From the NCBI GenBank assembly GCA_003963305.1, contig RXJR01000004.1, forward strand, positions 1 through 60,511: DNA of 60,511 bases. The letters run 5' to 3'. The translations under genes were made by a program, and so were the position numbers. Numbering within the stretch: the first letter of the stretch is position 1; every line of letters begins with the position of its first letter. Below are positions 1 to 60,511 of this stretch, piece by piece. The stretch is from Candidatus Melainabacteria bacterium. GTDB lineage: Bacteria > Cyanobacteriota > Vampirovibrionia > Obscuribacterales > Obscuribacteraceae. The notes under the pieces were generated by a model. It did no database searches, had not been told where the DNA came from, and saw only the letters and a program-made list of their open reading frames with translations.

Positions 1-191
1 TTCAGTGGCCGCGATTACCGATGTGAGTGGCCGTCAAGTGTGTTCTCGATGGCCGCCTGTTCTCGTTGCGGGTGGTCGCCCTGGCGCGAAATTCACAGAC
101 AGAGTTTCGGATTTTTCTGCGTGGACTCTGATCGCGCGCTGCGAAAGGGGTTCCTAGCGCATACGATTGTAATCCTATACGATGTGAGTGG
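1..191. repeat. Periodic GTGGCCG short repeats, possible IS21-type element end
   Basis: GTGGCCG or a one-base variant recurs at 5-11, 27-33, 49-55 (ATGGCCG) and 72-78 (GTGGTCG), a regular 22-23 bp spacing of about two helical turns. A 12-mer CGATGTGAGTGG at 19-30 recurs at 180-191. Regularly spaced internal repeats near the end are typical of IS21-family insertion sequences, where they bind the transposase; assigning this family is inference from memory. No istA/istB gene is visible, so the rest of the element, if any, lies left of the window. Confidence 0.35.
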
Positions 192-532
192 ATCATCATA
201 GCGAGCTTTAGATGCACAACCAGGGTGATGACGTGACGCCTGACTCTGTAAAACGTCTCAAATCAGTGACCTACTGCGCTCTTTTGTTGTTGACTCCATC
301 CGGGATAATGTGCACGGGAAAGGTGATAGCGCTGTCTGCGATGATAATGCCAAAGACCCTTGGGAACTTCGAATCGACTGCAGTTCCAGTATTTTAAATT
401 GGAACGAATTTTTCTATCTTCCTTCAAAAAATTACAAAGCCCAGGAAGGCGGTTTGGTGTAAAAGCACGGCGATTGGGCCGATTACCACGAATAACCCCT
501 CGGCCACGCCTGACAAAAGTTCTGATCCTTAC
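192..532. other. Intergenic stretch without a supportable gene
   Basis: Open frames here are short, lack a ribosome binding site and do not resemble any protein family I recognise. The segment lies inside the presumed integrated element, between the GTGGCCG repeats and the 3' end of the integrase gene. I see no tRNA, hairpin terminator or repeat in it. Confidence 0.4.
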
Positions 533-1732
533 TCAAAACAAACGTGCGTCATCGACGTCAAGTTCGGTGTACTTCCGTATTTGAGTTTCTGCGCTCTCCA
601 TGCCAAGTCTCACCGGGTCATGCATAAGCTTGGTGTAGATTTCAGTCGACGCCATAGACTTGTGTCCTAACGCTTGGCTAATGATCTTTATGTTTTGATT
701 GCTCATTGCCATATAGCTTCCTAATGTCCGACGCAAATCATGCAATCTCAAATCTGTTATTCCAGCTTTCTTTAGCATCCGCCGCCAGGCTTTCATCGGT
801 TCAACAAGATGGGAGCCCGGTTTCTTCCCTGGAAATACCCAAATGTTTGTGCGTGCTTCCCAACGTCGTCGAAGTAGATCCATAGCAGAAGAGGTCAACG
901 GCACATAATGAGATTCCTTGTTTTTGGTTTTCGGAATTCTCCAAACCGCGAGCTGAAAGTTGATATCCTCCCAGCGCATCTCAAGCACGTTAGTTCGTCG
1001 TGCGCCCGTGTACAGACTGATTAAAACGTAGTCCTGGAATGTCTCATCTTCTTGCTTCAGCGCCGCGAAGAACGCGTTCATTTCGTTGGGCATAAGGAAA
1101 CGTTCGCGCGGTTGGATCTTGTTCTGTTTTACGCCCGACCATGGGTTAGTCTCAATGACTCCATTCCGTATGTTCCAGTTCAGAGCCGCTCTCATCAAAA
1201 TCAGTAAATGATTTGCCGCCATCGGTCCGTTTTTCTGTCTCACTGCATTGAAGCGCGAAAGAACATCAAGTTTCGTAATTGAGGTATGTGGTCGGTTTCG
1301 CCAATCCCACACGTATCGCTTAAAGTCCTTGCGCATCTCTTCATGTCTTATGCAATGAATTGCAGCATGATTACTTATATACAGCTCAAACAACTCGTAG
1401 ACAGTTGGAATTTTAGGCGCTTCAACGGGGTCGGTGCACATCAGCGACTCTTGCAGTCGTTTTTCCGTTGGCAAGATCAAGCTTTCGTTCGCGATGTTGA
1501 AGAGAACTTCGCTAGCCTTCTTTCGAGCTTGCTCAATGCTCATCTCAGGATAACGGCCAATGTACACGCGAAGTCCTTGCCCCTTAACTTTGCGCCGCAC
1601 GTAAAACGACAGATTCTTGGTGCTGCGTCTGACTGTTAAATTCCTAATTTGTTCGTCGTAAAATTCAGCCTGGTCTGGTGACTTTGTTATTTCATCCAGC
1701 CTCTTCTGTGTGAAATTGAATCGCTTAGCCAT
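533..1732 (-). CDS. Tyrosine recombinase (integrase), P4-type
   Basis: A 399-residue site-specific recombinase that would catalyse integration and excision of the element to its left. The N-terminal ~90 residues resemble the arm-DNA-binding domain of P4-type integrases (DUF4102-like; RRSTKNLSFYVRRKVKGQG region). A core-binding SAM-like domain spans ~105-200. The C-terminal catalytic domain shows TGARRTNVLEMRW (first catalytic Arg), HDLRRTLGSYMA (the H-x-x-R box), then GHKSMASTEIYTKL with the box-III His and the nucleophile Tyr. All catalytic positions are present, so it is likely active. The ATG at 1732 has a weak GGGG-type ribosome site. It lies about 250 bp from a tRNA-Thr 3' half at 1980-2021 and reads away from it, the usual arrangement for an integrase beside its att site. 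Confidence 0.93.
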   Translation of the reverse strand: MAKRFNFTQKRLDEITKSPDQAEFYDEQIRNLTVRRSTKNLSFYVRRKVKGQGLRVYIGRYPEMSIEQARKKASEVLFNIANESLILPTEKRLQESLMCTDPVEAPKIPTVYELFELYISNHAAIHCIRHEEMRKDFKRYVWDWRNRPHTSITKLDVLSRFNAVRQKNGPMAANHLLILMRAALNWNIRNGVIETNPWSGVKQNKIQPRERFLMPNEMNAFFAALKQEDETFQDYVLISLYTGARRTNVLEMRWEDINFQLAVWRIPKTKNKESHYVPLTSSAMDLLRRRWEARTNIWVFPGKKPGSHLVEPMKAWRRMLKKAGITDLRLHDLRRTLGSYMAMSNQNIKIISQALGHKSMASTEIYTKLMHDPVRLGMESAETQIRKYTELDVDDARLF

Positions 1733-1830
1733 GATGCTTGCCCCGCATTGCTACACCACGAGATGTTCAATGGTGCCGAAAGAATAATGATGGAGCTGGA
1801 ATGTTTGACTGAAGTATGCGAAAGTTGTTC

Positions 1831-1849
1831 AGGACACTAAGAGGACACT
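1831..1849. repeat. Direct repeat AGGACACT x2, candidate integrase arm sites
   Basis: AGGACACT occurs at 1831-1838 and 1842-1849, an 11-bp period (one helical turn) in the same orientation. The pair lies between the integrase start (1732) and the tRNA-derived att core (1980). Tyrosine recombinases of temperate elements bind short direct repeats in this interval with their N-terminal domain. The repeat is directly seen; its role is inferred from position. Confidence 0.4.
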
Positions 1850-1979
1850 TTGTACAGAAAATTTCATCAATCAAGAGTGAATTTGATAAACATTAGAATC
1901 CAGCCCTAAAGCCAGTCTACACCGAAGAGTCGCAAATAAGCAACGTCTCCAGATGTCACCATATACGATACTAGTATTT

Positions 1980-2021
1980 TTCGTAAACCGTAGGTCAGGG
2001 GTTCGAATCCCCTCATCGGCT
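1980..2021 (+). tRNA. 3' half of tRNA-Thr(CGU): integration (att) scar, not a full tRNA
   Basis: The segment fits the 3' half of a tRNA: loop bases TT at 1980-1981, anticodon CGT at 1982-1984 (reads ACG, Thr), AA, 3' anticodon stem ACCGT (1987-1991), variable loop AGGTC, T-stem AGGGG / loop TTCGAAT / CCCCT, acceptor strand CATCGGC and discriminator T at 2021. The bases upstream (TAGTATT) cannot pair with ACCGT, and no GCCGATG 5' acceptor strand lies upstream, so the homology starts within the anticodon loop. This is what remains of the original 3' end after an element integrated at the anticodon loop and brought its own copy. The intact tRNA-Thr(CGU) is expected left of the window, at the element's other end. 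Confidence 0.8.
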
Positions 2022-2270
2022 AGGTTTTTAACAATCAGAGCCGGCTAATGCCCACAGGCGAACTCACTATGGCGACAAGGATGTCGCAGTGTGAACCAAA
2101 CTGTGTATCCTCGAGAACCTTGCAAGCATCAAACAATGAGGACATGATCCCCCAAGCAGGTCGAAGCCATTTATCGACGCTGGTAAAATGCTCAATCCCA
2201 GAGATCGCAGCTCGTGGACGTTGCCAAAACCTGAAAACTGTAAGTGATGGACGCCTGTTCGGCTAGTCCT

Positions 2271-2624
2271 TTAATTCCCAACACTTTTGCTTTTCGCAAC
2301 CGGCACCCTGCTATTCCGCATAGTTTCTAAAAGTTGACGTGGTCTGTTCAATGCTTGATTTAACTGCATCTTGTCTTGTGCAGTCAGCACATCCGCGTGC
2401 TGCTCTTTCAGTTTTCGCTTTAATTTACTAAACTCTTTCATCTCTTTATCAAGCTGTGCCGCCTGTTTTGCGGTGATTTCGCCTTGGTTTTTTGCGACAT
2501 TCACTTCACTCAAAAACTCTAATTGTTGTTCATCAATTTGATCAGCAATGGCATAAGTTGAAGAGCCAAGTAAAAACAGAGCGCACACAATCGCCTGGTA
2601 GTTGTATTTGTTTGTCATTGTCAT
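2271..2624 (-). CDS. Small exported coiled-coil protein, unknown
   Basis: A 117-residue protein with a plausible signal peptide: short polar N-terminus, hydrophobic core AIVCALFLLGSSTYA, then a likely cleavage site at AIA-DQ. The mature part is highly charged and helical (EFLSEVNVAKNQGEITAKQ..., LDKEMKEFSKLKRKLKEQ), so a short periplasmic coiled coil is likely. It has no Cys and no recognisable family. Two in-frame ATGs (2624 and 2618) are possible starts, and the ribosome binding site is weak. It is the first gene right of the att junction, so it probably belongs to the original chromosome. Function unknown. Confidence 0.55.
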   Translation of the reverse strand: MTMTNKYNYQAIVCALFLLGSSTYAIADQIDEQQLEFLSEVNVAKNQGEITAKQAAQLDKEMKEFSKLKRKLKEQHADVLTAQDKMQLNQALNRPRQLLETMRNSRVPVAKSKSVGN

Positions 2625-3180
2625 TCTCGATAATCGTCTCTAGTGTAGTCATTTTTTGGTGGCATTCACATGTTTTTGCAGAAAAATTGAAAACTACAAT
2701 TCAGCACATGCTTGCAAAAGTGCACCAATGCGAGCCTTTTGCGTCTTAGCCACTTGTGAGCGTGTGGGATCTTGATGAGTGCCAATGTCGTTTGCGCACA
2801 ATAAATGTGAACAAAGTTTAGAACCAAAACTCTGGCAAAACTCTCCGACTAGCCTAACGCAAAAGCTCAAATTATGTGTGCAATGTTCGTGTAGGCACGA
2901 AGATCACAAATTGCCTTCTTTTTCCCTCAAAAACGGACTTGCGATGCAGTTTTCGAACGTTCACTGTTGCTCAGATTAGATAAAAAGTGACTGTAAATAT
3001 TGCTCCTTTCCCTATAAACACCAGTAAACCTCGCACAAGCAGCAAAACTCTCGGAATGTGATAGGGACCACACTAGTTGGCCGGTGAATCGCATTTAAAA
3101 TTGGCTGTTAGCCGGCCAAAAACGATGCGAATATGTACCCGAAAGCTTTTCGGAACAACATCCGAATCATGTGAGGGGTA
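2625..3180. other. 556-bp gap, no gene supported
   Basis: AT-rich, with several 60-90 codon open frames that lack ribosome sites and do not look protein-like. I see no promoter, terminator or repeat that I would defend. The segment from about 3063 to 3180 may hold shredded remains of the gene whose last codons follow at 3181. Confidence 0.3.
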
Positions 3181-3306
3181 ATATTGGGAGCTGAAAAGTT
3201 TTACGCAAAGCGTGGAATTACTTTCAAGAGTACTGCCATCTACTGGGACGAAGATGGCCATGTGCCAGGTGTTAAAAGCAAATTCAAGGTTTGGGGAAAT
3301 CAGTGA
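3181..3306 (+). pseudogene. Probable C-terminal remnant of a toxin/secreted protein, coupled to the immunity gene
   Basis: From 3181 the frame reads about 41 protein-like codons (ILGAEKFYAKRGITFKSTAI, then YWDEDGHVPGVKSKFKVWGNQ) to a TGA at 3304-3306; an in-frame stop lies just upstream at 3172-3174. The stop overlaps the ATG of the SMI1/KNR4 gene (TGATG), the junction expected between a polymorphic toxin tip and its immunity gene. It may be the surviving end of a toxin whose body was lost. Alternatively a TTG at 3184 preceded by GAGGGG five bases upstream could start a 40-residue protein. Toxin identity is inference; no toxin fold is recognised. Confidence 0.45.
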
Positions 3307-3893
3307 TGAATGATGCTTTATCGAATCTAGTTTCGACACTCCAGCAGTGGGAGTGGGTTACAGAAGAGCAATTACTTGGATGCACTAATGAAGAGATAGC
3401 AGCATTGGAAGAACAATTTGCAGTGTCGCTTCCGGTCACGTACAAAGAGTTTCTTACAGTAATGGGAAAAGGTGCTGGACGTTTTGAGCGAGATGCTTCC
3501 TGGAAATATCATGCACTGAAACATGCCAGGGAGGAAGCGGAACACCTTCTTGCCGACATAGAGAGAATAAGAGGAGAAGAAGAAGAGGAACAAGATAACG
3601 ACGAAAACGCTGACAGTACAGATGCGTCTCCCAAAACCCTAAAGCCGCTCGTTCCTCTTAAACCAACGGATTTTGTCTTTTTGTGCGGCAGCTATAACTT
3701 CTTGTACTTCGATACCACAAAAGGTGACAACCCGCCGGTCCAATTGATTGAAGAATCTGAGGATGAGCCCAACACAACGTTTCCCTCATTCACCAATTGG
3801 CTCGAAGTCGTCGCACATTATGTCGCAAGAAACAGCAAAATTCTGAAAGACAGAAAAGCTGAATTGAAAGCGATGGGGATTGGTGGGGATTGA
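3306..3893 (+). CDS. SMI1/KNR4 family protein (candidate toxin-immunity protein)
   Basis: A 195-residue cytoplasmic protein with the SMI1/KNR4 core in its first ~65 residues: WVTEEQLLGCTNEEIAALEEQF followed by SLPVTYKEFLTVMGKGAG. A C-terminal half carries an acidic linker (EEEEEQDNDENADS) and the FVFLCGSYNFLYFDTTKGDNPP strand region. This superfamily is a common immunity-protein fold paired with nuclease and other contact-dependent toxins. I start it at the ATG at 3306, which overlaps the preceding stop in TGATG and has GGGG ten bases upstream; a TTG at 3291 is an alternative. With no intact toxin upstream, it is probably an orphan immunity gene. Family assignment is fairly sure, the immunity role is inferred. 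Confidence 0.8.
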   Translation: MNDALSNLVSTLQQWEWVTEEQLLGCTNEEIAALEEQFAVSLPVTYKEFLTVMGKGAGRFERDASWKYHALKHAREEAEHLLADIERIRGEEEEEQDNDENADSTDASPKTLKPLVPLKPTDFVFLCGSYNFLYFDTTKGDNPPVQLIEESEDEPNTTFPSFTNWLEVVAHYVARNSKILKDRKAELKAMGIGGD

Positions 3894-4236
3894 CCAAAAA
3901 TGACGTCACTGCATAGAAGTTGGCCAGAAAGCAATTCTGGAATGTTTCCGCCTGGTCCTTGAGAGCACTGAAAAATGCACTAAATTCTGAACCGCCGAAA
4001 TCTTAGAATCGCTCCCGTCGAACTTTCATTTAAGTCCACGTTGCTCATTCAATACTTGCTAGACCATTAACTAGCAGGAGTGCGGAGAAACTCAAAATAA
4101 GGAACTTGTATTTCATAGACAGGCAACTTAAATAATCGCATTATGTGCCCTAACTCAATATTTTCCATCCTGACTCAAAATAGACTAATAGCCAAGAACC
4201 CATCTCAAAATCATGGCACATAAGTAGGGTGCCTTT
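3894..4236. other. 343-bp gap with one very weak small ORF
   Basis: Nothing firm. On the minus strand 4067-4168 encodes 33 residues beginning MENIELGHIM and ending FLRTPAS; its ATG has only AGG directly abutting, so I do not call it. No terminator-like hairpin was seen between the convergent neighbours. Confidence 0.25.
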
Positions 4237-4860
4237 TCAGATGGCGCTTTGCCGCAACGGATCTTCGCAATCCACGTCTTTCTCTACGAACTTCTTGTCG
4301 AGTGCATCAACTCCAAATTTGATTTTGTATTCGCGTTCAGCTTTCGTTATTGGTATCAGCCACAAAAAATGGACTTTCTTTTTTTCTATATTTGCCCATT
4401 GAACCTTGGCACCCTCCATCGTCGACAAAATGCCATAATCGCATCGAGATCCTGGTAACCATGGCCTTCCGAAATTGACTGTATGCCCACTGTCGAGATG
4501 TTCACCGGTCAAATGGAAGTGCGCAATAGCATAAAAGAGTTCGACTAATTCCGGCGCCTTCTTTGGCGAGATCAAGAACACTTCGATCGGTTTCGAGTCG
4601 CCAAATGACATGCCGCAAGTAGCGTATATCCATACTTTACTCTTGCTTCCAGGGGGGACTTCGAAGACGCAGAAATCGTTGGGTAACTGATGTACGGGAC
4701 CTTTGTCGAATTTTATTGCAGTAGCTGTGCTACCAAAGGCTGTCTCGTAATGCTTTTGAATTTCCAGCGAACGTGGTGACAACATGGCTTCAACTCGCAT
4801 AAATGTGGTACCGAAGGCCAAAAGAAAAAGACTAGTTAAAATCGCACGATTCAATAGCAC
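4237..4860 (-). CDS. Suppressor-of-fused (SUFU)-like domain protein with an N-terminal signal-like segment
   Basis: Residues ~34-190 read like the bacterial SUFU domain: HYETAFG start, PIEVFLISPKKAPELVELFYAIAHFH, GEHLDSGHTVNFGRPWLPGS, and the closing VHFLWLIPITKAEREY. SUFU-domain proteins are a known immunity superfamily of polymorphic toxin systems. The 207-residue frame from the GTG at 4860 (GGA ten bases upstream) adds a segment (AILTSLFLLAFGTTFMRVEA) that looks like a cleavable signal peptide. If the true start is the internal ATG at 4785, the protein is cytoplasmic like most relatives. I keep the long form because its ribosome site is no worse. It lies in the immunity-gene block; the partner toxin is not seen. 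Confidence 0.75.
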   Translation of the reverse strand: MLLNRAILTSLFLLAFGTTFMRVEAMLSPRSLEIQKHYETAFGSTATAIKFDKGPVHQLPNDFCVFEVPPGSKSKVWIYATCGMSFGDSKPIEVFLISPKKAPELVELFYAIAHFHLTGEHLDSGHTVNFGRPWLPGSRCDYGILSTMEGAKVQWANIEKKKVHFLWLIPITKAEREYKIKFGVDALDKKFVEKDVDCEDPLRQSAI

Positions 4861-4987
4861 TCTATAGTTCCACTTGCTGACATTTATACGGTACCAGCTT
4901 TTTTGAAGAAGCGCGACATATCGTCTGGGCGAAGAAAACGCTCCCGAGCCTGGTCAACCATCGATTGAGTGGATGAAATCTTTGCGG

Positions 4988-5398
4988 CTATTCTCCTAAC
5001 AACTCATATTGCCTGTCCGATGATGAGTATTTACTCTTCCGCAATTTGAGATATCCTTTTACGACGAGATCATCAAGTACAGTCTTCACGCTTCTTTCTG
5101 TATGCGAGCCCATAGAGCGAGACTCCATGAACCACTTGAGCCTCCAGGGAGTCAAAACTTTTACACCGGTAATAAATTCCTCGACGTCAACTTCAGTACC
5201 ATCGTTCTTGGATACGAATCTAACTCCTGTTCCGTGTCGATTAAACAACCAGTCTCCTCCGCGGAGGCGGATGCACCCTTGTGGAGGTATAGCCTTTGAT
5301 ATAAGCTTATCTGGGTCGGCCGCCGCAGGATATTCTGAAAACAGTTGCTTGAGAAGGGCTTCTTGTAACTCCAAGAATTCCCGCACAACTGGGACCAT
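4988..5398 (-). CDS. DUF6896-like protein, candidate immunity protein
   Basis: A protein of about 136 residues from the ATG at 5398 (GGAA just upstream); a TTG at 5419 would add seven residues. The N-terminal helix (VVREFLELQEALLKQLF) is followed by GGDWLFNRHGTGVRFVSKNDGTEVDV, whose R-H-G-x-G-V-x-F pattern I associate from memory with DUF6896, a family found near polymorphic toxins. The C-terminal third (TERSVKTVLDDLVVKGYLKL) is helical. It lies tandem with the SUFU-like gene on the same strand, about 130 bp upstream. No signal peptide or Cys-rich motif. The family call is moderate, the function unproven. Confidence 0.6.
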   Translation of the reverse strand: MVPVVREFLELQEALLKQLFSEYPAAADPDKLISKAIPPQGCIRLRGGDWLFNRHGTGVRFVSKNDGTEVDVEEFITGVKVLTPWRLKWFMESRSMGSHTERSVKTVLDDLVVKGYLKLRKSKYSSSDRQYELLGE

Positions 5399-5531
5399 GC
5401 TTTCCAATTCTAAGTGCAATTATCGTCCACCCACATAAAACAAACTCTAACACTACCAAAAACCATGAATCATTATCTTTTCAAACTTAGGAAAGCGACA
5501 TCCTATCTAAATTTCACCCAGACCAAAACTT

Positions 5532-6050
5532 TCAGGTGTTGAAAGGGAAATAAATCGTATTCCAAATATCAAAAACGTTTGTTATACACGCGTCAGTACA
5601 AAGAACTGCATTCGGAGCGTCTTTCCCACCGAATGGTATTAAGACGACAAGAAGAAAACATGGGTCATTTTTATCAACTCTCAAAAGATTCGCTCGTTGT
5701 TCCGCGGTTACAGCTCTTGCCTGCGCCTGCGAATTCTTCTGTGAATCATCATTCAAATATCGCAACTTCCTCAGCGTTTCCAGATTTATCATTGATAGGT
5801 TTGCAGGATCAATATCAACTGACAGCACGTAAAAATAAAAGCTGTGTCTGCTGAAGTAGTCTCGACTCTTCTCTAACAGCGATTCGTTCTCTATAAGGAA
5901 CAGTCCGTGAGATTTGCAGAGCAATTGAATTTCCCGCAAAATCTTGTCAAAACACTTAGATTCAATTTTTTGATACAACAACCAGTCAACGTCCTGATAG
6001 CGAATATTTGATTTCGCGTGCGCGATCAACGGATCTGATTCGGTTGACAT
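5532..6050 (-). CDS. Hypothetical protein in the immunity block
   Basis: A 172-residue soluble protein starting at an ATG at 6050 with no clear ribosome site. It has alternating helices and strands: DWLLYQKIESKCFDKILREIQLL, a FYFYVLSVDIDP strand, and a hydrophobic C-terminal strand CFLLVVLIPFGGKDAP. No signal peptide or known motif. I do not recognise the family. Its size, strand and place between candidate immunity genes suggest a similar role, but that is guilt by association. Confidence 0.55.
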   Translation of the reverse strand: MSTESDPLIAHAKSNIRYQDVDWLLYQKIESKCFDKILREIQLLCKSHGLFLIENESLLEKSRDYFSRHSFYFYVLSVDIDPANLSMINLETLRKLRYLNDDSQKNSQAQARAVTAEQRANLLRVDKNDPCFLLVVLIPFGGKDAPNAVLCTDACITNVFDIWNTIYFPFNT

Positions 6051-6279
6051 GGATCAATACACATCCAATGGCGCTATGACATCAGCATAACACGTTTGTT
6101 TTCCGGTCATCGTTGCGCTTCCGCTTAGGGCTCGAGTCTCGTGCCATCAATAACTCAAAAATAGTTTTTCAGCTGATCTTCACTAAAAAGTCAGTAGAAC
6201 AGTGGCAGCTGTACAGAGAAAACCAATGCCACTAATGGACTTCTCAAAATTCCATAAAATCAAAGACAGGAAGCAAAAA

Positions 6280-7074
6280 CTATAATTTAAGGGTCTTTAT
6301 TCCTTTGTCGCTTTTTAGCAATGCGTAAGAGTCTTCGAGCTCACTTATCTTTTCCAATCCTCTTATTTCAGTTAGGACTACCTGCGGTTTTACATAGCAT
6401 CTTATGTTAATTACGAAATGACCATTTTCAAAAAAGTGATCCGCCACAAACCCATACTCTGAACTCTGTAGCAATTCATCTAACTGGTCCTGCAACCGGA
6501 CAAGATACAACCGTCCAACATCCGTATTTAACTCGTCAGATAATTTACAGTGTAGTTCAATTTCTGGTAATTGCTTTTGCGGTTTGCGATTAAAAGTTAA
6601 CTCGTCCATCCTTAAAATAGCCTGAGTCAGCAACTCTCTTTGCTTAAGAGCCATATTTGGCAATAGTTCTAACAATGGGCGTGAATTCAACTTTAATGTT
6701 CGACAAACGTGCAGAGCCATTATAAATAGAGTTCTGGTGAGCAGCAGTTGAAGGTCTGATTGATTTAAACCCAACCAAGAATTTCTGCTTACCGGAAAGG
6801 TAATGCGCAATCCAAGTCCTTGAGCGTCACGTGCCTCTCGATAATGTATTGAAGGTAAATGGGCAAACACAGTGGAATCATCTTTTCCAGGAACGTAACC
6901 GTCTATCATGAAGTGAAAGCAAATGTTTTCATATTTAGTTTTATTCGAAAAATCGGTTGCTTCAAATGCTTCAAGAACTGGTTCAAACAGGGGTCCGCAG
7001 CTTAGGGCCGTTGTCATATTTTCGTCTGAGAATTCTGGCGTTGCAATTATTGTATACAGGTTGTCAAACTTCAT
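6280..7074 (-). CDS. Hypothetical protein A of a tandem paralogous pair
   Basis: 264 residues, clearly related to the neighbour at 7401-8192. Shared order: I-A/T-C-x-x-P near the N-terminus; a LEAFEATDFSNKTKY block; F-x-I-D-G-(Y/F)-x-P-G-K-(D/E)-D; a LP-x-I-H-Y block; V-C-R-x-L-x-L-N; LLELL; and a YNRK/TYNRR turn. The start is the ATG at 7074 with AGAGG six bases upstream. That ATG overlaps the stop of a weak upstream frame (ATGA). No signal peptide or membrane segment, and no family recognised. Tandem duplication of a medium-sized cytoplasmic protein is common in immunity loci. Confidence 0.65.
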   Translation of the reverse strand: MKFDNLYTIIATPEFSDENMTTALSCGPLFEPVLEAFEATDFSNKTKYENICFHFMIDGYVPGKDDSTVFAHLPSIHYREARDAQGLGLRITFPVSRNSWLGLNQSDLQLLLTRTLFIMALHVCRTLKLNSRPLLELLPNMALKQRELLTQAILRMDELTFNRKPQKQLPEIELHCKLSDELNTDVGRLYLVRLQDQLDELLQSSEYGFVADHFFENGHFVINIRCYVKPQVVLTEIRGLEKISELEDSYALLKSDKGIKTLKL

Positions 7075-7343
7075 ACAGGACCTCTGAGCGAAGGAGAGCG
7101 AGTACCCGGCGGAGCCGTGCTGATGTAGGTGTACGAAGGAATGGGACTCCTCAAGTTATTGCCATTAACAGGTGTGTTCGAAACCTGAAAAGCATATGCT
7201 CTCTTCCACGCAAAGTCTGGAGATTTCTTTGATGACACCAGACAAATGGAAACCTGCCAGCTAGCCTGAGGATTGTCGAACGGACACACAAAAGAAACAT
7301 GTAAATTGAAGAGTGAAATAGAATCATGCAACTGTGGATCCAC
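7071..7343 (-). CDS. Weak ORF ahead of paralogue A, possible remnant
   Basis: A 90-codon frame from a GTG at 7343. Its last part (VNGNNLRSPIPSYTYISTAP, then PGTRSPSLRGPV) looks somewhat protein-like, and its TGA overlaps the next ATG as ATGA, typical of translational coupling in toxin-immunity pairs. Against it: no ribosome site, a stop four codons upstream of the GTG, and an unconvincing N-terminal half. It could be the decayed end of a toxin gene or chance. Confidence 0.25.
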   Translation of the reverse strand: MDPQLHDSISLFNLHVSFVCPFDNPQASWQVSICLVSSKKSPDFAWKRAYAFQVSNTPVNGNNLRSPIPSYTYISTAPPGTRSPSLRGPV

Positions 7344-7400
7344 CGGAGTCTAATCAAACCGAGACGATTCGGCGCAAAAAACCTGTGCAACACGGGATAT

Positions 7401-8192
7401 CTACTTGATTTGAACTTTAGTATATTCCTTGGCGGTTATAAGGGTGGCCTGTACATTCTGCCATCCGGTCATCGGTAGGTCTTTTAAGGCAGTTAACGCC
7501 TTGTTCGGCGCGTCATAACAATTGCAAAATACGGTGAACACATTATTGCCCACCTCGTGCCCTTCCACATAACCGAGTCCTGTTGCCTGCAAATGTTCAT
7601 CAATGGCGTCTTCCAATCTCCAGGACGGTCGAGGATCCGTGTAATAATTCGTCGTCTCAGTCATCTCAAATTCTACTTCTAATTCATTTTTCTGTTTGGC
7701 AACACGTCTATTGTAAGTAAGAGTATCTAGATTGCGCAATTCCAGTTGAATTTTACGCCTGTCTACTTCATCAACCTGCGTTTCTAATAACTTGAGTAAT
7801 CCACGGTAATTGAGTCGCAAATATCGGCACGCATGTACACCGGCAAGAAACAACTTACAAAAAAACAAGTGCTCCAGTTGACTCGGAGCGGCAATGTCTA
7901 TCCAATCTTCTCTCTTGATTTTGAGGCTCACCCACAAAGCATTACCATTTTCAGTTCGACTCTCTTTATAGTGAATGTCTGGAAGATCATGAAAGACAGT
8001 GTCTTCTTTTCCTGGCGAGAAGCCGTCAATTTGAATAAAGAAATTGACAAAATTGTATTTAGTCCTTTGAGCAAAGTCACTTAATTCAAAGGCGTCTAGA
8101 ATGCGATTAAGGCTTGGTTTCGCTGCAAATTCAAATGCTTTCCAAGTTGGTTCAGCGCAAGTGACGATATTATATTGTGTTTTTTCTGCCAC
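7401..8192 (-). CDS. Hypothetical protein B of a tandem paralogous pair
   Basis: 263 residues from a GTG at 8192 preceded by TAGGA nine bases upstream. Paralogue of 6280-7074, sharing the ILDAFELSDFAQRTKY, FIQIDGFSPGKEDTVF and DIHYKES blocks, the ACRYLRLNYRGLLKLLE helix and the TYNRR turn. The C-terminal third (WRLEDAIDEHLQATGLGYVEGHEVG) is the most divergent between the two. Cytoplasmic, no known motif. The stop of a decayed upstream frame lies only 11 bp before its start, so it was once the distal gene of a two-gene unit. Function unknown, immunity role suspected. Confidence 0.65.
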   Translation of the reverse strand: MAEKTQYNIVTCAEPTWKAFEFAAKPSLNRILDAFELSDFAQRTKYNFVNFFIQIDGFSPGKEDTVFHDLPDIHYKESRTENGNALWVSLKIKREDWIDIAAPSQLEHLFFCKLFLAGVHACRYLRLNYRGLLKLLETQVDEVDRRKIQLELRNLDTLTYNRRVAKQKNELEVEFEMTETTNYYTDPRPSWRLEDAIDEHLQATGLGYVEGHEVGNNVFTVFCNCYDAPNKALTALKDLPMTGWQNVQATLITAKEYTKVQIK

Positions 8193-8203
8193 GATTCCAA
8201 ATC

Positions 8204-8540
8204 CTATAGTGAACCTAAGAACAGGGCAATGTAATCAGCATCATTCCTGCGCTCACGCATCAAATCTATCACTGCCAGCGCCTCATGCTGATCCCAGACA
8301 TTATGCTTCCGCACGAATTTTGGGAACAATAGCAATACTGATTGGCATTTATGATTCGCTCGTACGCTTTTATAGTGATCCAAAAATCCTTATACAATTT
8401 TATCAAATTCCTGAAACAGCGACAGATTCGACCATTAGGAGTAGAACTGAATCTTCGGTGTTTGTCCATGTGTCTACTTCTTGGGGGAAAGTCCAAATTC
8501 GGATTTGGACAGGCAGATCACATGTGCAAGAAAAGAACAT
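8204..8540 (-). pseudogene. Frameshifted remnant upstream of paralogue B
   Basis: Three protein-like stretches follow each other on the minus strand in different frames: CDLPVQIRIWTFPQEVDTWT onward (start near the ATG at 8540), then NLIKLYKDFWITIKAYERII, then FVRKHNVWDQHEALAVIDLM running to ALFLGSL and a TAG at 8204-8206. The final stretch is convincing coding sequence and ends 11 bp before the next gene. Simplest reading: a gene with at least two frameshifts. The long plus-strand frame over the same DNA (8101-8709) is then a shadow. The family is not recognised. Confidence 0.45.
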
Positions 8541-8786
8541 TTTAGGCTATGTAGAACACAAAGCATTAATACTAAACATCAGGTATGCCAAATACGTACC
8601 TAAAAGCTTAAGCAAAAGAAAATTGAGTTCAACTGTCGATCTGAAAGTTCGACTTAGCGATGCGAAACAAGGAAAGCGCGGCGAAGCACAGTTTGCACTT
8701 CGCAGTTAAACAAGCGCTATATCATCCTCACCGGCATAAATGACTATTCTCGTAGCAGCTTTTATTGCCTGTCCCAAGATGTAAAT
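8541..8786. other. Gap with possible further remnant
   Basis: The minus strand from about 8700 to 8556 is open and ends in a hydrophobic run (LNFLLLKLLGTYLAYLMF) but has no start signal. It may be the front of the decayed gene that continues at 8540, or noncoding. Confidence 0.2.
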
Positions 8787-9374
8787 TCAACTCGAAGAGG
8801 TTGGTGTGTCCAATGAATGTTTGTCTTTGTCCTTTGACCTGTTTTTAAAAGCGTCCGCCAGATAACGCAATGTCTTTTGATGCTCAATCTCTGCCTCAAC
8901 GAAATTATCAAACTGCGGATTATAAATAACCTCTTCTGTTGGCAGGAATTCAAGAACTGGCTCATCGCCGGCAGGGGACGGCTCGAAGTTGCCTGTCAAC
9001 AGAATCCTTTTCTGTAGAAAGAGCGCCAACCGCTTCAGTAAGGCTAAAAGATTTTCTATTGATTCTGAGGTCTGGTAATCACACGGCTCGATAAAAATTC
9101 TTATCTCATTCGACAAGTGGAAATACATACGAAATTCTAGTCCAGCGATTTCACAAATAATCACCGCACCGGATCCGACCAAATTACTCACCCAGGCTTC
9201 CGTTATCTCCGTTGGTAAGTCTTTGAGGGCTCCGGATCCCAATTGCAGCGTAATTGAATCCGCTCGATCTTGAAAAAAATGTACGGACTGTTTGAAATCT
9301 GAATCCGTAACGTGTGGAATACGCAACATCCGCACGTCACGGTCGTCAATGAAAATTGAACTGTACTTGTGCAT
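8787..9374 (-). CDS. Hypothetical protein in the immunity block
   Basis: 195 residues from the ATG at 9374. Soluble, with alternating strands and helices: DSITLQLGSGALKDLPTEI, VIICEIAGLEFRMYFHLS and ENLLALLKRLALFLQKRIL, then a charged Ser/Lys-rich tail. The layout (a short strand-rich domain with an acidic loop) is like small immunity proteins, but I recognise no family. A duplicated 17-bp sequence lies just upstream (9394-9427). The start lacks a clear ribosome site. Confidence 0.55.
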   Translation of the reverse strand: MHKYSSIFIDDRDVRMLRIPHVTDSDFKQSVHFFQDRADSITLQLGSGALKDLPTEITEAWVSNLVGSGAVIICEIAGLEFRMYFHLSNEIRIFIEPCDYQTSESIENLLALLKRLALFLQKRILLTGNFEPSPAGDEPVLEFLPTEEVIYNPQFDNFVEAEIEHQKTLRYLADAFKNRSKDKDKHSLDTPTSSS

Positions 9375-9393
9375 GAAATATGCTACTTGCGAG

Positions 9394-9427
9394 CCGAAAT
9401 AGGTGTGGGGCTGAAATAGGTGTGGAA
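9394..9427. repeat. 17-bp tandem direct repeat upstream of the 9374 start
   Basis: GAAATAGGTGTGG occurs from 9396 and again from 9413, each preceded by C/T-rich CCG or CTG, giving a 17-bp period. It sits 20-55 bp upstream of the minus-strand gene starting at 9374, where an operator or promoter element would be. Seen directly; role unknown. Confidence 0.4.
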
Positions 9428-9583
9428 CCGGATTATGATTAAATCATATTACACCCAAACTACCACAGTCTTCCTTTCCACTGAGAGATTGTCTGAAAGA
9501 TCTGAAAGTGTCTCAAATACATACATCAACGGCTTTGTCGTACTACAAAAAATGATTTCGAACTGATACCGCCAAAAGAAAGT

Positions 9584-9614
9584 ACCCACGAACGCCTCTT
9601 AGGTGTTCGTAGGT
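9584..9614 (-). terminator. Stem-loop, possible terminator of the EF-Tu-domain-like gene
   Basis: ACGAACGCCT (9588-9597), loop CTT, AGGTGTTCGT (9601-9610) form a 10-bp stem with one G-T pair; ACC/GGT extends it by three pairs across a mismatch. Reading on the minus strand, a T-rich run (ACTTTCTTTT) follows within a few bases. It lies about 70 bp past the stop at 9681. Confidence 0.5.
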
Positions 9615-9680
9615 TCAATGGAAATTCGAATTCTCTCCTTCATTAACAAGAGTGCCGTATTTGAACTCCTAATTGAAAAT

Positions 9681-9968
9681 CTAACTATTACACTGATCAA
9701 CTGAGCCAGTAACGACAATCCTAGGGCCTTCCGTAAAATGAAAAGTAGAGTGTACTCTCAACTTTTTTGCAACTTGATCAGGGCTAAGAAATTCTATTTT
9801 TACACCAGAGCGCGTATCTCCGGGATAAATCAAACCGCCGCTGAATGTCACATAACAGTCCCAATGTTCGTTTTCAATCAACATTGGACACTGATATCCA
9901 CTTTTGATTGGTCCTCTTCTTCCGCCTTTCGCTACGAGAGTAATGGTAGCTATTATCGAAAACATCAT
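9681..9968 (-). CDS. Isolated EF-Tu domain-3-like protein
   Basis: A 95-residue protein matching the order of motifs in the third domain of elongation factor Tu: G-G-R-x-x-P-I-x-S-G-Y (GGRRGPIKSGYQCPML), a YVTFSGG strand, P-G-D-T, a V-x-I-E-F-L-S-P-D strand, F-H-F-T-E-G-P-R and V-V-T-G-S-V. In EF-Tu this beta-barrel contacts tRNA and EF-Ts. Here it stands alone with no GTPase domain; free-standing copies are known in various bacteria, usually without assigned function. I start at the ATG at 9968, six bases after GGAG; an ATG at 9980 would add four residues. In an immunity-gene block, a decoy against EF-Tu-binding toxins is conceivable but speculative. Confidence 0.7.
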   Translation of the reverse strand: MMFSIIATITLVAKGGRRGPIKSGYQCPMLIENEHWDCYVTFSGGLIYPGDTRSGVKIEFLSPDQVAKKLRVHSTFHFTEGPRIVVTGSVDQCNS

Positions 9969-9995
9969 TTCATTCTCCATTCGCTAATATGAAGC

Positions 9996-10331
9996 TTACG
10001 GGAGCGGCGAATTATTATAGATCTTTGGAATCAATCCAACCAGATCTTCACCTTCAACATAAATCGTCTGTATTACCGAATTCCACGTGTCATGCCATCC
10101 ATACGATGCAAAGTCACCTATGAAGAGGCGAGCATCAGTACGATGTGCAATTCAACAACTTGCAGCCTAAACTCACAATAGAACCTAGTGCGAAGACAGC
10201 AATTGTTATCCGCCAAAACTTAAGACAGCATTACTTATGACACGTAGTGAAAATAAGTCGATGTTTTCGTAATTAATTCGTCTGACGACGAATGCAGTTA
10301 GAGCCAGAAAACCGCTCAGGACAACGGACAC
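9996..10331 (-). pseudogene. Frameshifted remnant of a membrane-associated protein
   Basis: On the minus strand three coding-like pieces follow in different frames: VSVVLSGFLALTAFVV plus RRINYENIDLFSLRVIS from a GTG at 10331; WRITIAVFALGSIVSLGC; then IGDFASYGWHDTWNSVIQTI and YVEGEDLVGLIPKIYNNSPL ending at TAA 9996-9998. The last piece is convincing and stops 15 or 27 bp before the two candidate starts of the EF-Tu-domain-like gene, as in an operon. Two hydrophobic segments suggest an inner-membrane N-terminal part. Probably a gene broken by frameshifts; family unknown. Confidence 0.4.
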
Positions 10332-10506
10332 AAAGAAAAACTGTTACTGGACAGATCGACGCGATCGCGATTGAGTAACTCTTTTAAAATTGCATCGTGG
10401 TTTCATACAAGATCAATTTTCAATTCAGTAAGAGTGAACGAGGCGGAAATGGCTGCCACCAAATGACATGTCACCTTAATCTACAACTGAGGTATGATCC
10501 CGAACA

Positions 10507-10520
10507 GGGGGAACACCCCC
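10507..10520 (+). promoter_or_regulatory. GC-rich hairpin in the leader of the ABM-domain gene
   Basis: GGGGG-AACA-CCCCC forms a perfect five-pair stem 20 bp upstream of the ATG at 10540. No T run follows, so it is not an intrinsic terminator; it could influence translation or message stability. Confidence 0.3.
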
Positions 10521-10539
10521 ATGCAGTGGGTAGGATTGA

Positions 10540-10851
10540 ATGTTTGCGGTCATATACAACTTTAAAGTGCGGCAGGGACAAGAGCAAGAGTTTGAACTGG
10601 CTTGGTGCAAACGCACGGAAGAAATAAAAAATACATACGGAGGACTCGGGTCACGGTTGCACCGGGCTTCGGATGGCAGATGGATTGCTTACGCGCAATG
10701 GCCGAGCCGTGAGCGCTGGGTGGCAGCCAGCAAGGACGCAGGAGAAACCACCGAAGCCCAGCTAGCCATGCGTGCAGCTTGTGAATCTGTGGAAACGCTT
10801 TTTGAACTGGACGTGAGAAAAGACCTTTTGACAAAACATGTTTCGGAATAA
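10540..10851 (+). CDS. ABM-fold (antibiotic biosynthesis monooxygenase-like) protein
   Basis: A 103-residue single-domain protein. The opening MFAVIYNFKVRQGQEQEFEL is the beta-strand/helix start of the dimeric alpha/beta-barrel ABM fold. GSRLHRASDGRWIAYAQWPS is the central hairpin, with the common L-x-x-x-x-x-G-x-(F/W)-x-x-x-x-x-W pattern. Members act as cofactor-less monooxygenases or as binding proteins; no substrate can be read here. TAGG lies six bases before the ATG. It stands alone between the immunity block and a large TPR gene, with no operon partner. Confidence 0.75.
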   Translation: MFAVIYNFKVRQGQEQEFELAWCKRTEEIKNTYGGLGSRLHRASDGRWIAYAQWPSRERWVAASKDAGETTEAQLAMRAACESVETLFELDVRKDLLTKHVSE

Positions 10852-11141
10852 CAGCGAACTACAATGCTAAGCTAGGCATTTCGACACTGATGAGCTTGAT
10901 TATTTCTTGCCCCGAAGTTACTTATATTCGACACACTTTGTTCTATAAGTTCGTCTGACAAGACTAAAACCAGAGCACACGTTGATGAAGGGCGCGGACG
11001 GTATAACTCTAGCGAAAGCGCATAGGGTATAAACAATGTAGAACAGCAGTTGGCACCGCAGCTACTAGCTATGAACGGTGTATGCAAATTGCTGAAAATA
11101 ATCACACCGCTTGCCTGGAAAAATGCTCAAAGGATTCCGTC

Positions 11142-14100
11142 GTGTATCTCAGTTCAGCCAGCAGACGACTAAAATGCACGCTGGTGTTGAGCCTGATCGC
11201 CTCATCAATAACACGCTGCGCAGCCGCCGAACCAGCACTCGACAGGCGGATTGTCGACTCACCCTATTTCACGCAACTGGTTGCGCCTGAGCACTGGGAC
11301 CCGACCACACCATTGCCTACAGATTCCGAGCAACTCCACCAGCGAGGGTGCGCCACTGGATTCGACGTGAACCGATTTAGAGCGGCAAACTTGGCCAATA
11401 GCAGACACTTTGCAGAAGCGATCCAAGAATGGTCAACAGAAATCGAAAAACTGCGAACAGTGAGCTCCTTTCTCGATAGAGATGAGGCCTTTGCCTTAAT
11501 AGAAAGAGCCAGGCTTTATCAGCATATCGGGCTAAAATCTGAAGCGTTAGCTGACGTCCAGGAGGCGTCTCAGCTAACGAATTTGGACGAAGCATGTCGA
11601 CTGAGGCTAGCATTGCTCTCGATAGAGTTAGGAGAAAATCGCTTAGCTGAAGTGTTAATGTCGAAAGTGGGAGACCTCTCCAACTCACACCATAAGCCCA
11701 TTCATAAATATGTTTTAGCAGTGGCGCAGGAAAAAAATGGAGAAGTAGCCACGGCAGTAAATTCGTTCATGGACGCAGCCAAGCTGTTTGCTATCGACGG
11801 TTCGACCGCCTGTGCACAGGCGTGTATTGATGCGGCATCCGGTCTCGATACAGGTAGCAGACATACCAAAATTACAATCCACGACTTGGCGCCACCGATG
11901 TCAAATCACAAGAGAACTCTCCATCTTCTTGAAGCCTTAGCTTCACGCAACGACATTTTTGAAACAGGTGTATTGGAAGAGCTGTGGTCGGCCGTCGGTA
12001 AGGAAGGTACCAGCAGAAAACAAACTTTGTCGAAACATCAAGCAGCTCGCGATTCTAATGAAGTGCCAAAGCCTGAAATCGAAAAACTGGCTAATGGACA
12101 GCGAATTTCGATGTGGCTCAAACCAGAAGTTTGTGTTCTGACCAGCGCTGAACTGGAACATCTGTTGGGTAAACCACTTCCTGAGTACGATGAGAAACAC
12201 ACGGAATATCGAGGCTCCAAAGTTTACAAAGTACCCGCAGGCTTGCTGGTGCTGGTCTCGAGAGTGGGCGGCTTCAACGCAATATGGTTGGCGCAAGTTT
12301 ATTCTGCCGACACGGTCTATCCGCAACCCAGGCAACCAATACCATTTTTTTCAGCCGAGTATCTAAACGACCCGTTCTTTAGGACATCTCTTGCTCGCGC
12401 TGGCCAAAATAGTTTAAAGGTCTATGCGGGCCTCATTGAGGATACTCTTAAGAAAGATCCAACCAATGTGCAAGCACTGACTTACAAAGCCGAAATCGCA
12501 GCGAAACAACACGACCTCGAGCAGGCTGTAACTGCAATAAATCAAGCAATAAAATTACAATCCGCACAATCGAAAAATGCTACTCAGATCAGCGCAGACA
12601 CTGGTAATCAACTTCTAATGGACAAGGGTAATTATCTTCTGGAGCAGAAAAAATTTGCGGAAGCTTTGACTATTTTTGAACAAGCCTTTCCGAAAGAGCC
12701 AGAAGCAGATCAACTCTATCAGAGGGCGAAAGCAGAGATCGGAGTTGGGCAGTATGAATCTGCCAGAAAAGATTTATCCGAGGCCGTTGACAGATATTTT
12801 TTCTGGGGACGCATTAGTCGCAGAGACGAGGCACGCAAACTACTCGCTGACATAAGCGCACTCGTAAAAGATCACGCTGCTGCAGAGGCAGTAGTCACGA
12901 CACAATCAGAAATTATTGAAAGTGAGCGCAATAAAGCAAAAGAATTTAGGGAACAGGTAAACGCTGCGAGTCGGCTGAAAAATGAAGAGACGCTGCACCG
13001 CCAACAATACTTGATAAACGAAAGATGCAAGGATGTACTGATCGCCATGTCGAAGGGTGCGAACAAACCGCTAAAGTTGACTGAGGCATTGGTCGACTTC
13101 GCAAGAACCGCTACCGAGATGAAGCAGCTGTCGGCGGCCAGAGCGTCACTCGATAGAGCGATACAAGCATATTGCAGCTACGGCCCAATTTCAGAATATG
13201 ACGACTGCACGGTCTCTCTGATAAAACAATTGGTCATATTTCCAGATGCAGAAATAGGAGAACGTTTGCGCAAAGTTGCGACGCGTTCTGAACCATTCTG
13301 CGACGACGGAAACTTTCGAGAAAATCATGACAGTGCTTTTAAAGATCTCATCATGCAGTATCGCGAAGATCACCAAATCGCTTTACTGCGAATAATGATT
13401 GATATCCGAGAACGGCAATCAAAAGGTCCGAAAAACTCTTCAAAGATTTGGCAGGACAGGCTTAAGTACGTTGAAACAGAATGCGCCAAACATCCAACCA
13501 ACGTCTTAAGACCGAACTCGTGGAGCGCAAGAGAACATAGATACACTAACCGCGTCATTCCCGGAATCTCTGAAAACTTTGATGCATCGCTCAATGCAAT
13601 TTCCGAAATGGAGCGCCTGATACATCAGATGGACAGCAATTCAGAACGCAATACGAGCCTGATAGCAGATTGGAAGACTTTTGTTCTTAGACTAAACTGC
13701 GGACCAGAACTAAAGCAAATGCTGCGATTTGCCGGTTGCCTTGCGATTGCGAACGGCTATCTGCAGAAATCAGCGCCAAAACTAGCCGCTGACAGCATTC
13801 ATGAAGGTGTGAACAATCTACTTGATACAGATCTTGATTGCCTTACAAACAGCCTGGCGGGTTTACGCTCAGCCGCAGAACTGAATCATGATTTTGTGCT
13901 TGCTGAATTAGCCTACGAGCAAGCACTGGATAAGCTCGCCGCCGCTGAGACGATCAAGCCAACCACAATGTTGGAATTGAAACTCAGTCTTGCAGAGCTT
14001 CTTATGAATCATGCAAGAGCTTTGTCAGATCAAGAAAAAGCTCGCGAATATCGAGAGCGAGCCGCAAAGCTTTTTGACGAATGTGAATCAAATCAGTTTG

Positions 14101-14813
14101 ATAAAGATACGCTGCCAGAATCATATTCAAAGACGAAGATGGCAGTGAGGCGAATGATTGCCATGAAATACCCGGCATTGCAGAAATTAGACCTGCCCCA
14201 GGGCGAAATAATATACCTGGAAACTGACGCCAATAAGGAAGTTGTAAATTATATAGAGATTGGATCGCGAAAAATAATTGGGAGAGGACCGGGCGAAATA
14301 ACTTTAGGCCGTACAATCGAAATTCTCGTTGATGGGCGAACTTTAGACGAAAAAAGTTTTGAGCAATTGGATGCCGGTAATCTCGCGGAAGCAGAAAAAA
14401 TTCTCATCGCAGCGCTGAGAGCGAAGCCTACGGCTGCGACGTTTGCGATGCTTGGCGAGTGCTGGTTTTTGAAAAATGAAAAAAGCAGTGCGTTGCAGGC
14501 GTGTCTGATGGCACTGGACTTGGACAGGCGCAACGCACTGGCGATAACGCTGAAGCACCTAATCCGAGGCGAGGCGAGAACTGACAAAACTGAAACACTT
14601 ACACTGCGGGCAGCATTGGCAAAAAACTCGAAAGAGAGTGCGGTGACTCAGGCATTATGCTTGGTGGCACTTCACAAAAACATGCAGGCACGACAGATTT
14701 TGATGCAGTATCTGCGGAAGCAGCCAAAATCTTACTTAGCAAAACGGCTAATACGCACCTTGAGGTTAAGACCACTCAGCAGCCGGCCACAGCGAGCAAA
14801 ACTTACGCCGTAA
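11142..14813 (+). CDS. Large exported TPR protein
   Basis: 1,223 residues from a GTG at 11142 preceded by AAAGGA seven bases upstream; a longer frame opens at an ATG at 11082 but lacks a ribosome site and would bury the signal peptide. The N-terminus (RRLKCTLVLSLIASSITRCAAA) is a typical signal peptide. TPR-like helical pairs occur around residues 50-190 and 425-560 (LKKDPTNVQALTYKAEIAAK and neighbours) and again near the C-terminus (RAKPTAATFAMLGECWFLKN). Between them are long charged helical stretches. Probably a periplasmic or envelope-bound scaffold. Its 3' end overlaps the convergent citrate synthase gene by 11 bp, with no room for a separate terminator. Confidence 0.85.
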   Translation: MYLSSASRRLKCTLVLSLIASSITRCAAAEPALDRRIVDSPYFTQLVAPEHWDPTTPLPTDSEQLHQRGCATGFDVNRFRAANLANSRHFAEAIQEWSTEIEKLRTVSSFLDRDEAFALIERARLYQHIGLKSEALADVQEASQLTNLDEACRLRLALLSIELGENRLAEVLMSKVGDLSNSHHKPIHKYVLAVAQEKNGEVATAVNSFMDAAKLFAIDGSTACAQACIDAASGLDTGSRHTKITIHDLAPPMSNHKRTLHLLEALASRNDIFETGVLEELWSAVGKEGTSRKQTLSKHQAARDSNEVPKPEIEKLANGQRISMWLKPEVCVLTSAELEHLLGKPLPEYDEKHTEYRGSKVYKVPAGLLVLVSRVGGFNAIWLAQVYSADTVYPQPRQPIPFFSAEYLNDPFFRTSLARAGQNSLKVYAGLIEDTLKKDPTNVQALTYKAEIAAKQHDLEQAVTAINQAIKLQSAQSKNATQISADTGNQLLMDKGNYLLEQKKFAEALTIFEQAFPKEPEADQLYQRAKAEIGVGQYESARKDLSEAVDRYFFWGRISRRDEARKLLADISALVKDHAAAEAVVTTQSEIIESERNKAKEFREQVNAASRLKNEETLHRQQYLINERCKDVLIAMSKGANKPLKLTEALVDFARTATEMKQLSAARASLDRAIQAYCSYGPISEYDDCTVSLIKQLVIFPDAEIGERLRKVATRSEPFCDDGNFRENHDSAFKDLIMQYREDHQIALLRIMIDIRERQSKGPKNSSKIWQDRLKYVETECAKHPTNVLRPNSWSAREHRYTNRVIPGISENFDASLNAISEMERLIHQMDSNSERNTSLIADWKTFVLRLNCGPELKQMLRFAGCLAIANGYLQKSAPKLAADSIHEGVNNLLDTDLDCLTNSLAGLRSAAELNHDFVLAELAYEQALDKLAAAETIKPTTMLELKLSLAELLMNHARALSDQEKAREYRERAAKLFDECESNQFDKDTLPESYSKTKMAVRRMIAMKYPALQKLDLPQGEIIYLETDANKEVVNYIEIGSRKIIGRGPGEITLGRTIEILVDGRTLDEKSFEQLDAGNLAEAEKILIAALRAKPTAATFAMLGECWFLKNEKSSALQACLMALDLDRRNALAITLKHLIRGEARTDKTETLTLRAALAKNSKESAVTQALCLVALHKNMQARQILMQYLRKQPKSYLAKRLIRTLRLRPLSSRPQRAKLTP

Positions 14814-16104
14814 CAGACGTTTTCCGTTTTTCCATCGGCACGTACGGACGCTCTTCAGAACCGGTGTAAATCTGTCTCGGGCGTGCGATCTTTTGATCGT
14901 CGTCAAGCAGCATTTCTTCCCACTGCGCCAACCAACCTGGCATCCGACCCAGGGCAAAGAGCACTGTGAAGTAATCAGTAGGATAACCCATTGCTTGATA
15001 AATCAAACCTGAGTAGAAATCGACATTGGGGTACAACTTGCGCGAGACAAAATAATCCTCCTCCAGAGCAATGCGCTCCAATTCAAGAGCGATTTTGAGC
15101 TTTGGATTGAGACCGGTTTGATCGAACACCTCATCAGCGATTTGTTTAATCAACTTTGCGCGCGGGTCGTATGACTTGTAGACGCGATGCCCAAAGCCCA
15201 TGAGGAGTCTTTTCCCTTCCTTGACTTCCTTAATGAAGTTTGGAACATTCTGAACCGAACCGATTTCATCGAGCATTTTGATCACCGCTTCATTGGCGCC
15301 CCCATGCAGAGGACCGTAAAGCGCCGCAATACCGGCAGAAACAGCGGAAAACAGATCCACATGCGAGGAGCCGACGGCGCGCACTGCACTGGTGGAACAA
15401 TTCTGCTCGTGATCGGCATGCAGCACGAACAAAACTTCCAGAGCCCGCTGCAACACTGGGTTTGGTTTGTGGCGCCCGCCAATGCTAAAAGTCATGTTGA
15501 CGAAGTTACCAACATAATCAAGATCGTTGTCAGGAAAAACAAATGGAAGCCCGCGTGAGTGGCGAAATGAAAATGCTGCAATCGTAGGTGCCTTTGCCAG
15601 GAGGCGCACCCGTTGCAAATAGCGGTTTTCTGGATCACGAATGTTCTTGGCGTCTGGATAGAACGTAGATAGAGCACTAACAGTACTGAGCATCATCCCC
15701 ATGGGATGCGCGTCATAGCGGAAGCCCTCCAGGAACTTGGTAATGTTCGTGTGTACGTAAGTGTGAGTTTTGATCTCATCAGTCCAGCGATCGAACTGCT
15801 TCTGGTCCGGGAGTGCGCCTTGATTGAGCAAGTAGGCAACTTCAAGAAAGCTAGCCTTCTCAGCCAGTTGCTCAATCGGATAACCTCTATAGCGCAAAAT
15901 GCCGCGCTCGCCGTCGATGAAAGTAATTGAGCTGCGGCAGGCAGCAGTACTCATGAAGGATGGGTCGTAAGTCATAAGCCCGAAATCCTCGGCATCGACT
16001 TTGATTTGCCTGAGGTCGTTAGCCCGGATAGTGTTGTCAGTTATCGCCAACTCATATTTTCGCCCCGTACGATTGTCGGTAATTGTCAGCGTTTCATTAT
16101 TCAC
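14803..16104 (-). CDS. gltA: Citrate synthase, type II
   Basis: 433 residues; condenses oxaloacetate and acetyl-CoA to citrate at the entry of the TCA cycle, in the cytoplasm. The catalytic His of LHADHEQN, the second His of GFGHRVYK and the Asp of PNVDFYSGL are all present. FSIGGRHKPNP and LHGGANEAV are standard substrate-site blocks. The N-terminal region (TITDNRTGRKYELAI) is the small domain typical of the hexameric, NADH-sensitive type II enzymes. I start at the GTG at 16104 because AGAGGA lies six bases upstream; the frame extends to a GTG at 16134 with no signal. Convergent with the TPR gene. No other TCA gene is adjacent. Confidence 0.97.
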   Translation of the reverse strand: MNNETLTITDNRTGRKYELAITDNTIRANDLRQIKVDAEDFGLMTYDPSFMSTAACRSSITFIDGERGILRYRGYPIEQLAEKASFLEVAYLLNQGALPDQKQFDRWTDEIKTHTYVHTNITKFLEGFRYDAHPMGMMLSTVSALSTFYPDAKNIRDPENRYLQRVRLLAKAPTIAAFSFRHSRGLPFVFPDNDLDYVGNFVNMTFSIGGRHKPNPVLQRALEVLFVLHADHEQNCSTSAVRAVGSSHVDLFSAVSAGIAALYGPLHGGANEAVIKMLDEIGSVQNVPNFIKEVKEGKRLLMGFGHRVYKSYDPRAKLIKQIADEVFDQTGLNPKLKIALELERIALEEDYFVSRKLYPNVDFYSGLIYQAMGYPTDYFTVLFALGRMPGWLAQWEEMLLDDDQKIARPRQIYTGSEERPYVPMEKRKTSVTA

Positions 16105-16357
16105 AGGCCGTCCTCTAAAAGACATCGATAACACATGGGAAGTATAGCAACACTCAAAGCCATCTTTTCGCTCGCAAAGCTGCTCGGATTGTAGCTTAAT
16201 ATCCTTAAGCAGATAGCTGTCTAGGTTTCTTACTGGAACGAATTCTGGGGAGCAGGGCAGGGTAGCATCTTTGAAGCCGTTTATCGTGAAGCGGAGAAAG
16301 CGCCTGTTTACTTCCGATTTTTAGTCTAGATTTTGAGTATATTCCTGCGGTTTCAGC

Positions 16358-17263
16358 CTAATCGTCAATCATAATGCGATGACCTTTTGGACAAGTAGCG
16401 TAAGTGCAGTCGTAAAAGCCGTCGTCAAATACAGGTTGGATGTCTGTCCAATGTTCGGAGCAGAACGCTAGTGAACATCGATGGCACCATGTGTCGACAG
16501 TATCGAGTAATTCCAGAAGTGGCTCGAGGTCTTGTTTTGCAATAGCAGCGCGAACGAGTTGCAGCTGTGCCCTGTCCAGAATTGTCAGCGTCTCGCCATG
16601 ATTGACAACAAGAGAGCCCGTGCCCGATTTTTCTGACAGCCCGTAGAAGGGATGGCGGCTTTCAGAATCAACCACGCAAAAACTGGCACAGTCTTCTGCT
16701 CCGCAGAAAGCGCAGGGCATTGTGAATGACTCAAGTTTTACTGTTGTGCCGCTGAGCTCCTGTGTGGTCTTCTCGACTGCTTCTATGAGCTCGTCTGCAT
16801 GTTTGTGAAAATCATTTTGTGCATTGAGAATATTCGCAGCTGATTCGGCGACCAGAATGAATAGTATTCCGCCGTCGTCTTCTAACAATTTCACCAGCTT
16901 GTGGACTTCGAGAAGTTGCGCTCTCAGATCAATTGATGTCACCGCAACTTTCAGTGCGTCGGCTAAACGAGTATCGGGAGCGTCGAGAAACTTGCCCAGT
17001 GTTGTTTCGATCCGTTTGAAGTTCGGCATGTATTCATCGAGAAATCTTCCAAAATTTGCGAATGTCTCTTCGGTCAGATTTTTGGTCTCTTGTGAAAGCT
17101 CGAGATCTTTGACTTCATTCAAAACGAAATCAACATTCTCGCGGATCGCGCTAACACTGCGCTTTAATTGCGCCCGGTTCATCATGAAAGTCACTAGTGC
17201 TTCGCTCAAATCTCTATTCCGAAATATTTGTGTGAATAGGTTCAGAATAACATCTGCCTGCAA
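16358..17263 (-). CDS. Cytoplasmic protein with zinc-ribbon-like Cys motifs, unknown
   Basis: 301 residues. The first two thirds are long amphipathic helices likely to form a coiled coil (RSVSAIRENVDFVLNEVKDL, then LTEETFANFGRFLDEYMPNF). The C-terminal third has three metal-binding-like clusters: C-A-F-C-G-x-x-D-C, C-H-R-C-S-L-A-F-C-S-E-H-W and C-T-Y-A-T-C-P-K-G-H. Their order suggests two zinc-ribbon or treble-clef units. The start is a TTG at 17263, nine bases after the stop of the upstream exported-protein gene, so the two probably form an operon. No family recognised; a structural or regulatory role is possible. Confidence 0.7.
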   Translation of the reverse strand: MQADVILNLFTQIFRNRDLSEALVTFMMNRAQLKRSVSAIRENVDFVLNEVKDLELSQETKNLTEETFANFGRFLDEYMPNFKRIETTLGKFLDAPDTRLADALKVAVTSIDLRAQLLEVHKLVKLLEDDGGILFILVAESAANILNAQNDFHKHADELIEAVEKTTQELSGTTVKLESFTMPCAFCGAEDCASFCVVDSESRHPFYGLSEKSGTGSLVVNHGETLTILDRAQLQLVRAAIAKQDLEPLLELLDTVDTWCHRCSLAFCSEHWTDIQPVFDDGFYDCTYATCPKGHRIMIDD

Positions 17264-17272
17264 ATCCCAAAT

Positions 17273-17860
17273 CTATAGTTTGACTGTGACCGTATTCGAC
17301 AATATGGTGCCAGTCCAATAGCGCTTGTTTTTATCTGCCCCGGTGACTTTGGATGTGAATTTTGCGCTGAGTTGCACTGTTCCTTTTTCAACTCTTCGAA
17401 ATGTTTTTGGGTCCCAGTATTTACTCAAGGGTGTTTGAATGGAGTATGTAGCTCCGCTCGGCAGTGGGACTTCAAATGGTTCCAGAGTTCCGGCAACGCC
17501 AGGAGGACCGACTAGCTCGAGTTCGGTTGACTTACCGGACGTATCAACGAGGACGAGAGTAATCGCCTCAGGATATTGATACTGCTTGTTCGGCACAAAG
17601 TTGTCCTTGCCCGCTCTGGTTGTGACTACTCCGGGCGCCAGCATGAAGCCGAGGTTTAGCATAGTGTCTTGCTCGCTGTTATTTCGTAGCGAAACATTCA
17701 ACACATTAGCACCGGATGCCGAAAGTGAAATTTGCAGCCCGTTGTGTGGTGTACCCCAACTTTCAGCTGCCATGGACGCTACTCCTGAGATCAGGACCAA
17801 TGCAACCACGAATGTCAAGGAGCAGATCCATCCCATTGATCTCCTTGGAAGCTTTCCCAT
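17273..17860 (-). CDS. Exported beta-rich protein, unknown
   Basis: 195 residues from an ATG at 17860 with GGAGGAG immediately upstream; the frame continues to a GTG at 17887 but the ribosome site decides for the ATG. A signal peptide (PRRSMGWICSLTFVVALVLI, cleavage near SMAAES) precedes an all-beta domain resembling immunoglobulin-like folds (VLNVSLRNNSEQDTMLNLGF, EAITLVLVDTSGKSTELELV). No lipobox Cys. First gene of a likely two-gene unit with the zinc-motif protein. Confidence 0.75.
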   Translation of the reverse strand: MGKLPRRSMGWICSLTFVVALVLISGVASMAAESWGTPHNGLQISLSASGANVLNVSLRNNSEQDTMLNLGFMLAPGVVTTRAGKDNFVPNKQYQYPEAITLVLVDTSGKSTELELVGPPGVAGTLEPFEVPLPSGATYSIQTPLSKYWDPKTFRRVEKGTVQLSAKFTSKVTGADKNKRYWTGTILSNTVTVKL

Positions 17861-18124
17861 ATCTCCTCCGTGCTTTTCCACTTTCACATACTATTTGGTA
17901 CAACAAGGCTTTAGAATCGTGAAAACCCTGGAGTTTAAAAGCGACGCACTTTCAGAGTTGACTTGTACGAATTGACGATATCACCAGGTCAGCTCGCACA
18001 GAAGATTGTTTCCTTCGGCAGTAGACATGATGACACCTTTTTCGAGTGCACGCGAAATGCAGATACTCAGTCACTAGCAACCCATTTATCGTATCTCGGT
18101 CCCCTTTATGGGTACAAATGTAAA

Positions 18125-20341
18125 ATGGACGCTATCGAAACTCAAACAAAAGACAAATTCCAACAGAGGCTCGTTTGTGGCAGCTGCCACAAACCTCTCG
18201 AGTTTGACAGAGAAGACCCGGTAACAGACCTGCTTTTTCGGAGCTCGCGCTGCATTTGTCTCGAATCTGATCTCGAAAAAGCAAATGCCCTTGCAAGCGA
18301 GGCTTCAGATGCTGCAACGGCAAATATACAAGCTCCGACAGTCACTTTATCGGATGTTCAAACAATACTCGGGGAACAGTTTGAGGTAATTTCGGTTCTC
18401 GGCGTGGGCGGCATGGGATCCGTGTACAAAGTACGAGACAAGACCCTGGACAAAATATTAGCCGTCAAAATTCTCAGTGAGCAATTGGTTCAAGATCAAA
18501 CCTCTCTGCGAAGATTTCGACAAGAAGCCCTGGCAGCTCAAGCGCTTACGCACGCCAATCTTGGCGCGGTCTATGGACACGGAATCGGCACTTCCGGTGC
18601 GCCGTACATTGTAATGGACTGTTTGGATGGCAAAGACCTGACAACATTGCTCAACCAACAGGGTCCGTTCAACGCTCAACGTGCTCTGCTCATTTTTATA
18701 CAACTTGCTGAGGCAATCGATCACGCGCATGCAAAAGGAGTTGTGCATCGGGACTTAAAACCCAGCAACATCATCATCGAAAATCACGATCAGGCGGAAA
18801 TTGCAAAAATAATCGACTTCGGAATAGCCAAAATTAAGAACGCTGATTCTCGTCCGACACAGCAACTTACTCAGACCGGCGAAATATTCGGCAGTCCTCT
18901 TTATATGGCGCCGGAGCAATGTATCGGCAACGAACAAGATGCGCGCACCGATATCTATTCACTGGGATGCGTCATGTACGAAGTACTGACGGGTGAGCCG
19001 CCATTCATTGCAGACAATGCCATGAAGACTGTACTAAAACACATCCAGGATGAACCAGTGCCACCATCCAAGAAAGCCACTGGCAAGATTCCAGAGGACC
19101 TCGACAAAGTGATTTTGCACTGCCTGGAAAAACAACCAGGCGATCGATATCAGACAGCAAGTAATTTGGCTTCAGATCTGCAAAAGATTCTCGAAGAACG
19201 AGCGGTGCAAGTAAGCCGTCCATCAATACGGATTGCCGCTCGGGCACAGCGCAAGGGATTAGTTAAACGGATAGGTATGACATTCGCGATCAGCCTCGTT
19301 CTTGCTGGAGGAATGTTCTACTTTTTCAACGACCCGTACGCTAATAAAACGGCGCAGGAAATCGAAATCGAAGGCTACATGCAAGAGAATGGTGCCGGCA
19401 CTAAAAAAGATTACGCCAAAGCACTGAAGCTGTATCGACTGGCAAGCAAGAAGGGCGACACCGACGGACTCGTTTCAGAAGCGCTACTTTATGAAACAGG
19501 CAAAGGCGTTGAACAAGATTTCAAAAAGGCATTTGAGCTAAATCAGAAAGCTGCCGAGCTTGGCAATCCACTGGCAATGCACAACTTAGCATTGATGTAC
19601 GAAAACGGGGAAGGTATTCCAATTGACTATAAACAGGCGATGTTCTGGTATCAGAAGGCTGCTGCGTTGAACAACCACAGTTCGGAAACAAATATCGGTG
19701 CGCTCTACGCTAACGGATATGGAGTACCACAAAATTACACCCAAGCATTTGAGTGGACATCACGTGGTGCAGAAGGTGGAATTCCCAAAGCAGAGTACTT
19801 GATGGGTTTACACTATCACTATGGATTGGGCGTTACTAAAGATTTGAAAAAGGCTATTAGCTGGTATACCCGTGCCTTTCAGCACGGCGAGGTGAACGCC
19901 TTGAATGGGTTGGGTGACCTTTACGGTCATAGTAAACCTCCAGATTTTGATCAAGCATTCCAATACTATGAAAGAGCCGCTGAACTTGGCGACGCAGCAG
20001 CAACAGTAAACCTGGGGCTTCTCTACGAATCGGGATTAGGCACCAAAAAGGATCTCAAAAAAGCGTTCGAATTATACACAACCGCTGCCAACATGAACGA
20101 CATTGCGGCTTATCGCCAGCTGGCACGATTGTATAGAGATGGGATCTACGTGAAAAAGGATGCCAACACCTCGAAAATATGGACGGAGCGCTTGGAACAA
20201 GCGCAACACGAAAGTAACGCGAAATCAGGCGAAGCCAGCTATCAGGGCTCCTCACTCAGATCTCAAAGCAAAGCCCGTGAATGGTTCGAGAAAACGCGCA
20301 AGGAATCAAGCGAAGCAAAGGAAGATGTCGGAATTCACTGA
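18125..20341 (+). CDS. Membrane Ser/Thr protein kinase with C-terminal Sel1 repeats
   Basis: 738 residues from the ATG at 18125; the frame opens at a TTG at 17963 but those 54 residues look unlike protein. A short Cys-containing N-terminal patch (CGSCHKPLEF, CIC) may bind zinc. The Hanks-type kinase domain (~86-355) has the G-V-G-G-M-G-S-V loop at 93-100, AVK with Lys115, HRDLKPSN at 208-215, DFG at 231-233 and APE at 262-264, so it should be active. One transmembrane helix (~384-401) is followed by about seven Sel1-like repeats of ~36 residues (GNPLAMHNLALMYENGEGIP and similar) on the far side of the membrane. Likely a receptor kinase with the repeats sensing or scaffolding. It overlaps the next gene by 17 bp. 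Confidence 0.9.
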   Translation: MDAIETQTKDKFQQRLVCGSCHKPLEFDREDPVTDLLFRSSRCICLESDLEKANALASEASDAATANIQAPTVTLSDVQTILGEQFEVISVLGVGGMGSVYKVRDKTLDKILAVKILSEQLVQDQTSLRRFRQEALAAQALTHANLGAVYGHGIGTSGAPYIVMDCLDGKDLTTLLNQQGPFNAQRALLIFIQLAEAIDHAHAKGVVHRDLKPSNIIIENHDQAEIAKIIDFGIAKIKNADSRPTQQLTQTGEIFGSPLYMAPEQCIGNEQDARTDIYSLGCVMYEVLTGEPPFIADNAMKTVLKHIQDEPVPPSKKATGKIPEDLDKVILHCLEKQPGDRYQTASNLASDLQKILEERAVQVSRPSIRIAARAQRKGLVKRIGMTFAISLVLAGGMFYFFNDPYANKTAQEIEIEGYMQENGAGTKKDYAKALKLYRLASKKGDTDGLVSEALLYETGKGVEQDFKKAFELNQKAAELGNPLAMHNLALMYENGEGIPIDYKQAMFWYQKAAALNNHSSETNIGALYANGYGVPQNYTQAFEWTSRGAEGGIPKAEYLMGLHYHYGLGVTKDLKKAISWYTRAFQHGEVNALNGLGDLYGHSKPPDFDQAFQYYERAAELGDAAATVNLGLLYESGLGTKKDLKKAFELYTTAANMNDIAAYRQLARLYRDGIYVKKDANTSKIWTERLEQAQHESNAKSGEASYQGSSLRSQSKAREWFEKTRKESSEAKEDVGIH

Positions 20342-20750
20342 CAATTTACGAAGACATCAGGAGGCTCTGAGCCAGTTCTTGTCGATGCCGACTGCAGATC
20401 TGCGTATTCTTGCTCGAAAAACGGGAGTACCCAAAGACATTCTCAAGCGCTGGCGAGATGAAGGCGAGTGGATTGCTCTGCGTAACCAATATCGGTCTGC
20501 TCAGAGCGGTAAGAATGTGGATACATTGATGCAGGAGAGATCGCGTAACGTGCTTCACAGTTGTGATGTCGTGTTGCGCCTCTTGACCAGAGACTTGAAT
20601 AGATATGCCAGGCAAGTGCAACCAGATCAACATCAGATGTTGCGGCTGATGCGCATAATCAACGAGTTCAATAAAATGGCGGTTGAAAGTATGGAAGAGT
20701 TGAGCTTTCTCGAGTCAAAGAAGGATGAACAGACTGACGTCGACTTCTAA
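20325..20750 (+). CDS. Small HTH-like protein overlapping the kinase gene
   Basis: 141 residues starting at an ATG at 20325 inside the last codons of the kinase gene; AAAGGAAG precedes it. The N-terminal part (ADLRILARKTGVPKDILKRW followed by RDEGEWIALRNQY) resembles the helix-turn-helix of phage terminase small subunits and related DNA-binding domains. The remainder is helical (LLTRDLNRYARQVQPDQHQM, MRIINEFNKMAVESMEELSF). The 17-bp overlap implies co-translation with the kinase, so it may be a kinase partner, substrate or DNA-binding output. No phage genes are nearby. Confidence 0.7.
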   Translation: MSEFTDNLRRHQEALSQFLSMPTADLRILARKTGVPKDILKRWRDEGEWIALRNQYRSAQSGKNVDTLMQERSRNVLHSCDVVLRLLTRDLNRYARQVQPDQHQMLRLMRIINEFNKMAVESMEELSFLESKKDEQTDVDF

Positions 20751-20831
20751 TACACTAACCGGGTGCTCTCTCACTATGACACTATGAGCAATACCAGTAG
20801 AATGTTCCCGAACAACTACAGCAAATGACTT

Positions 20832-22148
20832 ATGAGCGCAAAACGATCCGAATTAAATCCTCATGGAAATCCGCTAGGCATTTGTCAACACGTGGCAGCG
20901 GCACCGGAAGATGGCTATATAACTTGGTTTAGCGGTAGCGGAAAGGAATTCTATTGGGTTTGTCTTGCTTGTTCAAACCAATTCCCAGATTTACCCGAAA
21001 GCCTACTGACATCCATCAATGAAATATTGGAAAATTGCCAAACTGAGGCTACCGCTTGTAATGGGGTAGTTGGCAGCCCCGAGGTCAAGCAACGTTCTTC
21101 TTCAATACACTTTGAATATTACGATTATCCACAGAGCTTTGATGGAAAAACAATCGATATTCAACCGCATTCAAAATCACCTGACGATTGGTTCGTACTT
21201 TTCGACTCTGGGGAACTTGCGATAATCAATCCTACCCAGAACAAGATGCGAACCCTCTTCCAACTGACTAACCTGGGATTCGACCTTGACGATGAGACGG
21301 AGCTGCGTATTGCTCCAAAGCATGATTTTGCTGCAGTTTTCGGGGCATCAAAACAACAAGGCTGCGTGTTCGATCTTCAGACTGGAGCAGTTTCTGCTCG
21401 TATCGACCGGGGTAACTATCGTCCCGAAAACAGCCGTTTTCCCGTTGCCTTCTTTGAATATAAATCTCAATCATTACTGGTTGTAGGCACAGCCTGGAAT
21501 CGGCTAGACATCATAGATCCAGCCACTGGCAGAGTACTTACCGAACGCGAGACCACCTCCTCTACACAAGACAGTGGGCACCATGAACATCATCTAGACT
21601 ACTTTCACGCCGAACTCGTGGTATCCCCAGGTGGAAACTGGATAGCGGACAATGGGTGGGTTTGGTCGCCCCGAGGAGTTATTCGTTCCTGGAATCTCGT
21701 AGATTGGCTCGAACAAAACCCATGGGAATCAGAAGACGGACCGTCTCTCAAAGAACTCGCAGATCGCGCTTATTATTGGGATGGCCCCCTCTGTTGGGTC
21801 GATAACTCGACAATTGCAATTTGGGGTTGGGGTCATGATGATGAATGGTTGATTCCAGCCATCAGATTGTTTGATGTAAAAACAGGTCACGAGCTGAATT
21901 GGTTTCCGGGTCCGCAGACACGTTCTCCGCGAGCGTGGACGCCAAAGAAACTTGCGCCGTCACTGTTTTACGACAACTATCTGTTCTCCGTACACGATGA
22001 TCATGGCACCAGTGTCTGGGATGTTTCAACTGGTGAGCGCCTGCATACGGAGCCATCACTAGTACCAATTCACTTCCACCCGGTGTCCAAAACTTTTCTA
22101 TCCGTAACGCCTGCTGGTATCCGCTTGAGCCGAATGAGCACCAAATGA
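20832..22148 (+). CDS. Beta-propeller (WD40-like) cytoplasmic protein
   Basis: 438 residues, no signal peptide. After an N-terminal Cys/His patch (ICQHV, CLACSNQF), the protein has repeated strand units of WD40/PQQ-like type: SPDDWFVLFDSGELAIINPT, GCVFDLQTGAVSARIDRG, NRLDIIDPATGRVLTERETT, AIRLFDVKTGHELNWFPGP and GTSVWDVSTGERLHTEPS. A propeller of about seven blades is likely and would act as a protein-interaction platform. The ATG at 20832 lacks a good ribosome site. It follows the kinase/HTH pair by 80 bp on the same strand and may belong to that group. Confidence 0.7.
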   Translation: MSAKRSELNPHGNPLGICQHVAAAPEDGYITWFSGSGKEFYWVCLACSNQFPDLPESLLTSINEILENCQTEATACNGVVGSPEVKQRSSSIHFEYYDYPQSFDGKTIDIQPHSKSPDDWFVLFDSGELAIINPTQNKMRTLFQLTNLGFDLDDETELRIAPKHDFAAVFGASKQQGCVFDLQTGAVSARIDRGNYRPENSRFPVAFFEYKSQSLLVVGTAWNRLDIIDPATGRVLTERETTSSTQDSGHHEHHLDYFHAELVVSPGGNWIADNGWVWSPRGVIRSWNLVDWLEQNPWESEDGPSLKELADRAYYWDGPLCWVDNSTIAIWGWGHDDEWLIPAIRLFDVKTGHELNWFPGPQTRSPRAWTPKKLAPSLFYDNYLFSVHDDHGTSVWDVSTGERLHTEPSLVPIHFHPVSKTFLSVTPAGIRLSRMSTK

Positions 22149-22267
22149 TTGCAAAATGAATGTGCTCACAAGTCCTGGTCCGCTGCCTAGACTCCCCTTC
22201 TCAATACGCCAAGTTCAGTGGGTAAATAGTAAATCAATGAACGCGTAAGAGCTAATCGAGTACCGAC

Positions 22268-23026
22268 TTATGGATACTTATCACTGCTGAACCGCGATGC
22301 AGGTTGTGCGGGGTTCTTAGGCTTGCTCATGAATATGTCATCCAGGTCGCCCTGATCCATGGGCTTAGACCCCCTGCGAAAAATCAACTCGAGTGGAGTC
22401 GAAACCCTCTGGTAATTCCTACTGAGGTTGAGCGCCCTTAAATCAATTGATTTACGTTCTGCAGATACGAGAATAAGAAAAGGAACCATTTTCCCCTTAA
22501 CGAGGCGTTCAGCATAGACTGGAACTCCCGCCAGTTGAGGTAAAAGCCCGATAGCGCAAGCAGCATTGTCAACCTTCGTGGAAGCAATTCCTGAGACAAC
22601 ACCGAGCTTGAAAATCGTCTTTTTAGTATTGAGATCACAACCTGCATAGTATTGGATTGTTACACCACTCTGTTTTGTGCGTTTTTCTAGTCTCATAAAA
22701 TATTTCTGATCTGGTGATACCATTGGCGGTAGCAGTGAAACGGCGAGCAGTTTCGATAAGGACATTGCGGCGTATGTTCGGTTTTCTTCGCTCAATATCA
22801 CTATTTCCGGTATCGCGTCAGCACGATAGATGGTCGAAACGGTTCCATCGTCTATCCGCAGTCCATCGTGCCAAACACCAACTCGGTGCCTGACACCGTC
22901 TTCGTGCTGGAGCACAAATTCCCAGCCCGGTTTTCCCGTCTCAGGGGCATGAGCACTAGCCGCAAAACCATTCGAATAGAACGAAAGGAATATGAATATG
23001 CCGGTCATCACCACAGCTTTTGGCAT
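22268..23026 (-). CDS. Exported protein of unknown function
   Basis: 252 residues from an ATG at 23026 with GAGG four bases upstream. Signal peptide MPKAVVMTGIFIFLSFYSNG with cleavage near AASAHA. The mature part reads like an outer-membrane-associated beta domain: WEFVLQHEDGVRHRVGVWHD, GLRIDDGTVSTIYRADAIPE, then RTYAAMSLSKLLA, similar in layout to LolA/DUF4412-type exported proteins that sense a small molecule, though I would not assign it. Two Cys residues (YAGCDL and NAACAI) could pair. Single gene. Confidence 0.7.
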   Translation of the reverse strand: MPKAVVMTGIFIFLSFYSNGFAASAHAPETGKPGWEFVLQHEDGVRHRVGVWHDGLRIDDGTVSTIYRADAIPEIVILSEENRTYAAMSLSKLLAVSLLPPMVSPDQKYFMRLEKRTKQSGVTIQYYAGCDLNTKKTIFKLGVVSGIASTKVDNAACAIGLLPQLAGVPVYAERLVKGKMVPFLILVSAERKSIDLRALNLSRNYQRVSTPLELIFRRGSKPMDQGDLDDIFMSKPKNPAQPASRFSSDKYP

Positions 23027-23206
23027 GGTGCCTCACTAATCCTGTACAAACATGGATTGCAAAAAGATAGACTGAAAAGCAACAGAAGCGGTTTCAGTCA
23101 TGGTGTCCACCCGAATCATATCGTCGAGAAAATCGCGCAGCTCTGAAAGAAACGCGAAGTGCACGACCAGTCCATGCCCTCCAGGCAGGCAAGCAACTGA
23201 CATGTG

Positions 23207-23641
23207 CTAGACCGTATGCTTGTCCATTTTCAGCACGATCACATTGCATGGAGCGGCGTCGACTATCTCGTCTGCCACGCTGCCGAACCAGATACGGCTA
23301 AATCCGTGGCGCACGTGACTCGGAGTAATGACAGCGTCAGCGTCAAATTTCTTGCAGGCGTCAGCAATAACTGCGGCAGTTTCACCGGACAGGATATCTA
23401 CGGAAGCCTCGATGCCGAGTTTTTCCTTCACGGTGCGAGCCATCTCTGCCAAGAGAGTTTGCTCTTCTTTCCTCTCTTCAGCAGCGACATCCGGGATTCC
23501 AGCTACTGAAACATCCGCGAAACCCGGCACGATCACGTGCACCAGATGCATCTGCGTATCGCTTGGATAATTCTCTTTGACGATGTAATCGAGCGCAGCG
23601 CGTGCACTTTCCTCGCCTTCTATAGCGACTATGAGTTTCAT
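23207..23641 (-). CDS. Universal stress protein (UspA family)
   Basis: 144 residues from an ATG at 23641 with GGAGG seven bases upstream (an upstream GTG frame adds six residues). MKLIVAIEGEESARAALDYI opens the UspA fold; LVHVI and SVDILSGETAAVIADACKKF complete the core. The usual ATP loop G-2x-G-9x-G-(S/T) is degenerate: PSHVRHGFSRIWFGSVADEI lacks the first Gly pair, so it is probably a non-nucleotide-binding member. Stress adaptation role by family. Related domains are fused to the SulP transporter at 43002-45587. Confidence 0.88.
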   Translation of the reverse strand: MKLIVAIEGEESARAALDYIVKENYPSDTQMHLVHVIVPGFADVSVAGIPDVAAEERKEEQTLLAEMARTVKEKLGIEASVDILSGETAAVIADACKKFDADAVITPSHVRHGFSRIWFGSVADEIVDAAPCNVIVLKMDKHTV

Positions 23642-23802
23642 GTTTCTTCCTCCCGACAAGCACAGCTAGTAGTATCGCAAACTTGACAACAAATATGGGA
23701 AGAGCGAGCACAATCCCGTGCAACTTTAAGGCAGAGCTGACCGAGCAGAACAACAGACTAGCGCTAGCGCGAACCGCTTCACCCCCTCAGTCAGGACCTC
23801 TG

Positions 23803-25107
23803 CTAGCGAGCAACTTTTGGCGTGGGAATCCGCTGCAAGACACCTTCCAGTGTTTTAGTCTGTTCGACAATTCTTTCACTTTCTTGATTAATTACCTTGA
23901 GGTCGGTCTTGTCTGAATCAAGCAGATTATACAAATTGGCTATACCTTCAGAGATTCTTACCAGGCTCAGATCCCAATCCGCCGCCAGCGCGACACTGCC
24001 GACGTCACCGGCTGTGATGGCATCAAAATTTTTGATTGAAGGCGACACAGCTCGAAGAGAGTTGACCATTGATTCAATCTCACTGGTTCTTATCAGGATC
24101 ACTGGCGCTCCGAGAGATTTTACAGCTGTAGTAGCACCTGACTCCGACTGATCATAATTGATGATATCGGTTGTGCTTGTGGACTGATTTGCCGAGGATT
24201 CATTTTTCAACTGAGTTGCTTCGAGTGCGATCTGGTCCACTAGTGACTTGATCTCGAATTTAGTTTGAGAATCTAAAGGCGTATTCACTGAAGATCTCGC
24301 CAGCCTTCGCTCAAGACCAGAGCATAAGACATCAGTCCCTGCAAGACTTTTCGTCAGGTCGCCGCTAGCGATGGTTGATTCCCGCCCAAGCTGGAATAGG
24401 CTATCGGCGATGTTTGCATTTGAAACAATTTTTTCGATATGACAGATGGACGCCAATTTATCCTTGTCAAAGATCAGCCAGTCGACGGGGAGCTTCGATT
24501 CCTGATCGATTGCGAGTCTCTGAATGACCATGTTGTCGGCACCCAAAAGTTCGAGAACCAGAGCTCGCCCCAGACCAGGATAGGAGCAGGGTGACGGACT
24601 AGCAACCAGATTCTGTCCTCCCGCCGCATGCAGCACCCCCTCTAACAATGTGGCCAGGTCTGACTCGACTATGCTGTATCCATTCGGAGTCTTGAGCAAC
24701 TTTGAATTGGGAGAAAGGCTGACAATGATACCTCCCAAGAAACCACCAGCTTTTGCCTTAATTTTGCCATCAGCTTGCTTTACGACGACAGAACCACTGT
24801 GACTCCCCGCGTCTATAGCTTCGAATCGGATGAGATCAGGCGTCTTGAAATAAAAACGACCTTTCTCCGTTACCGGTTTCTGCTTTTGGAACGTTGTCAA
24901 ACTGGATTCGTACCAGTAATCGTGCATCGCTTTGACTTTTCCCAAAAGGCTATTCAATAGCGGTTTGCCATCGTTAGCACCAAACTTTGGTATCACCATG
25001 CTGTCAGGCGACTGATTGGCTGGCGCAGCGGAGGCAGGTGTTAAAGACAAGAAGAGAAGAGATAAAAATCCAAACAAAACTACGCGCTGTTTCACAGGTT
25101 CAAACAA
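23803..25107 (-). CDS. Exported LolA-like lipoprotein-carrier-fold protein
   Basis: 434 residues from a TTG at 25107 preceded by GAGG five bases upstream. Signal peptide (VVLFGFLSLLFLSLTPASA). Residues ~50-230 follow the pattern of LolA/DUF1571-like domains: YESSLTTFQKQKPVTEKGRF, FYFKTPDLIRFEAIDAGS, VQ/IQRLAIDQESKLPVDWLI. These fold as an open beta-barrel that binds lipid or lipoprotein acyl chains. The remaining half is helical (LVDQIALEATQLKNESSANQ and later coiled coil). A periplasmic carrier or sensor role is plausible; a classic LolA is only about 200 residues, so this is an extended relative. Confidence 0.7.
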   Translation of the reverse strand: MFEPVKQRVVLFGFLSLLFLSLTPASAAPANQSPDSMVIPKFGANDGKPLLNSLLGKVKAMHDYWYESSLTTFQKQKPVTEKGRFYFKTPDLIRFEAIDAGSHSGSVVVKQADGKIKAKAGGFLGGIIVSLSPNSKLLKTPNGYSIVESDLATLLEGVLHAAGGQNLVASPSPCSYPGLGRALVLELLGADNMVIQRLAIDQESKLPVDWLIFDKDKLASICHIEKIVSNANIADSLFQLGRESTIASGDLTKSLAGTDVLCSGLERRLARSSVNTPLDSQTKFEIKSLVDQIALEATQLKNESSANQSTSTTDIINYDQSESGATTAVKSLGAPVILIRTSEIESMVNSLRAVSPSIKNFDAITAGDVGSVALAADWDLSLVRISEGIANLYNLLDSDKTDLKVINQESERIVEQTKTLEGVLQRIPTPKVAR

Positions 25108-25194
25108 TTTAGCCTCACTACATAGATCTTATCGACGATGCCAAAAACGAAATATTCACCAATCATTATCGCAATACTGCTGCCCAAAAGCGAG

Positions 25195-26043
25195 TTAGCG
25201 CTTCTGCCAACGCTTCTCGTCAATACCTGGTATTCCGTCAGAGGAAAGTGCCGGCGATTTGGAGCCAATAATTTTCTTCCATTTAGGCTGATCGAAAAGG
25301 TAATAAGCGAACCAATCTCCGTTGGTTTCCAGGGAAACAAAACGGCGCGCATCACCTAATTTCTCCAGAGTCTTATTGACGAAGGCAAGGATATCTTCCA
25401 GTCCGTCGACCGGGAATGTTTCCCGCTTGCCGTCTTCAAATTCCACTGAAAGCATGACAGTCTCGCCAACGACATCCTGCCTCTGCACGGAGCTGTACTC
25501 AATTTGCTTCAACACCGGCTTGCCAATAATCTGACATATTTCTGCTACAACGTCTGAAGTTTCCTGACCGTACCTCCAGTCATGATGCAAGAAACCATCT
25601 GTGATGGCACGCGCAGAAAGACCAGGTTCCGAGCTGTCATAATAGACTTGTAAAAAGTCGATCGGTTCAAGTTCATCGTCAGCATCTTCCAGCTCCAGAT
25701 CGAGTTCTTGCAAAATCCGCGTCATCTCTTTCTTCGACAAATCAGCAAGCAAGCCTTCCTTCTGCAGTGTCTTTATAGCCTTTCTGAAAGGCTGATTGTC
25801 AGATGGGATGCGAGGCATCTTCTCTCCAGACATCTCAAAAACAGGACGAGCTTCTTCGTAGCGCTGCAGCCGCCACAAGAGGTTTCTCAATTTGACCAGG
25901 AAATAGGTCTTACGCGTAGCGGCGTCAGCGGTGGTAGGGCTAAACAGAGCCAATCCAGCCTTGTATTCAGCGATGGCTTCGTCAAGATTCCCGCTTGCTT
26001 CGAGGTCGCCTGCGCGCAAGTAGCTTTCTGCAATTTCGTCCAT
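25195..26043 (-). CDS. TPR-containing cytoplasmic protein, unknown
   Basis: 282 residues from an ATG at 26043 with GGAG eight bases upstream. One to two N-terminal TPR units (AESYLRAGDLEASGNLDEAI, then LLWRLQRYEEARPVFEMSGE). The central part holds an acidic linker (LDLELEDADDELEPIDFLQV) and the C-terminus a mixed alpha/beta region (ETVMLSVEFEDGKRETFPVD, RRFVSLETNGDWFAYYLFDQ). No signal peptide. Function unknown. Confidence 0.7.
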   Translation of the reverse strand: MDEIAESYLRAGDLEASGNLDEAIAEYKAGLALFSPTTADAATRKTYFLVKLRNLLWRLQRYEEARPVFEMSGEKMPRIPSDNQPFRKAIKTLQKEGLLADLSKKEMTRILQELDLELEDADDELEPIDFLQVYYDSSEPGLSARAITDGFLHHDWRYGQETSDVVAEICQIIGKPVLKQIEYSSVQRQDVVGETVMLSVEFEDGKRETFPVDGLEDILAFVNKTLEKLGDARRFVSLETNGDWFAYYLFDQPKWKKIIGSKSPALSSDGIPGIDEKRWQKR

Positions 26044-26351
26044 CGCCAAATCTCCATCTCTACAATGCCGGCCGTTGATACTAATTCAGAATCTCGCTGA
26101 CCTTCAAGCGATCAAGATTAGAATAGTGAGAATCGCGCCTGCAAATTCAAAAAGGCCCAGGAGCACAAGCCTTTGTACGATACTACAACTCGAGGATTGA
26201 ATCCGTATAAAATGGTCGCAGATATGTCGACCGGCATCAAGTACGAACTCAACCGCTGAAGTCCAAATAGACGCGGAGCAAAGAGCTATCCAAACCTGCT
26301 CGAAATTACTCAGGAATTTGATGATTGCATCGTAAATCACCTATCAAACTA
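26044..26351. other. 308-bp divergent intergenic region
   Basis: Separates the divergent TPR and WG-like genes, so it should hold both promoters. A 78-codon minus-strand frame (26104-26340) ends in a hydrophobic run (GLFEFAGAILTILILIA) but starts at a GTG without a ribosome site. No clear -35/-10 pair could be picked with confidence. Confidence 0.3.
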
Positions 26352-27569
26352 ATGCAAAACACAACCTTAATCAACTCGATTACTGGAAAGTTATTAGCAT
26401 TTACAGCTTTCCTGATTTTATTGGCTGCACCTGCGCGAGCAATAGCGACATTTTCCAATGGAATGATCAATTACCTAACCGATTTCAACCAGCACACCTA
26501 TCTCCCGTCCGATGGCAAGCTACGTGGACTAACAGATTCTGAAGGGCATGAAATTCTGCCGGTCAAATTTGCAAACATTCAATACTTTGGCCACGGAATA
26601 TTCCTGGCTACCGATCCCGAGCCTAAACACAAATACTATTTCGGAAAGAAGCGGCATTTTTTCAATATGAACGGCGTGGAGTTAGGTTATAAATTACCAA
26701 CAAACGCGGTGCTTTTAACGGTCTTCTCGTACGGTGCCGCGTCCGAAAAAAATCGCGATCTCGAACTTGAAAATCTTCCATCCGACGCCGTTTTAGTAGC
26801 AGGCTACAACGACGGTAGTCAATCACTGTGTGACAGATACGGCAGGATTCTAATTGCCCCGAACAGCGGAAAGATTCTGTTCATCGGGCCAACGCTAGCA
26901 TTCCTGGATAAGGGATCAAAATCATCGATTGTTGACTTCAAAAATGGAATCGCCACCCCTTCAAAGCAACAGTATGAGCCTGAGAGCTTCCCTCCGCCGC
27001 GGCCGACCTACGAATTTCCCAAGAACCGACTGATTAAGATTAGCAACAATGATGATGGTTCATTCGATCCAGTTTATTGGAAGGAACGAAGAACTTATCC
27101 AATCCCAATACTCTGTATGCTGAACCGATTTTTAAGAGATCATGACCTAATTGGCATGTCCAGATCTGCAGTTGAAAAATGGTTGGGATCTTCGGAGACA
27201 GCAGTCGGAAAGATATGTGGAATCAATTCGACGTCCAGAAGCAGATTAGAAGACATGATCGCCGACTCCAACTCGAACATATATCGTTTTCCCTTTGAAG
27301 GATGCGTCCCTTACTTCTCGGGCATAAGAATCGTATTCACTAATAACAGAGTCTCGCACTGGAATTTCGTCGACGAATCACATGATTCGTCACCTATAAG
27401 CAAGAACGTAATACTTAAAACTGGATTTGGCGAAGGAAATCGTCGTTTACTAGCAGCACGAATAGGTGAGCATCCAGACTCGGACGAGGACGGATTTCCG
27501 TTACTCGAAAACAAACCGGAAAAATCATCGCCACAGGAAAAGAATCACACTAACTCAGCGAATAAATAA
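26352..27569 (+). CDS. Exported protein with WG-like repeats
   Basis: 405 residues from an ATG at 26352; a TTG at 26325 would place nine charged residues ahead of the signal peptide. Signal peptide core LLAFTAFLILLAAPARA. Segments such as RGLTDSEGHEILPVKFANIQ and DAVLVAGYNDGSQSLCDRYG resemble WG (KWG Leptospira-type) repeats. A C-terminal region (MLNRFLRDHDLIGMSRSAVE) looks like a small SmpA/BamE-like unit, and the tail is polar. Located outside the cytoplasm; role unknown. Confidence 0.65.
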   Translation: MQNTTLINSITGKLLAFTAFLILLAAPARAIATFSNGMINYLTDFNQHTYLPSDGKLRGLTDSEGHEILPVKFANIQYFGHGIFLATDPEPKHKYYFGKKRHFFNMNGVELGYKLPTNAVLLTVFSYGAASEKNRDLELENLPSDAVLVAGYNDGSQSLCDRYGRILIAPNSGKILFIGPTLAFLDKGSKSSIVDFKNGIATPSKQQYEPESFPPPRPTYEFPKNRLIKISNNDDGSFDPVYWKERRTYPIPILCMLNRFLRDHDLIGMSRSAVEKWLGSSETAVGKICGINSTSRSRLEDMIADSNSNIYRFPFEGCVPYFSGIRIVFTNNRVSHWNFVDESHDSSPISKNVILKTGFGEGNRRLLAARIGEHPDSDEDGFPLLENKPEKSSPQEKNHTNSANK

Positions 27570-27641
27570 ATCGCCCAACACGGGAACGAATTACTCTGAC
27601 TATGATGACAGCTTGCTGAGAAACGCAAAGGAACGAATTTG

Positions 27642-28472
27642 ATGAATCGGCAAAAATTTTGGAGCATCATCTCGACTGCGAAACGGCGTGATCTTTTGAA
27701 CGATGACCAACAATCAGCGTTCAATGGTATTTGCAAGCGATTGTCGACTGAGTCATCAGCCGAAATAGAGTCATTTGCCGATCAATTGGCGGAAGCTCTT
27801 CGTGATCTTGACACTTCCGCACTTTTTTCACACTGCGCAGACGCCACCCCAGACAGCTTTCTGTACGCCCGATGCTTTGCTATCGGAATGGGAGAACAAT
27901 TCTATCAGTCCGTACGCACATCACCATCCAAGATGCCTCCTGCTACGGAATCCTTTGAGCTATTGCTTTACGCTCCACAACAAGCTTGGGCGATCTCACA
28001 AGGTACTGATCCAGATGATTGGGATTACAAGTCGAAAATCGATTTTGAAACGGGCAGCAATCCAGATGGTTGGCCGCAAATATGCAATCTAAGAACAATA
28101 ACATTTCGTGATTCACAAGCGCTGAACAAGTCGTTACGCGAACTAAACAGCTTTGCGTCCCTTGCTCTGACCGCTGATGAGGTAGGAGCCATTTACGTAC
28201 AAGAATTGGATAAGCTTGCATTTAGCACAAAACAGCTCAGGCATTTAGTTTTGCAACTTCAAGTCGATAATAGCGACATTTGCATTAGGGCGCCAAAAGA
28301 CGATACCGAAATCTATCCGGTAAAAATAGAAACCAATTGGTATGTTTCAGCAGCGGCGAGCGACAGGAAGAATTTCTTCGTACAGTCTATAACCGACAGG
28401 CTAAAGCACATTTGTCTACGCGATGACTTAGACCCGGAAAAGGTAAACAGAGTAAATGCCATACTTTCCTGA
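27642..28472 (+). CDS. Diverged DUF4240-like protein (paralogue 1 of 3)
   Basis: 276 residues from an ATG at 27642 with AGGA nine bases upstream. Its first ~110 residues line up with the DUF4240 pattern of the two genes downstream: an N-terminal F-W-x-I-I, LSTESSAEIESFADQLAEAL, then PDSFLYARCFAIGMGEQFYQ in place of SDDGFEYFRTWLISEGQEVF. The normally conserved W and G-C-S-D-D are lost, so it is a degenerate copy. The C-terminal 140 residues (TADEVGAIYVQELDKLAFST and following) do not resemble anything I know. Soluble, no signal peptide. Confidence 0.65.
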   Translation: MNRQKFWSIISTAKRRDLLNDDQQSAFNGICKRLSTESSAEIESFADQLAEALRDLDTSALFSHCADATPDSFLYARCFAIGMGEQFYQSVRTSPSKMPPATESFELLLYAPQQAWAISQGTDPDDWDYKSKIDFETGSNPDGWPQICNLRTITFRDSQALNKSLRELNSFASLALTADEVGAIYVQELDKLAFSTKQLRHLVLQLQVDNSDICIRAPKDDTEIYPVKIETNWYVSAAASDRKNFFVQSITDRLKHICLRDDLDPEKVNRVNAILS

Positions 28473-28647
28473 GCGCATAAAAGAAATAGACACTGAACAA
28501 CTCAAATAAATAGAACAAACGGCGCGGTATGCGTTCCGTCCACGTTTATACGGAGTACGATTTTGGAATTTGACCTCCTTCACGGACTTTGCCCCGAGCG
28601 AATGAAGTAACATTGTCTTTTGGCGGACCAAGGGAGTTATCAAAGCA

Positions 28648-29652
28648 ATGAATCTGGTCTTTAAATATGACAATACAGAAGATGACCATATTACGGCATT
28701 CAGTGCCTTATTGGACGAGCATGGCGGTGACGAGCATTCAATTACTCAAGAGCTCTGGTCAAAGCTAAGATACGATTCTTACTTGCCGTTGACTAAAAGT
28801 TACATTGAAGCAAACGAAGTAGGCAAGATTTCTGACTACTTATTGGAGCAGTTCGACAATGGCATTTATGGATTTGAGTTCTTTACCCTCGTCAGCGATG
28901 CCTTAATCGCCAATGGTGATAAGAACAGATTGACAGATTTTTGGAAATCCATAGTTCTAACCCGGTTTAGTCATAGACATTATGAGGCTGTTGGCAAGTC
29001 ACTTCAATTAATGCGGGATGCATTTTTAAAGCTTGAAGGATCGACCGAAGAGGTTGATGAACTGCAATCTCAGCTTGAGATAAAGCGGCAGAGACGAAAG
29101 AAAAGACAAAGTCCCGCTCCTCCCGAAAACAGAGTTGCCCCAAGTGAATTATCAGAGACACGATTTTGGAATCTTATAGGACAGTCGAAGAGGCATGAAG
29201 AAAACAGTTACGCTCAAGTTTTGCTGCGAACCGAGAATCTCAGGGATTCATTGTCACGTCTTACCGCAACTGAAATCAAACAATTTGCCGACATCTTCCG
29301 CCAAAAATTGAATGAGTCCTATACATGGGAGCTCTGGGCATTAGCTTACATAGCCTTTGGTGGCTGCAGCGATGATGGATTTGAATACTTTCGAACATGG
29401 CTGATCTCAGAAGGTCAGGAAGTGTTCGAACGTTTGATAGACAAACCCGAGAGCATACTTCAGCTGGGCATAAGACCTTGCAAACTCGAGAGTATGCTTT
29501 ATGTTCCGGAAGAACTTTACTCAGAGATGACAGGAGAAGTTTTGGAGCTGTCTGTACCTTCGTTGACTGAACCATCAGGGGTGGAATGGGAAGAGTCCGA
29601 AGAAGTTTTACAAGAACTCTATCCAGCCATCTATAAGCACTTTAGTAAATGA
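28648..29652 (+). CDS. DUF4240 domain protein with an extra N-terminal domain (paralogue 2)
   Basis: 334 residues, ATG at 28648 preceded by AGGGAG. The N-terminal ~140 residues are helical (HITAFSALLDEHGGDEHSIT and on) and linked by a basic stretch (QLEIKRQRRKKRQSPAPPEN). Residues ~170-310 form a full DUF4240 domain: TRFWNLIGQSKR, LTATEIKQFADIFRQKLNES, WELWALAYIAFGGCSDDGFE, YFRTWLISEGQEVFERLIDK. DUF4240 proteins are widespread in bacteria with unknown biochemical function and are often near toxin-immunity genes. Best-conserved member of this local trio. Confidence 0.8.
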   Translation: MNLVFKYDNTEDDHITAFSALLDEHGGDEHSITQELWSKLRYDSYLPLTKSYIEANEVGKISDYLLEQFDNGIYGFEFFTLVSDALIANGDKNRLTDFWKSIVLTRFSHRHYEAVGKSLQLMRDAFLKLEGSTEEVDELQSQLEIKRQRRKKRQSPAPPENRVAPSELSETRFWNLIGQSKRHEENSYAQVLLRTENLRDSLSRLTATEIKQFADIFRQKLNESYTWELWALAYIAFGGCSDDGFEYFRTWLISEGQEVFERLIDKPESILQLGIRPCKLESMLYVPEELYSEMTGEVLELSVPSLTEPSGVEWEESEEVLQELYPAIYKHFSK

Positions 29653-29699
29653 ATTAACGGATATGATGACGTGAAGAATCATCGAAAGAGCGCTACTCA

Positions 29700-30236
29700 A
29701 TGTTAGAAACAGAATTTTGGCACTTGATTGCCGAGTCAAGAGCAGCACTCAGAGAAGCTCACGTCGATATTCAGGAGCAATCTGAAGTTCTAAAATCTAA
29801 ACTGATTTCGCTTGGACCTCAACCAATCATCGAATTCAAGGTTGTTTTCGAAAATAAGTTTGTCAATGCAAACAGTTGGGAGTTGTGCGCGGTGCAATTT
29901 CTGGCTTTTGGAATTTTTACTGATACTTCTTTTAACGCGTTTCGAGCGTGGTTGATTGCTCAAGGAGAAGAGGTTTACGTGCGAGGCGTCAAGGAACCGA
30001 GCACTTTGGCTGATCTTTTGAAAGAAGAGGACTCGTTATCACTCCTCGACAGCGCAGAGTACTTTCTTTACTGTGCAGATCTGGCGTACGAAGAATTGAT
30101 AGGCAGGGATATTTGGGATGACGTTCCTGAGGACCTCCCGAAAGACACGATGGAAAGCGACCAAACATTTGACGAAACGAACATTTGCCAGGTCTATCCG
30201 CACCTTTGCAAGCTTTTCGGTTATACACCGAGCTAG
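29700..30236 (+). CDS. DUF4240 domain protein (paralogue 3)
   Basis: 178 residues from the ATG at 29700. Essentially a stand-alone DUF4240 domain: ETEFWHLIAESRAAL, WELCAVQFLAFGIFTDTSFN, AFRAWLIAQGEEVYVRGVKE, LLDSAEYFLYCADLAYEELI. Compared with paralogue 2 it has lost the G-C-S-D-D turn (G-I-F-T-D-T). Located 47 bp behind paralogue 2 on the same strand, likely co-transcribed. Cytoplasmic, function unknown. Confidence 0.75.
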   Translation: MLETEFWHLIAESRAALREAHVDIQEQSEVLKSKLISLGPQPIIEFKVVFENKFVNANSWELCAVQFLAFGIFTDTSFNAFRAWLIAQGEEVYVRGVKEPSTLADLLKEEDSLSLLDSAEYFLYCADLAYEELIGRDIWDDVPEDLPKDTMESDQTFDETNICQVYPHLCKLFGYTPS

Positions 30237-30269
30237 AAACTTCGAAAGCTGACACAGTCTTCAAAAATT

Positions 30270-31058
30270 CTATGAAGCTGGCGCTCCCGACAGCAATAGT
30301 CGCGCAAAATCACCAAGCGTTCTCACACCCTCAATATGATAATCCGAGTCAAAGTTCCGAGCGATCCAGTTCTTACAGAGTGCGAAGACCACCATGAAAT
30401 AGATGAACTCGCTGATGACAATTTGAGAAACAAAATTGACGGGAAGCACGAGGTACATCATGACTGTTAGTCCAACGCAACTGAACAATGCAGTAATGAA
30501 GGCTGACGCAAACAATTTCTCGAACCGCGAAACTGGAACTGGAACTAAACCTGGTGCCAGCTTCGACGCTGCCAGCAAGACTGCTCCTAAATGTTCATGC
30601 AGCAACGGATCTAGGGGCGTCGAAGGTTTCGCGCCGGCGACCGGAATTCCGGCATCCAATAATGCCGTGCGTAAAGCAAAAAAGGCGCCGGCCGGCAAAC
30701 ACTCTATTCCAGCAATTTTAAAGGGAGCGATAACCCTTCGTTTAGCCCCCTGAGCAGACACAAATTGACAGAGTGATTCAAGAGTCGAGTTAGGCTGAAG
30801 AACTTCGGACCAGACTTCCGTGCTAACTGAAAGATTGAACAATGCGTTCAGAGCCTTTCCAAGCTGCTTCGCCTCGGCCAAATCGCAGGACCACTGCCAG
30901 TCCTCGATTCTGGTTTGAAAGCTGAGGTCAATGTCTTCGCATTCTGAATCAATGGCCGCAGAGAATCTATACCAATCACGCCAGAAAGCGAGAACATCGC
31001 TTGGCGATAAGTTTTCCTGAATTGTGCACGATGAATTCTTCATGATTTGCCATGTCAA
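30270..31058 (-). CDS. Membrane protein, unknown
   Basis: 262 residues from a TTG at 31058 with GGAG four bases upstream; an ATG at 31043 is the alternative but has no ribosome site. The N-terminal ~190 residues are soluble (LSPSDVLAFWRDWYRFSAAI; LHEHLGAVLLAASKLAPGLV). Two transmembrane helices follow (AFITALFSCVGLTVMMYLVL; VSQIVISEFIYFMVVFALC), then a short cytoplasmic tail. Convergent with the DUF4240 gene at 29700. No family recognised. Confidence 0.65.
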   Translation of the reverse strand: MTWQIMKNSSCTIQENLSPSDVLAFWRDWYRFSAAIDSECEDIDLSFQTRIEDWQWSCDLAEAKQLGKALNALFNLSVSTEVWSEVLQPNSTLESLCQFVSAQGAKRRVIAPFKIAGIECLPAGAFFALRTALLDAGIPVAGAKPSTPLDPLLHEHLGAVLLAASKLAPGLVPVPVSRFEKLFASAFITALFSCVGLTVMMYLVLPVNFVSQIVISEFIYFMVVFALCKNWIARNFDSDYHIEGVRTLGDFARLLLSGAPAS

Positions 31059-31232
31059 CGAGCTCCTACTATTCTACCAGCGAACAATCAGGTCGTTCCC
31101 AACAATGTGCTCTCATGGAGCATGCGTTTCGGGCCTACCTGGAAATCACTTGGCTCATCATTAGGTCATGGCAATTCTCATCTTGCATCCGCGGCACTTA
31201 TGTCATGATTGAAATACGCAAGGACTGAACAG

Positions 31233-31337
31233 ATGTCGGAAACAAAAAAACCTCAAATTGCTCTGGACAGCGATTTTTCAAAACCGCTGCAACCTCCCAA
31301 CCCAAGAATGCTGGGTCACACAGCCGCGCTTAGGTGA
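31233..31337 (+). CDS. Possible 34-residue peptide upstream of EF-P
   Basis: ATG at 31233 with AAGGA eight bases upstream, reading MSETKKPQIALDSDFSKPLQ then PPNPRMLGHTAALR and TGA at 31335-31337. Composition is protein-like and proline-containing (Q-P-P-N-P). It lies 53 bp ahead of the EF-P start on the same strand. As EF-P relieves stalling at proline runs, a short Pro-bearing upstream frame might sense EF-P activity, but only one P-P pair is present, so this is speculative. It may instead be an unrelated small protein or chance. Confidence 0.45.
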   Translation: MSETKKPQIALDSDFSKPLQPPNPRMLGHTAALR

Positions 31338-31390
31338 GTTTGCTATTGATGCAATCCCCTGAGCCGGTACTCAAGCTTGGGAGGAATAGC

Positions 31391-31951
31391 ATGATATCGA
31401 GCAACGATTTTCGTCCTGGTCTTACAATTGAATTTCGACAATCTGTCTGGCAAGTAGTGGAAGCGATGCACGTGAAGCCAGGAAAAGGCTCAGCGTTTGT
31501 TCAAACACGCTTACGCAACCTGCAGACAAGCGATGTTTTGTCGGTGAACTTTCGTGCAGGAGAACGCATTGAAGCAGCAAATGTTGAAAATAGAAAACTA
31601 GTATTTGTCTATCGAGACTTTGAACAACTCATCTTGATGGACAGGGCCGGCACTGAATCGTTCGAACTTGAAGCAAAGCACTTTGGTAGCGACTTAGACT
31701 TGCTCAAAGAGGGCCTCGAGGATATTGCCGTAATCACACATCGTGGAAAAGTAATACGAGTAGAACTGCCTAATATGGTGGACCTGGAAGTGCGCGAAAC
31801 GCCACCAAACGAGAGAGGAAATACAAATTCTGGAGGTGGGAAACAAGCACTTCTAGAAACTGGCGCAGTCATCATGGTTCCTTTTCACGTTAAAAGGGGC
31901 GACAAAATTCGAGTCGACACACGCACGCGCACATACGTGACCAGGCTTTGA
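31391..31951 (+). CDS. efp: Translation elongation factor P
   Basis: 186 residues, ATG at 31391 with GGAGGAA six bases upstream. EF-P binds between the P and E sites of stalled ribosomes and speeds peptide-bond formation at polyproline. The first KOW-like domain ends in the loop KPGKGSAF with Lys32 at the tip, the residue modified in many bacteria; the PGKGSAF form is that of Gram-positive and cyanobacterial EF-Ps rather than the EpmA-modified type. OB domains follow (FVYRDFEQLILMDRAGTESF, LPNMVDLEVRETPPNERGNT, GAVIMVPFHVKRGDKIRVDT). No acetyl-CoA carboxylase gene follows, unlike the usual efp-accB arrangement. Confidence 0.97.
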   Translation: MISSNDFRPGLTIEFRQSVWQVVEAMHVKPGKGSAFVQTRLRNLQTSDVLSVNFRAGERIEAANVENRKLVFVYRDFEQLILMDRAGTESFELEAKHFGSDLDLLKEGLEDIAVITHRGKVIRVELPNMVDLEVRETPPNERGNTNSGGGKQALLETGAVIMVPFHVKRGDKIRVDTRTRTYVTRL

Positions 31952-31970
31952 AGAGCAGCCTACGATAACA

Positions 31971-34718
31971 CTACCCCATGGCGCCAGCAAACAGAGCCCG
32001 GTGCGACTCCTCGGTTAGAAGCTGTTCTTTAGTCAGCGCGCTGTTCAATTGCATGATACGAGCAATCAGCCCAGTCCATCCCGTTTGATGGCTGGCTCCG
32101 ATGCCGGCGCCGTTGTCGCCATGGAAATACTCATAGAACAAGACCAAATCGCGCCAATGCGGATCGGTCTGGAATTTCTCTGAGCCACCATAGACGGGGC
32201 GGCGACCATCTGATCCTTTCAAAAATATCGAGGAGAGACGATTGCAAAGCTCCGTAGCCACTTCGAAGAGAGTCATCTCGTTTCCAGATCCGGTCGGGCA
32301 CTCGATTTTGAATGAATCACCATAGTAGGAATAGATATTCCAGAGCGACACCAGAAGCAGTGCATTCACCGGCATCCAGATCGGACCACGCCAGTTGGAG
32401 TTGCCACCAAACATACCTGTGTCTGATTCACCGGGCAGATAGCCGACTCGAAACTCCTGCCCGCCATGCTTAAATACAAATGGATGATCTTGATGGTGCC
32501 TCGACAGCGACCGAATTCCGTAAGGGCTGAAAAACTCGCTTTCGTCGAGCATCCGAGACAGCGTGCGCCTCAGTTTAGCCTCGCTGAATAGCGACAGCAT
32601 GCGCCGGTTCTTCACTCCTGGCTGAGTTGGGTCATGCATATTGCCCCAGAGTTCAGGATGTCGCGACAGAAACTCCTGACTCTGTTTAGCAAAAGTGGGA
32701 AGTTTTTCGAGATTTTTCTCTTCAATAACGACAATCGCCGATAGTGGCAACAACCCAACCATCGATCTCACTTTCAGGCGAAGTGAATGCCTATTCGGCA
32801 GGCGCAAAACGTCGTAGAAGAAACCGTCTTCCTCATCCCACAACTCATCGCTGTGTTCGCCGAGCCGGTCCATCGCCCCACCAATCCACAATGTATGCTG
32901 GAAAAACTTCAAGGCAAAGTCTTCATAGAGCGGATCGTGCAGTGCCAATTCGATAGCGATTCGCAACATCTGTTGGCTGAACAAAACCATCCACGCCGTT
33001 CCGTCAGCCTGTTCGAGACGCCCTCCAGTCGGCAATGGTGAACTGCGGTCAAACACGCCGATGTTATCCAAACCAAGGAATCCGCCTTCGAATACGTTGC
33101 GCCCGGTTGGATCCTTGCGGTTAACCCACCAGGAGTAATTGACCATCAATTTCGTAAATGCATACTTGAGGAAATCGATATCGCCCTTGCCACCTTGACG
33201 TTCTTTGTCGTGCAAGTAAATCTGCATGGTTGCGAAGGCGTGCACTGGCGGATTGACATCACCAAAGTTCCATTCATAAGCCGGCAGTTGACCGTTGGGA
33301 TGCTGATAGTCGTTGCGCAACATCAAGTCGAGTTGTTGCTTGGCGAAGTCCAGGTCGACCATACCCAGCGCCACCGTGTGAAAAGCCAGGTCCCAAGCCG
33401 CATACCATGGGTATTCCCACTTATCCGGCATCGAAATAACGTCTTCGTTATACATATGATGCCAGCCGCTATTTCTCACCTTACCCAGATTTTCGTGGTC
33501 CTGCAAAAAGTCGGCATTGTGATCTTTCAACCAGCGATCGAGATCGTAGTAGAAATACTGCTTGGACCAGAGCATACCCGCGAGCGCTTGACGAAACACA
33601 TTGGCTTTATCGGAATCAGATTTGATATCTGGTGGCATAATCGAATTGTAGAATTCATCTGCTTCATTCTTTCTCTGCCGAAATACGTCTTCAAATCCCT
33701 TGAATGGCTCTGCAAGCTGCTGGGGAGCAGACAGGCTCAGTCGCAAACAAACAGACTCGGAGCTTCCAGCTGCCACCATTAGTTGATAATGAGGTGACAC
33801 CTTGGTGCCCATATCCGAATTGACAGCGGCACTCTGCTTGTGAACAACGTAATTATTGATCCCATCTTTCACATAAGCACTTGTATTGGGCGTGCCGAAA
33901 AGACGCGCGTTGTTGGTTTCATTGTCACAGAAGAGCAATGGAGCGTCGCCCTGGCAATACAGATAGTAGTCAACCATAGACTCCTGAAACAACGGATCTG
34001 TATGGTGAGCATGAACAATACTGTGTGGCGAACCGGGAACACTTCGCATAACGGGTTTAGAACCACCCTCTGCCCAGGACCAGGTATTGCGGAACAACAG
34101 AGTCGGCAAGACATGGAGCGGTGCAGCGTCGGGTCCCCGATTAAAAGCCGTGATTTTGATCAGAATGTCTTCCGGAGCAGCTTTCGCATATTCGACAAAG
34201 ACGTCGAAATAACGATCGTCGTCGAATATTCCCGTATCGAGAAGCTCAAACTCCAGCTCATGACGGCTACGCTTCCGGTTGGTGTTGACCAACTCAGCGT
34301 AAGGAAATGGACGTTGCGGGTACTTGTACAAGTACTTCATGTAGGCATGCGCGGGCGAGCTATCGAGGTAAAAGTACTGTTCCTTTACATCCTCGCCATG
34401 GTTACCTTCGCTGTTTGTCAGTCCGAAGAGCCGCTCTTTTACAATCGGGTCCTGCCCGTTCCATAAAGCCAGAGAAAAGCACAAAATTTGATGGTCATCG
34501 GAGATTCCGGCCAGACCATCCTCGCCCCATCGATAGGCACGGGAACGTGACTGGTCGTGAGAGAAATAGGCCCAGGCATCGCCATTATCGCTGTAATCTT
34601 CGCGAACTGTGCCCCACTGGCGCTCACTCAGATATGGTCCCCACTTCTTCCAGTTCTCTTTGCCTGTGCGAGCCTGTTCGAGTCGCTCTAATACGCTTCT
34701 TGCTGCATTCCTGGCCAT
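31971..34718 (-). CDS. GH63-like glucosidase (MGH1-type)
   Basis: 915 residues from an ATG at 34718 with AGGGGA four bases upstream; an ATG at 34733 lacks a site. The N-terminal beta domain ([40 protein letters not shown]) and the (alpha/alpha)6 catalytic barrel ([74 protein letters not shown]) match bacterial GH63 proteins annotated as glucosidase or mannosylglycerate hydrolase. The acidic residues in YAAWDLA and GESDTG are candidate catalytic acid/base. No signal peptide, so a cytoplasmic substrate such as a compatible solute or glycogen-derived oligosaccharide. Convergent with efp, 20 bp apart. Confidence 0.9.
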
Positions 34719-34897
34719 AAGTTCCCCTGACATGTGCTGGTGCCGCAGAAAATATACCTCAGCAGTCGGCGCAAATCAGCAAAAGATCGACAATCGGCTA
34801 CACATCGCAACGTTAGGAAGACTAGACCATGGAGACTAAAACAGACAAAATGTCTATCTGCCCAGTCCGTGCGTGTTCCGCAACCAAAACAATTCGA

Positions 34898-35668
34898 TCA
34901 GCCCTTACGCTTTTCCGCTACTAAAACGACTCGCTCCGAGCCGAGCGCATATTCATCGCCCTCAAGCGATCCAAACAAGTCATCGACAAACAAGCCGGCT
35001 CTCGATAGCATCGAGCAAACTTCGCCTGACGTGTAAATCCAGTGCGTTGCGTGCCGAGATTCTTGTTTGCCGTCACGAATAAAAGTGTATTCAGTCTGCA
35101 CGCAACTCTCGCGCGGATCGTAGTGATTTTCAATGAGCATGAGCATGTCGCCCACACGCACCCACTCTCGTTCTGCGCCGTTAACGAGAAACGTTTCCGC
35201 AAGCATGCTGCTTTCAAGTACAAACTTCGCTCCCACTTTCAGACATTCACCCACTGACTGAAGCATTTGCTCGGTTCCTTCACGATTGAAGTAACCAAAA
35301 CTGTTGCCAAAACAGAAGGCACCGTCAAACTTTGTCTTAGAAGAAATTTTGCGCATGTCGCCCTGAATGAATTCAACTGCGCCATCTTCAAAATTAATAG
35401 AAGCAGCCCGTTTCGCAGCATCATCGAGAAATTCCTGACAAAAATCCAGCCCGGTAACTTTGTAACCAGCTTCGGCCATTGGTATCGTTAGCCTGCCGTT
35501 GCCACAAGGTACATCGAGCAGATGTGAGCCGCTTTGCTCAAATATTTCCTGCAAGAAGGCACATTCATTTTCCGTCTCATCTTCTGTCTTTGCCTGCCGC
35601 CAGAGATCCAGAGCTGCTCCAGTAAAAAAGTCTCTGTACCAGGTGTCGCGCGAAGTTGAGGTTGACAC
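34898..35668 (-). CDS. Class I SAM-dependent methyltransferase
   Basis: 256 residues from a GTG at 35668, AAGGA about eight bases upstream. Motif I HLLDVPCGNGRLTIPMAEAG binds the methionine part of SAM; GLDFCQEFLDDAAKRA supplies the ribose-binding acid; FIQGDMRKI and FDGAFCFGNSFGYF are motifs II/III. The C-terminal half (VLESSMLAETFLVNGAEREW) is a small cap domain. Substrate not readable. It lies between unrelated genes on the same strand. Confidence 0.85.
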   Translation of the reverse strand: MSTSTSRDTWYRDFFTGAALDLWRQAKTEDETENECAFLQEIFEQSGSHLLDVPCGNGRLTIPMAEAGYKVTGLDFCQEFLDDAAKRAASINFEDGAVEFIQGDMRKISSKTKFDGAFCFGNSFGYFNREGTEQMLQSVGECLKVGAKFVLESSMLAETFLVNGAEREWVRVGDMLMLIENHYDPRESCVQTEYTFIRDGKQESRHATHWIYTSGEVCSMLSRAGLFVDDLFGSLEGDEYALGSERVVLVAEKRKG

Positions 35669-35722
35669 GAAGATTATCCTTATGAATTCAATTGCAATTG
35701 CAATACTACTGCATTGTGCGCA

Positions 35723-36937
35723 TCAGAAAATATCGTGAATCCCCATCGCATCAAGTTGTTGCAGGGTGGGGAATGACTTCGTTCGAAATCGCGGTGGATA
35801 GTCGTGCGTCTGTTCTATCCGATCGCCGACTAAAGGCACTGCATTTTCCCAGCTGGTTCGCGCAACAATTTTAGGTGCACCGCCTGCCGTGCCAATAAAC
35901 GTAATCGCATCAGTTTTCGGCAGCAACGAATCCACCCCCTCCGTCCATGTGCACATACTCGCCAGACGTTTGTCCTGATGCTGAGCGACAGTGAAGTCTG
36001 CAACAGTAACATCGCCTATCAATACATCTGCGGAAACGAGCAGTTCCTTCTGAAGATAGTATGCTCGACCGAAGTAGTTCGTCTGCGCGCGATGAAGCGC
36101 AATATAGAATCCGGCTTCCTTATTCTTGTCCGGAACATAGTTAAGAAGTTTTCCGTTCCTGGAGACAACCACGAATGGTGGCAGTGAGCTTTTGTCCAGT
36201 TGAGAGACCCCGAAAGCGACACCGATAACACTTTCAGTTCCAGTCACAATGAGCTTCGACGGGCTCAGCAGAAACACAATTTTTTCACCTTTCACCGGCA
36301 GTCCCTGCAGGAAAATGTGTTCGTGAGCGATCCTTGCTGCATCATATCCGTCGTTCCACATCGATTCGTGGTACTCCGGCATGTCATTTTTAGTATCCAC
36401 AATCGATTCAAAATTGTAGTGCTTTGTTGCACCCGATAAGTTACGAGAGGCTCTATCGAATACTTCGTCAGCAGTGACTTTCCAGATATCTAGTAGCGCC
36501 GATGTAACGTGCACCAGCGAAGTGCCCGTGTCAATTATCGGACTCAAGACCAGCGCACCAGCGATCGCGATTAACACAGGGGTTCCAGCAGCAACGCCGT
36601 GATCTCGCCGGGCTTTGTAGTAGTCCAGCATTACTTGTGATCGGTCAAGAATGGTCAGCATCAAATACGGTGCAATGGACTCATAATTGGAGACATCAGG
36701 TGTGCCCCTGGACAATGAAGCAACTTTCTTGAGAAGCTCGGGTAAGTTGTTCGGCTCGTTAGAATAATCCGCATAAAAATTAGCAAGATTGATTGTCTGG
36801 AGAGGATTACCAGTGCCAGATTTCAAAACGAGAGCAAAATTTTGACGGTCAAAATGTAACGTGCCATCGAACTGCAACTCGACAAGATGCGTCGCCACAG
36901 ATTCAGCGAATTCTTCCGGCGGCAAAATCAGTCTCAT
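35723..36937 (-). CDS. DUF1444-like protein with one hydrophobic segment
   Basis: 404 residues, ATG at 36937 with GGAGGTGA upstream, a very strong site. The N-terminal half (LPPEEFAESVATHLVELQFD, LHFDRQNFALVLKSGTGN, INLANFYADYSNEPNNLPEL) follows the DUF1444/YtpQ layout. A central hydrophobic stretch (GTPVLIAIAGALVLSPIIDT) may be buried or a membrane segment. The C-terminal half has strands and a long loop (HRAQTNYFGRAYYLQKELLV). YtpQ-type proteins have no firm biochemical role. Same strand and 30 bp from the hydrolase gene upstream, so probably co-transcribed. Confidence 0.65.
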   Translation of the reverse strand: MRLILPPEEFAESVATHLVELQFDGTLHFDRQNFALVLKSGTGNPLQTINLANFYADYSNEPNNLPELLKKVASLSRGTPDVSNYESIAPYLMLTILDRSQVMLDYYKARRDHGVAAGTPVLIAIAGALVLSPIIDTGTSLVHVTSALLDIWKVTADEVFDRASRNLSGATKHYNFESIVDTKNDMPEYHESMWNDGYDAARIAHEHIFLQGLPVKGEKIVFLLSPSKLIVTGTESVIGVAFGVSQLDKSSLPPFVVVSRNGKLLNYVPDKNKEAGFYIALHRAQTNYFGRAYYLQKELLVSADVLIGDVTVADFTVAQHQDKRLASMCTWTEGVDSLLPKTDAITFIGTAGGAPKIVARTSWENAVPLVGDRIEQTHDYPPRFRTKSFPTLQQLDAMGIHDIF

Positions 36938-36967
36938 GATGCTCTCACCTCCAGTCGATCTAACGCT

Positions 36968-38506
36968 TCATTCATGCGAATCTTCTTTCGATACTGGAAC
37001 GACTCTCTGAGCTGTCACTATCTTGGAGGAAATATGATCCTTCTCCCCGAAGAGGTGAGAGAAAATCGAAGATAATTTGTTGGGTGAACCATTCTGGCTC
37101 GCAACAAGCTTAAGACCGTCTCCCGGCGTATCCGTAGACCACAGGTTTGCAATCAGGTTATAGGGGATCGTGTGCCCGATCAGACCGTGATCCAGGGCAG
37201 TGAAATCGATCCATTCAAATTTCAACATCCACTGCGGTTGCTTACCCTTAGAAGCTTCCGTTGCATTATTCGAAGCACCATCTGTAGTTCCCGCTTTGGT
37301 TTCGTCTTTGGGCACAACAGAATTCAAAGCGTCACCAAGTATGCCAGGCAATGAAAGAGGTGCCGAAACGGAAGACAGCAGCGAGTCAGCAGCCTGACCG
37401 AGGCGAGTGTAACCACCAAAAATAAGCTCGGAAAGAGGCAGCGCCTTGTCCTTGTGCGAAAACAAAATGCGAACCTTAGGCTGCGGAAGAGAGTTTGTCT
37501 TATCTACGGCACCAACCGAGTCAGGAACATCAGCACCGGCCGAGCCCGAGCCTTCGATCTTCGTAGTAGCACCGGCCGAGCCCGAGCCTTCGATCCTCGT
37601 AGTAGCACCGGCCGATCCACTGTCCTCGAGTTTGGTCGCTCCGCCTTCAGAATCTACACCATCGACCTTCGCCTGAGCAGCTACCTCAGGTCTGGAAGAT
37701 TTAACGACCTCCGCCCTGGTTGCAACTTCGCTGTGCTCGTCTTTCTTTCGTGCATAGCGGTACAGATAATGAACAAAAGTTTCTGCGTCGAAATCAGGAT
37801 CGACTAGATACATCTGCTGAAAAATATGTCGTCCCTTCAACACGGGCGCAGAATGGACAGCAATTCGATTACCCATACTGTGTGCGATCAGGTTGAAGCT
37901 GATTCCGGATTTCTCCCTCACATGCGCCAGCTCATCCAGCATGCTGTCAAAATGCTCCTGGCTCCACTCATTGTTGCCGAGGTCTACCCCATACTGGCCG
38001 AGCCGTCCCTTCGAGGGCCAGCTGTAGAGAATTACCGGGCGTCGAACCGCGTGCTCCAGCAGAGCCGCGGATTGGGCAGCATTAGCAAATGGAGTGTTGA
38101 ATCCGTGCACCAGAACAAAAACTTCTTTGGTGCCCGATTTCTTTGCCGCTTCAATGATGTATTTTCCAAAGTCATCAAGACTAGCTGTTTGTCGCTGAGT
38201 TCTCATATTCAAAACTTTGTCCGGTGATCGCGGCGATTCAACCCACCCGAGTTGCTTCTCATCTTCACTGACGGATTTATCAGTTTTAAGTACGTAGTCG
38301 AGCCAACCGAACCGCAATTCATCGATTGTGGTCAGATCTTCATTTTTCCGCTGGGGCCCATAGCCCTTCTTGGTCGGGGCGCGGTCCGTGACATACAGAA
38401 CTGGAATAGTTACGTACGACCTCTTGACTTTAGTCGTTTCAGCGCGAACCGCCGTCCCCATCGCCAAAAGGGAGCACAGAGCGAGCAATACTGTGTTTAA
38501 TTTCAT
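36968..38506 (-). CDS. Exported alpha/beta hydrolase (DUF900-like) with tandem 12-residue repeats
   Basis: 512 residues. Signal peptide MKLNTVLLALCSLLAMGTAV with cleavage near RAET. The DUF900-type hydrolase core shows FVLVHGFN (oxyanion), FNLIAHSMGNR (G/A-H-S-M-G nucleophile elbow, Ser), YLVDPDFDAETF (acid) and DHGLIGHTI (His candidate). Between the acid and His lies a low-complexity insert of about 60 residues with three 12-residue repeats (GATTRIEGSGSA type) encoded by 37532-37639. Probably a periplasmic esterase/lipase; related proteins have a VTDR block like PVLYVTDRAP at residues 35-44, present here. Confidence 0.8.
   Translation of the reverse strand: MKLNTVLLALCSLLAMGTAVRAETTKVKRSYVTIPVLYVTDRAPTKKGYGPQRKNEDLTTIDELRFGWLDYVLKTDKSVSEDEKQLGWVESPRSPDKVLNMRTQRQTASLDDFGKYIIEAAKKSGTKEVFVLVHGFNTPFANAAQSAALLEHAVRRPVILYSWPSKGRLGQYGVDLGNNEWSQEHFDSMLDELAHVREKSGISFNLIAHSMGNRIAVHSAPVLKGRHIFQQMYLVDPDFDAETFVHYLYRYARKKDEHSEVATRAEVVKSSRPEVAAQAKVDGVDSEGGATKLEDSGSAGATTRIEGSGSAGATTKIEGSGSAGADVPDSVGAVDKTNSLPQPKVRILFSHKDKALPLSELIFGGYTRLGQAADSLLSSVSAPLSLPGILGDALNSVVPKDETKAGTTDGASNNATEASKGKQPQWMLKFEWIDFTALDHGLIGHTIPYNLIANLWSTDTPGDGLKLVASQNGSPNKLSSIFSHLFGEKDHISSKIVTAQRVVPVSKEDSHE
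37532..37639. repeat. Three tandem 36-bp repeats inside the hydrolase gene
   Basis: Units 37532-37567, 37568-37603 and 37604-37639 each start AGCACCGGCCGA and differ by few bases in the first two; the third is diverged. On the coding strand they give 12-residue Gly/Ser-rich units (G-A-T-T-(R/K)-I-E-G-S-G-S-A). The 36-bp unit keeps frame, so copy number can change without disrupting the protein. Confidence 0.85.
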
Positions 38507-38833
38507 ATGTGACCTACCAACTCACCTGCCCATTTTACAAGTTTCTCGCCGAACCTTTCGATTATGACCCGCCTCTCATGCACCTTTCGTCACTGTGTAA
38601 TCCGCAAAACGTAGAGAACGACAATCCAAGTTGATCAAACACTCAGCGCGAATGTGCCCGGCTCGAATGCATTGACCGACTATTGCAGCCTCATAGTCAC
38701 CATATACAGTGTCACCAAATGCCTTGTAGACAGAAATAGCAAAGCGATAAATACAAGCCAAAATACAAGCAAAAACACGCTCCAGAAACCGCAAACCAAA
38801 GCTCGCTTCAGAAACTGAGAACCAGCCTGATAT
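38507..38833. other. 327-bp gap with only a doubtful small ORF
   Basis: A 72-codon minus-strand frame (38576-38794) starts at a TTG with no ribosome site and I do not call it. No repeats or clear terminator found. Confidence 0.3.
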
Positions 38834-39832
38834 CTAGTGCAAAGGCTCGAACAAATCAAGTTGCACGTTGCGATCTTTCAGATATTCCTCAACATGGCAA
38901 TGCGGCAAAGCTGCCTTAAGCCGCGCCACATCATTCGGTTTGAAATTCTTGCTGCTGTAAATTAGCTTTTCCAAATTCGACAACTGCTTGAGATACTTAA
39001 TACAATTGCCAGTCATAAGATTATCCGACAAAAACAGCTCTCTCAGGTTCTTTAAGCCCACCAGTGATGCAATTCCGGAATCGGTGATCTTATTGAACTC
39101 GAGTTCCAGCTTTTCTAACTGAGTCAGCGAAGCAATCTGCTGCAATCCTCGATCTGTGATTTGGCAGCGAGTCAAACTAAGAACTTTCAAATTCTTGAGC
39201 CCGACTATATTCTCCAGCCCTGCATCACCAATCGAATTACTGGACAGACTTAGATTTCGCAACGAGACCAGAGGCTTTAAATAGACCAGCCCCTTGCCGG
39301 TTACTAACGTCGACTTCAACCGCAAATTCTTCAATTTCGTCAGTTTGTGCAGCCAGCGCAGACCTGCATCGCCAATTTCAGTCTCCTCAACATCGATGTC
39401 CTCGAGACCCGTGAGGTTCTCAATGTACTTCAACTGGTCGTCTTCAACTTCCAGACTGGCCAGTACCAGTCGCTGAATACCGTCTGGAGGAAGATCCTTC
39501 AGGGGCGAAAGGTCATGAGCCGCCTCATACGCGAGGCGCAACTCGATGTTCGCATTAGCGGGAACCTCGATCCTCCCCTTAGCTTGTATTGTGTTGCCCT
39601 TAGACCTGTTAATTCGAAGAACGCCAATCGACTGTTTGGCGGGGAACTGCAGCACTCGGACCGCGCTGTTCCCACCAGCGAGAGCGGGCAGAACGAGAGT
39701 TCCACTGAGATCAAACATGAAGGCAAAGCAGAACGTAAGGGCTACAACAAATCGAACAGCACTAATGGCTGTCGAAGGAATTACGTTCGCCAGACCTGCG
39801 CATCGAAAATTTCTCACACCGTTCGGATTCAT
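38834..39832 (-). CDS. Exported leucine-rich-repeat protein
   Basis: 332 residues. The N-terminal ~50 residues hold a signal-like hydrophobic region (ISAVRFVVALTFCFAFMFDL, then LVLPALAGG). Residues ~125-300 form about seven LRR units of 23-24 residues (LTKLKNLRLKSTLVTGKGLV, VSLRNLSLSSNSIGDAGLEN, KNLKVLSLTRCQITDRGLQQ, TQLEKLELEFNKITDSGIAS). The (I/V)-(T/G)-D-x-G-L endings are of the Planctomycetes/Cyanobacteria-type LRR. A protein-binding surface outside the cytoplasm is likely. Single gene, weak ribosome site at the ATG 39832. Confidence 0.85.
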   Translation of the reverse strand: MNPNGVRNFRCAGLANVIPSTAISAVRFVVALTFCFAFMFDLSGTLVLPALAGGNSAVRVLQFPAKQSIGVLRINRSKGNTIQAKGRIEVPANANIELRLAYEAAHDLSPLKDLPPDGIQRLVLASLEVEDDQLKYIENLTGLEDIDVEETEIGDAGLRWLHKLTKLKNLRLKSTLVTGKGLVYLKPLVSLRNLSLSSNSIGDAGLENIVGLKNLKVLSLTRCQITDRGLQQIASLTQLEKLELEFNKITDSGIASLVGLKNLRELFLSDNLMTGNCIKYLKQLSNLEKLIYSSKNFKPNDVARLKAALPHCHVEEYLKDRNVQLDLFEPLH

Positions 39833-39941
39833 TCGAGTCTATGTCAATAATCAAATGTCTGGATTCCACTTATTCCAATTACATTGATTCTTGCACACCC
39901 GGTTAAGGTGGTCCAATAAAACGACTCGAACGCCGCGAGAA

Positions 39942-40193
39942 TTAGCTTTCCGGCTTTTCGCTGGGCAACTTCTGCCATTCCGCCTGCTGGTCCTGACTGA
40001 ATACCTCAGAAACCTCGATGAAGCAGTCGGCAGCACCGGTCGGACACTCCTCGATGCACTTGAGGCAATTATTGCAGACCTCGGCGTCTATGCAGTAACG
40101 ACCGTAGATAGCCTTGATGGCTTTGATCGGGCAAGCTAATTCGCAAGCCGAACATTGTATGCAGAGCTCGGGATCAGTTACATGCTGCTGCAT
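39942..40193 (-). CDS. 2[4Fe-4S] ferredoxin
   Basis: 83 residues with two cluster-binding motifs: C-I-Q-C-S-A-C-E-L-A-C-P near residue 11 and C-N-N-C-L-K-C-I-E-E-C-P near 40. The spacing is that of dicluster bacterial-type ferredoxins, and the C-terminal tail (SEVFSQDQQAEWQKLPSEK) is acidic. Overlaps the 3' end of the di-iron gene upstream by 20 bp, so it is the last gene of that operon and probably the electron donor to the oxygenase-like pair. In the classic phenylacetate system the donor is the flavo-ferredoxin PaaE, so this arrangement differs. Confidence 0.9.
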   Translation of the reverse strand: MQQHVTDPELCIQCSACELACPIKAIKAIYGRYCIDAEVCNNCLKCIEECPTGAADCFIEVSEVFSQDQQAEWQKLPSEKPES

Positions 40194-40995
40194 TGTCGAT
40201 ATTTAAAACCGGAATGTTCAAGTTGATTAGCGTGTAGAAGTCCTGCATTTTCCGTGCCCATTCCTGCTGCAGCTCAGTATTGGTAGCAGCTTTGAGATGA
40301 AACTGGCGATGGAGATCGTTGCGCAGCGACTTGGAAGTTCCAAAAGATGTTGCCACTCGCGGAAACCAGTAATTAAGCGCAGACTGCAGAACAATCGTAT
40401 TTGCGGGCGCCTTCGCCACCTTTTTTAGCTGTTCCTCGCCAAAAGCCTCGTGCCTCTGTTCCACAGAAAGACAGCCATCAGCCAGGGTCTTGAGCGGCGC
40501 AAAACTGCACTTCGAAAAATTATCCAGAGTGTAGCAAGTCATAGATGACATCAAATGGGCGAAGATTGCCATATCGACCCAGCTTTCGAGAGGGTACATC
40601 AACGCGTTCAAACGCTTGTCCCAGGAAGCTCGCCGAAAACCAAGATCGGCATCACGCAGCACTTTCGCATCCCAGGAATGAGACTGGAAGTACTTTTCCA
40701 CGTTGAGATTTTGACTGGCAAGAATGGCATAAGTCTTCTTTGCCATGTCCATTTTTTCAACAACGATTGTGGCGAGCGCGATCCTGTCATCAAGCGATGG
40801 CGCCCAATTCAGGCAATTGTTATAACCTACGGCGCCCGCCAGCTGAGAATCGGCAAACTGAAAAAGTATTCCTGTCGCAAGTTCTCGAAACCTGGGTGTT
40901 GCATTCTCAAACGAAACAAGACAATGACCCTGTTCTATTTCCTTGATGAGCGCCTTATCTTCGTCGACAAGCTCGTTTTGCTGAATTGGTACCAT
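40174..40995 (-). CDS. PaaC-like ferritin-fold subunit with incomplete di-iron ligands
   Basis: 273 residues from an ATG at 40995, GGAG nine bases upstream, only 3 bp behind the companion gene. The ferritin-like four-helix pattern matches its neighbour: FRELATGILFQFADSQLAGA, ALATIVVEKMDMAKKTYAIL, SWVDMAIFAHLMSSMTCYTL and CLSVEQRHEAFGEEQLKKVA. In place of the usual E-E-x-x-H in helix 2 it has E-K-M-D-M-A, so the first His ligand is absent; the second motif E-Q-R-H is retained. This resembles PaaC, the catalytically inactive partner of PaaA in the phenylacetyl-CoA epoxidase complex. Probably structural or a regulator of the active subunit. Confidence 0.75.
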   Translation of the reverse strand: MVPIQQNELVDEDKALIKEIEQGHCLVSFENATPRFRELATGILFQFADSQLAGAVGYNNCLNWAPSLDDRIALATIVVEKMDMAKKTYAILASQNLNVEKYFQSHSWDAKVLRDADLGFRRASWDKRLNALMYPLESWVDMAIFAHLMSSMTCYTLDNFSKCSFAPLKTLADGCLSVEQRHEAFGEEQLKKVAKAPANTIVLQSALNYWFPRVATSFGTSKSLRNDLHRQFHLKAATNTELQQEWARKMQDFYTLINLNIPVLNIDNAAACN

Positions 40996-40998
40996 TAC

Positions 40999-41808
40999 TT
41001 AAATCTCCGCGCCGACATCGACCAGGTCGCGTTCAGCCGATCGCGAATAGCCAAATCGCATGTCATAGTCGGCTTTCACATCTTTTGGAATCTCCAGACC
41101 GAGTTCAAGCAATCGCTTAGTGACTATCTCCATATATTCATCCTGGAGCTGCTGCGACGTTTTAATTTTCAATCCGAATTCAAAGTATTTTGCGAACTGC
41201 TCGCTGTCGTCAGACGGGCGACCGGAAAAACCGAGACCCATTGCCATAAACTTCGGAACCGCTGCTTGAAGTCTTTCGCGACCGGCTTCGCCTTCGAACT
41301 CGATAACACGCTTGGCTGCCCAGACTCCAAATGCCAGATGCCCCTTCTCCTCTTGCCAGATGCGTTCGCTGATCTTCTTCCATGGCACATATGAAGACTC
41401 GCGATACTGTCCAAGGAACGCCACTGCAGCCGGTGTCACGACCGTGGAAAACATTGCCACGTCTGACCAATCTTCAAAAAATCGAGACCAATTCTCTTTG
41501 CGGAAGCCGTTGATGATGCGGACCTTTTTCGGGTCGGGATTCTCAGGATGCTGCACCAGATGCTCAACCCTGGCATTCACGTCCACGCCAAGCGGCGCAA
41601 GAATCTCCCAGCAGTACCAGCCGTGACCCATCTCTTCCATCACTTTCTTGGCGAGGCGATAGGCTTCCTCTGGTCGAGTCGCAAAGCGCATATTTTCTGC
41701 GACGCGCTGACCACCCGCAAACTCCGAGTCTGCCTGGAAAGAAAGCAGGTCGATAAGAGCCGCTTTGTAATCCTCAGGCAGTCGATCATTGACGTCGTAA
41801 GTTTTCAT
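40999..41808 (-). CDS. PaaA-like di-iron oxygenase subunit
   Basis: 269 residues from an ATG at 41808 with AAGGAAGG six bases upstream (the frame extends to 41925 without signal). Helix 2 carries V-M-E-E-M-G-H-G-W-Y and helix 4 I-W-Q-E-E-K-G-H-L-A-F-G, two E-E-x-x-H motifs as in ferritin-like di-iron enzymes; a Glu in LLSFQADSEFAGGQRVAENM is the helix-1 ligand. The sequence style (DLLSFQADSE, GHGWYCWEILA) is PaaA/PaaC-like. With the degenerate partner and ferredoxin this makes a compact three-gene di-iron oxygenase operon; no PaaB, PaaD, PaaE or CoA-ligase gene is present, so the substrate is unknown. Confidence 0.85.
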   Translation of the reverse strand: MKTYDVNDRLPEDYKAALIDLLSFQADSEFAGGQRVAENMRFATRPEEAYRLAKKVMEEMGHGWYCWEILAPLGVDVNARVEHLVQHPENPDPKKVRIINGFRKENWSRFFEDWSDVAMFSTVVTPAAVAFLGQYRESSYVPWKKISERIWQEEKGHLAFGVWAAKRVIEFEGEAGRERLQAAVPKFMAMGLGFSGRPSDDSEQFAKYFEFGLKIKTSQQLQDEYMEIVTKRLLELGLEIPKDVKADYDMRFGYSRSAERDLVDVGAEI

Positions 41809-41939
41809 TTGCGACCTTCCTTGTAACTCTGAAACTTTCGGTACATACCTAATAGAATTTTTTCTTTTTGGCAGCTTAAAGTTGTCATCCCAGCGGATAC
41901 TTTTGATCATCCTTTCGGATGACACTAAAAGTCTTCACG

Positions 41940-42014
41940 TCAAGGCATCCCAGGCAACATGGGCATCTCCGGGATCATGAGCATCGCTGGCAGCATGGTC
42001 TGAAGCTGTTGCAT
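41940..42014 (-). CDS. Doubtful Met/Pro-rich 24-residue ORF
   Basis: ATG at 42014 with GGGGA seven bases upstream, reading MQQLQTMLPAMLMIPEMPML then PGMP to a TGA at 41940-41942. Eight of 24 residues are Met. It overlaps the first copy of the 37-bp repeats and sits about 130 bp upstream of the di-iron operon. It may be a leader peptide or only a by-product of repeat sequence. Confidence 0.25.
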   Translation of the reverse strand: MQQLQTMLPAMLMIPEMPMLPGMP

Positions 42015-42095
42015 GGTCTTATCCCCGCAGCATGGTCTGAAGCTGCGGCATGGTCTAACTCCCGCAGCATAGTCTGAAGATGCGCCGCTCACGAA
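41990..42095. repeat. Three tandem 37-bp repeats upstream of the di-iron operon
   Basis: CAGCAT(G/A)GTCTGAAG begins at 41991, 42028 and 42065, a constant 37-bp period; each copy has GCAGC...GCTGC arms (imperfect in the third) that can form a short hairpin. The period is not a multiple of three, so the array is not coding through all copies. It lies between the bestrophin-like gene and the di-iron operon, both on the minus strand. Possible operator array, RNA element or mobile repeat. Confidence 0.8.
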
Positions 42096-42098
42096 AGG

Positions 42099-42881
42099 CT
42101 AAGGCAGTCCAATCTGCTTCTGCAAACTTTCCATCGGCTGCTGACTGGCTTTTATAAAGCCCTCGTGCGGTCTATCCAGATCGGCAACAAGCAACGTCAC
42201 GAGCGCAAATGTCAATACGAGTAAAAGTATCTCCGCCCAGCTACGACTGCCGGTCTGCCCGCTGTAATACCCGACACCGAGCATCGAAAGCATTGAAACA
42301 GCAAAGAGAACCAGCCAAACAGAGTCGGGCACGCGAGCGTAAATGCCGATATTGATTCTCTTAGAATCCATATCAATCGTTTCATTCAGCGAGCTTATGA
42401 ACAGCCCTGTGATTGGGTTTGGCTTTTCCTTGCCGAAAGCGGCTGCTACAGACCAGAGTTGGTTCTGCAAGCCTTGCGACTTAGCAGAAATTTCATTAAG
42501 TTCTCCAGGAACGATGCCGTTAATTCGAACTTGAACATACTGCCGCAGCAACCTCTTAACCTGGGAACGCTGTGGCTCTTCTAAAAAGTCAGCTCGTAAA
42601 TACGTCGTTCCTATGGAGTTCGCATCGTCCAGAATCGCCGCACGACGCTCGTCGAACCGGCTCAGCGCGACGTTAAATGTGAACCCCAGCATGAAGGCGA
42701 GCAACCCAAGCACTGACGCGACAATCGTACCCAGTGAAGCCTGTGGTTCGGTTCCTCTCGTCCTCAAGCGCCACGCGCCGATGCGATGGCCGACTTCAGT
42801 CGAAAGAAAGGCGATGACAAGAACCACTAGAAAAAACGCCCAGAGAGGCAAGTGATCGACTGTCTGCATTGTGCTTTCCAT
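42099..42881 (-). CDS. Bestrophin-like/DUF4239 membrane protein
   Basis: 260 residues, ATG at 42881 with GGAG seven bases upstream. Two N-terminal transmembrane helices (PLWAFFLVVLVIAFLSTEVG; GTIVASVLGLLAFMLGFTFN), a soluble helical middle (ERRAAILDDANSIGTTYLRA; RQYVQVRINGIVPGELNEIS), and two C-terminal helices (VWLVLFAVSMLSMLGVGYYS; EILLLVLTFALVTLLVADLD). LGFTFNVALSRFDERR and DANSIGTTYLRA are typical of DUF4239 proteins annotated as bestrophin-like. Possible anion channel, but transport is unproven for the family. Confidence 0.8.
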   Translation of the reverse strand: MESTMQTVDHLPLWAFFLVVLVIAFLSTEVGHRIGAWRLRTRGTEPQASLGTIVASVLGLLAFMLGFTFNVALSRFDERRAAILDDANSIGTTYLRADFLEEPQRSQVKRLLRQYVQVRINGIVPGELNEISAKSQGLQNQLWSVAAAFGKEKPNPITGLFISSLNETIDMDSKRINIGIYARVPDSVWLVLFAVSMLSMLGVGYYSGQTGSRSWAEILLLVLTFALVTLLVADLDRPHEGFIKASQQPMESLQKQIGLP

Positions 42882-43001
42882 CGGGTAACTCCATCGTCGC
42901 CTTGGCGCAGGAACCTTTACGGTCCTGCAAATTTAGCACAGCAGAACCGACACAACTACCAGGGCAGTCCACATAAATTGATTGTGCTCCATGCGCTCTA
43001 C

Positions 43002-45587
43002 CTAGTGCCCCGCCGACTCTTCGTCGACACCGGGTCCGGTGGCTGTGCTCATTACCTCAACGACCTCGACCGAGCAATTAGCCCAGACCGCAACGGCTTC
43101 CGAAACACTTCCCACAACCAGGCGCTCAGCAAAATTCTTTCCAGCCGATCCAAGCACGATCAAGTCGACTGACTCTTCTTCCGCCAGAGCCAAAAGCGCT
43201 TCTTTTGGATCGCCGTCAACCAGCCTGGTTTGAATTTTGCTGTCCGGAACATGCGAAGCCAAAGCTTGCTTGGCCTCTTCAAGAATCAAACTAGCAGCCT
43301 GCACCTGCTTATTTCGATTCCTTTCAAGCTCATCGATCTCGTAGAAATCGGGATAGTGAGCCAGATAATCAGAAATCTCAGGAACAGCGCTGACACATAT
43401 AAACTCTGTGTTCGAAGCCCATGGTCGACAAGCCACTTGCTCAAGCGCATTGGCAGAATATTTCGATCCATCCAGACCCAGCAGAACGCGACGTCCCTCC
43501 TCTGAGTGTTTCGGGCGGCAAATGCGCACTGAACATTGCGCCGTCAGCAAGAGCGCGTGCGAAATACTTTCCATGCGGCGCTTCAGGCGTGCGCCGGTCA
43601 CCAACAAGTCAGGACGACTCTCCTTCAAAAGTGCCCCGATCTCAGATTTGGTATCACCTTCCAACAGGACCGACTGTACTTTTCCTATCGATGGATTGCT
43701 GGAACGAAGCAGAGCAACCGCTTCATCTACGAGTGCCTGAGCTCTCTCCTCGTGTTTCTTTGTGATCGTCAAACCAAACGGCATATTCAAGACAGTCGCG
43801 ACCATAACCTCTGTATCTTTCGGCCACGTGGTGTTCGCAACTTCTTCAATCGCTATTCTCGATGGTTCGGATCCATCAACGGCAAGAACGACTTTGAAGC
43901 CTTGAGAAGTAATGGCATGGAAGGGAGGTCGATATTTAAGCGAAGTTCGAACAGGTGAACGTCCCTTCAGACCGGCTAATCCCTCGAGCGTGACTATTAT
44001 TCCGGCTTTTCTGCAAGTCTGTTGGAAAGATTGCAAAAATGTCAGACTGGAGTGGTCAACAATGTTCACCGTGGGTGAGAATTGAAGACGAATTGTCTTT
44101 CTCTCGGAGACAGCATTTTCGCAAGCACTTCTCAAATAGAGCGAATTGAAACAAACAACAGGACCCGATAATTTGAGCAGAATGGCATTTTCGTCACTCT
44201 CGGTGCTCTCGATAGGGTTCATGAACATGCGCGGCAGCGAAGCAAGATCGAACTTTCCTGCCGCTTTGGCAGCAAAATAATTGAGCAATACTATCTTGGT
44301 GAGGATTCCAGCCAGGATACCGATAAGCAGGTCGGTGCTGACAGTGACAATTATCGTCACGAGAAACACAAGCAATTGCTCGCGTCCCGTCGACCAGACA
44401 TATCTCCACTTGTGAGGTCCCGCTAATTTCCAGCCGATATGGACAAGAACAGCGGCGAGAGCTCCCATCGGAATCATTTTTATGATACCGCTGGCGGCGA
44501 CAAGAAATAAGATCAAAAAGAGAGCATTGTAGAAATTCACCCAGGCGGTTCTGCCGCCACTGTGGATACAAGTCGTACTCTTGATGATGCCCGGGATAAT
44601 CGTCAATCCGCCAATCAAACTGGAGCAGATATTGGATATGCCCATTGCCAGCAACGTACGGTCGGGGCTCGACTTACGGCGCCATGGGTCAATTTTATCC
44701 ACCGCCAGAATGGTGGCTAAAGACTCAGTACCATCGACAAACGTCAGGGTCAAAACGGCGACGATGATCGAACCAACCAGGGAAGGGTCCGAAAATAGCG
44801 CATGAAAGTCTGGTGTCACAATTCCATGAGCCAGCAGATTATCGGGCACGGAAACTAAAAATCTCGAATCGAGGTGCCAAAACATGCCCAGCCCGATCGA
44901 GACTATCACCACAATCAATTGCGGTGGAATGGTGTTCAATTTGGAGATTCTCAGCCGCGGCAACAGAAACAGTAGGGCCAGGCAAATCGACGAAATAGCC
45001 ATTACCTGCGGCTGAACATGTACTACCGATTGCGGCGTCTCATTTACCATTCCCCAAAATTCGTGAGCCTTATACGGATGCCCGATAAAGTGCGGAATTT
45101 GCTTGGCGATCAACATGAAGCCAATAGAGGCAAGCATTCCCTGAATAGCAGCGCTCGGAAACACATAACTGAATCTGGCAGCTTTAAGCCAGGTCAAAAT
45201 CAGCTGAACCACGCCAGCCAGCATGATCACACCAGTGACCATACGATAGCCGGTGTCCATGTTGCCGTGACCGAGAGTCAAAATAGAAGAGTACAGAACA
45301 GGTGCCAGACCCGCTGCTGGTCCACTGATAGTTACGTAGGCTCCTCCTAAAAACGGAAAGATCAAGCCTGCCACGATTTCAGACGTCAAACCACAAATCG
45401 GGGGAGCGCCCGATGAAAGCGCAATACCAAGAGACAGCGGAACCGAAACCAGAGAAACAACCAGACCCGCAAGCAAATCGTACTTCCAGTACCTCAAACC
45501 TTTCAGTCCATTCTGAGGTACCCTCTTTTGCCTTCTCTCGTGAACCTTTTGCTTGTTTACAGATACGGCAGCAGAGGTGTTATTCAT
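43002..45587 (-). CDS. SulP-family anion transporter fused to STAS and two universal-stress domains
   Basis: 861 residues. Residues ~30-440 are the SulP/SLC26 membrane domain: KYDLLAGLVVSLVSVPLSLG, ISGPAAGLAPVLYSSILTLG, FVDGTESLATILAVDK, IIPGIIKSTTCIHSGGRTAW. A STAS-like cytoplasmic domain (~455-550) includes SPTVNIVDHSSLTFLQSFQQ. Two UspA domains follow: ~565-695 (VVLAVDGSEPSRIAIEEVAN) and ~700-840 (VLLGLDGSKYSANALEQVAC). Only the second keeps the ATP loop G-2x-G-9x-G-S (GSAGKNFAERLVVGS); the first is degenerate. Likely a bicarbonate, sulfate or other anion importer whose activity responds to nucleotide or stress through the Usp tail. Single gene. Confidence 0.92.
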   Translation of the reverse strand: MNNTSAAVSVNKQKVHERRQKRVPQNGLKGLRYWKYDLLAGLVVSLVSVPLSLGIALSSGAPPICGLTSEIVAGLIFPFLGGAYVTISGPAAGLAPVLYSSILTLGHGNMDTGYRMVTGVIMLAGVVQLILTWLKAARFSYVFPSAAIQGMLASIGFMLIAKQIPHFIGHPYKAHEFWGMVNETPQSVVHVQPQVMAISSICLALLFLLPRLRISKLNTIPPQLIVVIVSIGLGMFWHLDSRFLVSVPDNLLAHGIVTPDFHALFSDPSLVGSIIVAVLTLTFVDGTESLATILAVDKIDPWRRKSSPDRTLLAMGISNICSSLIGGLTIIPGIIKSTTCIHSGGRTAWVNFYNALFLILFLVAASGIIKMIPMGALAAVLVHIGWKLAGPHKWRYVWSTGREQLLVFLVTIIVTVSTDLLIGILAGILTKIVLLNYFAAKAAGKFDLASLPRMFMNPIESTESDENAILLKLSGPVVCFNSLYLRSACENAVSERKTIRLQFSPTVNIVDHSSLTFLQSFQQTCRKAGIIVTLEGLAGLKGRSPVRTSLKYRPPFHAITSQGFKVVLAVDGSEPSRIAIEEVANTTWPKDTEVMVATVLNMPFGLTITKKHEERAQALVDEAVALLRSSNPSIGKVQSVLLEGDTKSEIGALLKESRPDLLVTGARLKRRMESISHALLLTAQCSVRICRPKHSEEGRRVLLGLDGSKYSANALEQVACRPWASNTEFICVSAVPEISDYLAHYPDFYEIDELERNRNKQVQAASLILEEAKQALASHVPDSKIQTRLVDGDPKEALLALAEEESVDLIVLGSAGKNFAERLVVGSVSEAVAVWANCSVEVVEVMSTATGPGVDEESAGH

Positions 45588-46110
45588 GATGACTGATTCC
45601 CACTAGGTTACGCGGCGCATATACTGGCGATAACCGAACCAAAAATGCCAACATGCATCATAGCGCTGCCATCATATATGGTGACTAATAGCCGCTTGGT
45701 TTTAAAACCAGTCTGAAACATGTAGTTTTAGTCCTGCTCGCCCTATTGATCACGCCAGGAGACGGCCCAGACAAGACCGGAACCGAAGTCTGGCTAATCA
45801 TTTAAAAAACACTGATCAAGAACGCACTGGGAAGATTTGAATAAGTCGCATAAGACTGAAACTGCAACCTAAATTAAGAAATTTCGCAAATACGCATTTA
45901 GAAAATAGCTCTACTATTTTTGCCTGTCAATTACAAAGAGTGTCAGACCTCAGTCACCACATGGTCGCGGGTGCATTTCAAACGCGCGCAAGCTCAATGA
46001 AAGCAAGAGTTCCAGACACTTCTGGTGCAAACGAAGACCTTACTCAATTCTCGCTCAACTATGTATCTATATGAAGTAAACTAGGGGCGTAAACCGGAGG
46101 TATGTCTCAA
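45588..46110. other. 523-bp divergent intergenic region
   Basis: Lies between the divergent SulP fusion and an exported-protein gene, so both promoters should be here. A perfect 14-bp palindrome TGGTTTTAAAACCA occupies 45697-45710, about 110 bp upstream of the SulP start. No ORF, tRNA or terminator hairpin is convincing. Confidence 0.4.
45697..45710. promoter_or_regulatory. 14-bp perfect palindrome, candidate operator
   Basis: TGGTTTTAAAACCA is its own reverse complement. Symmetric AT-centred sites of this size commonly bind dimeric repressors; the regulator is unknown and the site occurs only once in this interval. Confidence 0.3.
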
Positions 46111-47238
46111 ATGAGATGGTTGAAATATTTAGCCGCACTGGCGACAGCGGTAACAGCCCTTAACACGCTGGTCACGCCTGAGAGTGCTTCAGCAAAACAA
46201 CAAGTTCGCCAGAGCTCCGCTGTAACCAATAACATCTACGTACATCAATCCGTAAATTCGCCCAAAACACAAATATTCCTGCTGCAAGACTACACAGGCA
46301 GCATAAACGCAAGTTCGATAATCGACAAAGCAACGCAGCAGCCAATTACATTGATGAATCCGCCCAATTGTTATGGAGCGGTGAACACGGCAATCTGGTA
46401 TTTCAAGTTGGGTCCTAAACAGACGGCGCAGATAACCAACTACGCCCAGACACCAGTGCATCTGGCAATCTGGGTGCCTGTTGATTCAAGCCTGCAGGGA
46501 CAAGATCCGACTACATGCTGGTTCTCGAATAGCTGCTTCTCATACCCATTCACTTACGGCTCACCCTCGACCGCGACGCCGGCCGGAGCAACTTTTGTCG
46601 AATTGAACGTGAAAAACAGTGTCTACGACACTGTAGACATCAGCGAGGTCAATGGCGTAAACGCACAATGGAAGATGAAACTGCCAAACGCCTGGACAAA
46701 CAGTGCTTATCGTTCTTCAGGCGGCGCTCTTATTCCGGTCGGACAAATAGAGAACAGCCCCGGACCGGGACCTAACTTTTACGGCAACTACGGAAACCCT
46801 GGTGTTTATCCCTACGGTTGCACCAACTGTGCCTCACGCTACAACAACGTGACAGTGCCAGCCACTCCTCCGGGCACGCAAAAGTCCGGTTGCCTCCAGG
46901 CAGACAATAACGCACCGATACCATATCCAACCATGGACGTGGGATGCGACAACGCCATCAACTATTATCCGACCAATCAAAATCCACCAGCCGGAACGCC
47001 AAATCCGGCACTGACAGCGTATCAAAACCCGCCGCCTGGAGTGCCATCTCTCCCAGCCAGCAAATATTACGATCCTCAATATCACAAAAAGCTGTACGAC
47101 ATTGCTGCAAATCCGCCGATACCCTTTGTCGGATACGGCATTTGTGAAGTGCAGCGAGGCTCTTCACCAGCGGGCGGTGACATCGACATAACGCTTGAAG
47201 CGTATCCATTTGGACAAGTTCAAAGTGGTTCGCAATAG
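46111..47238 (+). CDS. Exported Cys-rich protein with a thaumatin-like motif
   Basis: 375 residues from the second ATG at 46111, ten bases after GGAGG (the first ATG at 46102 is only one base away and too close). Signal peptide MRWLKYLAALATAVTALNTL, cleavage near SASA-KQ. Mature protein is beta-rich with about ten Cys in small clusters (NPPNCYGA, TTCWFSNSCF, GCTNCAS, SGCLQAD, DVGCD), suggesting disulfides. VYDTVDISEVNGVNAQWKMK resembles the Y-D-V-S-x-V-D-G-x-N signature of thaumatin-like proteins, but the resemblance is partial. A Pro/Asn/Tyr-rich linker follows. Its stop overlaps the candidate starts of the next gene. Confidence 0.65.
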   Translation: MRWLKYLAALATAVTALNTLVTPESASAKQQVRQSSAVTNNIYVHQSVNSPKTQIFLLQDYTGSINASSIIDKATQQPITLMNPPNCYGAVNTAIWYFKLGPKQTAQITNYAQTPVHLAIWVPVDSSLQGQDPTTCWFSNSCFSYPFTYGSPSTATPAGATFVELNVKNSVYDTVDISEVNGVNAQWKMKLPNAWTNSAYRSSGGALIPVGQIENSPGPGPNFYGNYGNPGVYPYGCTNCASRYNNVTVPATPPGTQKSGCLQADNNAPIPYPTMDVGCDNAINYYPTNQNPPAGTPNPALTAYQNPPPGVPSLPASKYYDPQYHKKLYDIAANPPIPFVGYGICEVQRGSSPAGGDIDITLEAYPFGQVQSGSQ

Positions 47239-48571
47239 CTTATCGAATCTGCTCGGAGCAAACAGGCGCAAAGCTGCTGCAACTGCAGCCGCAGTTCTCC
47301 TGATCGGTCTGCTGCCTCTTCCATCGAGATCGGCTCCTCAACACAGCCAGGCAGCAGCACAGAAAGTCGATCGACTGATTGCTCTCGGCATCGAGGAACA
47401 GTCGAAAGGAGAGCAGGTCAAAGCCATCTCGTACTTCGAAAAAGCGCGCCAGGCGGCACCCAATGACTGGAGAGCCGCCCTGGCACAATCACAGTCACTC
47501 CTGATAATGGATCGCTCGGTGGAGAGCATCGCCCTCTTACAAAAGATATCAGCACAAAATTCTGACTCATTCGAACGCGATTATAAGCTCGGCCAGGCAT
47601 TTCTATTTTTGAAAAGACCAGACCTGGCCGAGACTATGAGCGCTGCGGCGCTCGAATTGGCGAAGACACCAGAAGAAAAATCAAAAGGTCTGCTTCAACT
47701 CTATATAGGCAAAATCAGAAACAACGATCTTCACGCCGCGCATGAAATACTAAAACGAGTACTGACAGAATGCCATTCCTGCGATGAGGAAGTTTATATC
47801 AGCGCAGCAAAAATTTCTTCAGTCCTCAATCCAAGCGAAGCAACAGAGATCTTGGAAATAGCAGGAGCAAATCTAGAGAAAAGTGAAAGCTCAGGCACAT
47901 TTTTCCAACTCGGACAAATATTCGACGAAAAAGCCAGGCTTGTCGCCTACGATTCCACCAAATATGGTGCCTGGCTGAAGAACTCCGACAGCGCCTACAG
48001 GCAAGCACTCAAGCTAAACCCAAACCCACCGGTCTTCCACCTTGCACTGGCAGCAGTTGCTGCAAGAGCGAGAAGCACAGATCAAATGATTGAAGAACTT
48101 TCGCAGGCGCACAAGCTGGACGTTCAAGATCAATTGCCTGGTTACCTCCTTTCCAAACTGAAGCCAATACAAACCGCGAGTACAGAGCTAACTAGTAACC
48201 CGACGCCGACCGATGTTCACCTGACCCAAGCCACGCTTACTGTTAACGGTCTTACATGCAATTGCAAACGCCCAATGATTATCAACTCGTTTAAGCACAT
48301 TCGAGGGTTGATTCTCACTACGATTTCGCCAAAATTTCCTTATGTTGCCACCATACTGGTCGACGAATCAATCATCCCATTGACTGATGTCCTGTCGCAG
48401 ATCGAGCACAAACCACTGCCGGAACTGAGCTATAAGCTGATTTCCACGAAACAAATCAAAGGTTGTGCCGAACCTCTGCAAATCGACCTCGATGGTCGCA
48501 ACCTCGGCTCCCCCATTTTCCAGGATGCATGGCCGGAAATCGCGTCACTTGCGCATCAGAAAAGCGAATAA
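47225..48571 (+). CDS. Exported TPR protein with an HMA-like C-terminal domain
   Basis: About 448 residues. The start is uncertain: GTG 47225 (GGA ten bases upstream), TTG 47210 or TTG 47195; all lie inside the previous gene, so translation is probably coupled. Signal peptide AAATAAAVLLIGLLPLPSRS. TPR units at ~55-330 (ALGIEEQSKGEQVKAISYFE, KLGQAFLFLKRPDLAETMSA, AYRQALKLNPNPPVFHLALA). A C-terminal ~60-residue domain (TLTVNGLTCNCKRPMIINSF followed by VATILVDESIIPLTDVLSQI) follows the beta-alpha-beta order of heavy-metal-associated domains, with C-x-C instead of C-x-x-C. Metal binding is possible but unproven. Confidence 0.65.
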   Translation: MVRNSLSNLLGANRRKAAATAAAVLLIGLLPLPSRSAPQHSQAAAQKVDRLIALGIEEQSKGEQVKAISYFEKARQAAPNDWRAALAQSQSLLIMDRSVESIALLQKISAQNSDSFERDYKLGQAFLFLKRPDLAETMSAAALELAKTPEEKSKGLLQLYIGKIRNNDLHAAHEILKRVLTECHSCDEEVYISAAKISSVLNPSEATEILEIAGANLEKSESSGTFFQLGQIFDEKARLVAYDSTKYGAWLKNSDSAYRQALKLNPNPPVFHLALAAVAARARSTDQMIEELSQAHKLDVQDQLPGYLLSKLKPIQTASTELTSNPTPTDVHLTQATLTVNGLTCNCKRPMIINSFKHIRGLILTTISPKFPYVATILVDESIIPLTDVLSQIEHKPLPELSYKLISTKQIKGCAEPLQIDLDGRNLGSPIFQDAWPEIASLAHQKSE

Positions 48572-48772
48572 CTGAGCCGATTTGGGATGTGCATCCATCC
48601 ATCCCTTGATTCTGCGAACTTCATTGAAGTCCTCTTCACCAAGCTCTTTCCGCAAAGCAGCATCAAGAAAAGCGGCCCTTTCATCTGCGCGAACCTTGGA
48701 CTGCCAGGTATGCGAAAAGACCATGTGCACATCATCGTGAAGATTTCGAGATTTCAAAATTTCCCTGGACAA
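48545..48772 (-). CDS. Small charged cytoplasmic protein, unknown
   Basis: 75 residues: helical and charged (HDDVHMVFSHTWQSKVRADE, RAAFLDAALRKELGEEDFNE, VRRIKGWMDAHPKSAQLFAF). The start is uncertain, TTG 48772 or TTG 48757 (AGGGA four bases upstream). A GGAG-preceded ATG at 48783-48785 opens an 11-codon frame in a different register that overlaps this start, which could be a leader or a sign of frameshift. Convergent with the TPR/HMA gene, overlapping it by 27 bp. Confidence 0.5.
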   Translation of the reverse strand: MSREILKSRNLHDDVHMVFSHTWQSKVRADERAAFLDAALRKELGEEDFNEVRRIKGWMDAHPKSAQLFAFLMRK

Positions 48773-48936
48773 GTTTTAATCATCATGCACTCCACGTTGA
48801 TTGAAACGGGCTCTTGAGAATCATTTGTCGATACTGATTATTGCAGGTCGGCCTTAAGACTGATATGAAATTTAGCAGAGACCCGTATAATTGCTGCGTC
48901 TGGGCAAATGGCGGGTATGTGAACGCCGAGGGAATC

Positions 48937-49716
48937 ATGTCAAAACAAAGACTGACAGATGCAATGGAATCGACTGACGCAGAAACGCGAATGTGGAAGT
49001 CTCGATTTACAGCAGCCCGGGGTGCATATGCAACCGGGAACTTCAAACAAGGTGAAGACCTTCTGGCACAAGCGCTCGAACAGGGAAAACACTTACCGGA
49101 AAAAGACTTTGCTGTTAACACGTGCCTGGTTGGTCAGGCTGCAAATGCGCTTGCTCTGGGCGATATGGAAAAAGCCCGTAACAAGTTGAATGAAGTAGTC
49201 CGCACGTTATCATCCAGAAGCGAACCGGCGCTCAAGGAACTACATGCGGTGGCACTGCGATTTCTGGCAGAGATCGCTTCTCAGAAGCAAGATTACGACG
49301 CAGCCGAACAATACTTACAAGAAGCATGCCGTCTGCTCGAGACAGTCGGCGTTGCAGGCGCAGTTCAGCTCGCCTACGCAATGAGTGATCTCGCTACCGT
49401 GTATTTGAAACAAGGCGACTCACATGACGCAGGCGAATTGGTGCTGTCGGCAATGGAATTGTTGACGACCACACATCAATCTGAGACGACCGAGTATGAG
49501 CGGGCCAGTCTTCTCTACAACTTATGCCACGTGGAAAATGAGAAAGAATTTTTGGGAGCGCTCGAAGACAGCATTCAAAAAATGGAATACCGCAAAGGTA
49601 GTAAGCATCCGAGCATTGTCAGAGCAGTGCGTTGGCTGGTTCAAGTGCTGCGAGAGCGAGGCGAAGAAGAAAAAATAGCAGAAGTCGAAGAGAAGTTTGG
49701 AGTAAAGGTTGTTTAA
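48937..49716 (+). CDS. TPR-like cytoplasmic protein
   Basis: 259 residues from an ATG at 48937 with GAGGGA just upstream; the frame extends to 48841 without a signal. Helical repeats of TPR type: SRFTAARGAYATGNFKQGED, AANALALGDMEKARNKLNEV, AEIASQKQDYDAAEQYLQEA, LATVYLKQGDSHDAGELVLS. The last part (EEKIAEVEEKFGVKVV) is a short coiled coil. No signal peptide. Probably a protein-interaction module; partners unknown. Confidence 0.8.
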   Translation: MSKQRLTDAMESTDAETRMWKSRFTAARGAYATGNFKQGEDLLAQALEQGKHLPEKDFAVNTCLVGQAANALALGDMEKARNKLNEVVRTLSSRSEPALKELHAVALRFLAEIASQKQDYDAAEQYLQEACRLLETVGVAGAVQLAYAMSDLATVYLKQGDSHDAGELVLSAMELLTTTHQSETTEYERASLLYNLCHVENEKEFLGALEDSIQKMEYRKGSKHPSIVRAVRWLVQVLRERGEEEKIAEVEEKFGVKVV

Positions 49717-49731
49717 ACCTATAACGCACGC

Positions 49732-50688
49732 TCAAGCTGTGGACGAACCATCCAACTTCAAGTTCTCACGCACTACTGTGTAACCGTACTCTCCGGCAAT
49801 TTTTCTTGATTGCGCTCCTGGCTCGCTGTACTCGATGTCGAATACTGCTTTGCCACGCCGAGTAAAAACCTGATATGCGTGAGAAGGTGGGTCACCACTC
49901 CCAGGTTTCAGTGCATGCTCGACAACGGCACCATCGAAAAATGGCTCCAACTCCGACGCTTGCTTACCATTGTTTTTCAAGAATATAGCTAAGCCGCGAC
50001 TGTGAGCTTGTTCTGCCAGCCACTTATTGAACTTAATTCCATCGGAATAGGTTATGCTTTTGCCGGTGGCATTATCCCACCCGTCTGTGTTGTCTACATC
50101 TATTCCAGCGAACCCCATCGCTTTAGCCTTATCCATTCGATTCTTCAATATTTCGGCCAACTTGTTTCCCGGTGCATCTATGTGCCTCACGTCGACCCAG
50201 CGCTCGCCGGGCCAACCAGGCAGTGCTTGACCTTTCATGGCGTGCGGAAGCTCACCTGAATCACTCTGCCCGGGCTGCCACGCACCACCATTCATGTAGG
50301 CAATCGGTTTTATGCCTCGCTGGCGCAAAGCTTCCACCACAGGGTTATAAACGCCGCCAGTCCGAGCATCCGAACGGTTCGACCGACTCGTTTCATCCAG
50401 GTCAATTTCATACCAGTCTGGTTGCTTGCCGCGAATCAGCTTGTTGAGATCAGGTGGACCCTGAAGATTGATGGCAAAAGTATCGAAAGTCTTGGATTGC
50501 TCAATGTCTCTGGAATTTTGCCGCATGACCTCACCTGACCGCCTATCAGAAAAGTCGAATCTTTGATATGACTCACTGACAAAACGATCGGCGGCGAGAC
50601 GCTCAGTGCTACTGGTCGTGGTGCGCCAGTTATCATCAATTTCGCGTCCACGAGTCACGGTCTGCTCCCGCGTATTATCTGGTGCCAT
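49732..50688 (-). CDS. GH114-like endo-alpha-1,4-polygalactosaminidase family protein
   Basis: 318 residues. A polar N-terminal ~75 residues without a signal peptide precedes a TIM-barrel GH114 domain: DWYEIDLDET, GIKPIAYMNGGAWQPG, ERWVDVRHID, DKAKAMGFAGIDVDNTDGWD, RGLAIFLKNNGKQASELEPF, DGAVVEHALKPGSGDPPSHA and KAVFDIEYSE. Asp residues in DVDNTD and the Glu of IEYSE sit at the usual active-site positions. Family members cleave alpha-1,4 galactosaminogalactan in exopolysaccharide. Lack of an export signal is odd for such an enzyme; a non-classical secretion signal in the N-terminal stretch is possible. Confidence 0.8.
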   Translation of the reverse strand: MAPDNTREQTVTRGREIDDNWRTTTSSTERLAADRFVSESYQRFDFSDRRSGEVMRQNSRDIEQSKTFDTFAINLQGPPDLNKLIRGKQPDWYEIDLDETSRSNRSDARTGGVYNPVVEALRQRGIKPIAYMNGGAWQPGQSDSGELPHAMKGQALPGWPGERWVDVRHIDAPGNKLAEILKNRMDKAKAMGFAGIDVDNTDGWDNATGKSITYSDGIKFNKWLAEQAHSRGLAIFLKNNGKQASELEPFFDGAVVEHALKPGSGDPPSHAYQVFTRRGKAVFDIEYSEPGAQSRKIAGEYGYTVVRENLKLDGSSTA

Positions 50689-50890
50689 CCGGCGAAGATT
50701 GAATTCATTGAAGCACTACAGTGAAGCACTAAGCGCTACAGTTCAAAGACTGTTCGAACACTGGTTACTGATTGGATCCAACCTCAAAAAGCGTAATTTC
50801 GGATCGTTACGTCAGCGTGACCAATCTGCAATTTATCTCTTTTAGACGGCGCACTCTATCCGCACCTCAATCAAACAATCAACGCCCTGA

Positions 50891-52234
50891 TCACGTGTGG
50901 AAAGCGCCCTTTCTCTCTTGATTCTCAATTGATTCGAGCGATAGTCCTTTAGTCTCTGGAACCAGCTTCATGCAGAAAATCAAAGACGCAAGCGTGATCA
51001 GCGCATAGCCGCCAAATGTCGCACCTATGCCGAATTTATCCAGCACGACTGGAAATGAATAACTGACTATCATGTTGCTCAACCAGCTAAGAGCTGTAGC
51101 CATCGCCATGGCAAATCCACGGATTCGCAGCGGATAAATCTCGCTAATCATGACCCAGAAAACTGGACCAAGGCTGATTGCAAAAAAACCAACGTAGACG
51201 AAAGTCGAACCTATTCCAACGAACTTCAATGTTTCTGCCGACGCATTGAACAAGAATGTGAGAGACAGGGCGCCAAGACTGAGCAACATGCCAATGTTGC
51301 CGACAATCAAGAGAGGTCGACGTCCAACCCTATCGATGAGGACAAGACTGACAATAGTCATGATCAAATTGACCAGTCCGACTCCGGCTGTAGCCATGAT
51401 TCCTACAGAGTCAGACGTCAAACCTGCCGCCTTATAAATTTTCGGAGCATAGTAAATAACTGTATTGATGCCGGTAAACTGCTGAAAAGCGCCCAATCCA
51501 ACTCCAACAATCAGGGCCGCGCGCAAATGCGGTGCGAAAAATTCTCTCCAGTCGCCTTTCTCTTGCTCAAGCGAAGTGCGTATTTCATCAAACTCTTCTG
51601 AAACATCATCGGTACCGCGAACCTTTTTTAGAACCTCGCTGGCTTTATCTTCCTGTTGATTAACAAGCAACCAGCGTGGACTTTCGGGCAAGGTCAACAT
51701 GCCCAGGGCAAGCAAAACGGCAGGAACCGTGCCCAGTACGATCATCGAATGCCAGTCACCGTTGGCCGAGAAAACGTAGTCAATCAAATAAGACAATAAG
51801 ATTCCAGTTACGATCGCCAGTTGATTCATCGCAACGAGCGTTCCCCGCACTTTAGGCGGTGACATTTCAGCGATGTAGAGTGGCGCAGCGAAGCTGGCGA
51901 CGCCAATGGCCAATCCCAAGATTACTCGTCCGAGCACGAGCATATTCACCGCCGGAGCATAGGCAGCAAGAATGGAACCAGCGGCGAAGAGCAATGCAGT
52001 AGTCAATAAAACCTTTTTGCGACCAAATTTGTCGGTCAAACTGCCACTGACCATAGAGCTGAACGTGGCACCAAATAGAACACCACTGACGACCATTCCC
52101 TCGCCCTCTGCAGAGAGCGTGAACTGGTTTTTGATAAATGGTAGAGCGCCAGATATAACGCCCGTGTCGTAACCAAACAGTAGACCAGATAGCGCAGCGA
52201 TTGCCGCAACCAAATAAACGAAGTTTGAACCCAT
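50891..52234 (-). CDS. Sugar porter, MFS family (XylE/GalP-like)
   Basis: 447 residues from an ATG at 52234; the frame runs to 52315 but the extra 27 residues precede the usual N-terminus. Twelve transmembrane helices. Sugar-porter signatures: GYDTGVISGAL in helix 1, DKFGRKK in loop 2-3, PESPRWLL after helix 6, QQFTGINTVIYYAP in helix 7, DRVGRRPLLIVG in loop 8-9 and PETKGLSLE at the C-terminus. A proton-coupled or facilitative importer of a hexose or pentose; the substrate cannot be read. Divergent from the membrane pair at 52564. Confidence 0.95.
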   Translation of the reverse strand: MGSNFVYLVAAIAALSGLLFGYDTGVISGALPFIKNQFTLSAEGEGMVVSGVLFGATFSSMVSGSLTDKFGRKKVLLTTALLFAAGSILAAYAPAVNMLVLGRVILGLAIGVASFAAPLYIAEMSPPKVRGTLVAMNQLAIVTGILLSYLIDYVFSANGDWHSMIVLGTVPAVLLALGMLTLPESPRWLLVNQQEDKASEVLKKVRGTDDVSEEFDEIRTSLEQEKGDWREFFAPHLRAALIVGVGLGAFQQFTGINTVIYYAPKIYKAAGLTSDSVGIMATAGVGLVNLIMTIVSLVLIDRVGRRPLLIVGNIGMLLSLGALSLTFLFNASAETLKFVGIGSTFVYVGFFAISLGPVFWVMISEIYPLRIRGFAMAMATALSWLSNMIVSYSFPVVLDKFGIGATFGGYALITLASLIFCMKLVPETKGLSLESIENQERKGAFHT

Positions 52235-52563
52235 ACGATCCCAATTGAGTGGTAAGTGCGACGTGGTCTTGACGAGCTCTCTCGCCGACACACAATATAG
52301 CCGAACCACCTCCACAAATGGCGTTCACAATCTGAATTTCCTGACGAAAGTTGCCAAGCCCGTCAAGCGATGATATCTACGAATATTCACGAGTAGCACT
52401 CTAGGCATTTCCCCATGGCGGAGCAATCTGAGGACGCCCATAATCACTCCACTTACTAATTCCTGCTGTGACCGAGTGCCAGCACCCCTCGGGTAACAGT
52501 TAATACGCCTGGTGACACCTAACAATGGAACCATTTGCCGGGCTTGGCTTGAGGGGACTCTAG
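52235..52563. other. 329-bp divergent intergenic region
   Basis: Carries the promoters of the divergent sugar porter and the membrane-protein operon. The proximal 80 bp could be read as an N-terminal extension of the porter, but I see no coding character there. No palindrome or terminator stands out. Confidence 0.3.
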
Positions 52564-53828
<1,265 letters not shown>

Positions 53829-53832
<4 letters not shown>

Positions 53833-54221
53833 ATAAGCTCCGAACATCACTTCAAATCGTATACGGCGTGGTGTTCCTTTTGATACCACTTATGTGGGTT
53901 GCGAGCGCATACGCAACTAACCTTGGTACGCTGGGAATCATCGACACTACCGGAAACTTCCAAACAAAAATCGATCCGAAGGCAAAGCCTGGAGATATGG
54001 ATATTTTTGTCACCGATGAACCAATCCTAACAACGGAGCCTTCGCCGGAGCTCAAACGTAAGCTTATTCCGCATTCGGAAGCGTTTCTGACGCACTGGCT
54101 CACCGCCGTCAATAAAAATCCGCACCGACTGTTATGGTCGTCCTATCCAGCCAGCATAAGAGGGCAAGTATTCAGCGGCAAAGCAGCCGGTGGAGATCCA
54201 ATGACCGCTGGTGGCTGGTAA
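53829..54221 (+). CDS. Small exported or membrane-anchored protein coupled to the membrane gene
   Basis: 130 residues from an ATG at 53829 that overlaps the previous TGA as ATGA, with GGAGG four bases upstream. One N-terminal hydrophobic segment (IVYGVVFLLIPLMWVASAYA) is a signal peptide or anchor. The mature part is short and polar (LIPHSEAFLTHWLTAVNKNP, YPASIRGQVFSGKAAGGDP) and ends in Trp. No family recognised. The tight coupling implies it works with the polytopic protein. Confidence 0.75.
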
Positions 54222-54244
54222 AAGTGACTTTTGTCGGATAGAGG

Positions 54245-56026
54245 TTAAATGAATCCGACGATCATCCAACAAAATACGGCAAACGTATAAAGCAAATAAA
54301 ACGGTGTGAACCAGATATAAACCAGCGCCAACATATGAGCACCTTGTTCCGATCGACTGAGATGCTTTTGGTCGAACCATTTACTTATCTGTTCCCGCAA
54401 CAGCACACCCAACAAAATCACGAATGGCATCAAGCCGAAATCGACCACAACTGCAAAACAAAGTGCCCTGACACGTTGGGGCGTAGTCGATGAAACAACT
54501 ACTGTGCCATTTGGATTGGCAAAGGTTGCTGCCGACGAAGGTGACACCTCGGAAAATTTGCAATTCGATTTGAACGGAACGCCGTTTGTGCTCTCCAATC
54601 TAAGCACGGTGTTTCCAACGCACGTACGCAGAGGAGCGCCATTTCGATTAAAGCCAATCAGGCAGTAAGAATAAGCCTTTCGGACGTCGTTGATTCGCAA
54701 GCAAACGACAGGAGAATCTGTAAATGGTCCTCGAATTCCCGTGATCGATCTAAGCGTGGAAAGATCCGACTTACGTTCGCACTGATTCAGCTCCTCACCA
54801 AAAACGCTGGAAGCATTCTTCAAGTCATTACGGCAAGCCACATTGTGCATTTCAACATGATCAATCTGCTCTGTGTAGGGATTCTTGAATTGAATATCGA
54901 GGGGTAGTTCCAAGTCGGCTTGCTTTCTAAGCGGCTCCGAGTGGAGTTCAGCCGCAACATCCAGCATCGTCGCATAGAGAGGATCAGGCCCTGCTTCACC
55001 GAGACTTGCTGACATTCCGTTTTGATCTACCAGTGTGTTGCCGTGTTTTTCTAACCAAAACATGCCGTACTGCGGATGCATGTACACCATATACAGTGCG
55101 CGCCAGGCATTACTGACTGTGTTGAATGATTTAGATGCGAAGTTCTGCTCACGTCTCACCTTAAGTTGATGCTCTGGCAATACAAATACGTCCAGATGAC
55201 CATCATCGGTATGAAAAGTTTGACCTGGCTGCACAAGCTGCGGTTGAACCTTTTCACCGCCTAAGATGTAGTAGCTAGCGACTCCAATCAACGTAATTAA
55301 AGAAAGCGTTAATGGTAATGTTAGTAGGGCTAATGCAATTCGCGGACGAGACTTGAGCCATCCAAGTGCTGATAGAACCAGCCCCATCTTTCCGCTCATT
55401 TCCTTTTGCCTGGCTTTTTCCAACTTTGCGATTTCTTCTGCCAGGACGAGTTGTCCGTCGCGAACCTCTGCAAGCCCCTCCAGAATCTTGATATTCAAGC
55501 GCACGGGATCTAAATAGACTTCGCGGTTCTTTCGAGCTTTCTCCTCTACCTCTTTGTATGCAAGGCTGTCAGGTTCTACCCTGTGAAGATATTTCGCATA
55601 AGATTCAAGTAGCGTTGTTCCAAGAGGATGTCCGGTCACGAGTTTCTGCTGGGAAATCTCCCTTGCTCTTTTGTAGTGATCGGCGGCTTCCGCATCATTT
55701 TTCAGCTTCTCGTGCGTTTTGGCGAGCTTAAAGTGAGACTTGATCAGCGAAGCCGGGGTGCTTTCCGTCAATCGTTCACGCATAACCAACAAGCGTTGGT
55801 ACATGGGCAACGCGGAACCGAACTTATCCTGGAAGTAATAACTGTCACCCAGACCCGTTAAACAATCGGCTATCGTTACACTGTCGCCGGCATAAATCTC
55901 GTCAAGACTGGCAAGACAAGCGTGATACAGACTCTCACTCGCAACATAATCGTGCTTTGAAAATGCTTCGTCAGCAGCCTTGATCATTGCGGCGCAACGG
56001 TTCAATTCGATTTCGAATTGCTGCAT
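54245..56026 (-). CDS. TPR protein with transmembrane helices
   Basis: 593 residues. The N-terminal ~190 residues contain TPR units (AFSKHDYVASESLYHACLAS, LTGLGDSYYFQDKFGSALPM, KLAKTHEKLKNDAEAADHYK). One transmembrane helix (~235-258, IALALLTLPLTLSLITLIGV) follows, then a large extracytoplasmic domain with several Cys (LNQCERKSDL, PVVCLRINDV, YCLIGFNRNG), and two C-terminal transmembrane helices (LCFAVVVDFGLMPFVILLGV; LALVYIWFTPFYLLYTFAVF). Probably a cytoplasmic TPR sensor or scaffold anchored in the membrane. Convergent with the coupled pair, 23 bp apart. Confidence 0.75.
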   Translation of the reverse strand: MQQFEIELNRCAAMIKAADEAFSKHDYVASESLYHACLASLDEIYAGDSVTIADCLTGLGDSYYFQDKFGSALPMYQRLLVMRERLTESTPASLIKSHFKLAKTHEKLKNDAEAADHYKRAREISQQKLVTGHPLGTTLLESYAKYLHRVEPDSLAYKEVEEKARKNREVYLDPVRLNIKILEGLAEVRDGQLVLAEEIAKLEKARQKEMSGKMGLVLSALGWLKSRPRIALALLTLPLTLSLITLIGVASYYILGGEKVQPQLVQPGQTFHTDDGHLDVFVLPEHQLKVRREQNFASKSFNTVSNAWRALYMVYMHPQYGMFWLEKHGNTLVDQNGMSASLGEAGPDPLYATMLDVAAELHSEPLRKQADLELPLDIQFKNPYTEQIDHVEMHNVACRNDLKNASSVFGEELNQCERKSDLSTLRSITGIRGPFTDSPVVCLRINDVRKAYSYCLIGFNRNGAPLRTCVGNTVLRLESTNGVPFKSNCKFSEVSPSSAATFANPNGTVVVSSTTPQRVRALCFAVVVDFGLMPFVILLGVLLREQISKWFDQKHLSRSEQGAHMLALVYIWFTPFYLLYTFAVFCWMIVGFI

Positions 56027-56130
56027 AAAGACCTGTAACTGTAGATTGGTACAGATTCCCCCTTATTTCTTACCATCTGAGCACTAATTACTAACATCAG
56101 GTCTCAGAGTCCGGCTTGTATAGAATAGGA

Positions 56131-57105
56131 TTATTTAGAAGACAGTGAGCGTAAATCCTTTTCGAGATAATCATCGAGCTTGTCGAACGAGCCGGTCCAG
56201 CCGATGGTCATGCCGCCGCGAGCTTGAATGAATGTCGCGAGTTCTTCGTCGGTCGTATCGCCATAGCATTCCCAGGTTATAGTGACACGGGTCTGGTTCT
56301 CGTCTTCGGCTGCAAATTCGACAGTGGTCAGCATCGTTGCAGGCCATGTCGGAGCCATAGGATGCCGAGCAAGATTCTCCTGCTCATCACAAAACTGCTG
56401 CGTATAAACGATGCGATGAGGTCTTGTAATTTCCAAATAGTGAGCACGTCCATACATCTTCACACCAGAATTATTACCCATGCAATAGAAACTTCTGCCA
56501 CCAGGTGCGATATCACATCTGATAAATTGCATTTCGAAACCAGTAGGCGGCGACCACTTCGACAGATGGTTCGGGTCAGTCCACAAGTCGAACATCACAT
56601 CCAGAGGCGCGTCGAAAGTTCGATTGATAACAAAAATCTCCTTACTATCTGACTGTTTCGCGACATATTCAGCCAGGCGATCCCAGGTCGAGTTACCTCC
56701 AGCCTTCTTAATGAACTCGCGAATCTCGGCTGCCTTCTCAGGTGTTGCCATAGACATGGTCAAATCCATTGTGGTCTTACCGTGCTTCTCTGAGAACAGC
56801 ACTGTCACTCGAAACAGCGGCTCCTGCTCGTCGTTACCACCGTGATCGTAAACGAGCTTCTTACACTCCTCTACCTCAAAATATTTTGTTTTGTTCGGAT
56901 AATCAACTCCATCAGGACCATGCATCGTGTAGTGCCAGTGCCCGCCCACACACAGATCTTTGCTGTGAGTTGTGATTGTGAATCCACGAGGTCCCCACCA
57001 TTGCGCAGCTTGGGACGGATCAGTCCAGGCATCCCAAACAGCCTTCACTGGTGCATCGTATACTCGGGTAAGTCGCAACTCGTTAGATTTCTTCTTTGCG
57101 GGCAT
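56131..57105 (-). CDS. Double SRPBCC (AHSA1-type) domain protein
   Basis: 324 residues, ATG at 57105 with GGAGAG upstream. Two START/AHSA1 domains in tandem: residues ~8-145 (RVYDAPVKAVWDAWTDPSQA, QWWGPRGFTITTHSKDLCVG) and ~155-315 (RTFDAPLDVMFDLWTDPNHL, SKWSPPTGFEMQFIRCDIAP, GWTGSFDKLDDYLEKDL). Each has the R-x-(F/Y)-D-A-P...W-T-D-P and G-x-G-S/W pattern. Such proteins bind small hydrophobic ligands in a helix-grip fold. The upstream ArsR repressor overlaps it by 23 bp, the classic ArsR-AHSA1 pair, here with a fused double domain. Confidence 0.92.
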   Translation of the reverse strand: MPAKKKSNELRLTRVYDAPVKAVWDAWTDPSQAAQWWGPRGFTITTHSKDLCVGGHWHYTMHGPDGVDYPNKTKYFEVEECKKLVYDHGGNDEQEPLFRVTVLFSEKHGKTTMDLTMSMATPEKAAEIREFIKKAGGNSTWDRLAEYVAKQSDSKEIFVINRTFDAPLDVMFDLWTDPNHLSKWSPPTGFEMQFIRCDIAPGGRSFYCMGNNSGVKMYGRAHYLEITRPHRIVYTQQFCDEQENLARHPMAPTWPATMLTTVEFAAEDENQTRVTITWECYGDTTDEELATFIQARGGMTIGWTGSFDKLDDYLEKDLRSLSSK

Positions 57106-57532
57106 CTCTCTCTCCTTTCTTTCTTCTACCAGCGGGCGCCTTCGCCTTAGCCGTAATAGTGTTCTTCTCTGCTGAGCTGTTTCTTTTACTCTTTCGGACC
57201 ACAGGCTTCTGCTCAGTTGTCACAGTTTTTAAATAAGCCTCTAGACGATCTAAACTAGCTTCCCAATAGGCTCGATACTCTTCCATCCAGTCAGCGGCCT
57301 CGCGCAGACCATCTTCTTTGAGCCTGCAGGGACGCCATTGAGCCTCCCTGGACTTAGTGATCAATCCGGCTTTCTCGAGTACTTTAATGTGCTTGGTAAT
57401 TGCGGGCAAGCTCATCCCATAAGGCTTAGCCAGGTCAGTTACGCTCGCTTCGCCGTTCTTCAGCTGAGCCAACATCGCCCGCCGCGTCGGATCAGCCAGC
57501 GCTGAGAATGTCAAACTGAGCGAATCCTGCAC
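57083..57532 (-). CDS. ArsR-family repressor with basic C-terminal tail
   Basis: 149 residues from a GTG at 57532. Winged HTH: FSALADPTRRAMLAQLKNGE, ASVTDLAKPYGMSLPAITKH, IKVLEKAGLITKSREAQWRP. No metal-binding Cys pair, so it is of the AHSA1-associated, non-metal type. The last ~45 residues are Lys/Arg-rich (RKSKRNSSAEKNTITAKAKA), unusual for the family and possibly DNA-contacting. Controls its own operon through the palindrome at 57539-57564, by position. Confidence 0.93.
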   Translation of the reverse strand: MQDSLSLTFSALADPTRRAMLAQLKNGEASVTDLAKPYGMSLPAITKHIKVLEKAGLITKSREAQWRPCRLKEDGLREAADWMEEYRAYWEASLDRLEAYLKTVTTEQKPVVRKSKRNSSAEKNTITAKAKAPAGRRKKGERDARKEEI

Positions 57533-57538
57533 AATTTT

Positions 57539-57564
57539 ACCAATCGGTTAATTAACAGCTTGGT
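57539..57564 (-). promoter_or_regulatory. Palindromic operator of the ArsR/SRPBCC operon
   Basis: A 26-bp near-palindrome: ACCAA (57539-57543), perfect core GTTAATTAAC (57547-57556), TTGGT (57560-57564), all centred on the same dyad. It covers the predicted transcription start and lies 7 bp upstream of the repressor GTG, ideal for autorepression. Confidence 0.7.
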
Positions 57565-57566
57565 TA

Positions 57567-57595
57567 AGTATATTGCACCGAGTTCCATGCGTCAA
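57567..57595 (-). promoter_or_regulatory. Sigma-70-type promoter of the ArsR/SRPBCC operon
   Basis: On the minus strand TTGACG (57590-57595) and TATACT (57567-57572) are separated by exactly 17 bp, near-consensus -35 and -10 boxes. The predicted start at about 57560 falls inside the palindromic operator. Confidence 0.75.
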
Positions 57596-57672
57596 GCTGA
57601 TTAATGGAATCCGGTCCGCATCATCGCGAGAATTATTTATATACTGAAGACATTGATCTGGAGTCGAACTGA

Positions 57673-58371
57673 TTGATTGAAAAAAGTGCAATCGTCTACA
57701 TAATCGACGGAGCGGGCGGCAGCGGCTTTACGCCGCTAGTACTCAAACGCGCGCTGACAGGCGAGCCCTACGAAGTGAAACATTTTCGCTGGGGCACCGG
57801 GTACATGCGCATCATCAATGATCTCACCAATAGAGAGAACTTACTGGCGAAATCGAAACAACTAACGTCAGAAATTACAAAGTACAAAAAATTCAATCCA
57901 AACCGCAAAATCTACATCGTTGCAAAAAGCGCCGGTACAGCAGTCGCTCTCAATGCGCTAGCCGATCTGCCTGAAAACTGTGTACATCGAGTTATTCTGA
58001 TGTCACCCGCGGTATCTCCATCGTACCCACTTCTGAATTCACTACGCGCAGTTCGACACGACGTCGTGTCATTCTGTTCTGCAGCAGATTTGCTTTTTCT
58101 GCATGTTGGAACATCCATCTTCGGAACTGCAGATGGTATCAGAGGAGTGAGCGCCGGTCTCAAGGGATTCACCAGACCCGATGACGATGCGCTATCAAAG
58201 CAGTACTCGAAACTCCACGAGGTGCACTGGGAGCCATCAATGATGAAGCTCTTGCACTTTGGAGATCACTCGGGCAACAGCATGCCCCTCTTCGTGAAAA
58301 AATATATTGTTCCGTTGCTGCTAAATGATGAGCTAGCAACTGAAAATGAACTGGTCAACGAGCGGCAATAG
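57673..58371 (+). CDS. Alpha/beta-hydrolase-fold protein
   Basis: 232 residues from a TTG at 57673 with GGAG nine bases upstream. VYIIDGAGGSGFTPLVLKRA gives the oxyanion region, KIYIVAKSAGTAVALNALAD the nucleophile elbow with Ser in A-K-S-A-G, SFCSAADLLF a likely acid position and HFGDHSGNSMPLF the His. Small lipase/esterase-like protein without signal peptide, so cytoplasmic. Divergent from the ArsR operon. Substrate unknown. Confidence 0.75.
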   Translation: MIEKSAIVYIIDGAGGSGFTPLVLKRALTGEPYEVKHFRWGTGYMRIINDLTNRENLLAKSKQLTSEITKYKKFNPNRKIYIVAKSAGTAVALNALADLPENCVHRVILMSPAVSPSYPLLNSLRAVRHDVVSFCSAADLLFLHVGTSIFGTADGIRGVSAGLKGFTRPDDDALSKQYSKLHEVHWEPSMMKLLHFGDHSGNSMPLFVKKYIVPLLLNDELATENELVNERQ

Positions 58372-58375
58372 TCGA

Positions 58376-58630
58376 CTAATTTGCATTGTGCTCTTGCATG
58401 TTCCGATCTATATGTCTCATCAACAACGAGAGTGAGATATTCAGCCCTTTCGCTATGTCCACCAGAACTGAGAAGCTAGGATTTCGCTTGCCGTTTTCTA
58501 TGTTGCTTATGAAAGCACGATCAACCCCTGACCGCATGGCGAGTTCGGCTTGGGTCAATCGCAGTCTGTCACGTCGTGCGCTGATAGCCTGACCGAGACA
58601 GTTCAAGAGAATCTGCCTGTCACGTTTCAA
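58376..58630 (-). CDS. XRE-family transcriptional regulator
   Basis: 84 residues if started at the TTG at 58630 (GAGG ten bases upstream); the open frame continues to 58711 with several weak TTG alternatives. A complete Cro/CI-type HTH: AISARRDRLRLTQAELAMRS, GVDRAFISNIENGKRNPSFS, VLVDIAKGLNISLSLLMRHI. Size and layout are those of small SinR/HigA-like regulators. Divergent from the gene at 58878; it may control that intergenic region, which holds GACAA/TTGTC inverted repeats. Four bases from the convergent hydrolase. Confidence 0.85.
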   Translation of the reverse strand: MKRDRQILLNCLGQAISARRDRLRLTQAELAMRSGVDRAFISNIENGKRNPSFSVLVDIAKGLNISLSLLMRHIDRNMQEHNAN

Positions 58631-58877
58631 TTTAACCAAACCTCGTTCAATCCTCAAACTCCAAAAAACTTGAAACCGCAAACCGTACAGTATAGACGAC
58701 AGCGAATACAAATCAAAGTGTACATCATTTACACAGATGAGCTAAGCCATTAACCTCAGAGATTAGCCACACATAAGGAATCTTAACTCAACGTTGGGTT
58801 TAGTCGACAAGGAATATTGAGCATTGTCGTCCTTAATTGACATTGAGTTACAATCAACTCCCCTTTGAGATCACCGC

Positions 58878-59165
58878 GTGCGCATTCGACCAAAACTCGC
58901 AATTTGCTTGTTGCTGATGTCACAAATTCAACAGAATCCTTGCTTTGCGACTGAGCGAACAGCCAGCGAAATTACCAGAGAAATTTTTGCACTCGAACTT
59001 GAAGTGCAGAAAATCAATTGCTACTTGCATCTTGAAGCGGCGGATCCGCGTTTACCTAACGCGGCCCGACTAAGGCACTCGATGTTGCCACCGCTGACGG
59101 TGCGTCCTGGCCTTTTGGTACAGTCAAACCTGCAAGAAGCAGCACGCCGAACAAGAGAGCACTAA
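58878..59165 (+). CDS. Small exported protein (low confidence)
   Basis: 95 codons from a GTG at 58878 with only weak GAGA upstream. The first ~24 residues look like a signal peptide (PKLAICLLLMSQIQQNPCFA), followed by a helical stretch (ASEITREIFALELEVQKINC). The last third overlaps the antisense gene at 59056-59217 and is less convincing. Either the frame is real and overlaps, or it is partly a shadow. Confidence 0.4.
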   Translation: MRIRPKLAICLLLMSQIQQNPCFATERTASEITREIFALELEVQKINCYLHLEAADPRLPNAARLRHSMLPPLTVRPGLLVQSNLQEAARRTREH

Positions 59166-59217
59166 CAAGCAGTAGAGCTTTTGCATCCTGATCTTCAAAA
59201 ATTCTAGACATAGGCAT
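59056..59217 (-). CDS. Small single-TM protein
   Basis: 53 residues from an ATG at 59217 with GGAG seven bases upstream. Cytoplasmic acidic N-terminus (SRIFEDQDAKA), one transmembrane helix (LLLVSALLFGVLLLAGLTVP), short polar exterior tail. The ribosome site and helix make it credible. Overlaps the 3' end of the plus-strand frame at 58878. Function unknown. Confidence 0.6.
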   Translation of the reverse strand: MPMSRIFEDQDAKALLLVSALLFGVLLLAGLTVPKGQDAPSAVATSSALVGPR

Positions 59218-59289
59218 TCTCCGACTCCCACGAACTAAGCGTAAGACTTCAGCGATGCACACAAGGTTCCTAATACTCCAAACTCATTG

Positions 59290-59766
59290 CTAGTTTGAAG
59301 CTTTCGGATCTTCCATTCGTTTTGGCGGTCTACGTTCAGGCAAAATTGCCTGCACTTCCTTGATAAGCTGTTCAACATCAAAATCAGGCATGATCAAAAA
59401 CTTGTAGGCACCGAGAACAGTAGAAGTGCTTGCAACTGAATCCGCGCAAAATTTAGCCACGTCGCCGGGTTCCCAAGCGACAAGCATGACGGGAACTCGT
59501 TCATGGTTGGGCATGCGCTTCATTCGTTTGAGAAAATCAAACGAACTCTCATCCTCCAGAAAAGCCTCAGCTATACAGACGTCGACATGATCTTTGGTTT
59601 CTAGAAAATGAAACGCCTTCTCGAGGCTGGTAAAGCTCACAACCTGCTGACCGAGCACTTCGCAGGACGTTTTAATTTTGGTCAGATGGTCTTCACTCTG
59701 TATCAGCACCAGGATGCGATAAGGGTCGTTCTCTGGACGAGGCTTCCCAGCCTGCAAGTTTGCCAT
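59290..59766 (-). CDS. Degenerate receiver-domain (pseudo-response-regulator) protein
   Basis: 158 residues with receiver-fold order: RILVLIQSEDHLTKI (beta1), VVSFTSLEKAFHFLE, VDVCIAEAFLEDESSFDFLK, PVMLVAWEPGDVAKF, AYKFLIMPDFDVEQLIKEVQ. At the phospho-acceptor position Asp is replaced by Glu67, the acidic pair after beta1 is missing (I-Q) and the conserved Lys is Met126. So it cannot be phosphorylated normally and may mimic the active state constitutively. No output domain; the C-terminus is a short Pro/Lys-rich tail. GGTAA upstream of the ATG. Confidence 0.75.
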   Translation of the reverse strand: MANLQAGKPRPENDPYRILVLIQSEDHLTKIKTSCEVLGQQVVSFTSLEKAFHFLETKDHVDVCIAEAFLEDESSFDFLKRMKRMPNHERVPVMLVAWEPGDVAKFCADSVASTSTVLGAYKFLIMPDFDVEQLIKEVQAILPERRPPKRMEDPKASN

Positions 59767-59901
59767 GTCTTACCAGCCTCTGTATCTGCAGATCATGCGT
59801 TAAAGAACGCAGGATTACGGCACAAGTCGATTACAGTGTACCTTATCGATATGGCGGATACAGTGAGCGGCAGTCAGAATCACCCCATTGGGTTACAGCG
59901 G

Positions 59902-60225
59902 TCAACCTGAGCTATGTTGATCTGGCGTAATACGCAGGTTTTTCCCCTGAATCACCCAGTTTTTCTCGATATTCTCCAAAACTGCCTGGGACCAGCCAGG
60001 TACTCTTGTTTGAAGGATATTCGCGGCAGTTGGACCAGCTTCATGGGGGCTAGCGACATTATTTAACCAGTGAAGCACTATTTCGTGGCCTTCATTGCGG
60101 TGCTTTATCTCAGTCTGCGTATGCCCGCGATCTAAGATGTTCTGTGTACATTTGCGACAGATGCACTGCTCTGGCTTAGTTATTTTGTCCTGGCGAACAG
60201 TTTCCCCAGCGGCTCTTGCAATCAT
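59902..60225 (-). CDS. Small protein with a Cys cluster, unknown
   Basis: 107 residues, ATG at 60225 with GGAG nine bases upstream. N-terminal C-I-C-R-K-C and several His (RGHTQTEIKHRNEGHEIVLH) could bind a metal. The C-terminal half is helical (SQAVLENIEKNWVIQGKNLR). No family recognised. Lies between the pseudo-receiver and the truncated Pro/His-rich gene. Confidence 0.6.
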   Translation of the reverse strand: MIARAAGETVRQDKITKPEQCICRKCTQNILDRGHTQTEIKHRNEGHEIVLHWLNNVASPHEAGPTAANILQTRVPGWSQAVLENIEKNWVIQGKNLRITPDQHSSG

Positions 60226-60402
60226 GATTGAAATCTCCAGGAGAGAGGCAAGAGGGATACCGTGGTCTTACAGATGAGTATCTCTCAAAAGCGCACAAAG
60301 TGCATCAATCGAATGGTTGGTTTATTTCAGGATTAATCCACCAGAACAACACCCATTCGGGTGATAAGACCGTAGTTCCTGATCACATTCTCCCGAAAAG
60401 TC

Positions 60403-60432
60403 GGTCCGTTCTGCCATAACGCAGAACGGACC
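60403..60432 (-). terminator. Rho-independent terminator of the proline/His-rich gene
   Basis: GGTCCGTTCTGC (60403-60414), loop CATAAC, GCAGAACGGACC (60421-60432): a perfect 12-bp stem. Reading leftward on the minus strand, CTTTT follows within four bases. It is 12 bp beyond the stop at 60445 of the minus-strand gene. Confidence 0.85.
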
Positions 60433-60444
60433 AAACGGGCTTAC

Positions 60445-60511
60445 TTATTTATCTTTGCCATGCCCGTGATGATCGTCACATGGCGGCGGTGGGGGTGGCG
60501 GCGGAGGTGGA
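60445..60511 (-). CDS. C-terminal end of a proline-rich, His-tailed protein (partial)
   Basis: The last 21 codons of a gene that continues right of the window: a run of ten Pro followed by C-D-D-H-H-G-H-G-K-D-K and TAA at 60445-60447. The tail (C, D, three His) looks metal-binding. Its terminator follows directly. The Pro run would need EF-P (encoded at 31391) for efficient translation. Nothing else is readable. Confidence 0.7.
   Translation of the reverse strand, partial: PPPPPPPPPPCDDHHGHGKDK

Follow-up and report, generated by a model that had tools for sequence, protein, structure and literature searches.

The left end of this DNA raises the question of why half of a tRNA gene stands beside an integrase gene. 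The window, which is the whole stretch analysed (60,511 nucleotides, C4:1-60511), comes from a genome of 7.48 Mb in 44 contigs. The host is an uncultured, non-photosynthetic relative of cyanobacteria from the Obscuribacterales lineage, for which a search of open papers turned up no work on tRNA-integrated islands. A preliminary description took the half tRNA to be the right attachment site (attR) of an element inserted at the anticodon loop. The follow-up analysis bears this out, and the fragment is very probably the attR junction of an integrative element inserted in tRNA-Thr(CGU). The features at this end of the window are collected in Table 1.

Table 1. Features of the probable attR junction and the adjoining element end in the window.
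Feature	Coordinates	Strand	Basis
Probable right end of integrated element, remainder beyond C4 start	1..1978		Integrase position and orientation as in complete relatives
Tyrosine recombinase (integrase), 399 aa, reads away from tRNA fragment into element	533..1732	-	PF00589, PF13356, alignment
Direct repeat AGGACACT, 11-bp spacing, putative integrase arm-type sites	1831..1849	+	Repeat search; binding predicted
Displaced tRNA-Thr(CGU) 3' half, anticodon loop to discriminator base, probable attR core	1979..2021	+	43/43 against C9 intact tRNA
Anticodon loop TTCGTAA, 7 bases, putative strand-exchange (overlap) segment	1980..1986	+	Homology starts here, as in other tRNA-Thr(CGU) halves

The fragment matches the genome's own tRNA-Thr(CGU) at positions 31-73 without a mismatch (E 5e-17), and an exact identity of 43 bases is not a chance product. 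As had been proposed, the homology runs from the anticodon loop, whose first base is 1980, to the discriminator base. The T one base ahead of the loop (position 31, window 1979) is probably a chance match, since the core common to the relatives begins at position 32. This start places the insertion at the anticodon loop and not at the T loop or the 3' end. ARAGORN found no complete tRNA in the window, and the 5' half is therefore absent, as the preliminary description also held. An exact search of a public genome collection with the 44-bp core gave no match outside the source genome. The sole intact tRNA-Thr(CGU) found in the genome is at C9:141811-141883 on the minus strand. An intact copy had been expected on the flanking contig, and it was found on a different one; such a copy elsewhere had been listed as evidence against an attR, whereas under the model it is what should stand at the opposite end of the element or of an array. 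With flanking bases included, window 1979-2029 is 96% identical to C9, and window 1976-2029 is 96% identical to C14:1042-1095.

The integrase gene lies inside the presumed element, and its frame is full length. It has the domains Phage_integrase (PF00589, 2.7e-28) and Arm-DNA-bind_3 (PF13356, 2.4e-7), and in an alignment with three relatives the catalytic residues R, K, H-x-x-R, H and Y are conserved. It resembles the integrases with Arm-DNA-bind_3, a CP4/P4-like N-terminal domain, by its Pfam arm domain and, weakly, by a profile match to 3jtz, the structure of a CP4-like integrase domain. The 3'-end sublocation is the one associated with integrases of the P4 type; the group of the window integrase uses the anticodon loop instead. 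The integrase may bind the short direct repeats that lie between it and the tRNA fragment, and complete relatives have 11-bp repeats in the equivalent position. Similarity gives no support for a phage origin: named phage records have only distant integrase matches, and the best listed are 23-29% identical.

The complete arrangement is seen in relatives in which both ends are assembled. Their order is intact tRNA, element, integrase and 3' half; the integrase adjoins the 3' half and reads into the element, and the common core again begins at the anticodon loop. The restored tRNA and the downstream 3' fragment are on one replicon in the same orientation, while the C9 tRNA and the window are on contigs that are not joined. 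G027 has one element of 11.7 kb at tRNA-Thr(CGU), and G113 has one of about 10 kb at tRNA-Arg(UCG). G104 has two elements in tandem at tRNA-Arg(ACG); they measure about 28.5 and 36 kb, and each has an integrase and a half of its own. The junction in the window has the identical architecture. Lone 3' halves of tRNA-Thr(CGU), lacking the 5' half, are also present in G002, G008, G020 and G027. Close relatives yielded no empty site; the G001 contig ends within 36 bases of the tRNA. In G008 a stretch of 24.4 kb extends from an intact tRNA-Thr(CGU) to a 3' half (L049:9372-9444 to L050:13764-13806). Its genes include an outer-membrane efflux protein, a C39-peptidase ABC exporter, an AcrB-type protein and a ThcOx-like oxidase; the genes examined were mostly exporters and other cargo, and no relative of the window integrase was detected in the stretch.

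A survey of related integrases suggests that the arrangement is common to the group. The relatives come from assemblies whose names include Candidatus Obscuribacterales and Melainabacteria, and the sample consisted of 76 non-duplicate loci, each retaining the integrase N-terminus and flanked on both sides by 400 bases or more. In 61 of the 76, the 600 bp upstream of the integrase match contain a tRNA T-arm on the strand opposite to it, a pattern that alone is no proof of a half tRNA at each locus; at a few of them the tRNA is intact. The distance from T-arm to integrase match has a median of 208 bp and a range of 154-501 bp. At the control positions the counts were zero upstream on the same strand, zero downstream on the opposite strand and one downstream on the same strand. 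Several tRNA identities are represented, and in the loci that were read the departure from the tRNA is at or near the anticodon loop. The layout of the assembled relatives and the T-arms at these loci thus support the attR reading. The window integrase group marks its own attachment site: about 150-500 bp upstream of the match to the integrase, a tRNA 3' half lies on the other strand. This rule is a simple way to find attR ends in fragmented metagenome assemblies. For the window, an exact element boundary has been obtained in an uncultured lineage and can be used as a boundary marker.

The proposed mechanism is that the tyrosine recombinase would cross over within the seven-base anticodon loop, where the exact points of strand cleavage would also be expected. 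The attP of the element would carry a copy of the tRNA 3' half, which would rebuild the gene at the far end (attL), and the 3' half present before insertion would be left stranded beside the integrase. The element would lie to the left of base 1979 and be cut off by the contig start. The preliminary description was right to place it on that side; its far end is beyond base 1, and leftward tracking stops there because the window opens contig C4. Besides the lack of an empty site in a close relative, two facts count against the reading. The attL and attR of this element are on no single contig, its left end being outside the assembly, and its arm-type match to either candidate left end is no better than in shuffled controls.

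The surroundings of the intact tRNA on C9 point to an island at this gene. The genes on its 5' side are syntenic with many members of the family and its 3' side varies by genome, which on sequence comparison is as expected of an integration hotspot. In 10-kb bins of C9:1-141.8 kb the G+C content is mostly 0.455-0.493, apart from two bins at 0.531 and 0.506, and it is 0.50-0.51 on the 5' side of the tRNA. The same region, on a contig other than that of the window, carries a relaxase and a conjugative coupling protein, which together with type IV secretion genes would mark an integrative and conjugative element, and its last 20 kb have only scattered matches in two congeners. The lower G+C, these genes and the scattered matches fit an island located 3' of the tRNA. 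In addition, a second tRNA-Thr(CGU) 3' half, which the preliminary description did not include, is found at C14:1050-1092 and adjoins an integrase 59% identical to that of the window. The left ends of C14 and C9 are themselves 97% identical (L018:25-296 and L022:1-273); the shared sequence is probably an insertion-sequence transposase at which the assembly broke.

Arm-type repeats that are alike at both ends of an element may help to pair ends across contigs. The four known assembled pairs score 21, 20, 17 and 16 of 22 (the G104 elements 20 and 21) against a background of 13-16 in 25 shuffles. Two of them are clearly separated from the shuffles and a third is marginal, so that two to three of the four stand above background. 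The repeats 3' of the C9 tRNA agree with the integrase-side repeats of the C14 half at 21 of 22, also separated, and judged by these repeats the C14 half pairs with the intact C9 tRNA. Pairing of the window element was tried in the same way; it gave 14/22 with C9 and 15/22 with C14, not above the shuffles, and is not used as evidence.

These results suggest a refinement of the attR explanation, not a competitor to it. A multi-element array may occupy the single tRNA-Thr(CGU), beginning with the tRNA on C9, continuing with an element that ends at the C14 half and reaching the window element that ends at 1979-2021; its chances are about even. The genome has three copies of the 3' half, of which two adjoin related integrases in the same geometry, and the C9-C14 agreement is as high as in the G104 elements, where an array of two is assembled. 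The mostly low G+C and the conjugation genes to the left of the C9 tRNA also agree with it. On the other hand, the window repeats match the C14 3' side only within the shuffled range, no contig joins C9, C14 and C4, and about 142 kb of C9 plus other contigs would have to be included. Also, the part of C9 at 58.9-70.4 kb has homologues in G001:C2 to the right of two integrase-half junctions, and the end of that array is likewise outside the assembly. By exclusion, the window element could plausibly close an array at the C9 tRNA as its last member, and this tRNA would then form the left end of the array. A fuller version, in which two or more elements stand in tandem at the locus and span more than 140 kb, with conjugation genes and related integrases having differing arm-site repeats (GGGCCCC against the AGGACACT type), is put forward tentatively and has a little less than an even chance. 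If it is true, the elements could be excised independently, each by its own integrase.

Two further explanations would make the junction something other than the end of an intact element. It could be a relic in which the left end or the mobility has been lost and the integrase end alone remains. The element cannot be traced past base 1 and decayed integrase copies lie next door (3913-4017 and 4890-4952), yet the integrase frame is complete, its catalytic residues are conserved and all 43 bases of the fragment still agree with the tRNA, so a relic is unlikely and the element may still be mobile. It is far less probable that the fragment is an unrelated tRNA pseudogene beside the integrase by accident: nothing except the missing left end speaks for this, and the same arrangement at most of the related integrases, with many different tRNA identities, argues against it.

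As an attR, the junction belongs to an element of known kind, a tRNA-targeting integrative island with crossover in the anticodon loop; the finding is ordinary in kind and well supported. Integrases of the anticodon-loop (symmetric) sublocation, as reportedly classified by Williams in 2002, are said to use many tRNA identities within one subfamily. The group of the window integrase is like them in its probable crossover site and in its varied tRNA identities, and no difference from them was established. How well the anticodon loop suits an overlap of seven bases has been discussed (PMC8371274). The Islander tRNA-integrated islands are bounded by an intact tRNA and a displaced 3' fragment and have a tyrosine integrase inside (PMC4383910), and the window element is similar in having an exact displaced fragment of a tRNA present in the genome and in carrying an integrase of this type. 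It differs from them in that its far end is unassembled, so the interval from tRNA to fragment is not measurable, and in its host, an uncultured member of the Obscuribacterales. The principle of tRNA restoration, the anticodon class and tandem arrays have all been described for Islander islands, of which 2083 of 3919 are anticodon-centred and 125 are tandems of two or more (PMC4383910).

The DNA to the right of the junction was not covered by the preliminary description. Its G+C content is 0.436 over window 2022-12000, and it contains two remnants of integrases of the window group on the minus strand, at 4890-4952 (21 aa, 76%) and 3913-4017 (35 aa, 49%). The low G+C and the remnants show that this flank is not plain undisturbed core chromosome, and together with the gene content they suggest that an older, decayed insertion may lie there. 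Citrate synthase (14803-16134) was considered as a sign of ancestral chromosome shared with congeners; its protein is 95% identical to that of G001 and 85% to that of G003, but this is no proof, as a search of 24 family members found the gene in only 3 and synteny does not extend to its neighbours. A cluster of small genes at 3291-9374 includes SUKH (3291-3893), SUFU (4237-4860) and DUF6896 (4988-5419) genes and two paralogues (6280-7074 and 7401-8192). Because SUKH and SUFU proteins are known to confer immunity to polymorphic toxins, the cluster may be an array of immunity genes. Two repeats link the window with the other contigs. Window 10186-10280 (95 bp) is repeated with 97% identity at C9:57146-57240 and nowhere else in the genome, and a 46-bp repeat at 16215-16260 is common to C14:13832-13877 and C9:44899-44944.

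Follow-up and report, generated by a model that had tools for sequence, protein, structure and literature searches.

A candidate orphan poly-immunity array near a tRNA-Thr fragment in Candidatus Melainabacteria

In a genome of Candidatus Melainabacteria bacterium, we identified a 7-kb segment (positions 3181-10331 of the window, the window being the whole stretch of 60,511 nucleotides that was analyzed) containing eight small ORFs with intact frames, including genes of the SUKH, SUFU and DUF6896 families, and stubs of further genes between them. We interpret this array as an orphan poly-immunity locus at a spent integration site, which successive island insertions and cassette displacements would have assembled and worn down, an interpretation that in our judgement has about an even chance of being correct. 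The eight ORFs are:

3291-3893, plus strand: SUKH (SMI1/KNR4) protein; PF09346, E 5e-13; coding score 0.243
4237-4860, minus strand: SUFU protein; PF05076, E 4e-13
4988-5419, minus strand: DUF6896 protein; PF21837, E 9.7e-19
5532-6050, minus strand: 172-aa protein; small family, two relatives found within the taxonomic family
6280-7074, minus strand: paralogue A, 264 aa; no relatives found besides B; codon pattern
7401-8192, minus strand: paralogue B, 263 aa; no relatives found besides A; codon pattern
8787-9374, minus strand: 195-aa protein; no relatives found; coding score 0.146
9681-9980, minus strand: 99-aa ORF; sub-threshold match to EF-Tu domain 3; coding score neutral

The SMI1/KNR4-, SUFU- and DUF6896-like proteins named in the first-pass annotation all score above the Pfam cut-offs: the SUKH protein with 50.2 bits (cut-off 25.4; profile 1-124 of 125 covered), the SUFU protein with 50 bits (cut-off 25; profile 9-170 of 172) and the DUF6896 protein with 68.2 bits (cut-off 27). 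The top plasmid relatives of the SUFU protein align from its residue 34, and its true start may be M26. Together the three genes span 2.2 kb, and SUKH and SUFU face each other across a gap of 343 bp. According to excerpts of the literature, these two are established immunity superfamilies of polymorphic toxin systems, SUFU being listed in both homo- and heterogeneous poly-immunity loci (PMC3482391); with SUKH and SUFU, at least two recognized immunity superfamilies thus adjoin, as is expected of a poly-immunity locus. Genome-wide counts gave one DUF6896 match and three SUKH matches in 7.48 Mb, and none of 31 other window ORFs scanned (part of the window's ORFs) matched any of the three families; the cluster therefore stands out from the background.

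For seven of the ORFs, the coding score was positive in the ORF's own frame and negative in each of the five others. The genes measure 99-264 codons, and seven lie on the minus strand; the co-orientation noted earlier is therefore real but not special, as nine main ORFs (antisense ORFs inside them excluded) form a minus-strand row at 31971-45587. The G+C content of the array is 0.425; each of 172 overlapping segments of the same length in 10540-60511 has a higher value. In agreement with the first-pass annotation, which saw no complete toxin, none was recognized in the array segment, and searches for Rhs cores came up empty in the window as well as on contig C4, which carries the array. A Rhs relic in the window was also rejected, the six-core profile giving no match and the Rhs protein of contig C9 a best E of 2.0. 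A search for array DNA in the genus, which has two further genomes, found nothing beyond an IS-end repeat in one of them (G002). G001 has a citrate synthase gene of 92% identity whose listed neighbor ORFs differ, so an empty site could not be shown.

To the left of the array lie the remains of an integration event:

533-1732, minus strand: tyrosine integrase, 399 aa; Pfam Arm-DNA-bind_3 and Phage_integrase; PHROG integrase
1979-2022, plus strand: 3' fragment of tRNA-Thr(CGU), anticodon loop to 3' end; attR-like scar

All 44 nt of the fragment match the tRNA-Thr gene on contig C9 exactly, where ARAGORN finds this gene intact, and the 23-nt core of the fragment occurs in three copies in the genome. 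The tRNA integration site proposed earlier holds in that integrase and fragment are real; neither ARAGORN nor Rfam gathering scores gave a tRNA gene at the array, however, and the orientation of the fragment places the integrase's element to its left, with the array outside. The DNA left of 1979 thus resembles an island at a tRNA gene, having the 3' fragment and an integrase while the intact tRNA lies elsewhere. The window contains one att copy (up to 3 mismatches allowed), and on its left side the integrase is 532 bp from the contig start, for which reason the link between the array and the Rhs contigs is indirect.

These Rhs contigs, C9 and C14, come from the same genome; both contain the same tRNA-Thr sequence, and together they carry seven of the genome's eight Rhs cores. 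C9 encodes an intact Rhs protein of 1969 aa, whose gene is followed by a 311-aa ORF, while C14 carries Rhs ends plus its own integrase, 57% identical to that of the window. A repeat common to the left ends of C9 and C14 (97% over 273 bp) can explain the contig breaks and joins neither contig to C4. Counterparts of the eight array proteins were not found on C9:1-149999 or on C14. The decayed frames reported between the array genes could be assigned in part to integrases, an IS element, a HEPN gene, DUF6896 and a gene end:

3078-3138, no strand assigned: IS-element end relic; dispersed end repeat with matches in G002, G025 and G027
3175-3306, plus strand: tail of an upstream ORF, open for 43 codons, from six-frame translation of the sequence
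3910-4104, minus strand: second integrase relic, weak, with in-frame stops; tblastn E 3.7e-4 with the window integrase
4890-4952, minus strand: C14-type integrase relic; 76% identical over 21 aa, E 4.5e-5
8225-8362, minus strand: HEPN-like gene relic; 62% identical over 47 aa to a C9 protein, E 1e-13
8744-8781, minus strand: second DUF6896 gene, relic of its 3' end; 38 nt with 82% identity to 4988-5025
10186-10280, minus strand: 95-bp gene-end copy; 97% to the 3' end of the 311-aa ORF on C9

The relic at 4890-4952 gave a 53-bp DNA alignment to the C14 integrase with a score of 31 (best of 300 shuffles 16). For 3910-4104, shuffles reached the DNA score in 5 of 300 cases (window integrase) and in 190 of 300 (C14 integrase). 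The DUF6896 relic, just behind the stop of 8787, scores 24 (best of 500 shuffles 17, the pair having been preselected from the repeat list and the value left uncorrected). The C9 counterpart of the HEPN relic (L020:738-1238) matches HEPN at E 2e-4 with 21.9 bits (cut-off 22), and the HEPN relic and the 95-bp gene end keep the order and orientation of the C9 genes behind the Rhs protein. At another locus (L012), the repeat of 3078-3138 lies ~190 bp from a transposase ORF; judging by eye, we take the relic to be IS21-like and the transposase to be IstA. Toxin domains were not recognized among ten ORFs from the decayed stretches: nine had no Pfam match at E <= 1, and the TMEM9 match of the tenth (E 0.05) was read as chance. 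ORFs 7071-7343 and 7151-7393 were rejected as genes, their coding score looking non-coding.

The likely start of the SUKH gene is 3306, where its ATG (3306-3308) overlaps the TGA (3304-3306) of the 43-codon tail by one base. The idea that the array was kept after loss of its toxins finds one direct hint in this tail, possibly the remains of a toxin gene, but the tail has no identifiable relative: in 50 genomes of the taxonomic family only sigma-70-like matches were obtained (E 0.087-0.097, 5 genomes), and a toxin identity was dropped, Pfam and plasmids giving no match.

As first suggested, the products of 5532, 6280, 7401 and 8787 could not be assigned to a family; Pfam, NCBIfam, PADLOC and PHROGs gave at most matches read as chance. 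The tandem pair 6280/7401 was likewise confirmed, with 33% identity, and its differences fall mainly on third codon positions (184 vs 144 and 120, over 261 codons), a pattern suggestive of purifying selection since the duplication, which speaks for past selection and has no bearing on the present. Searches of 50 family genomes, a collection of genome contigs and viral contigs gave no relatives of the pair, and plasmids none of 6280. A match at E 9.9e-4 among 386 genomes of the phylum contains two stops and was discarded as chance, as were a Pfam match of 6280 at E 0.14 and 31-36-bp DNA matches inside 7401 in three genomes of the order (E 7e-5 to 8e-4), whose loci have no protein match at E <= 1e-3. 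The structure predictions proposed for these proteins were obtained for the pair and 8787; that of 8787 was useless (pLDDT 36.9), while the two-sequence model of the pair reached a mean pLDDT of 57.7. In the PDB, the pair model had no match at E <= 0.001 (best 0.017), and the weak matches include some ferredoxin-like folds, so that the C-terminal half may possibly be ferredoxin-like. For 5532, codon positions in its family again suggest selection, past selection and not evidence of a present one; plasmids hold no relatives. In a check of gene neighborhoods, neither of its two relatives lay beside a recognized toxin. No relatives of 8787 occur in the 50 genomes or in viral contigs; an alpha_tmRNA match at 8901-9013 (E 0.003, 22 of 50 bits) was rejected because it is antisense inside the 8787 coding frame. 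The EF-Tu-domain-3 assignment of 9681 could not be upheld, its match to PF03143 (E 0.0095, residues 9-70 on profile 8-69 of 106) reaching 16.7 bits (cut-off 27), and relatives of 9681 are absent from plasmids and viral contigs.

The array could instead consist of foreign small ORFs from island turnover that are no longer selected and have no function. About 35% of the segment lies outside the eight ORFs, which fits such an origin, as do the low G+C, the stubs of integrases, IS, HEPN and DUF6896, the isolation of the pair and 8787, and a 5532 relative (G027) split over two frames by a frameshift or an assembly error. The eight intact frames, seven with clear coding signal, argue against it, as does the selection pattern in the pair and the 5532 family, within the limit that this selection is past; overall we consider this explanation somewhat unlikely.

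A second alternative concerns the nature of the proteins. Of 50 genomes from the taxonomic family, 38 have SUKH, both other genus members included and often in longer frames, and none of 30 SUKH loci (of 101 matches) had a Rhs core within ~1.5 kb; SUKH is thus often not Rhs-linked in this clade. These counts would suit general protein-interaction or regulatory roles for SUKH, SUFU and the others rather than toxin immunity. We hold this to be decidedly improbable given the clustering of SUKH with SUFU and DUF6896, the small size and the mobile setting, as well as the effector genes adjoining SUFU relatives and, as excerpted, the literature on the superfamilies (PMC3482391). Among plasmid relatives of the SUFU protein, the top-ranked one comes immediately after a DUF4123-domain gene, itself preceded by a PAAR gene, and another lies ~2 kb behind a MafB toxin gene; from ten SUFU plasmid records, seven contexts were viewed, and five of these had no annotated polymorphic toxin within 3.5 kb. 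A DUF6896-like plasmid gene adjoins an Imm51 gene, and the other three of four DUF6896 plasmid contexts lack an annotated immunity or toxin gene. A literature search for DUF6896 found no paper. Plasmid relatives of the SUKH protein of the array were not found. An anti-phage defense island, to which the integrase at the tRNA fragment, the HEPN relic and the family-less proteins could also belong, is extremely improbable, as seven of the eight proteins lack a PADLOC match at E <= 0.1 and the single match, of 5532 to HEC-02B (E 0.03, 11.4 bits), was read as chance.

In the poly-immunity interpretation, islands with P4-like integrases would have entered the tRNA-Thr(CGU) gene again and again, and toxin-immunity cassettes of Rhs or similar effectors would have been gained, displaced and deleted at the site, so that small immunity genes remained beside remnants of integrases, IS elements and neighbor genes. 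At least SUKH and SUFU, and probably also DUF6896, would be cytoplasmic inhibitors that bind and block the incoming toxin domain and so shield the cell from neighbors or kin still carrying the toxin; possibly, the array is still protective today. The interpretation draws on the clustering of three families, the rarity of SUKH and DUF6896 in the genome, the effector genes near SUFU relatives and the DUF6896-like gene beside Imm51, on the C9 counterparts behind Rhs, the Rhs cores on the tRNA-Thr contigs and the C14 integrase, and on the integrase and DUF6896 stubs, the array DNA missing elsewhere in the genus and the third-position excess of the pair. Weighing against it are the lack of a cognate toxin, the clade's SUKH loci without Rhs, the mostly toxin-free SUFU and DUF6896 contexts, the 5532 relatives away from recognized toxins, the indirect link to the Rhs contigs, and C9:1-149999 and C14 without counterparts of array proteins. 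The bank of immunity genes first proposed is supported for SUKH and SUFU, plausible for DUF6896 and putative for the four family-less proteins.

A wider proposal, in which the array is an acquired interbacterial defense locus formed through tRNA-Thr/Rhs island turnover and, in addition, 6280/7401, 5532 and 8787 represent three new immunity families, every one with a distinct fold and matched to a Rhs tip that still circulates in relatives, is quite unlikely to hold as a whole. If the array is what we propose, a non-photosynthetic cyanobacterial lineage joins the carriers of immunity arrays, and the by-products of array formation are visible in one place beside one tRNA fragment. The array would then also provide four candidate immunity proteins (5532, 6280, 7401 and 8787), with the Rhs ends on C9, C14 and C26 of this genome as candidate toxins. 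In our literature search, Obscuribacterales and Rhs were not named together by any paper, and one listed paper names Melainabacteria and polymorphic toxins together.

The following comparisons refer to extracts of the cited sources. Like published poly-immunity loci (PMC3482391), the array has immunity genes of different superfamilies next to each other; unlike them, it includes families without known immunity members, four family-less proteins and many gene stubs, on a contig without an intact Rhs core. The array resembles the recombinase-associated acquired interbacterial defense (rAID) arrays of Bacteroidales (PMC12247911, preprint) in lying near a tyrosine recombinase, in its SUKH member, in its short genes (99-264 codons), seven of eight co-oriented, and in a G+C below that of its surroundings. 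It differs from rAID, and does not qualify as such, in that the integrase lies downstream in the sense of transcription, across the att fragment, whereas the rAID recombinase is upstream; in that three of eight genes, with 42.5% overall, are below the 41% G+C under which rAID genes fall; in its host phylum, Cyanobacteriota; and in the conserved intergenic motifs of rAID, none of which was found here, no repeat being common to at least three intergenic spaces among the 20 of 46 direct-repeat families listed, a listing that could miss gapped or very degenerate motifs. Compared with the type VI immunity arrays of Vibrio cholerae, which arise by effector displacement (PMC5361080), our array has no recognized intact effector at its head, as judged from Rhs cores sought over contig C4 and on a contig that begins 532 bp left of the integrase, but it resembles them in the piling up of varied immunity genes as effectors go, and a displaced 3' end is described there as well. 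C9, unlike the array, keeps an intact Rhs protein; what the array shares with the C9/C14 Rhs loci are its counterparts of the C9 HEPN gene and of the end of the 311-aa ORF.

Eight small open reading frames (ORFs), named here by their start positions, fill 65% of positions 3181–10331 on contig C4 (620 kb), which belongs to a genome of 7.48 Mb in 44 contigs. The window comprises bases 1–60,511 of this contig, and the genome is that of a member of Cyanobacteriota, probably from a non-photosynthetic lineage of the Obscuribacterales type. Three of them exceed the Pfam cut-offs, namely 3291 (SUKH), 4237 (SUFU), and 4988 (DUF6896), in agreement with the families assigned in the first-pass annotation, which was also right in finding no complete toxin. 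The eighth ORF, 9681, gave a sub-threshold Pfam match to EF-Tu domain 3, and no family was found for 5532, 6280, 7401, and 8787 in Pfam, NCBIfam, PADLOC, and PHROGs scans. With hexamer coding scores for which 18 other window genes served as the training set, we obtained positive values in the proposed frame and negative values in the remaining five frames for seven of the eight ORFs, 9681 being neutral. The tandem paralogues 6280–7074 (264 aa) and 7401–8192 (263 aa) share 33% identity and differ at 144, 120, and 184 first, second, and third codon positions, respectively (261 codons), which is the pattern of apparent protein-level selection after duplication. The 172-aa product of 5532 has a full-length relative with 36% identity in genome G436, while a second relative, in genome G027, lies in two frames; between these two relatives, 106 codons show 14, 8, and 38 differences at positions 1, 2, and 3, respectively. 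The features discussed below are listed here.

Features in and around the array (window positions unless another locus is named; strand where assigned)
2271–2624, minus strand: small, secreted-looking ORF of 117 aa, with Pfam rows below cut-off only
3078–3138: insertion sequence (IS) end repeat, common to three other genomes
3910–4104: candidate second integrase relic (protein E 3.7e-4)
4890–4952: fragment of an integrase gene of the C14 type (E 4.5e-5; 53-bp alignment with a score of 31, best of 300 shuffles 16)
8225–8362: HEPN-gene relic, with 47 aa aligned at 62% identity to an intact protein of contig C9
8744–8781: copy, with 82% identity, of the final 38 nt of the DUF6896 gene, ending at the stop codon
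10186–10280: copy, with 97% identity, of the 3' end of a 311-aa ORF of contig C9
27639–30236, plus strand: three tandem DUF4240-domain genes (277, 334, and 178 aa; Pfam)
19–9785 of locus L020 (contig C9, 55000–74999), minus strand: intact Rhs protein whose N-terminus gives a transglutaminase-like match

Structure prediction for the tandem pair returned a low-confidence model with a mean pLDDT of 57.7, where ten-residue blocks from residue 171 onwards range from 54 to 82. The C-terminal half of the model has the predicted order strand, helix, strand, strand, helix, helix, strand, and its weak matches include ferredoxin-like folds among others. No usable model was obtained for 8787. The earlier suggestion of new immunity folds ran ahead of the evidence.

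The array is a real cluster, above background. SUKH has three matches in the genome and DUF6896 one, and neither these families nor SUFU appeared in a Pfam scan of 31 further ORFs of the window, a subset of those present. The G+C content of the array is 0.425 versus 0.483 for 10540–60511, lower than in any of 172 equally long, overlapping segments of that region. The common orientation of its genes, which had been mentioned in the first reading, is not exceptional in the window. The three DUF4240 genes were the sole other small paralogous cluster seen among the 31 scanned ORFs and are possibly another bank of small genes; they lie in a second low-G+C pocket (0.440). Farther along, at about 53570–53610, a trinucleotide repeat encodes a Thr run in ORF 52564–53832 and an Asn run in the overlapping ORF 53535–54221. 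Array DNA found no match in the genus's two further genomes except the IS-end repeat in G002, and SUKH genes are present elsewhere in both.

The tRNA integration site proposed beside the array proved imprecise: ARAGORN found no tRNA in the window, and what is present is an integrase (533–1732) and, at 1979–2022, a 44-nt stretch identical to the part of the C9 tRNA-Thr(CGU) gene between anticodon loop and 3' end. A 23-nt core of this sequence occurs three times in the genome, on C4, in the intact gene on C9, and on C14, where it likewise adjoins an integrase, 57% identical to that of the window. In tRNA integration, a rightward-reading 3' fragment forms the right end of an element to its left. 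By this rule, fragment 1979–2022 would be the right-hand boundary of an element on its left, which runs off contig C4, and the array would lie outside the element of the visible integrase. The 117-aa ORF is situated between the att fragment and the array.

Relics of other genes are interspersed in the array. Besides the integrase piece at 4890–4952, the region 3910–4104 may be a second integrase relic; its DNA-level score was equalled by 5 of 300 shuffles against the window integrase and by 190 of 300 against the C14 integrase. Immediately behind the stop codon of 8787, the repeat at 8744–8781 reached a score found in none of 500 shuffles, a test uncorrected for the choice of this pair from 46 repeat families, and a second DUF6896 gene probably stood there formerly. 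A 43-codon ORF tail precedes the SUKH gene, and its TGA shares one base with the SUKH ATG. Toxin-immunity pairs usually show such stop/start coupling. The tail found no relative except sigma-70 matches at E about 0.09. The IS-end repeat, which we take to be IS21-like, is dispersed among several genomes of the family (loci L005, L006, L007, L011, and L012, in addition to the window), with runs of degenerate copies in L007 and L012 and a transposase ORF nearby in L012.

Two relics suggest a link between the array and an Rhs locus of the same genome. Contig C9 encodes an intact Rhs protein of 1969 aa (Rhs_assc_core, E 5e-22); behind its gene, all on that strand, come a 153-aa ORF, the 311-aa ORF, a DUF7079 gene, and a HEPN gene. 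The 153-aa ORF directly behind Rhs is an unassigned immunity candidate. The 311-aa ORF end and the HEPN relic keep the order and orientation of the C9 genes in the window. Their very unlike identities (97% for DNA, 62% for protein) argue against a single event. Eight Rhs_assc_core matches were found in the genome, five on C9, two on C14, one on C26, and none on C4, and C9 and C14 are the two contigs besides C4 with the tRNA-Thr sequence. This association is suggestive; across the contig breaks, the sequences may form one island. The eight array proteins have no counterpart on C9 (1–149999) or C14, where the best chance rows had E 0.17 and 0.29. In L020, the small genes that trail the C9 Rhs protein number five, DUF7079 and HEPN among them. 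Five Rhs cores lie within about 90 kb of C9 (2623–91958), with open frames up to 2728 aa, and ORFs resembling an integrase and a relaxase, judged by eye, are found just beyond (L054 and L055). Locus L021 (C14, 1–13927) is an element that has an integrase of the tRNA-Thr type of its own and two Rhs core ends, with no Rhs gene of full length: an orphan Rhs-tip store.

Ten plasmid records match SUFU, and seven contexts were viewed, two Neisseria and a second Moraxella record being left out. In Sphingomonas hankookensis, the relative (45% identity, 84% covered) stands right behind a PAAR gene and a DUF4123-domain gene of 3.3 kb, with tri1 one gene beyond, and the Moraxella relative has a MafB toxin gene some 2 kb upstream; five Streptomyces contexts showed no annotated toxin within 3.5 kb, in a plasmid gene table incomplete by its own description. 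DUF6896 has four weak Streptomyces plasmid matches (30–32% covered), one adjoining an Imm51 gene and all with a transposase gene within 3.5 kb. For 5532, no evident toxin gene was seen by eye in the 20-kb ORF list around the G027 relative, two neighbors of which were scanned with Pfam, nor was a toxin recognized on the 7.6-kb contig of the G436 relative (L045, G436:C467). The latter carries LysM, DUF5677, and NADAR genes, another mixed small-gene neighborhood. None of 30 fetched SUKH loci (of 101 matches) had an Rhs core within about 1.5 kb, using a profile that, in that search, did pick up the cores of C9 and C14. The refuting outcome named in the first-pass annotation, homologues of the unknown genes that never stand beside toxins and have other established functions, thus did not come about, and support is limited.

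In our literature searches, no publication naming Obscuribacterales together with Rhs was found; one paper naming Melainabacteria and polymorphic toxins jointly was found, and the combination of orphan immunity, integrase, tRNA, and Rhs led to one Pantoea genomics paper. The majority of known polymorphic-toxin immunity proteins, including SUKH and SUFU, are described in PMC3482391 as cytoplasmic and globular. According to a preprint on the Bacteroidales rAID system (PMC12247911), SUKH orphan immunity proteins protect against a type VI effector via high-affinity binding, and do so despite strong divergence from the cognate protein. The array is not a rAID system: it differs in the position of the recombinase and exceeds the G+C limit, and no conserved motif between genes was seen among the 20 direct-repeat families listed of 46. 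The preferred reading of the array is a decaying orphan poly-immunity locus at an integration hotspot. For the immunity arrays of Vibrio cholerae, PMC5361080 proposes that incoming effector-immunity modules displace old effectors while the immunity genes stay, and the window locus has the by-products to be expected of this displacement combined with integrase insertion.
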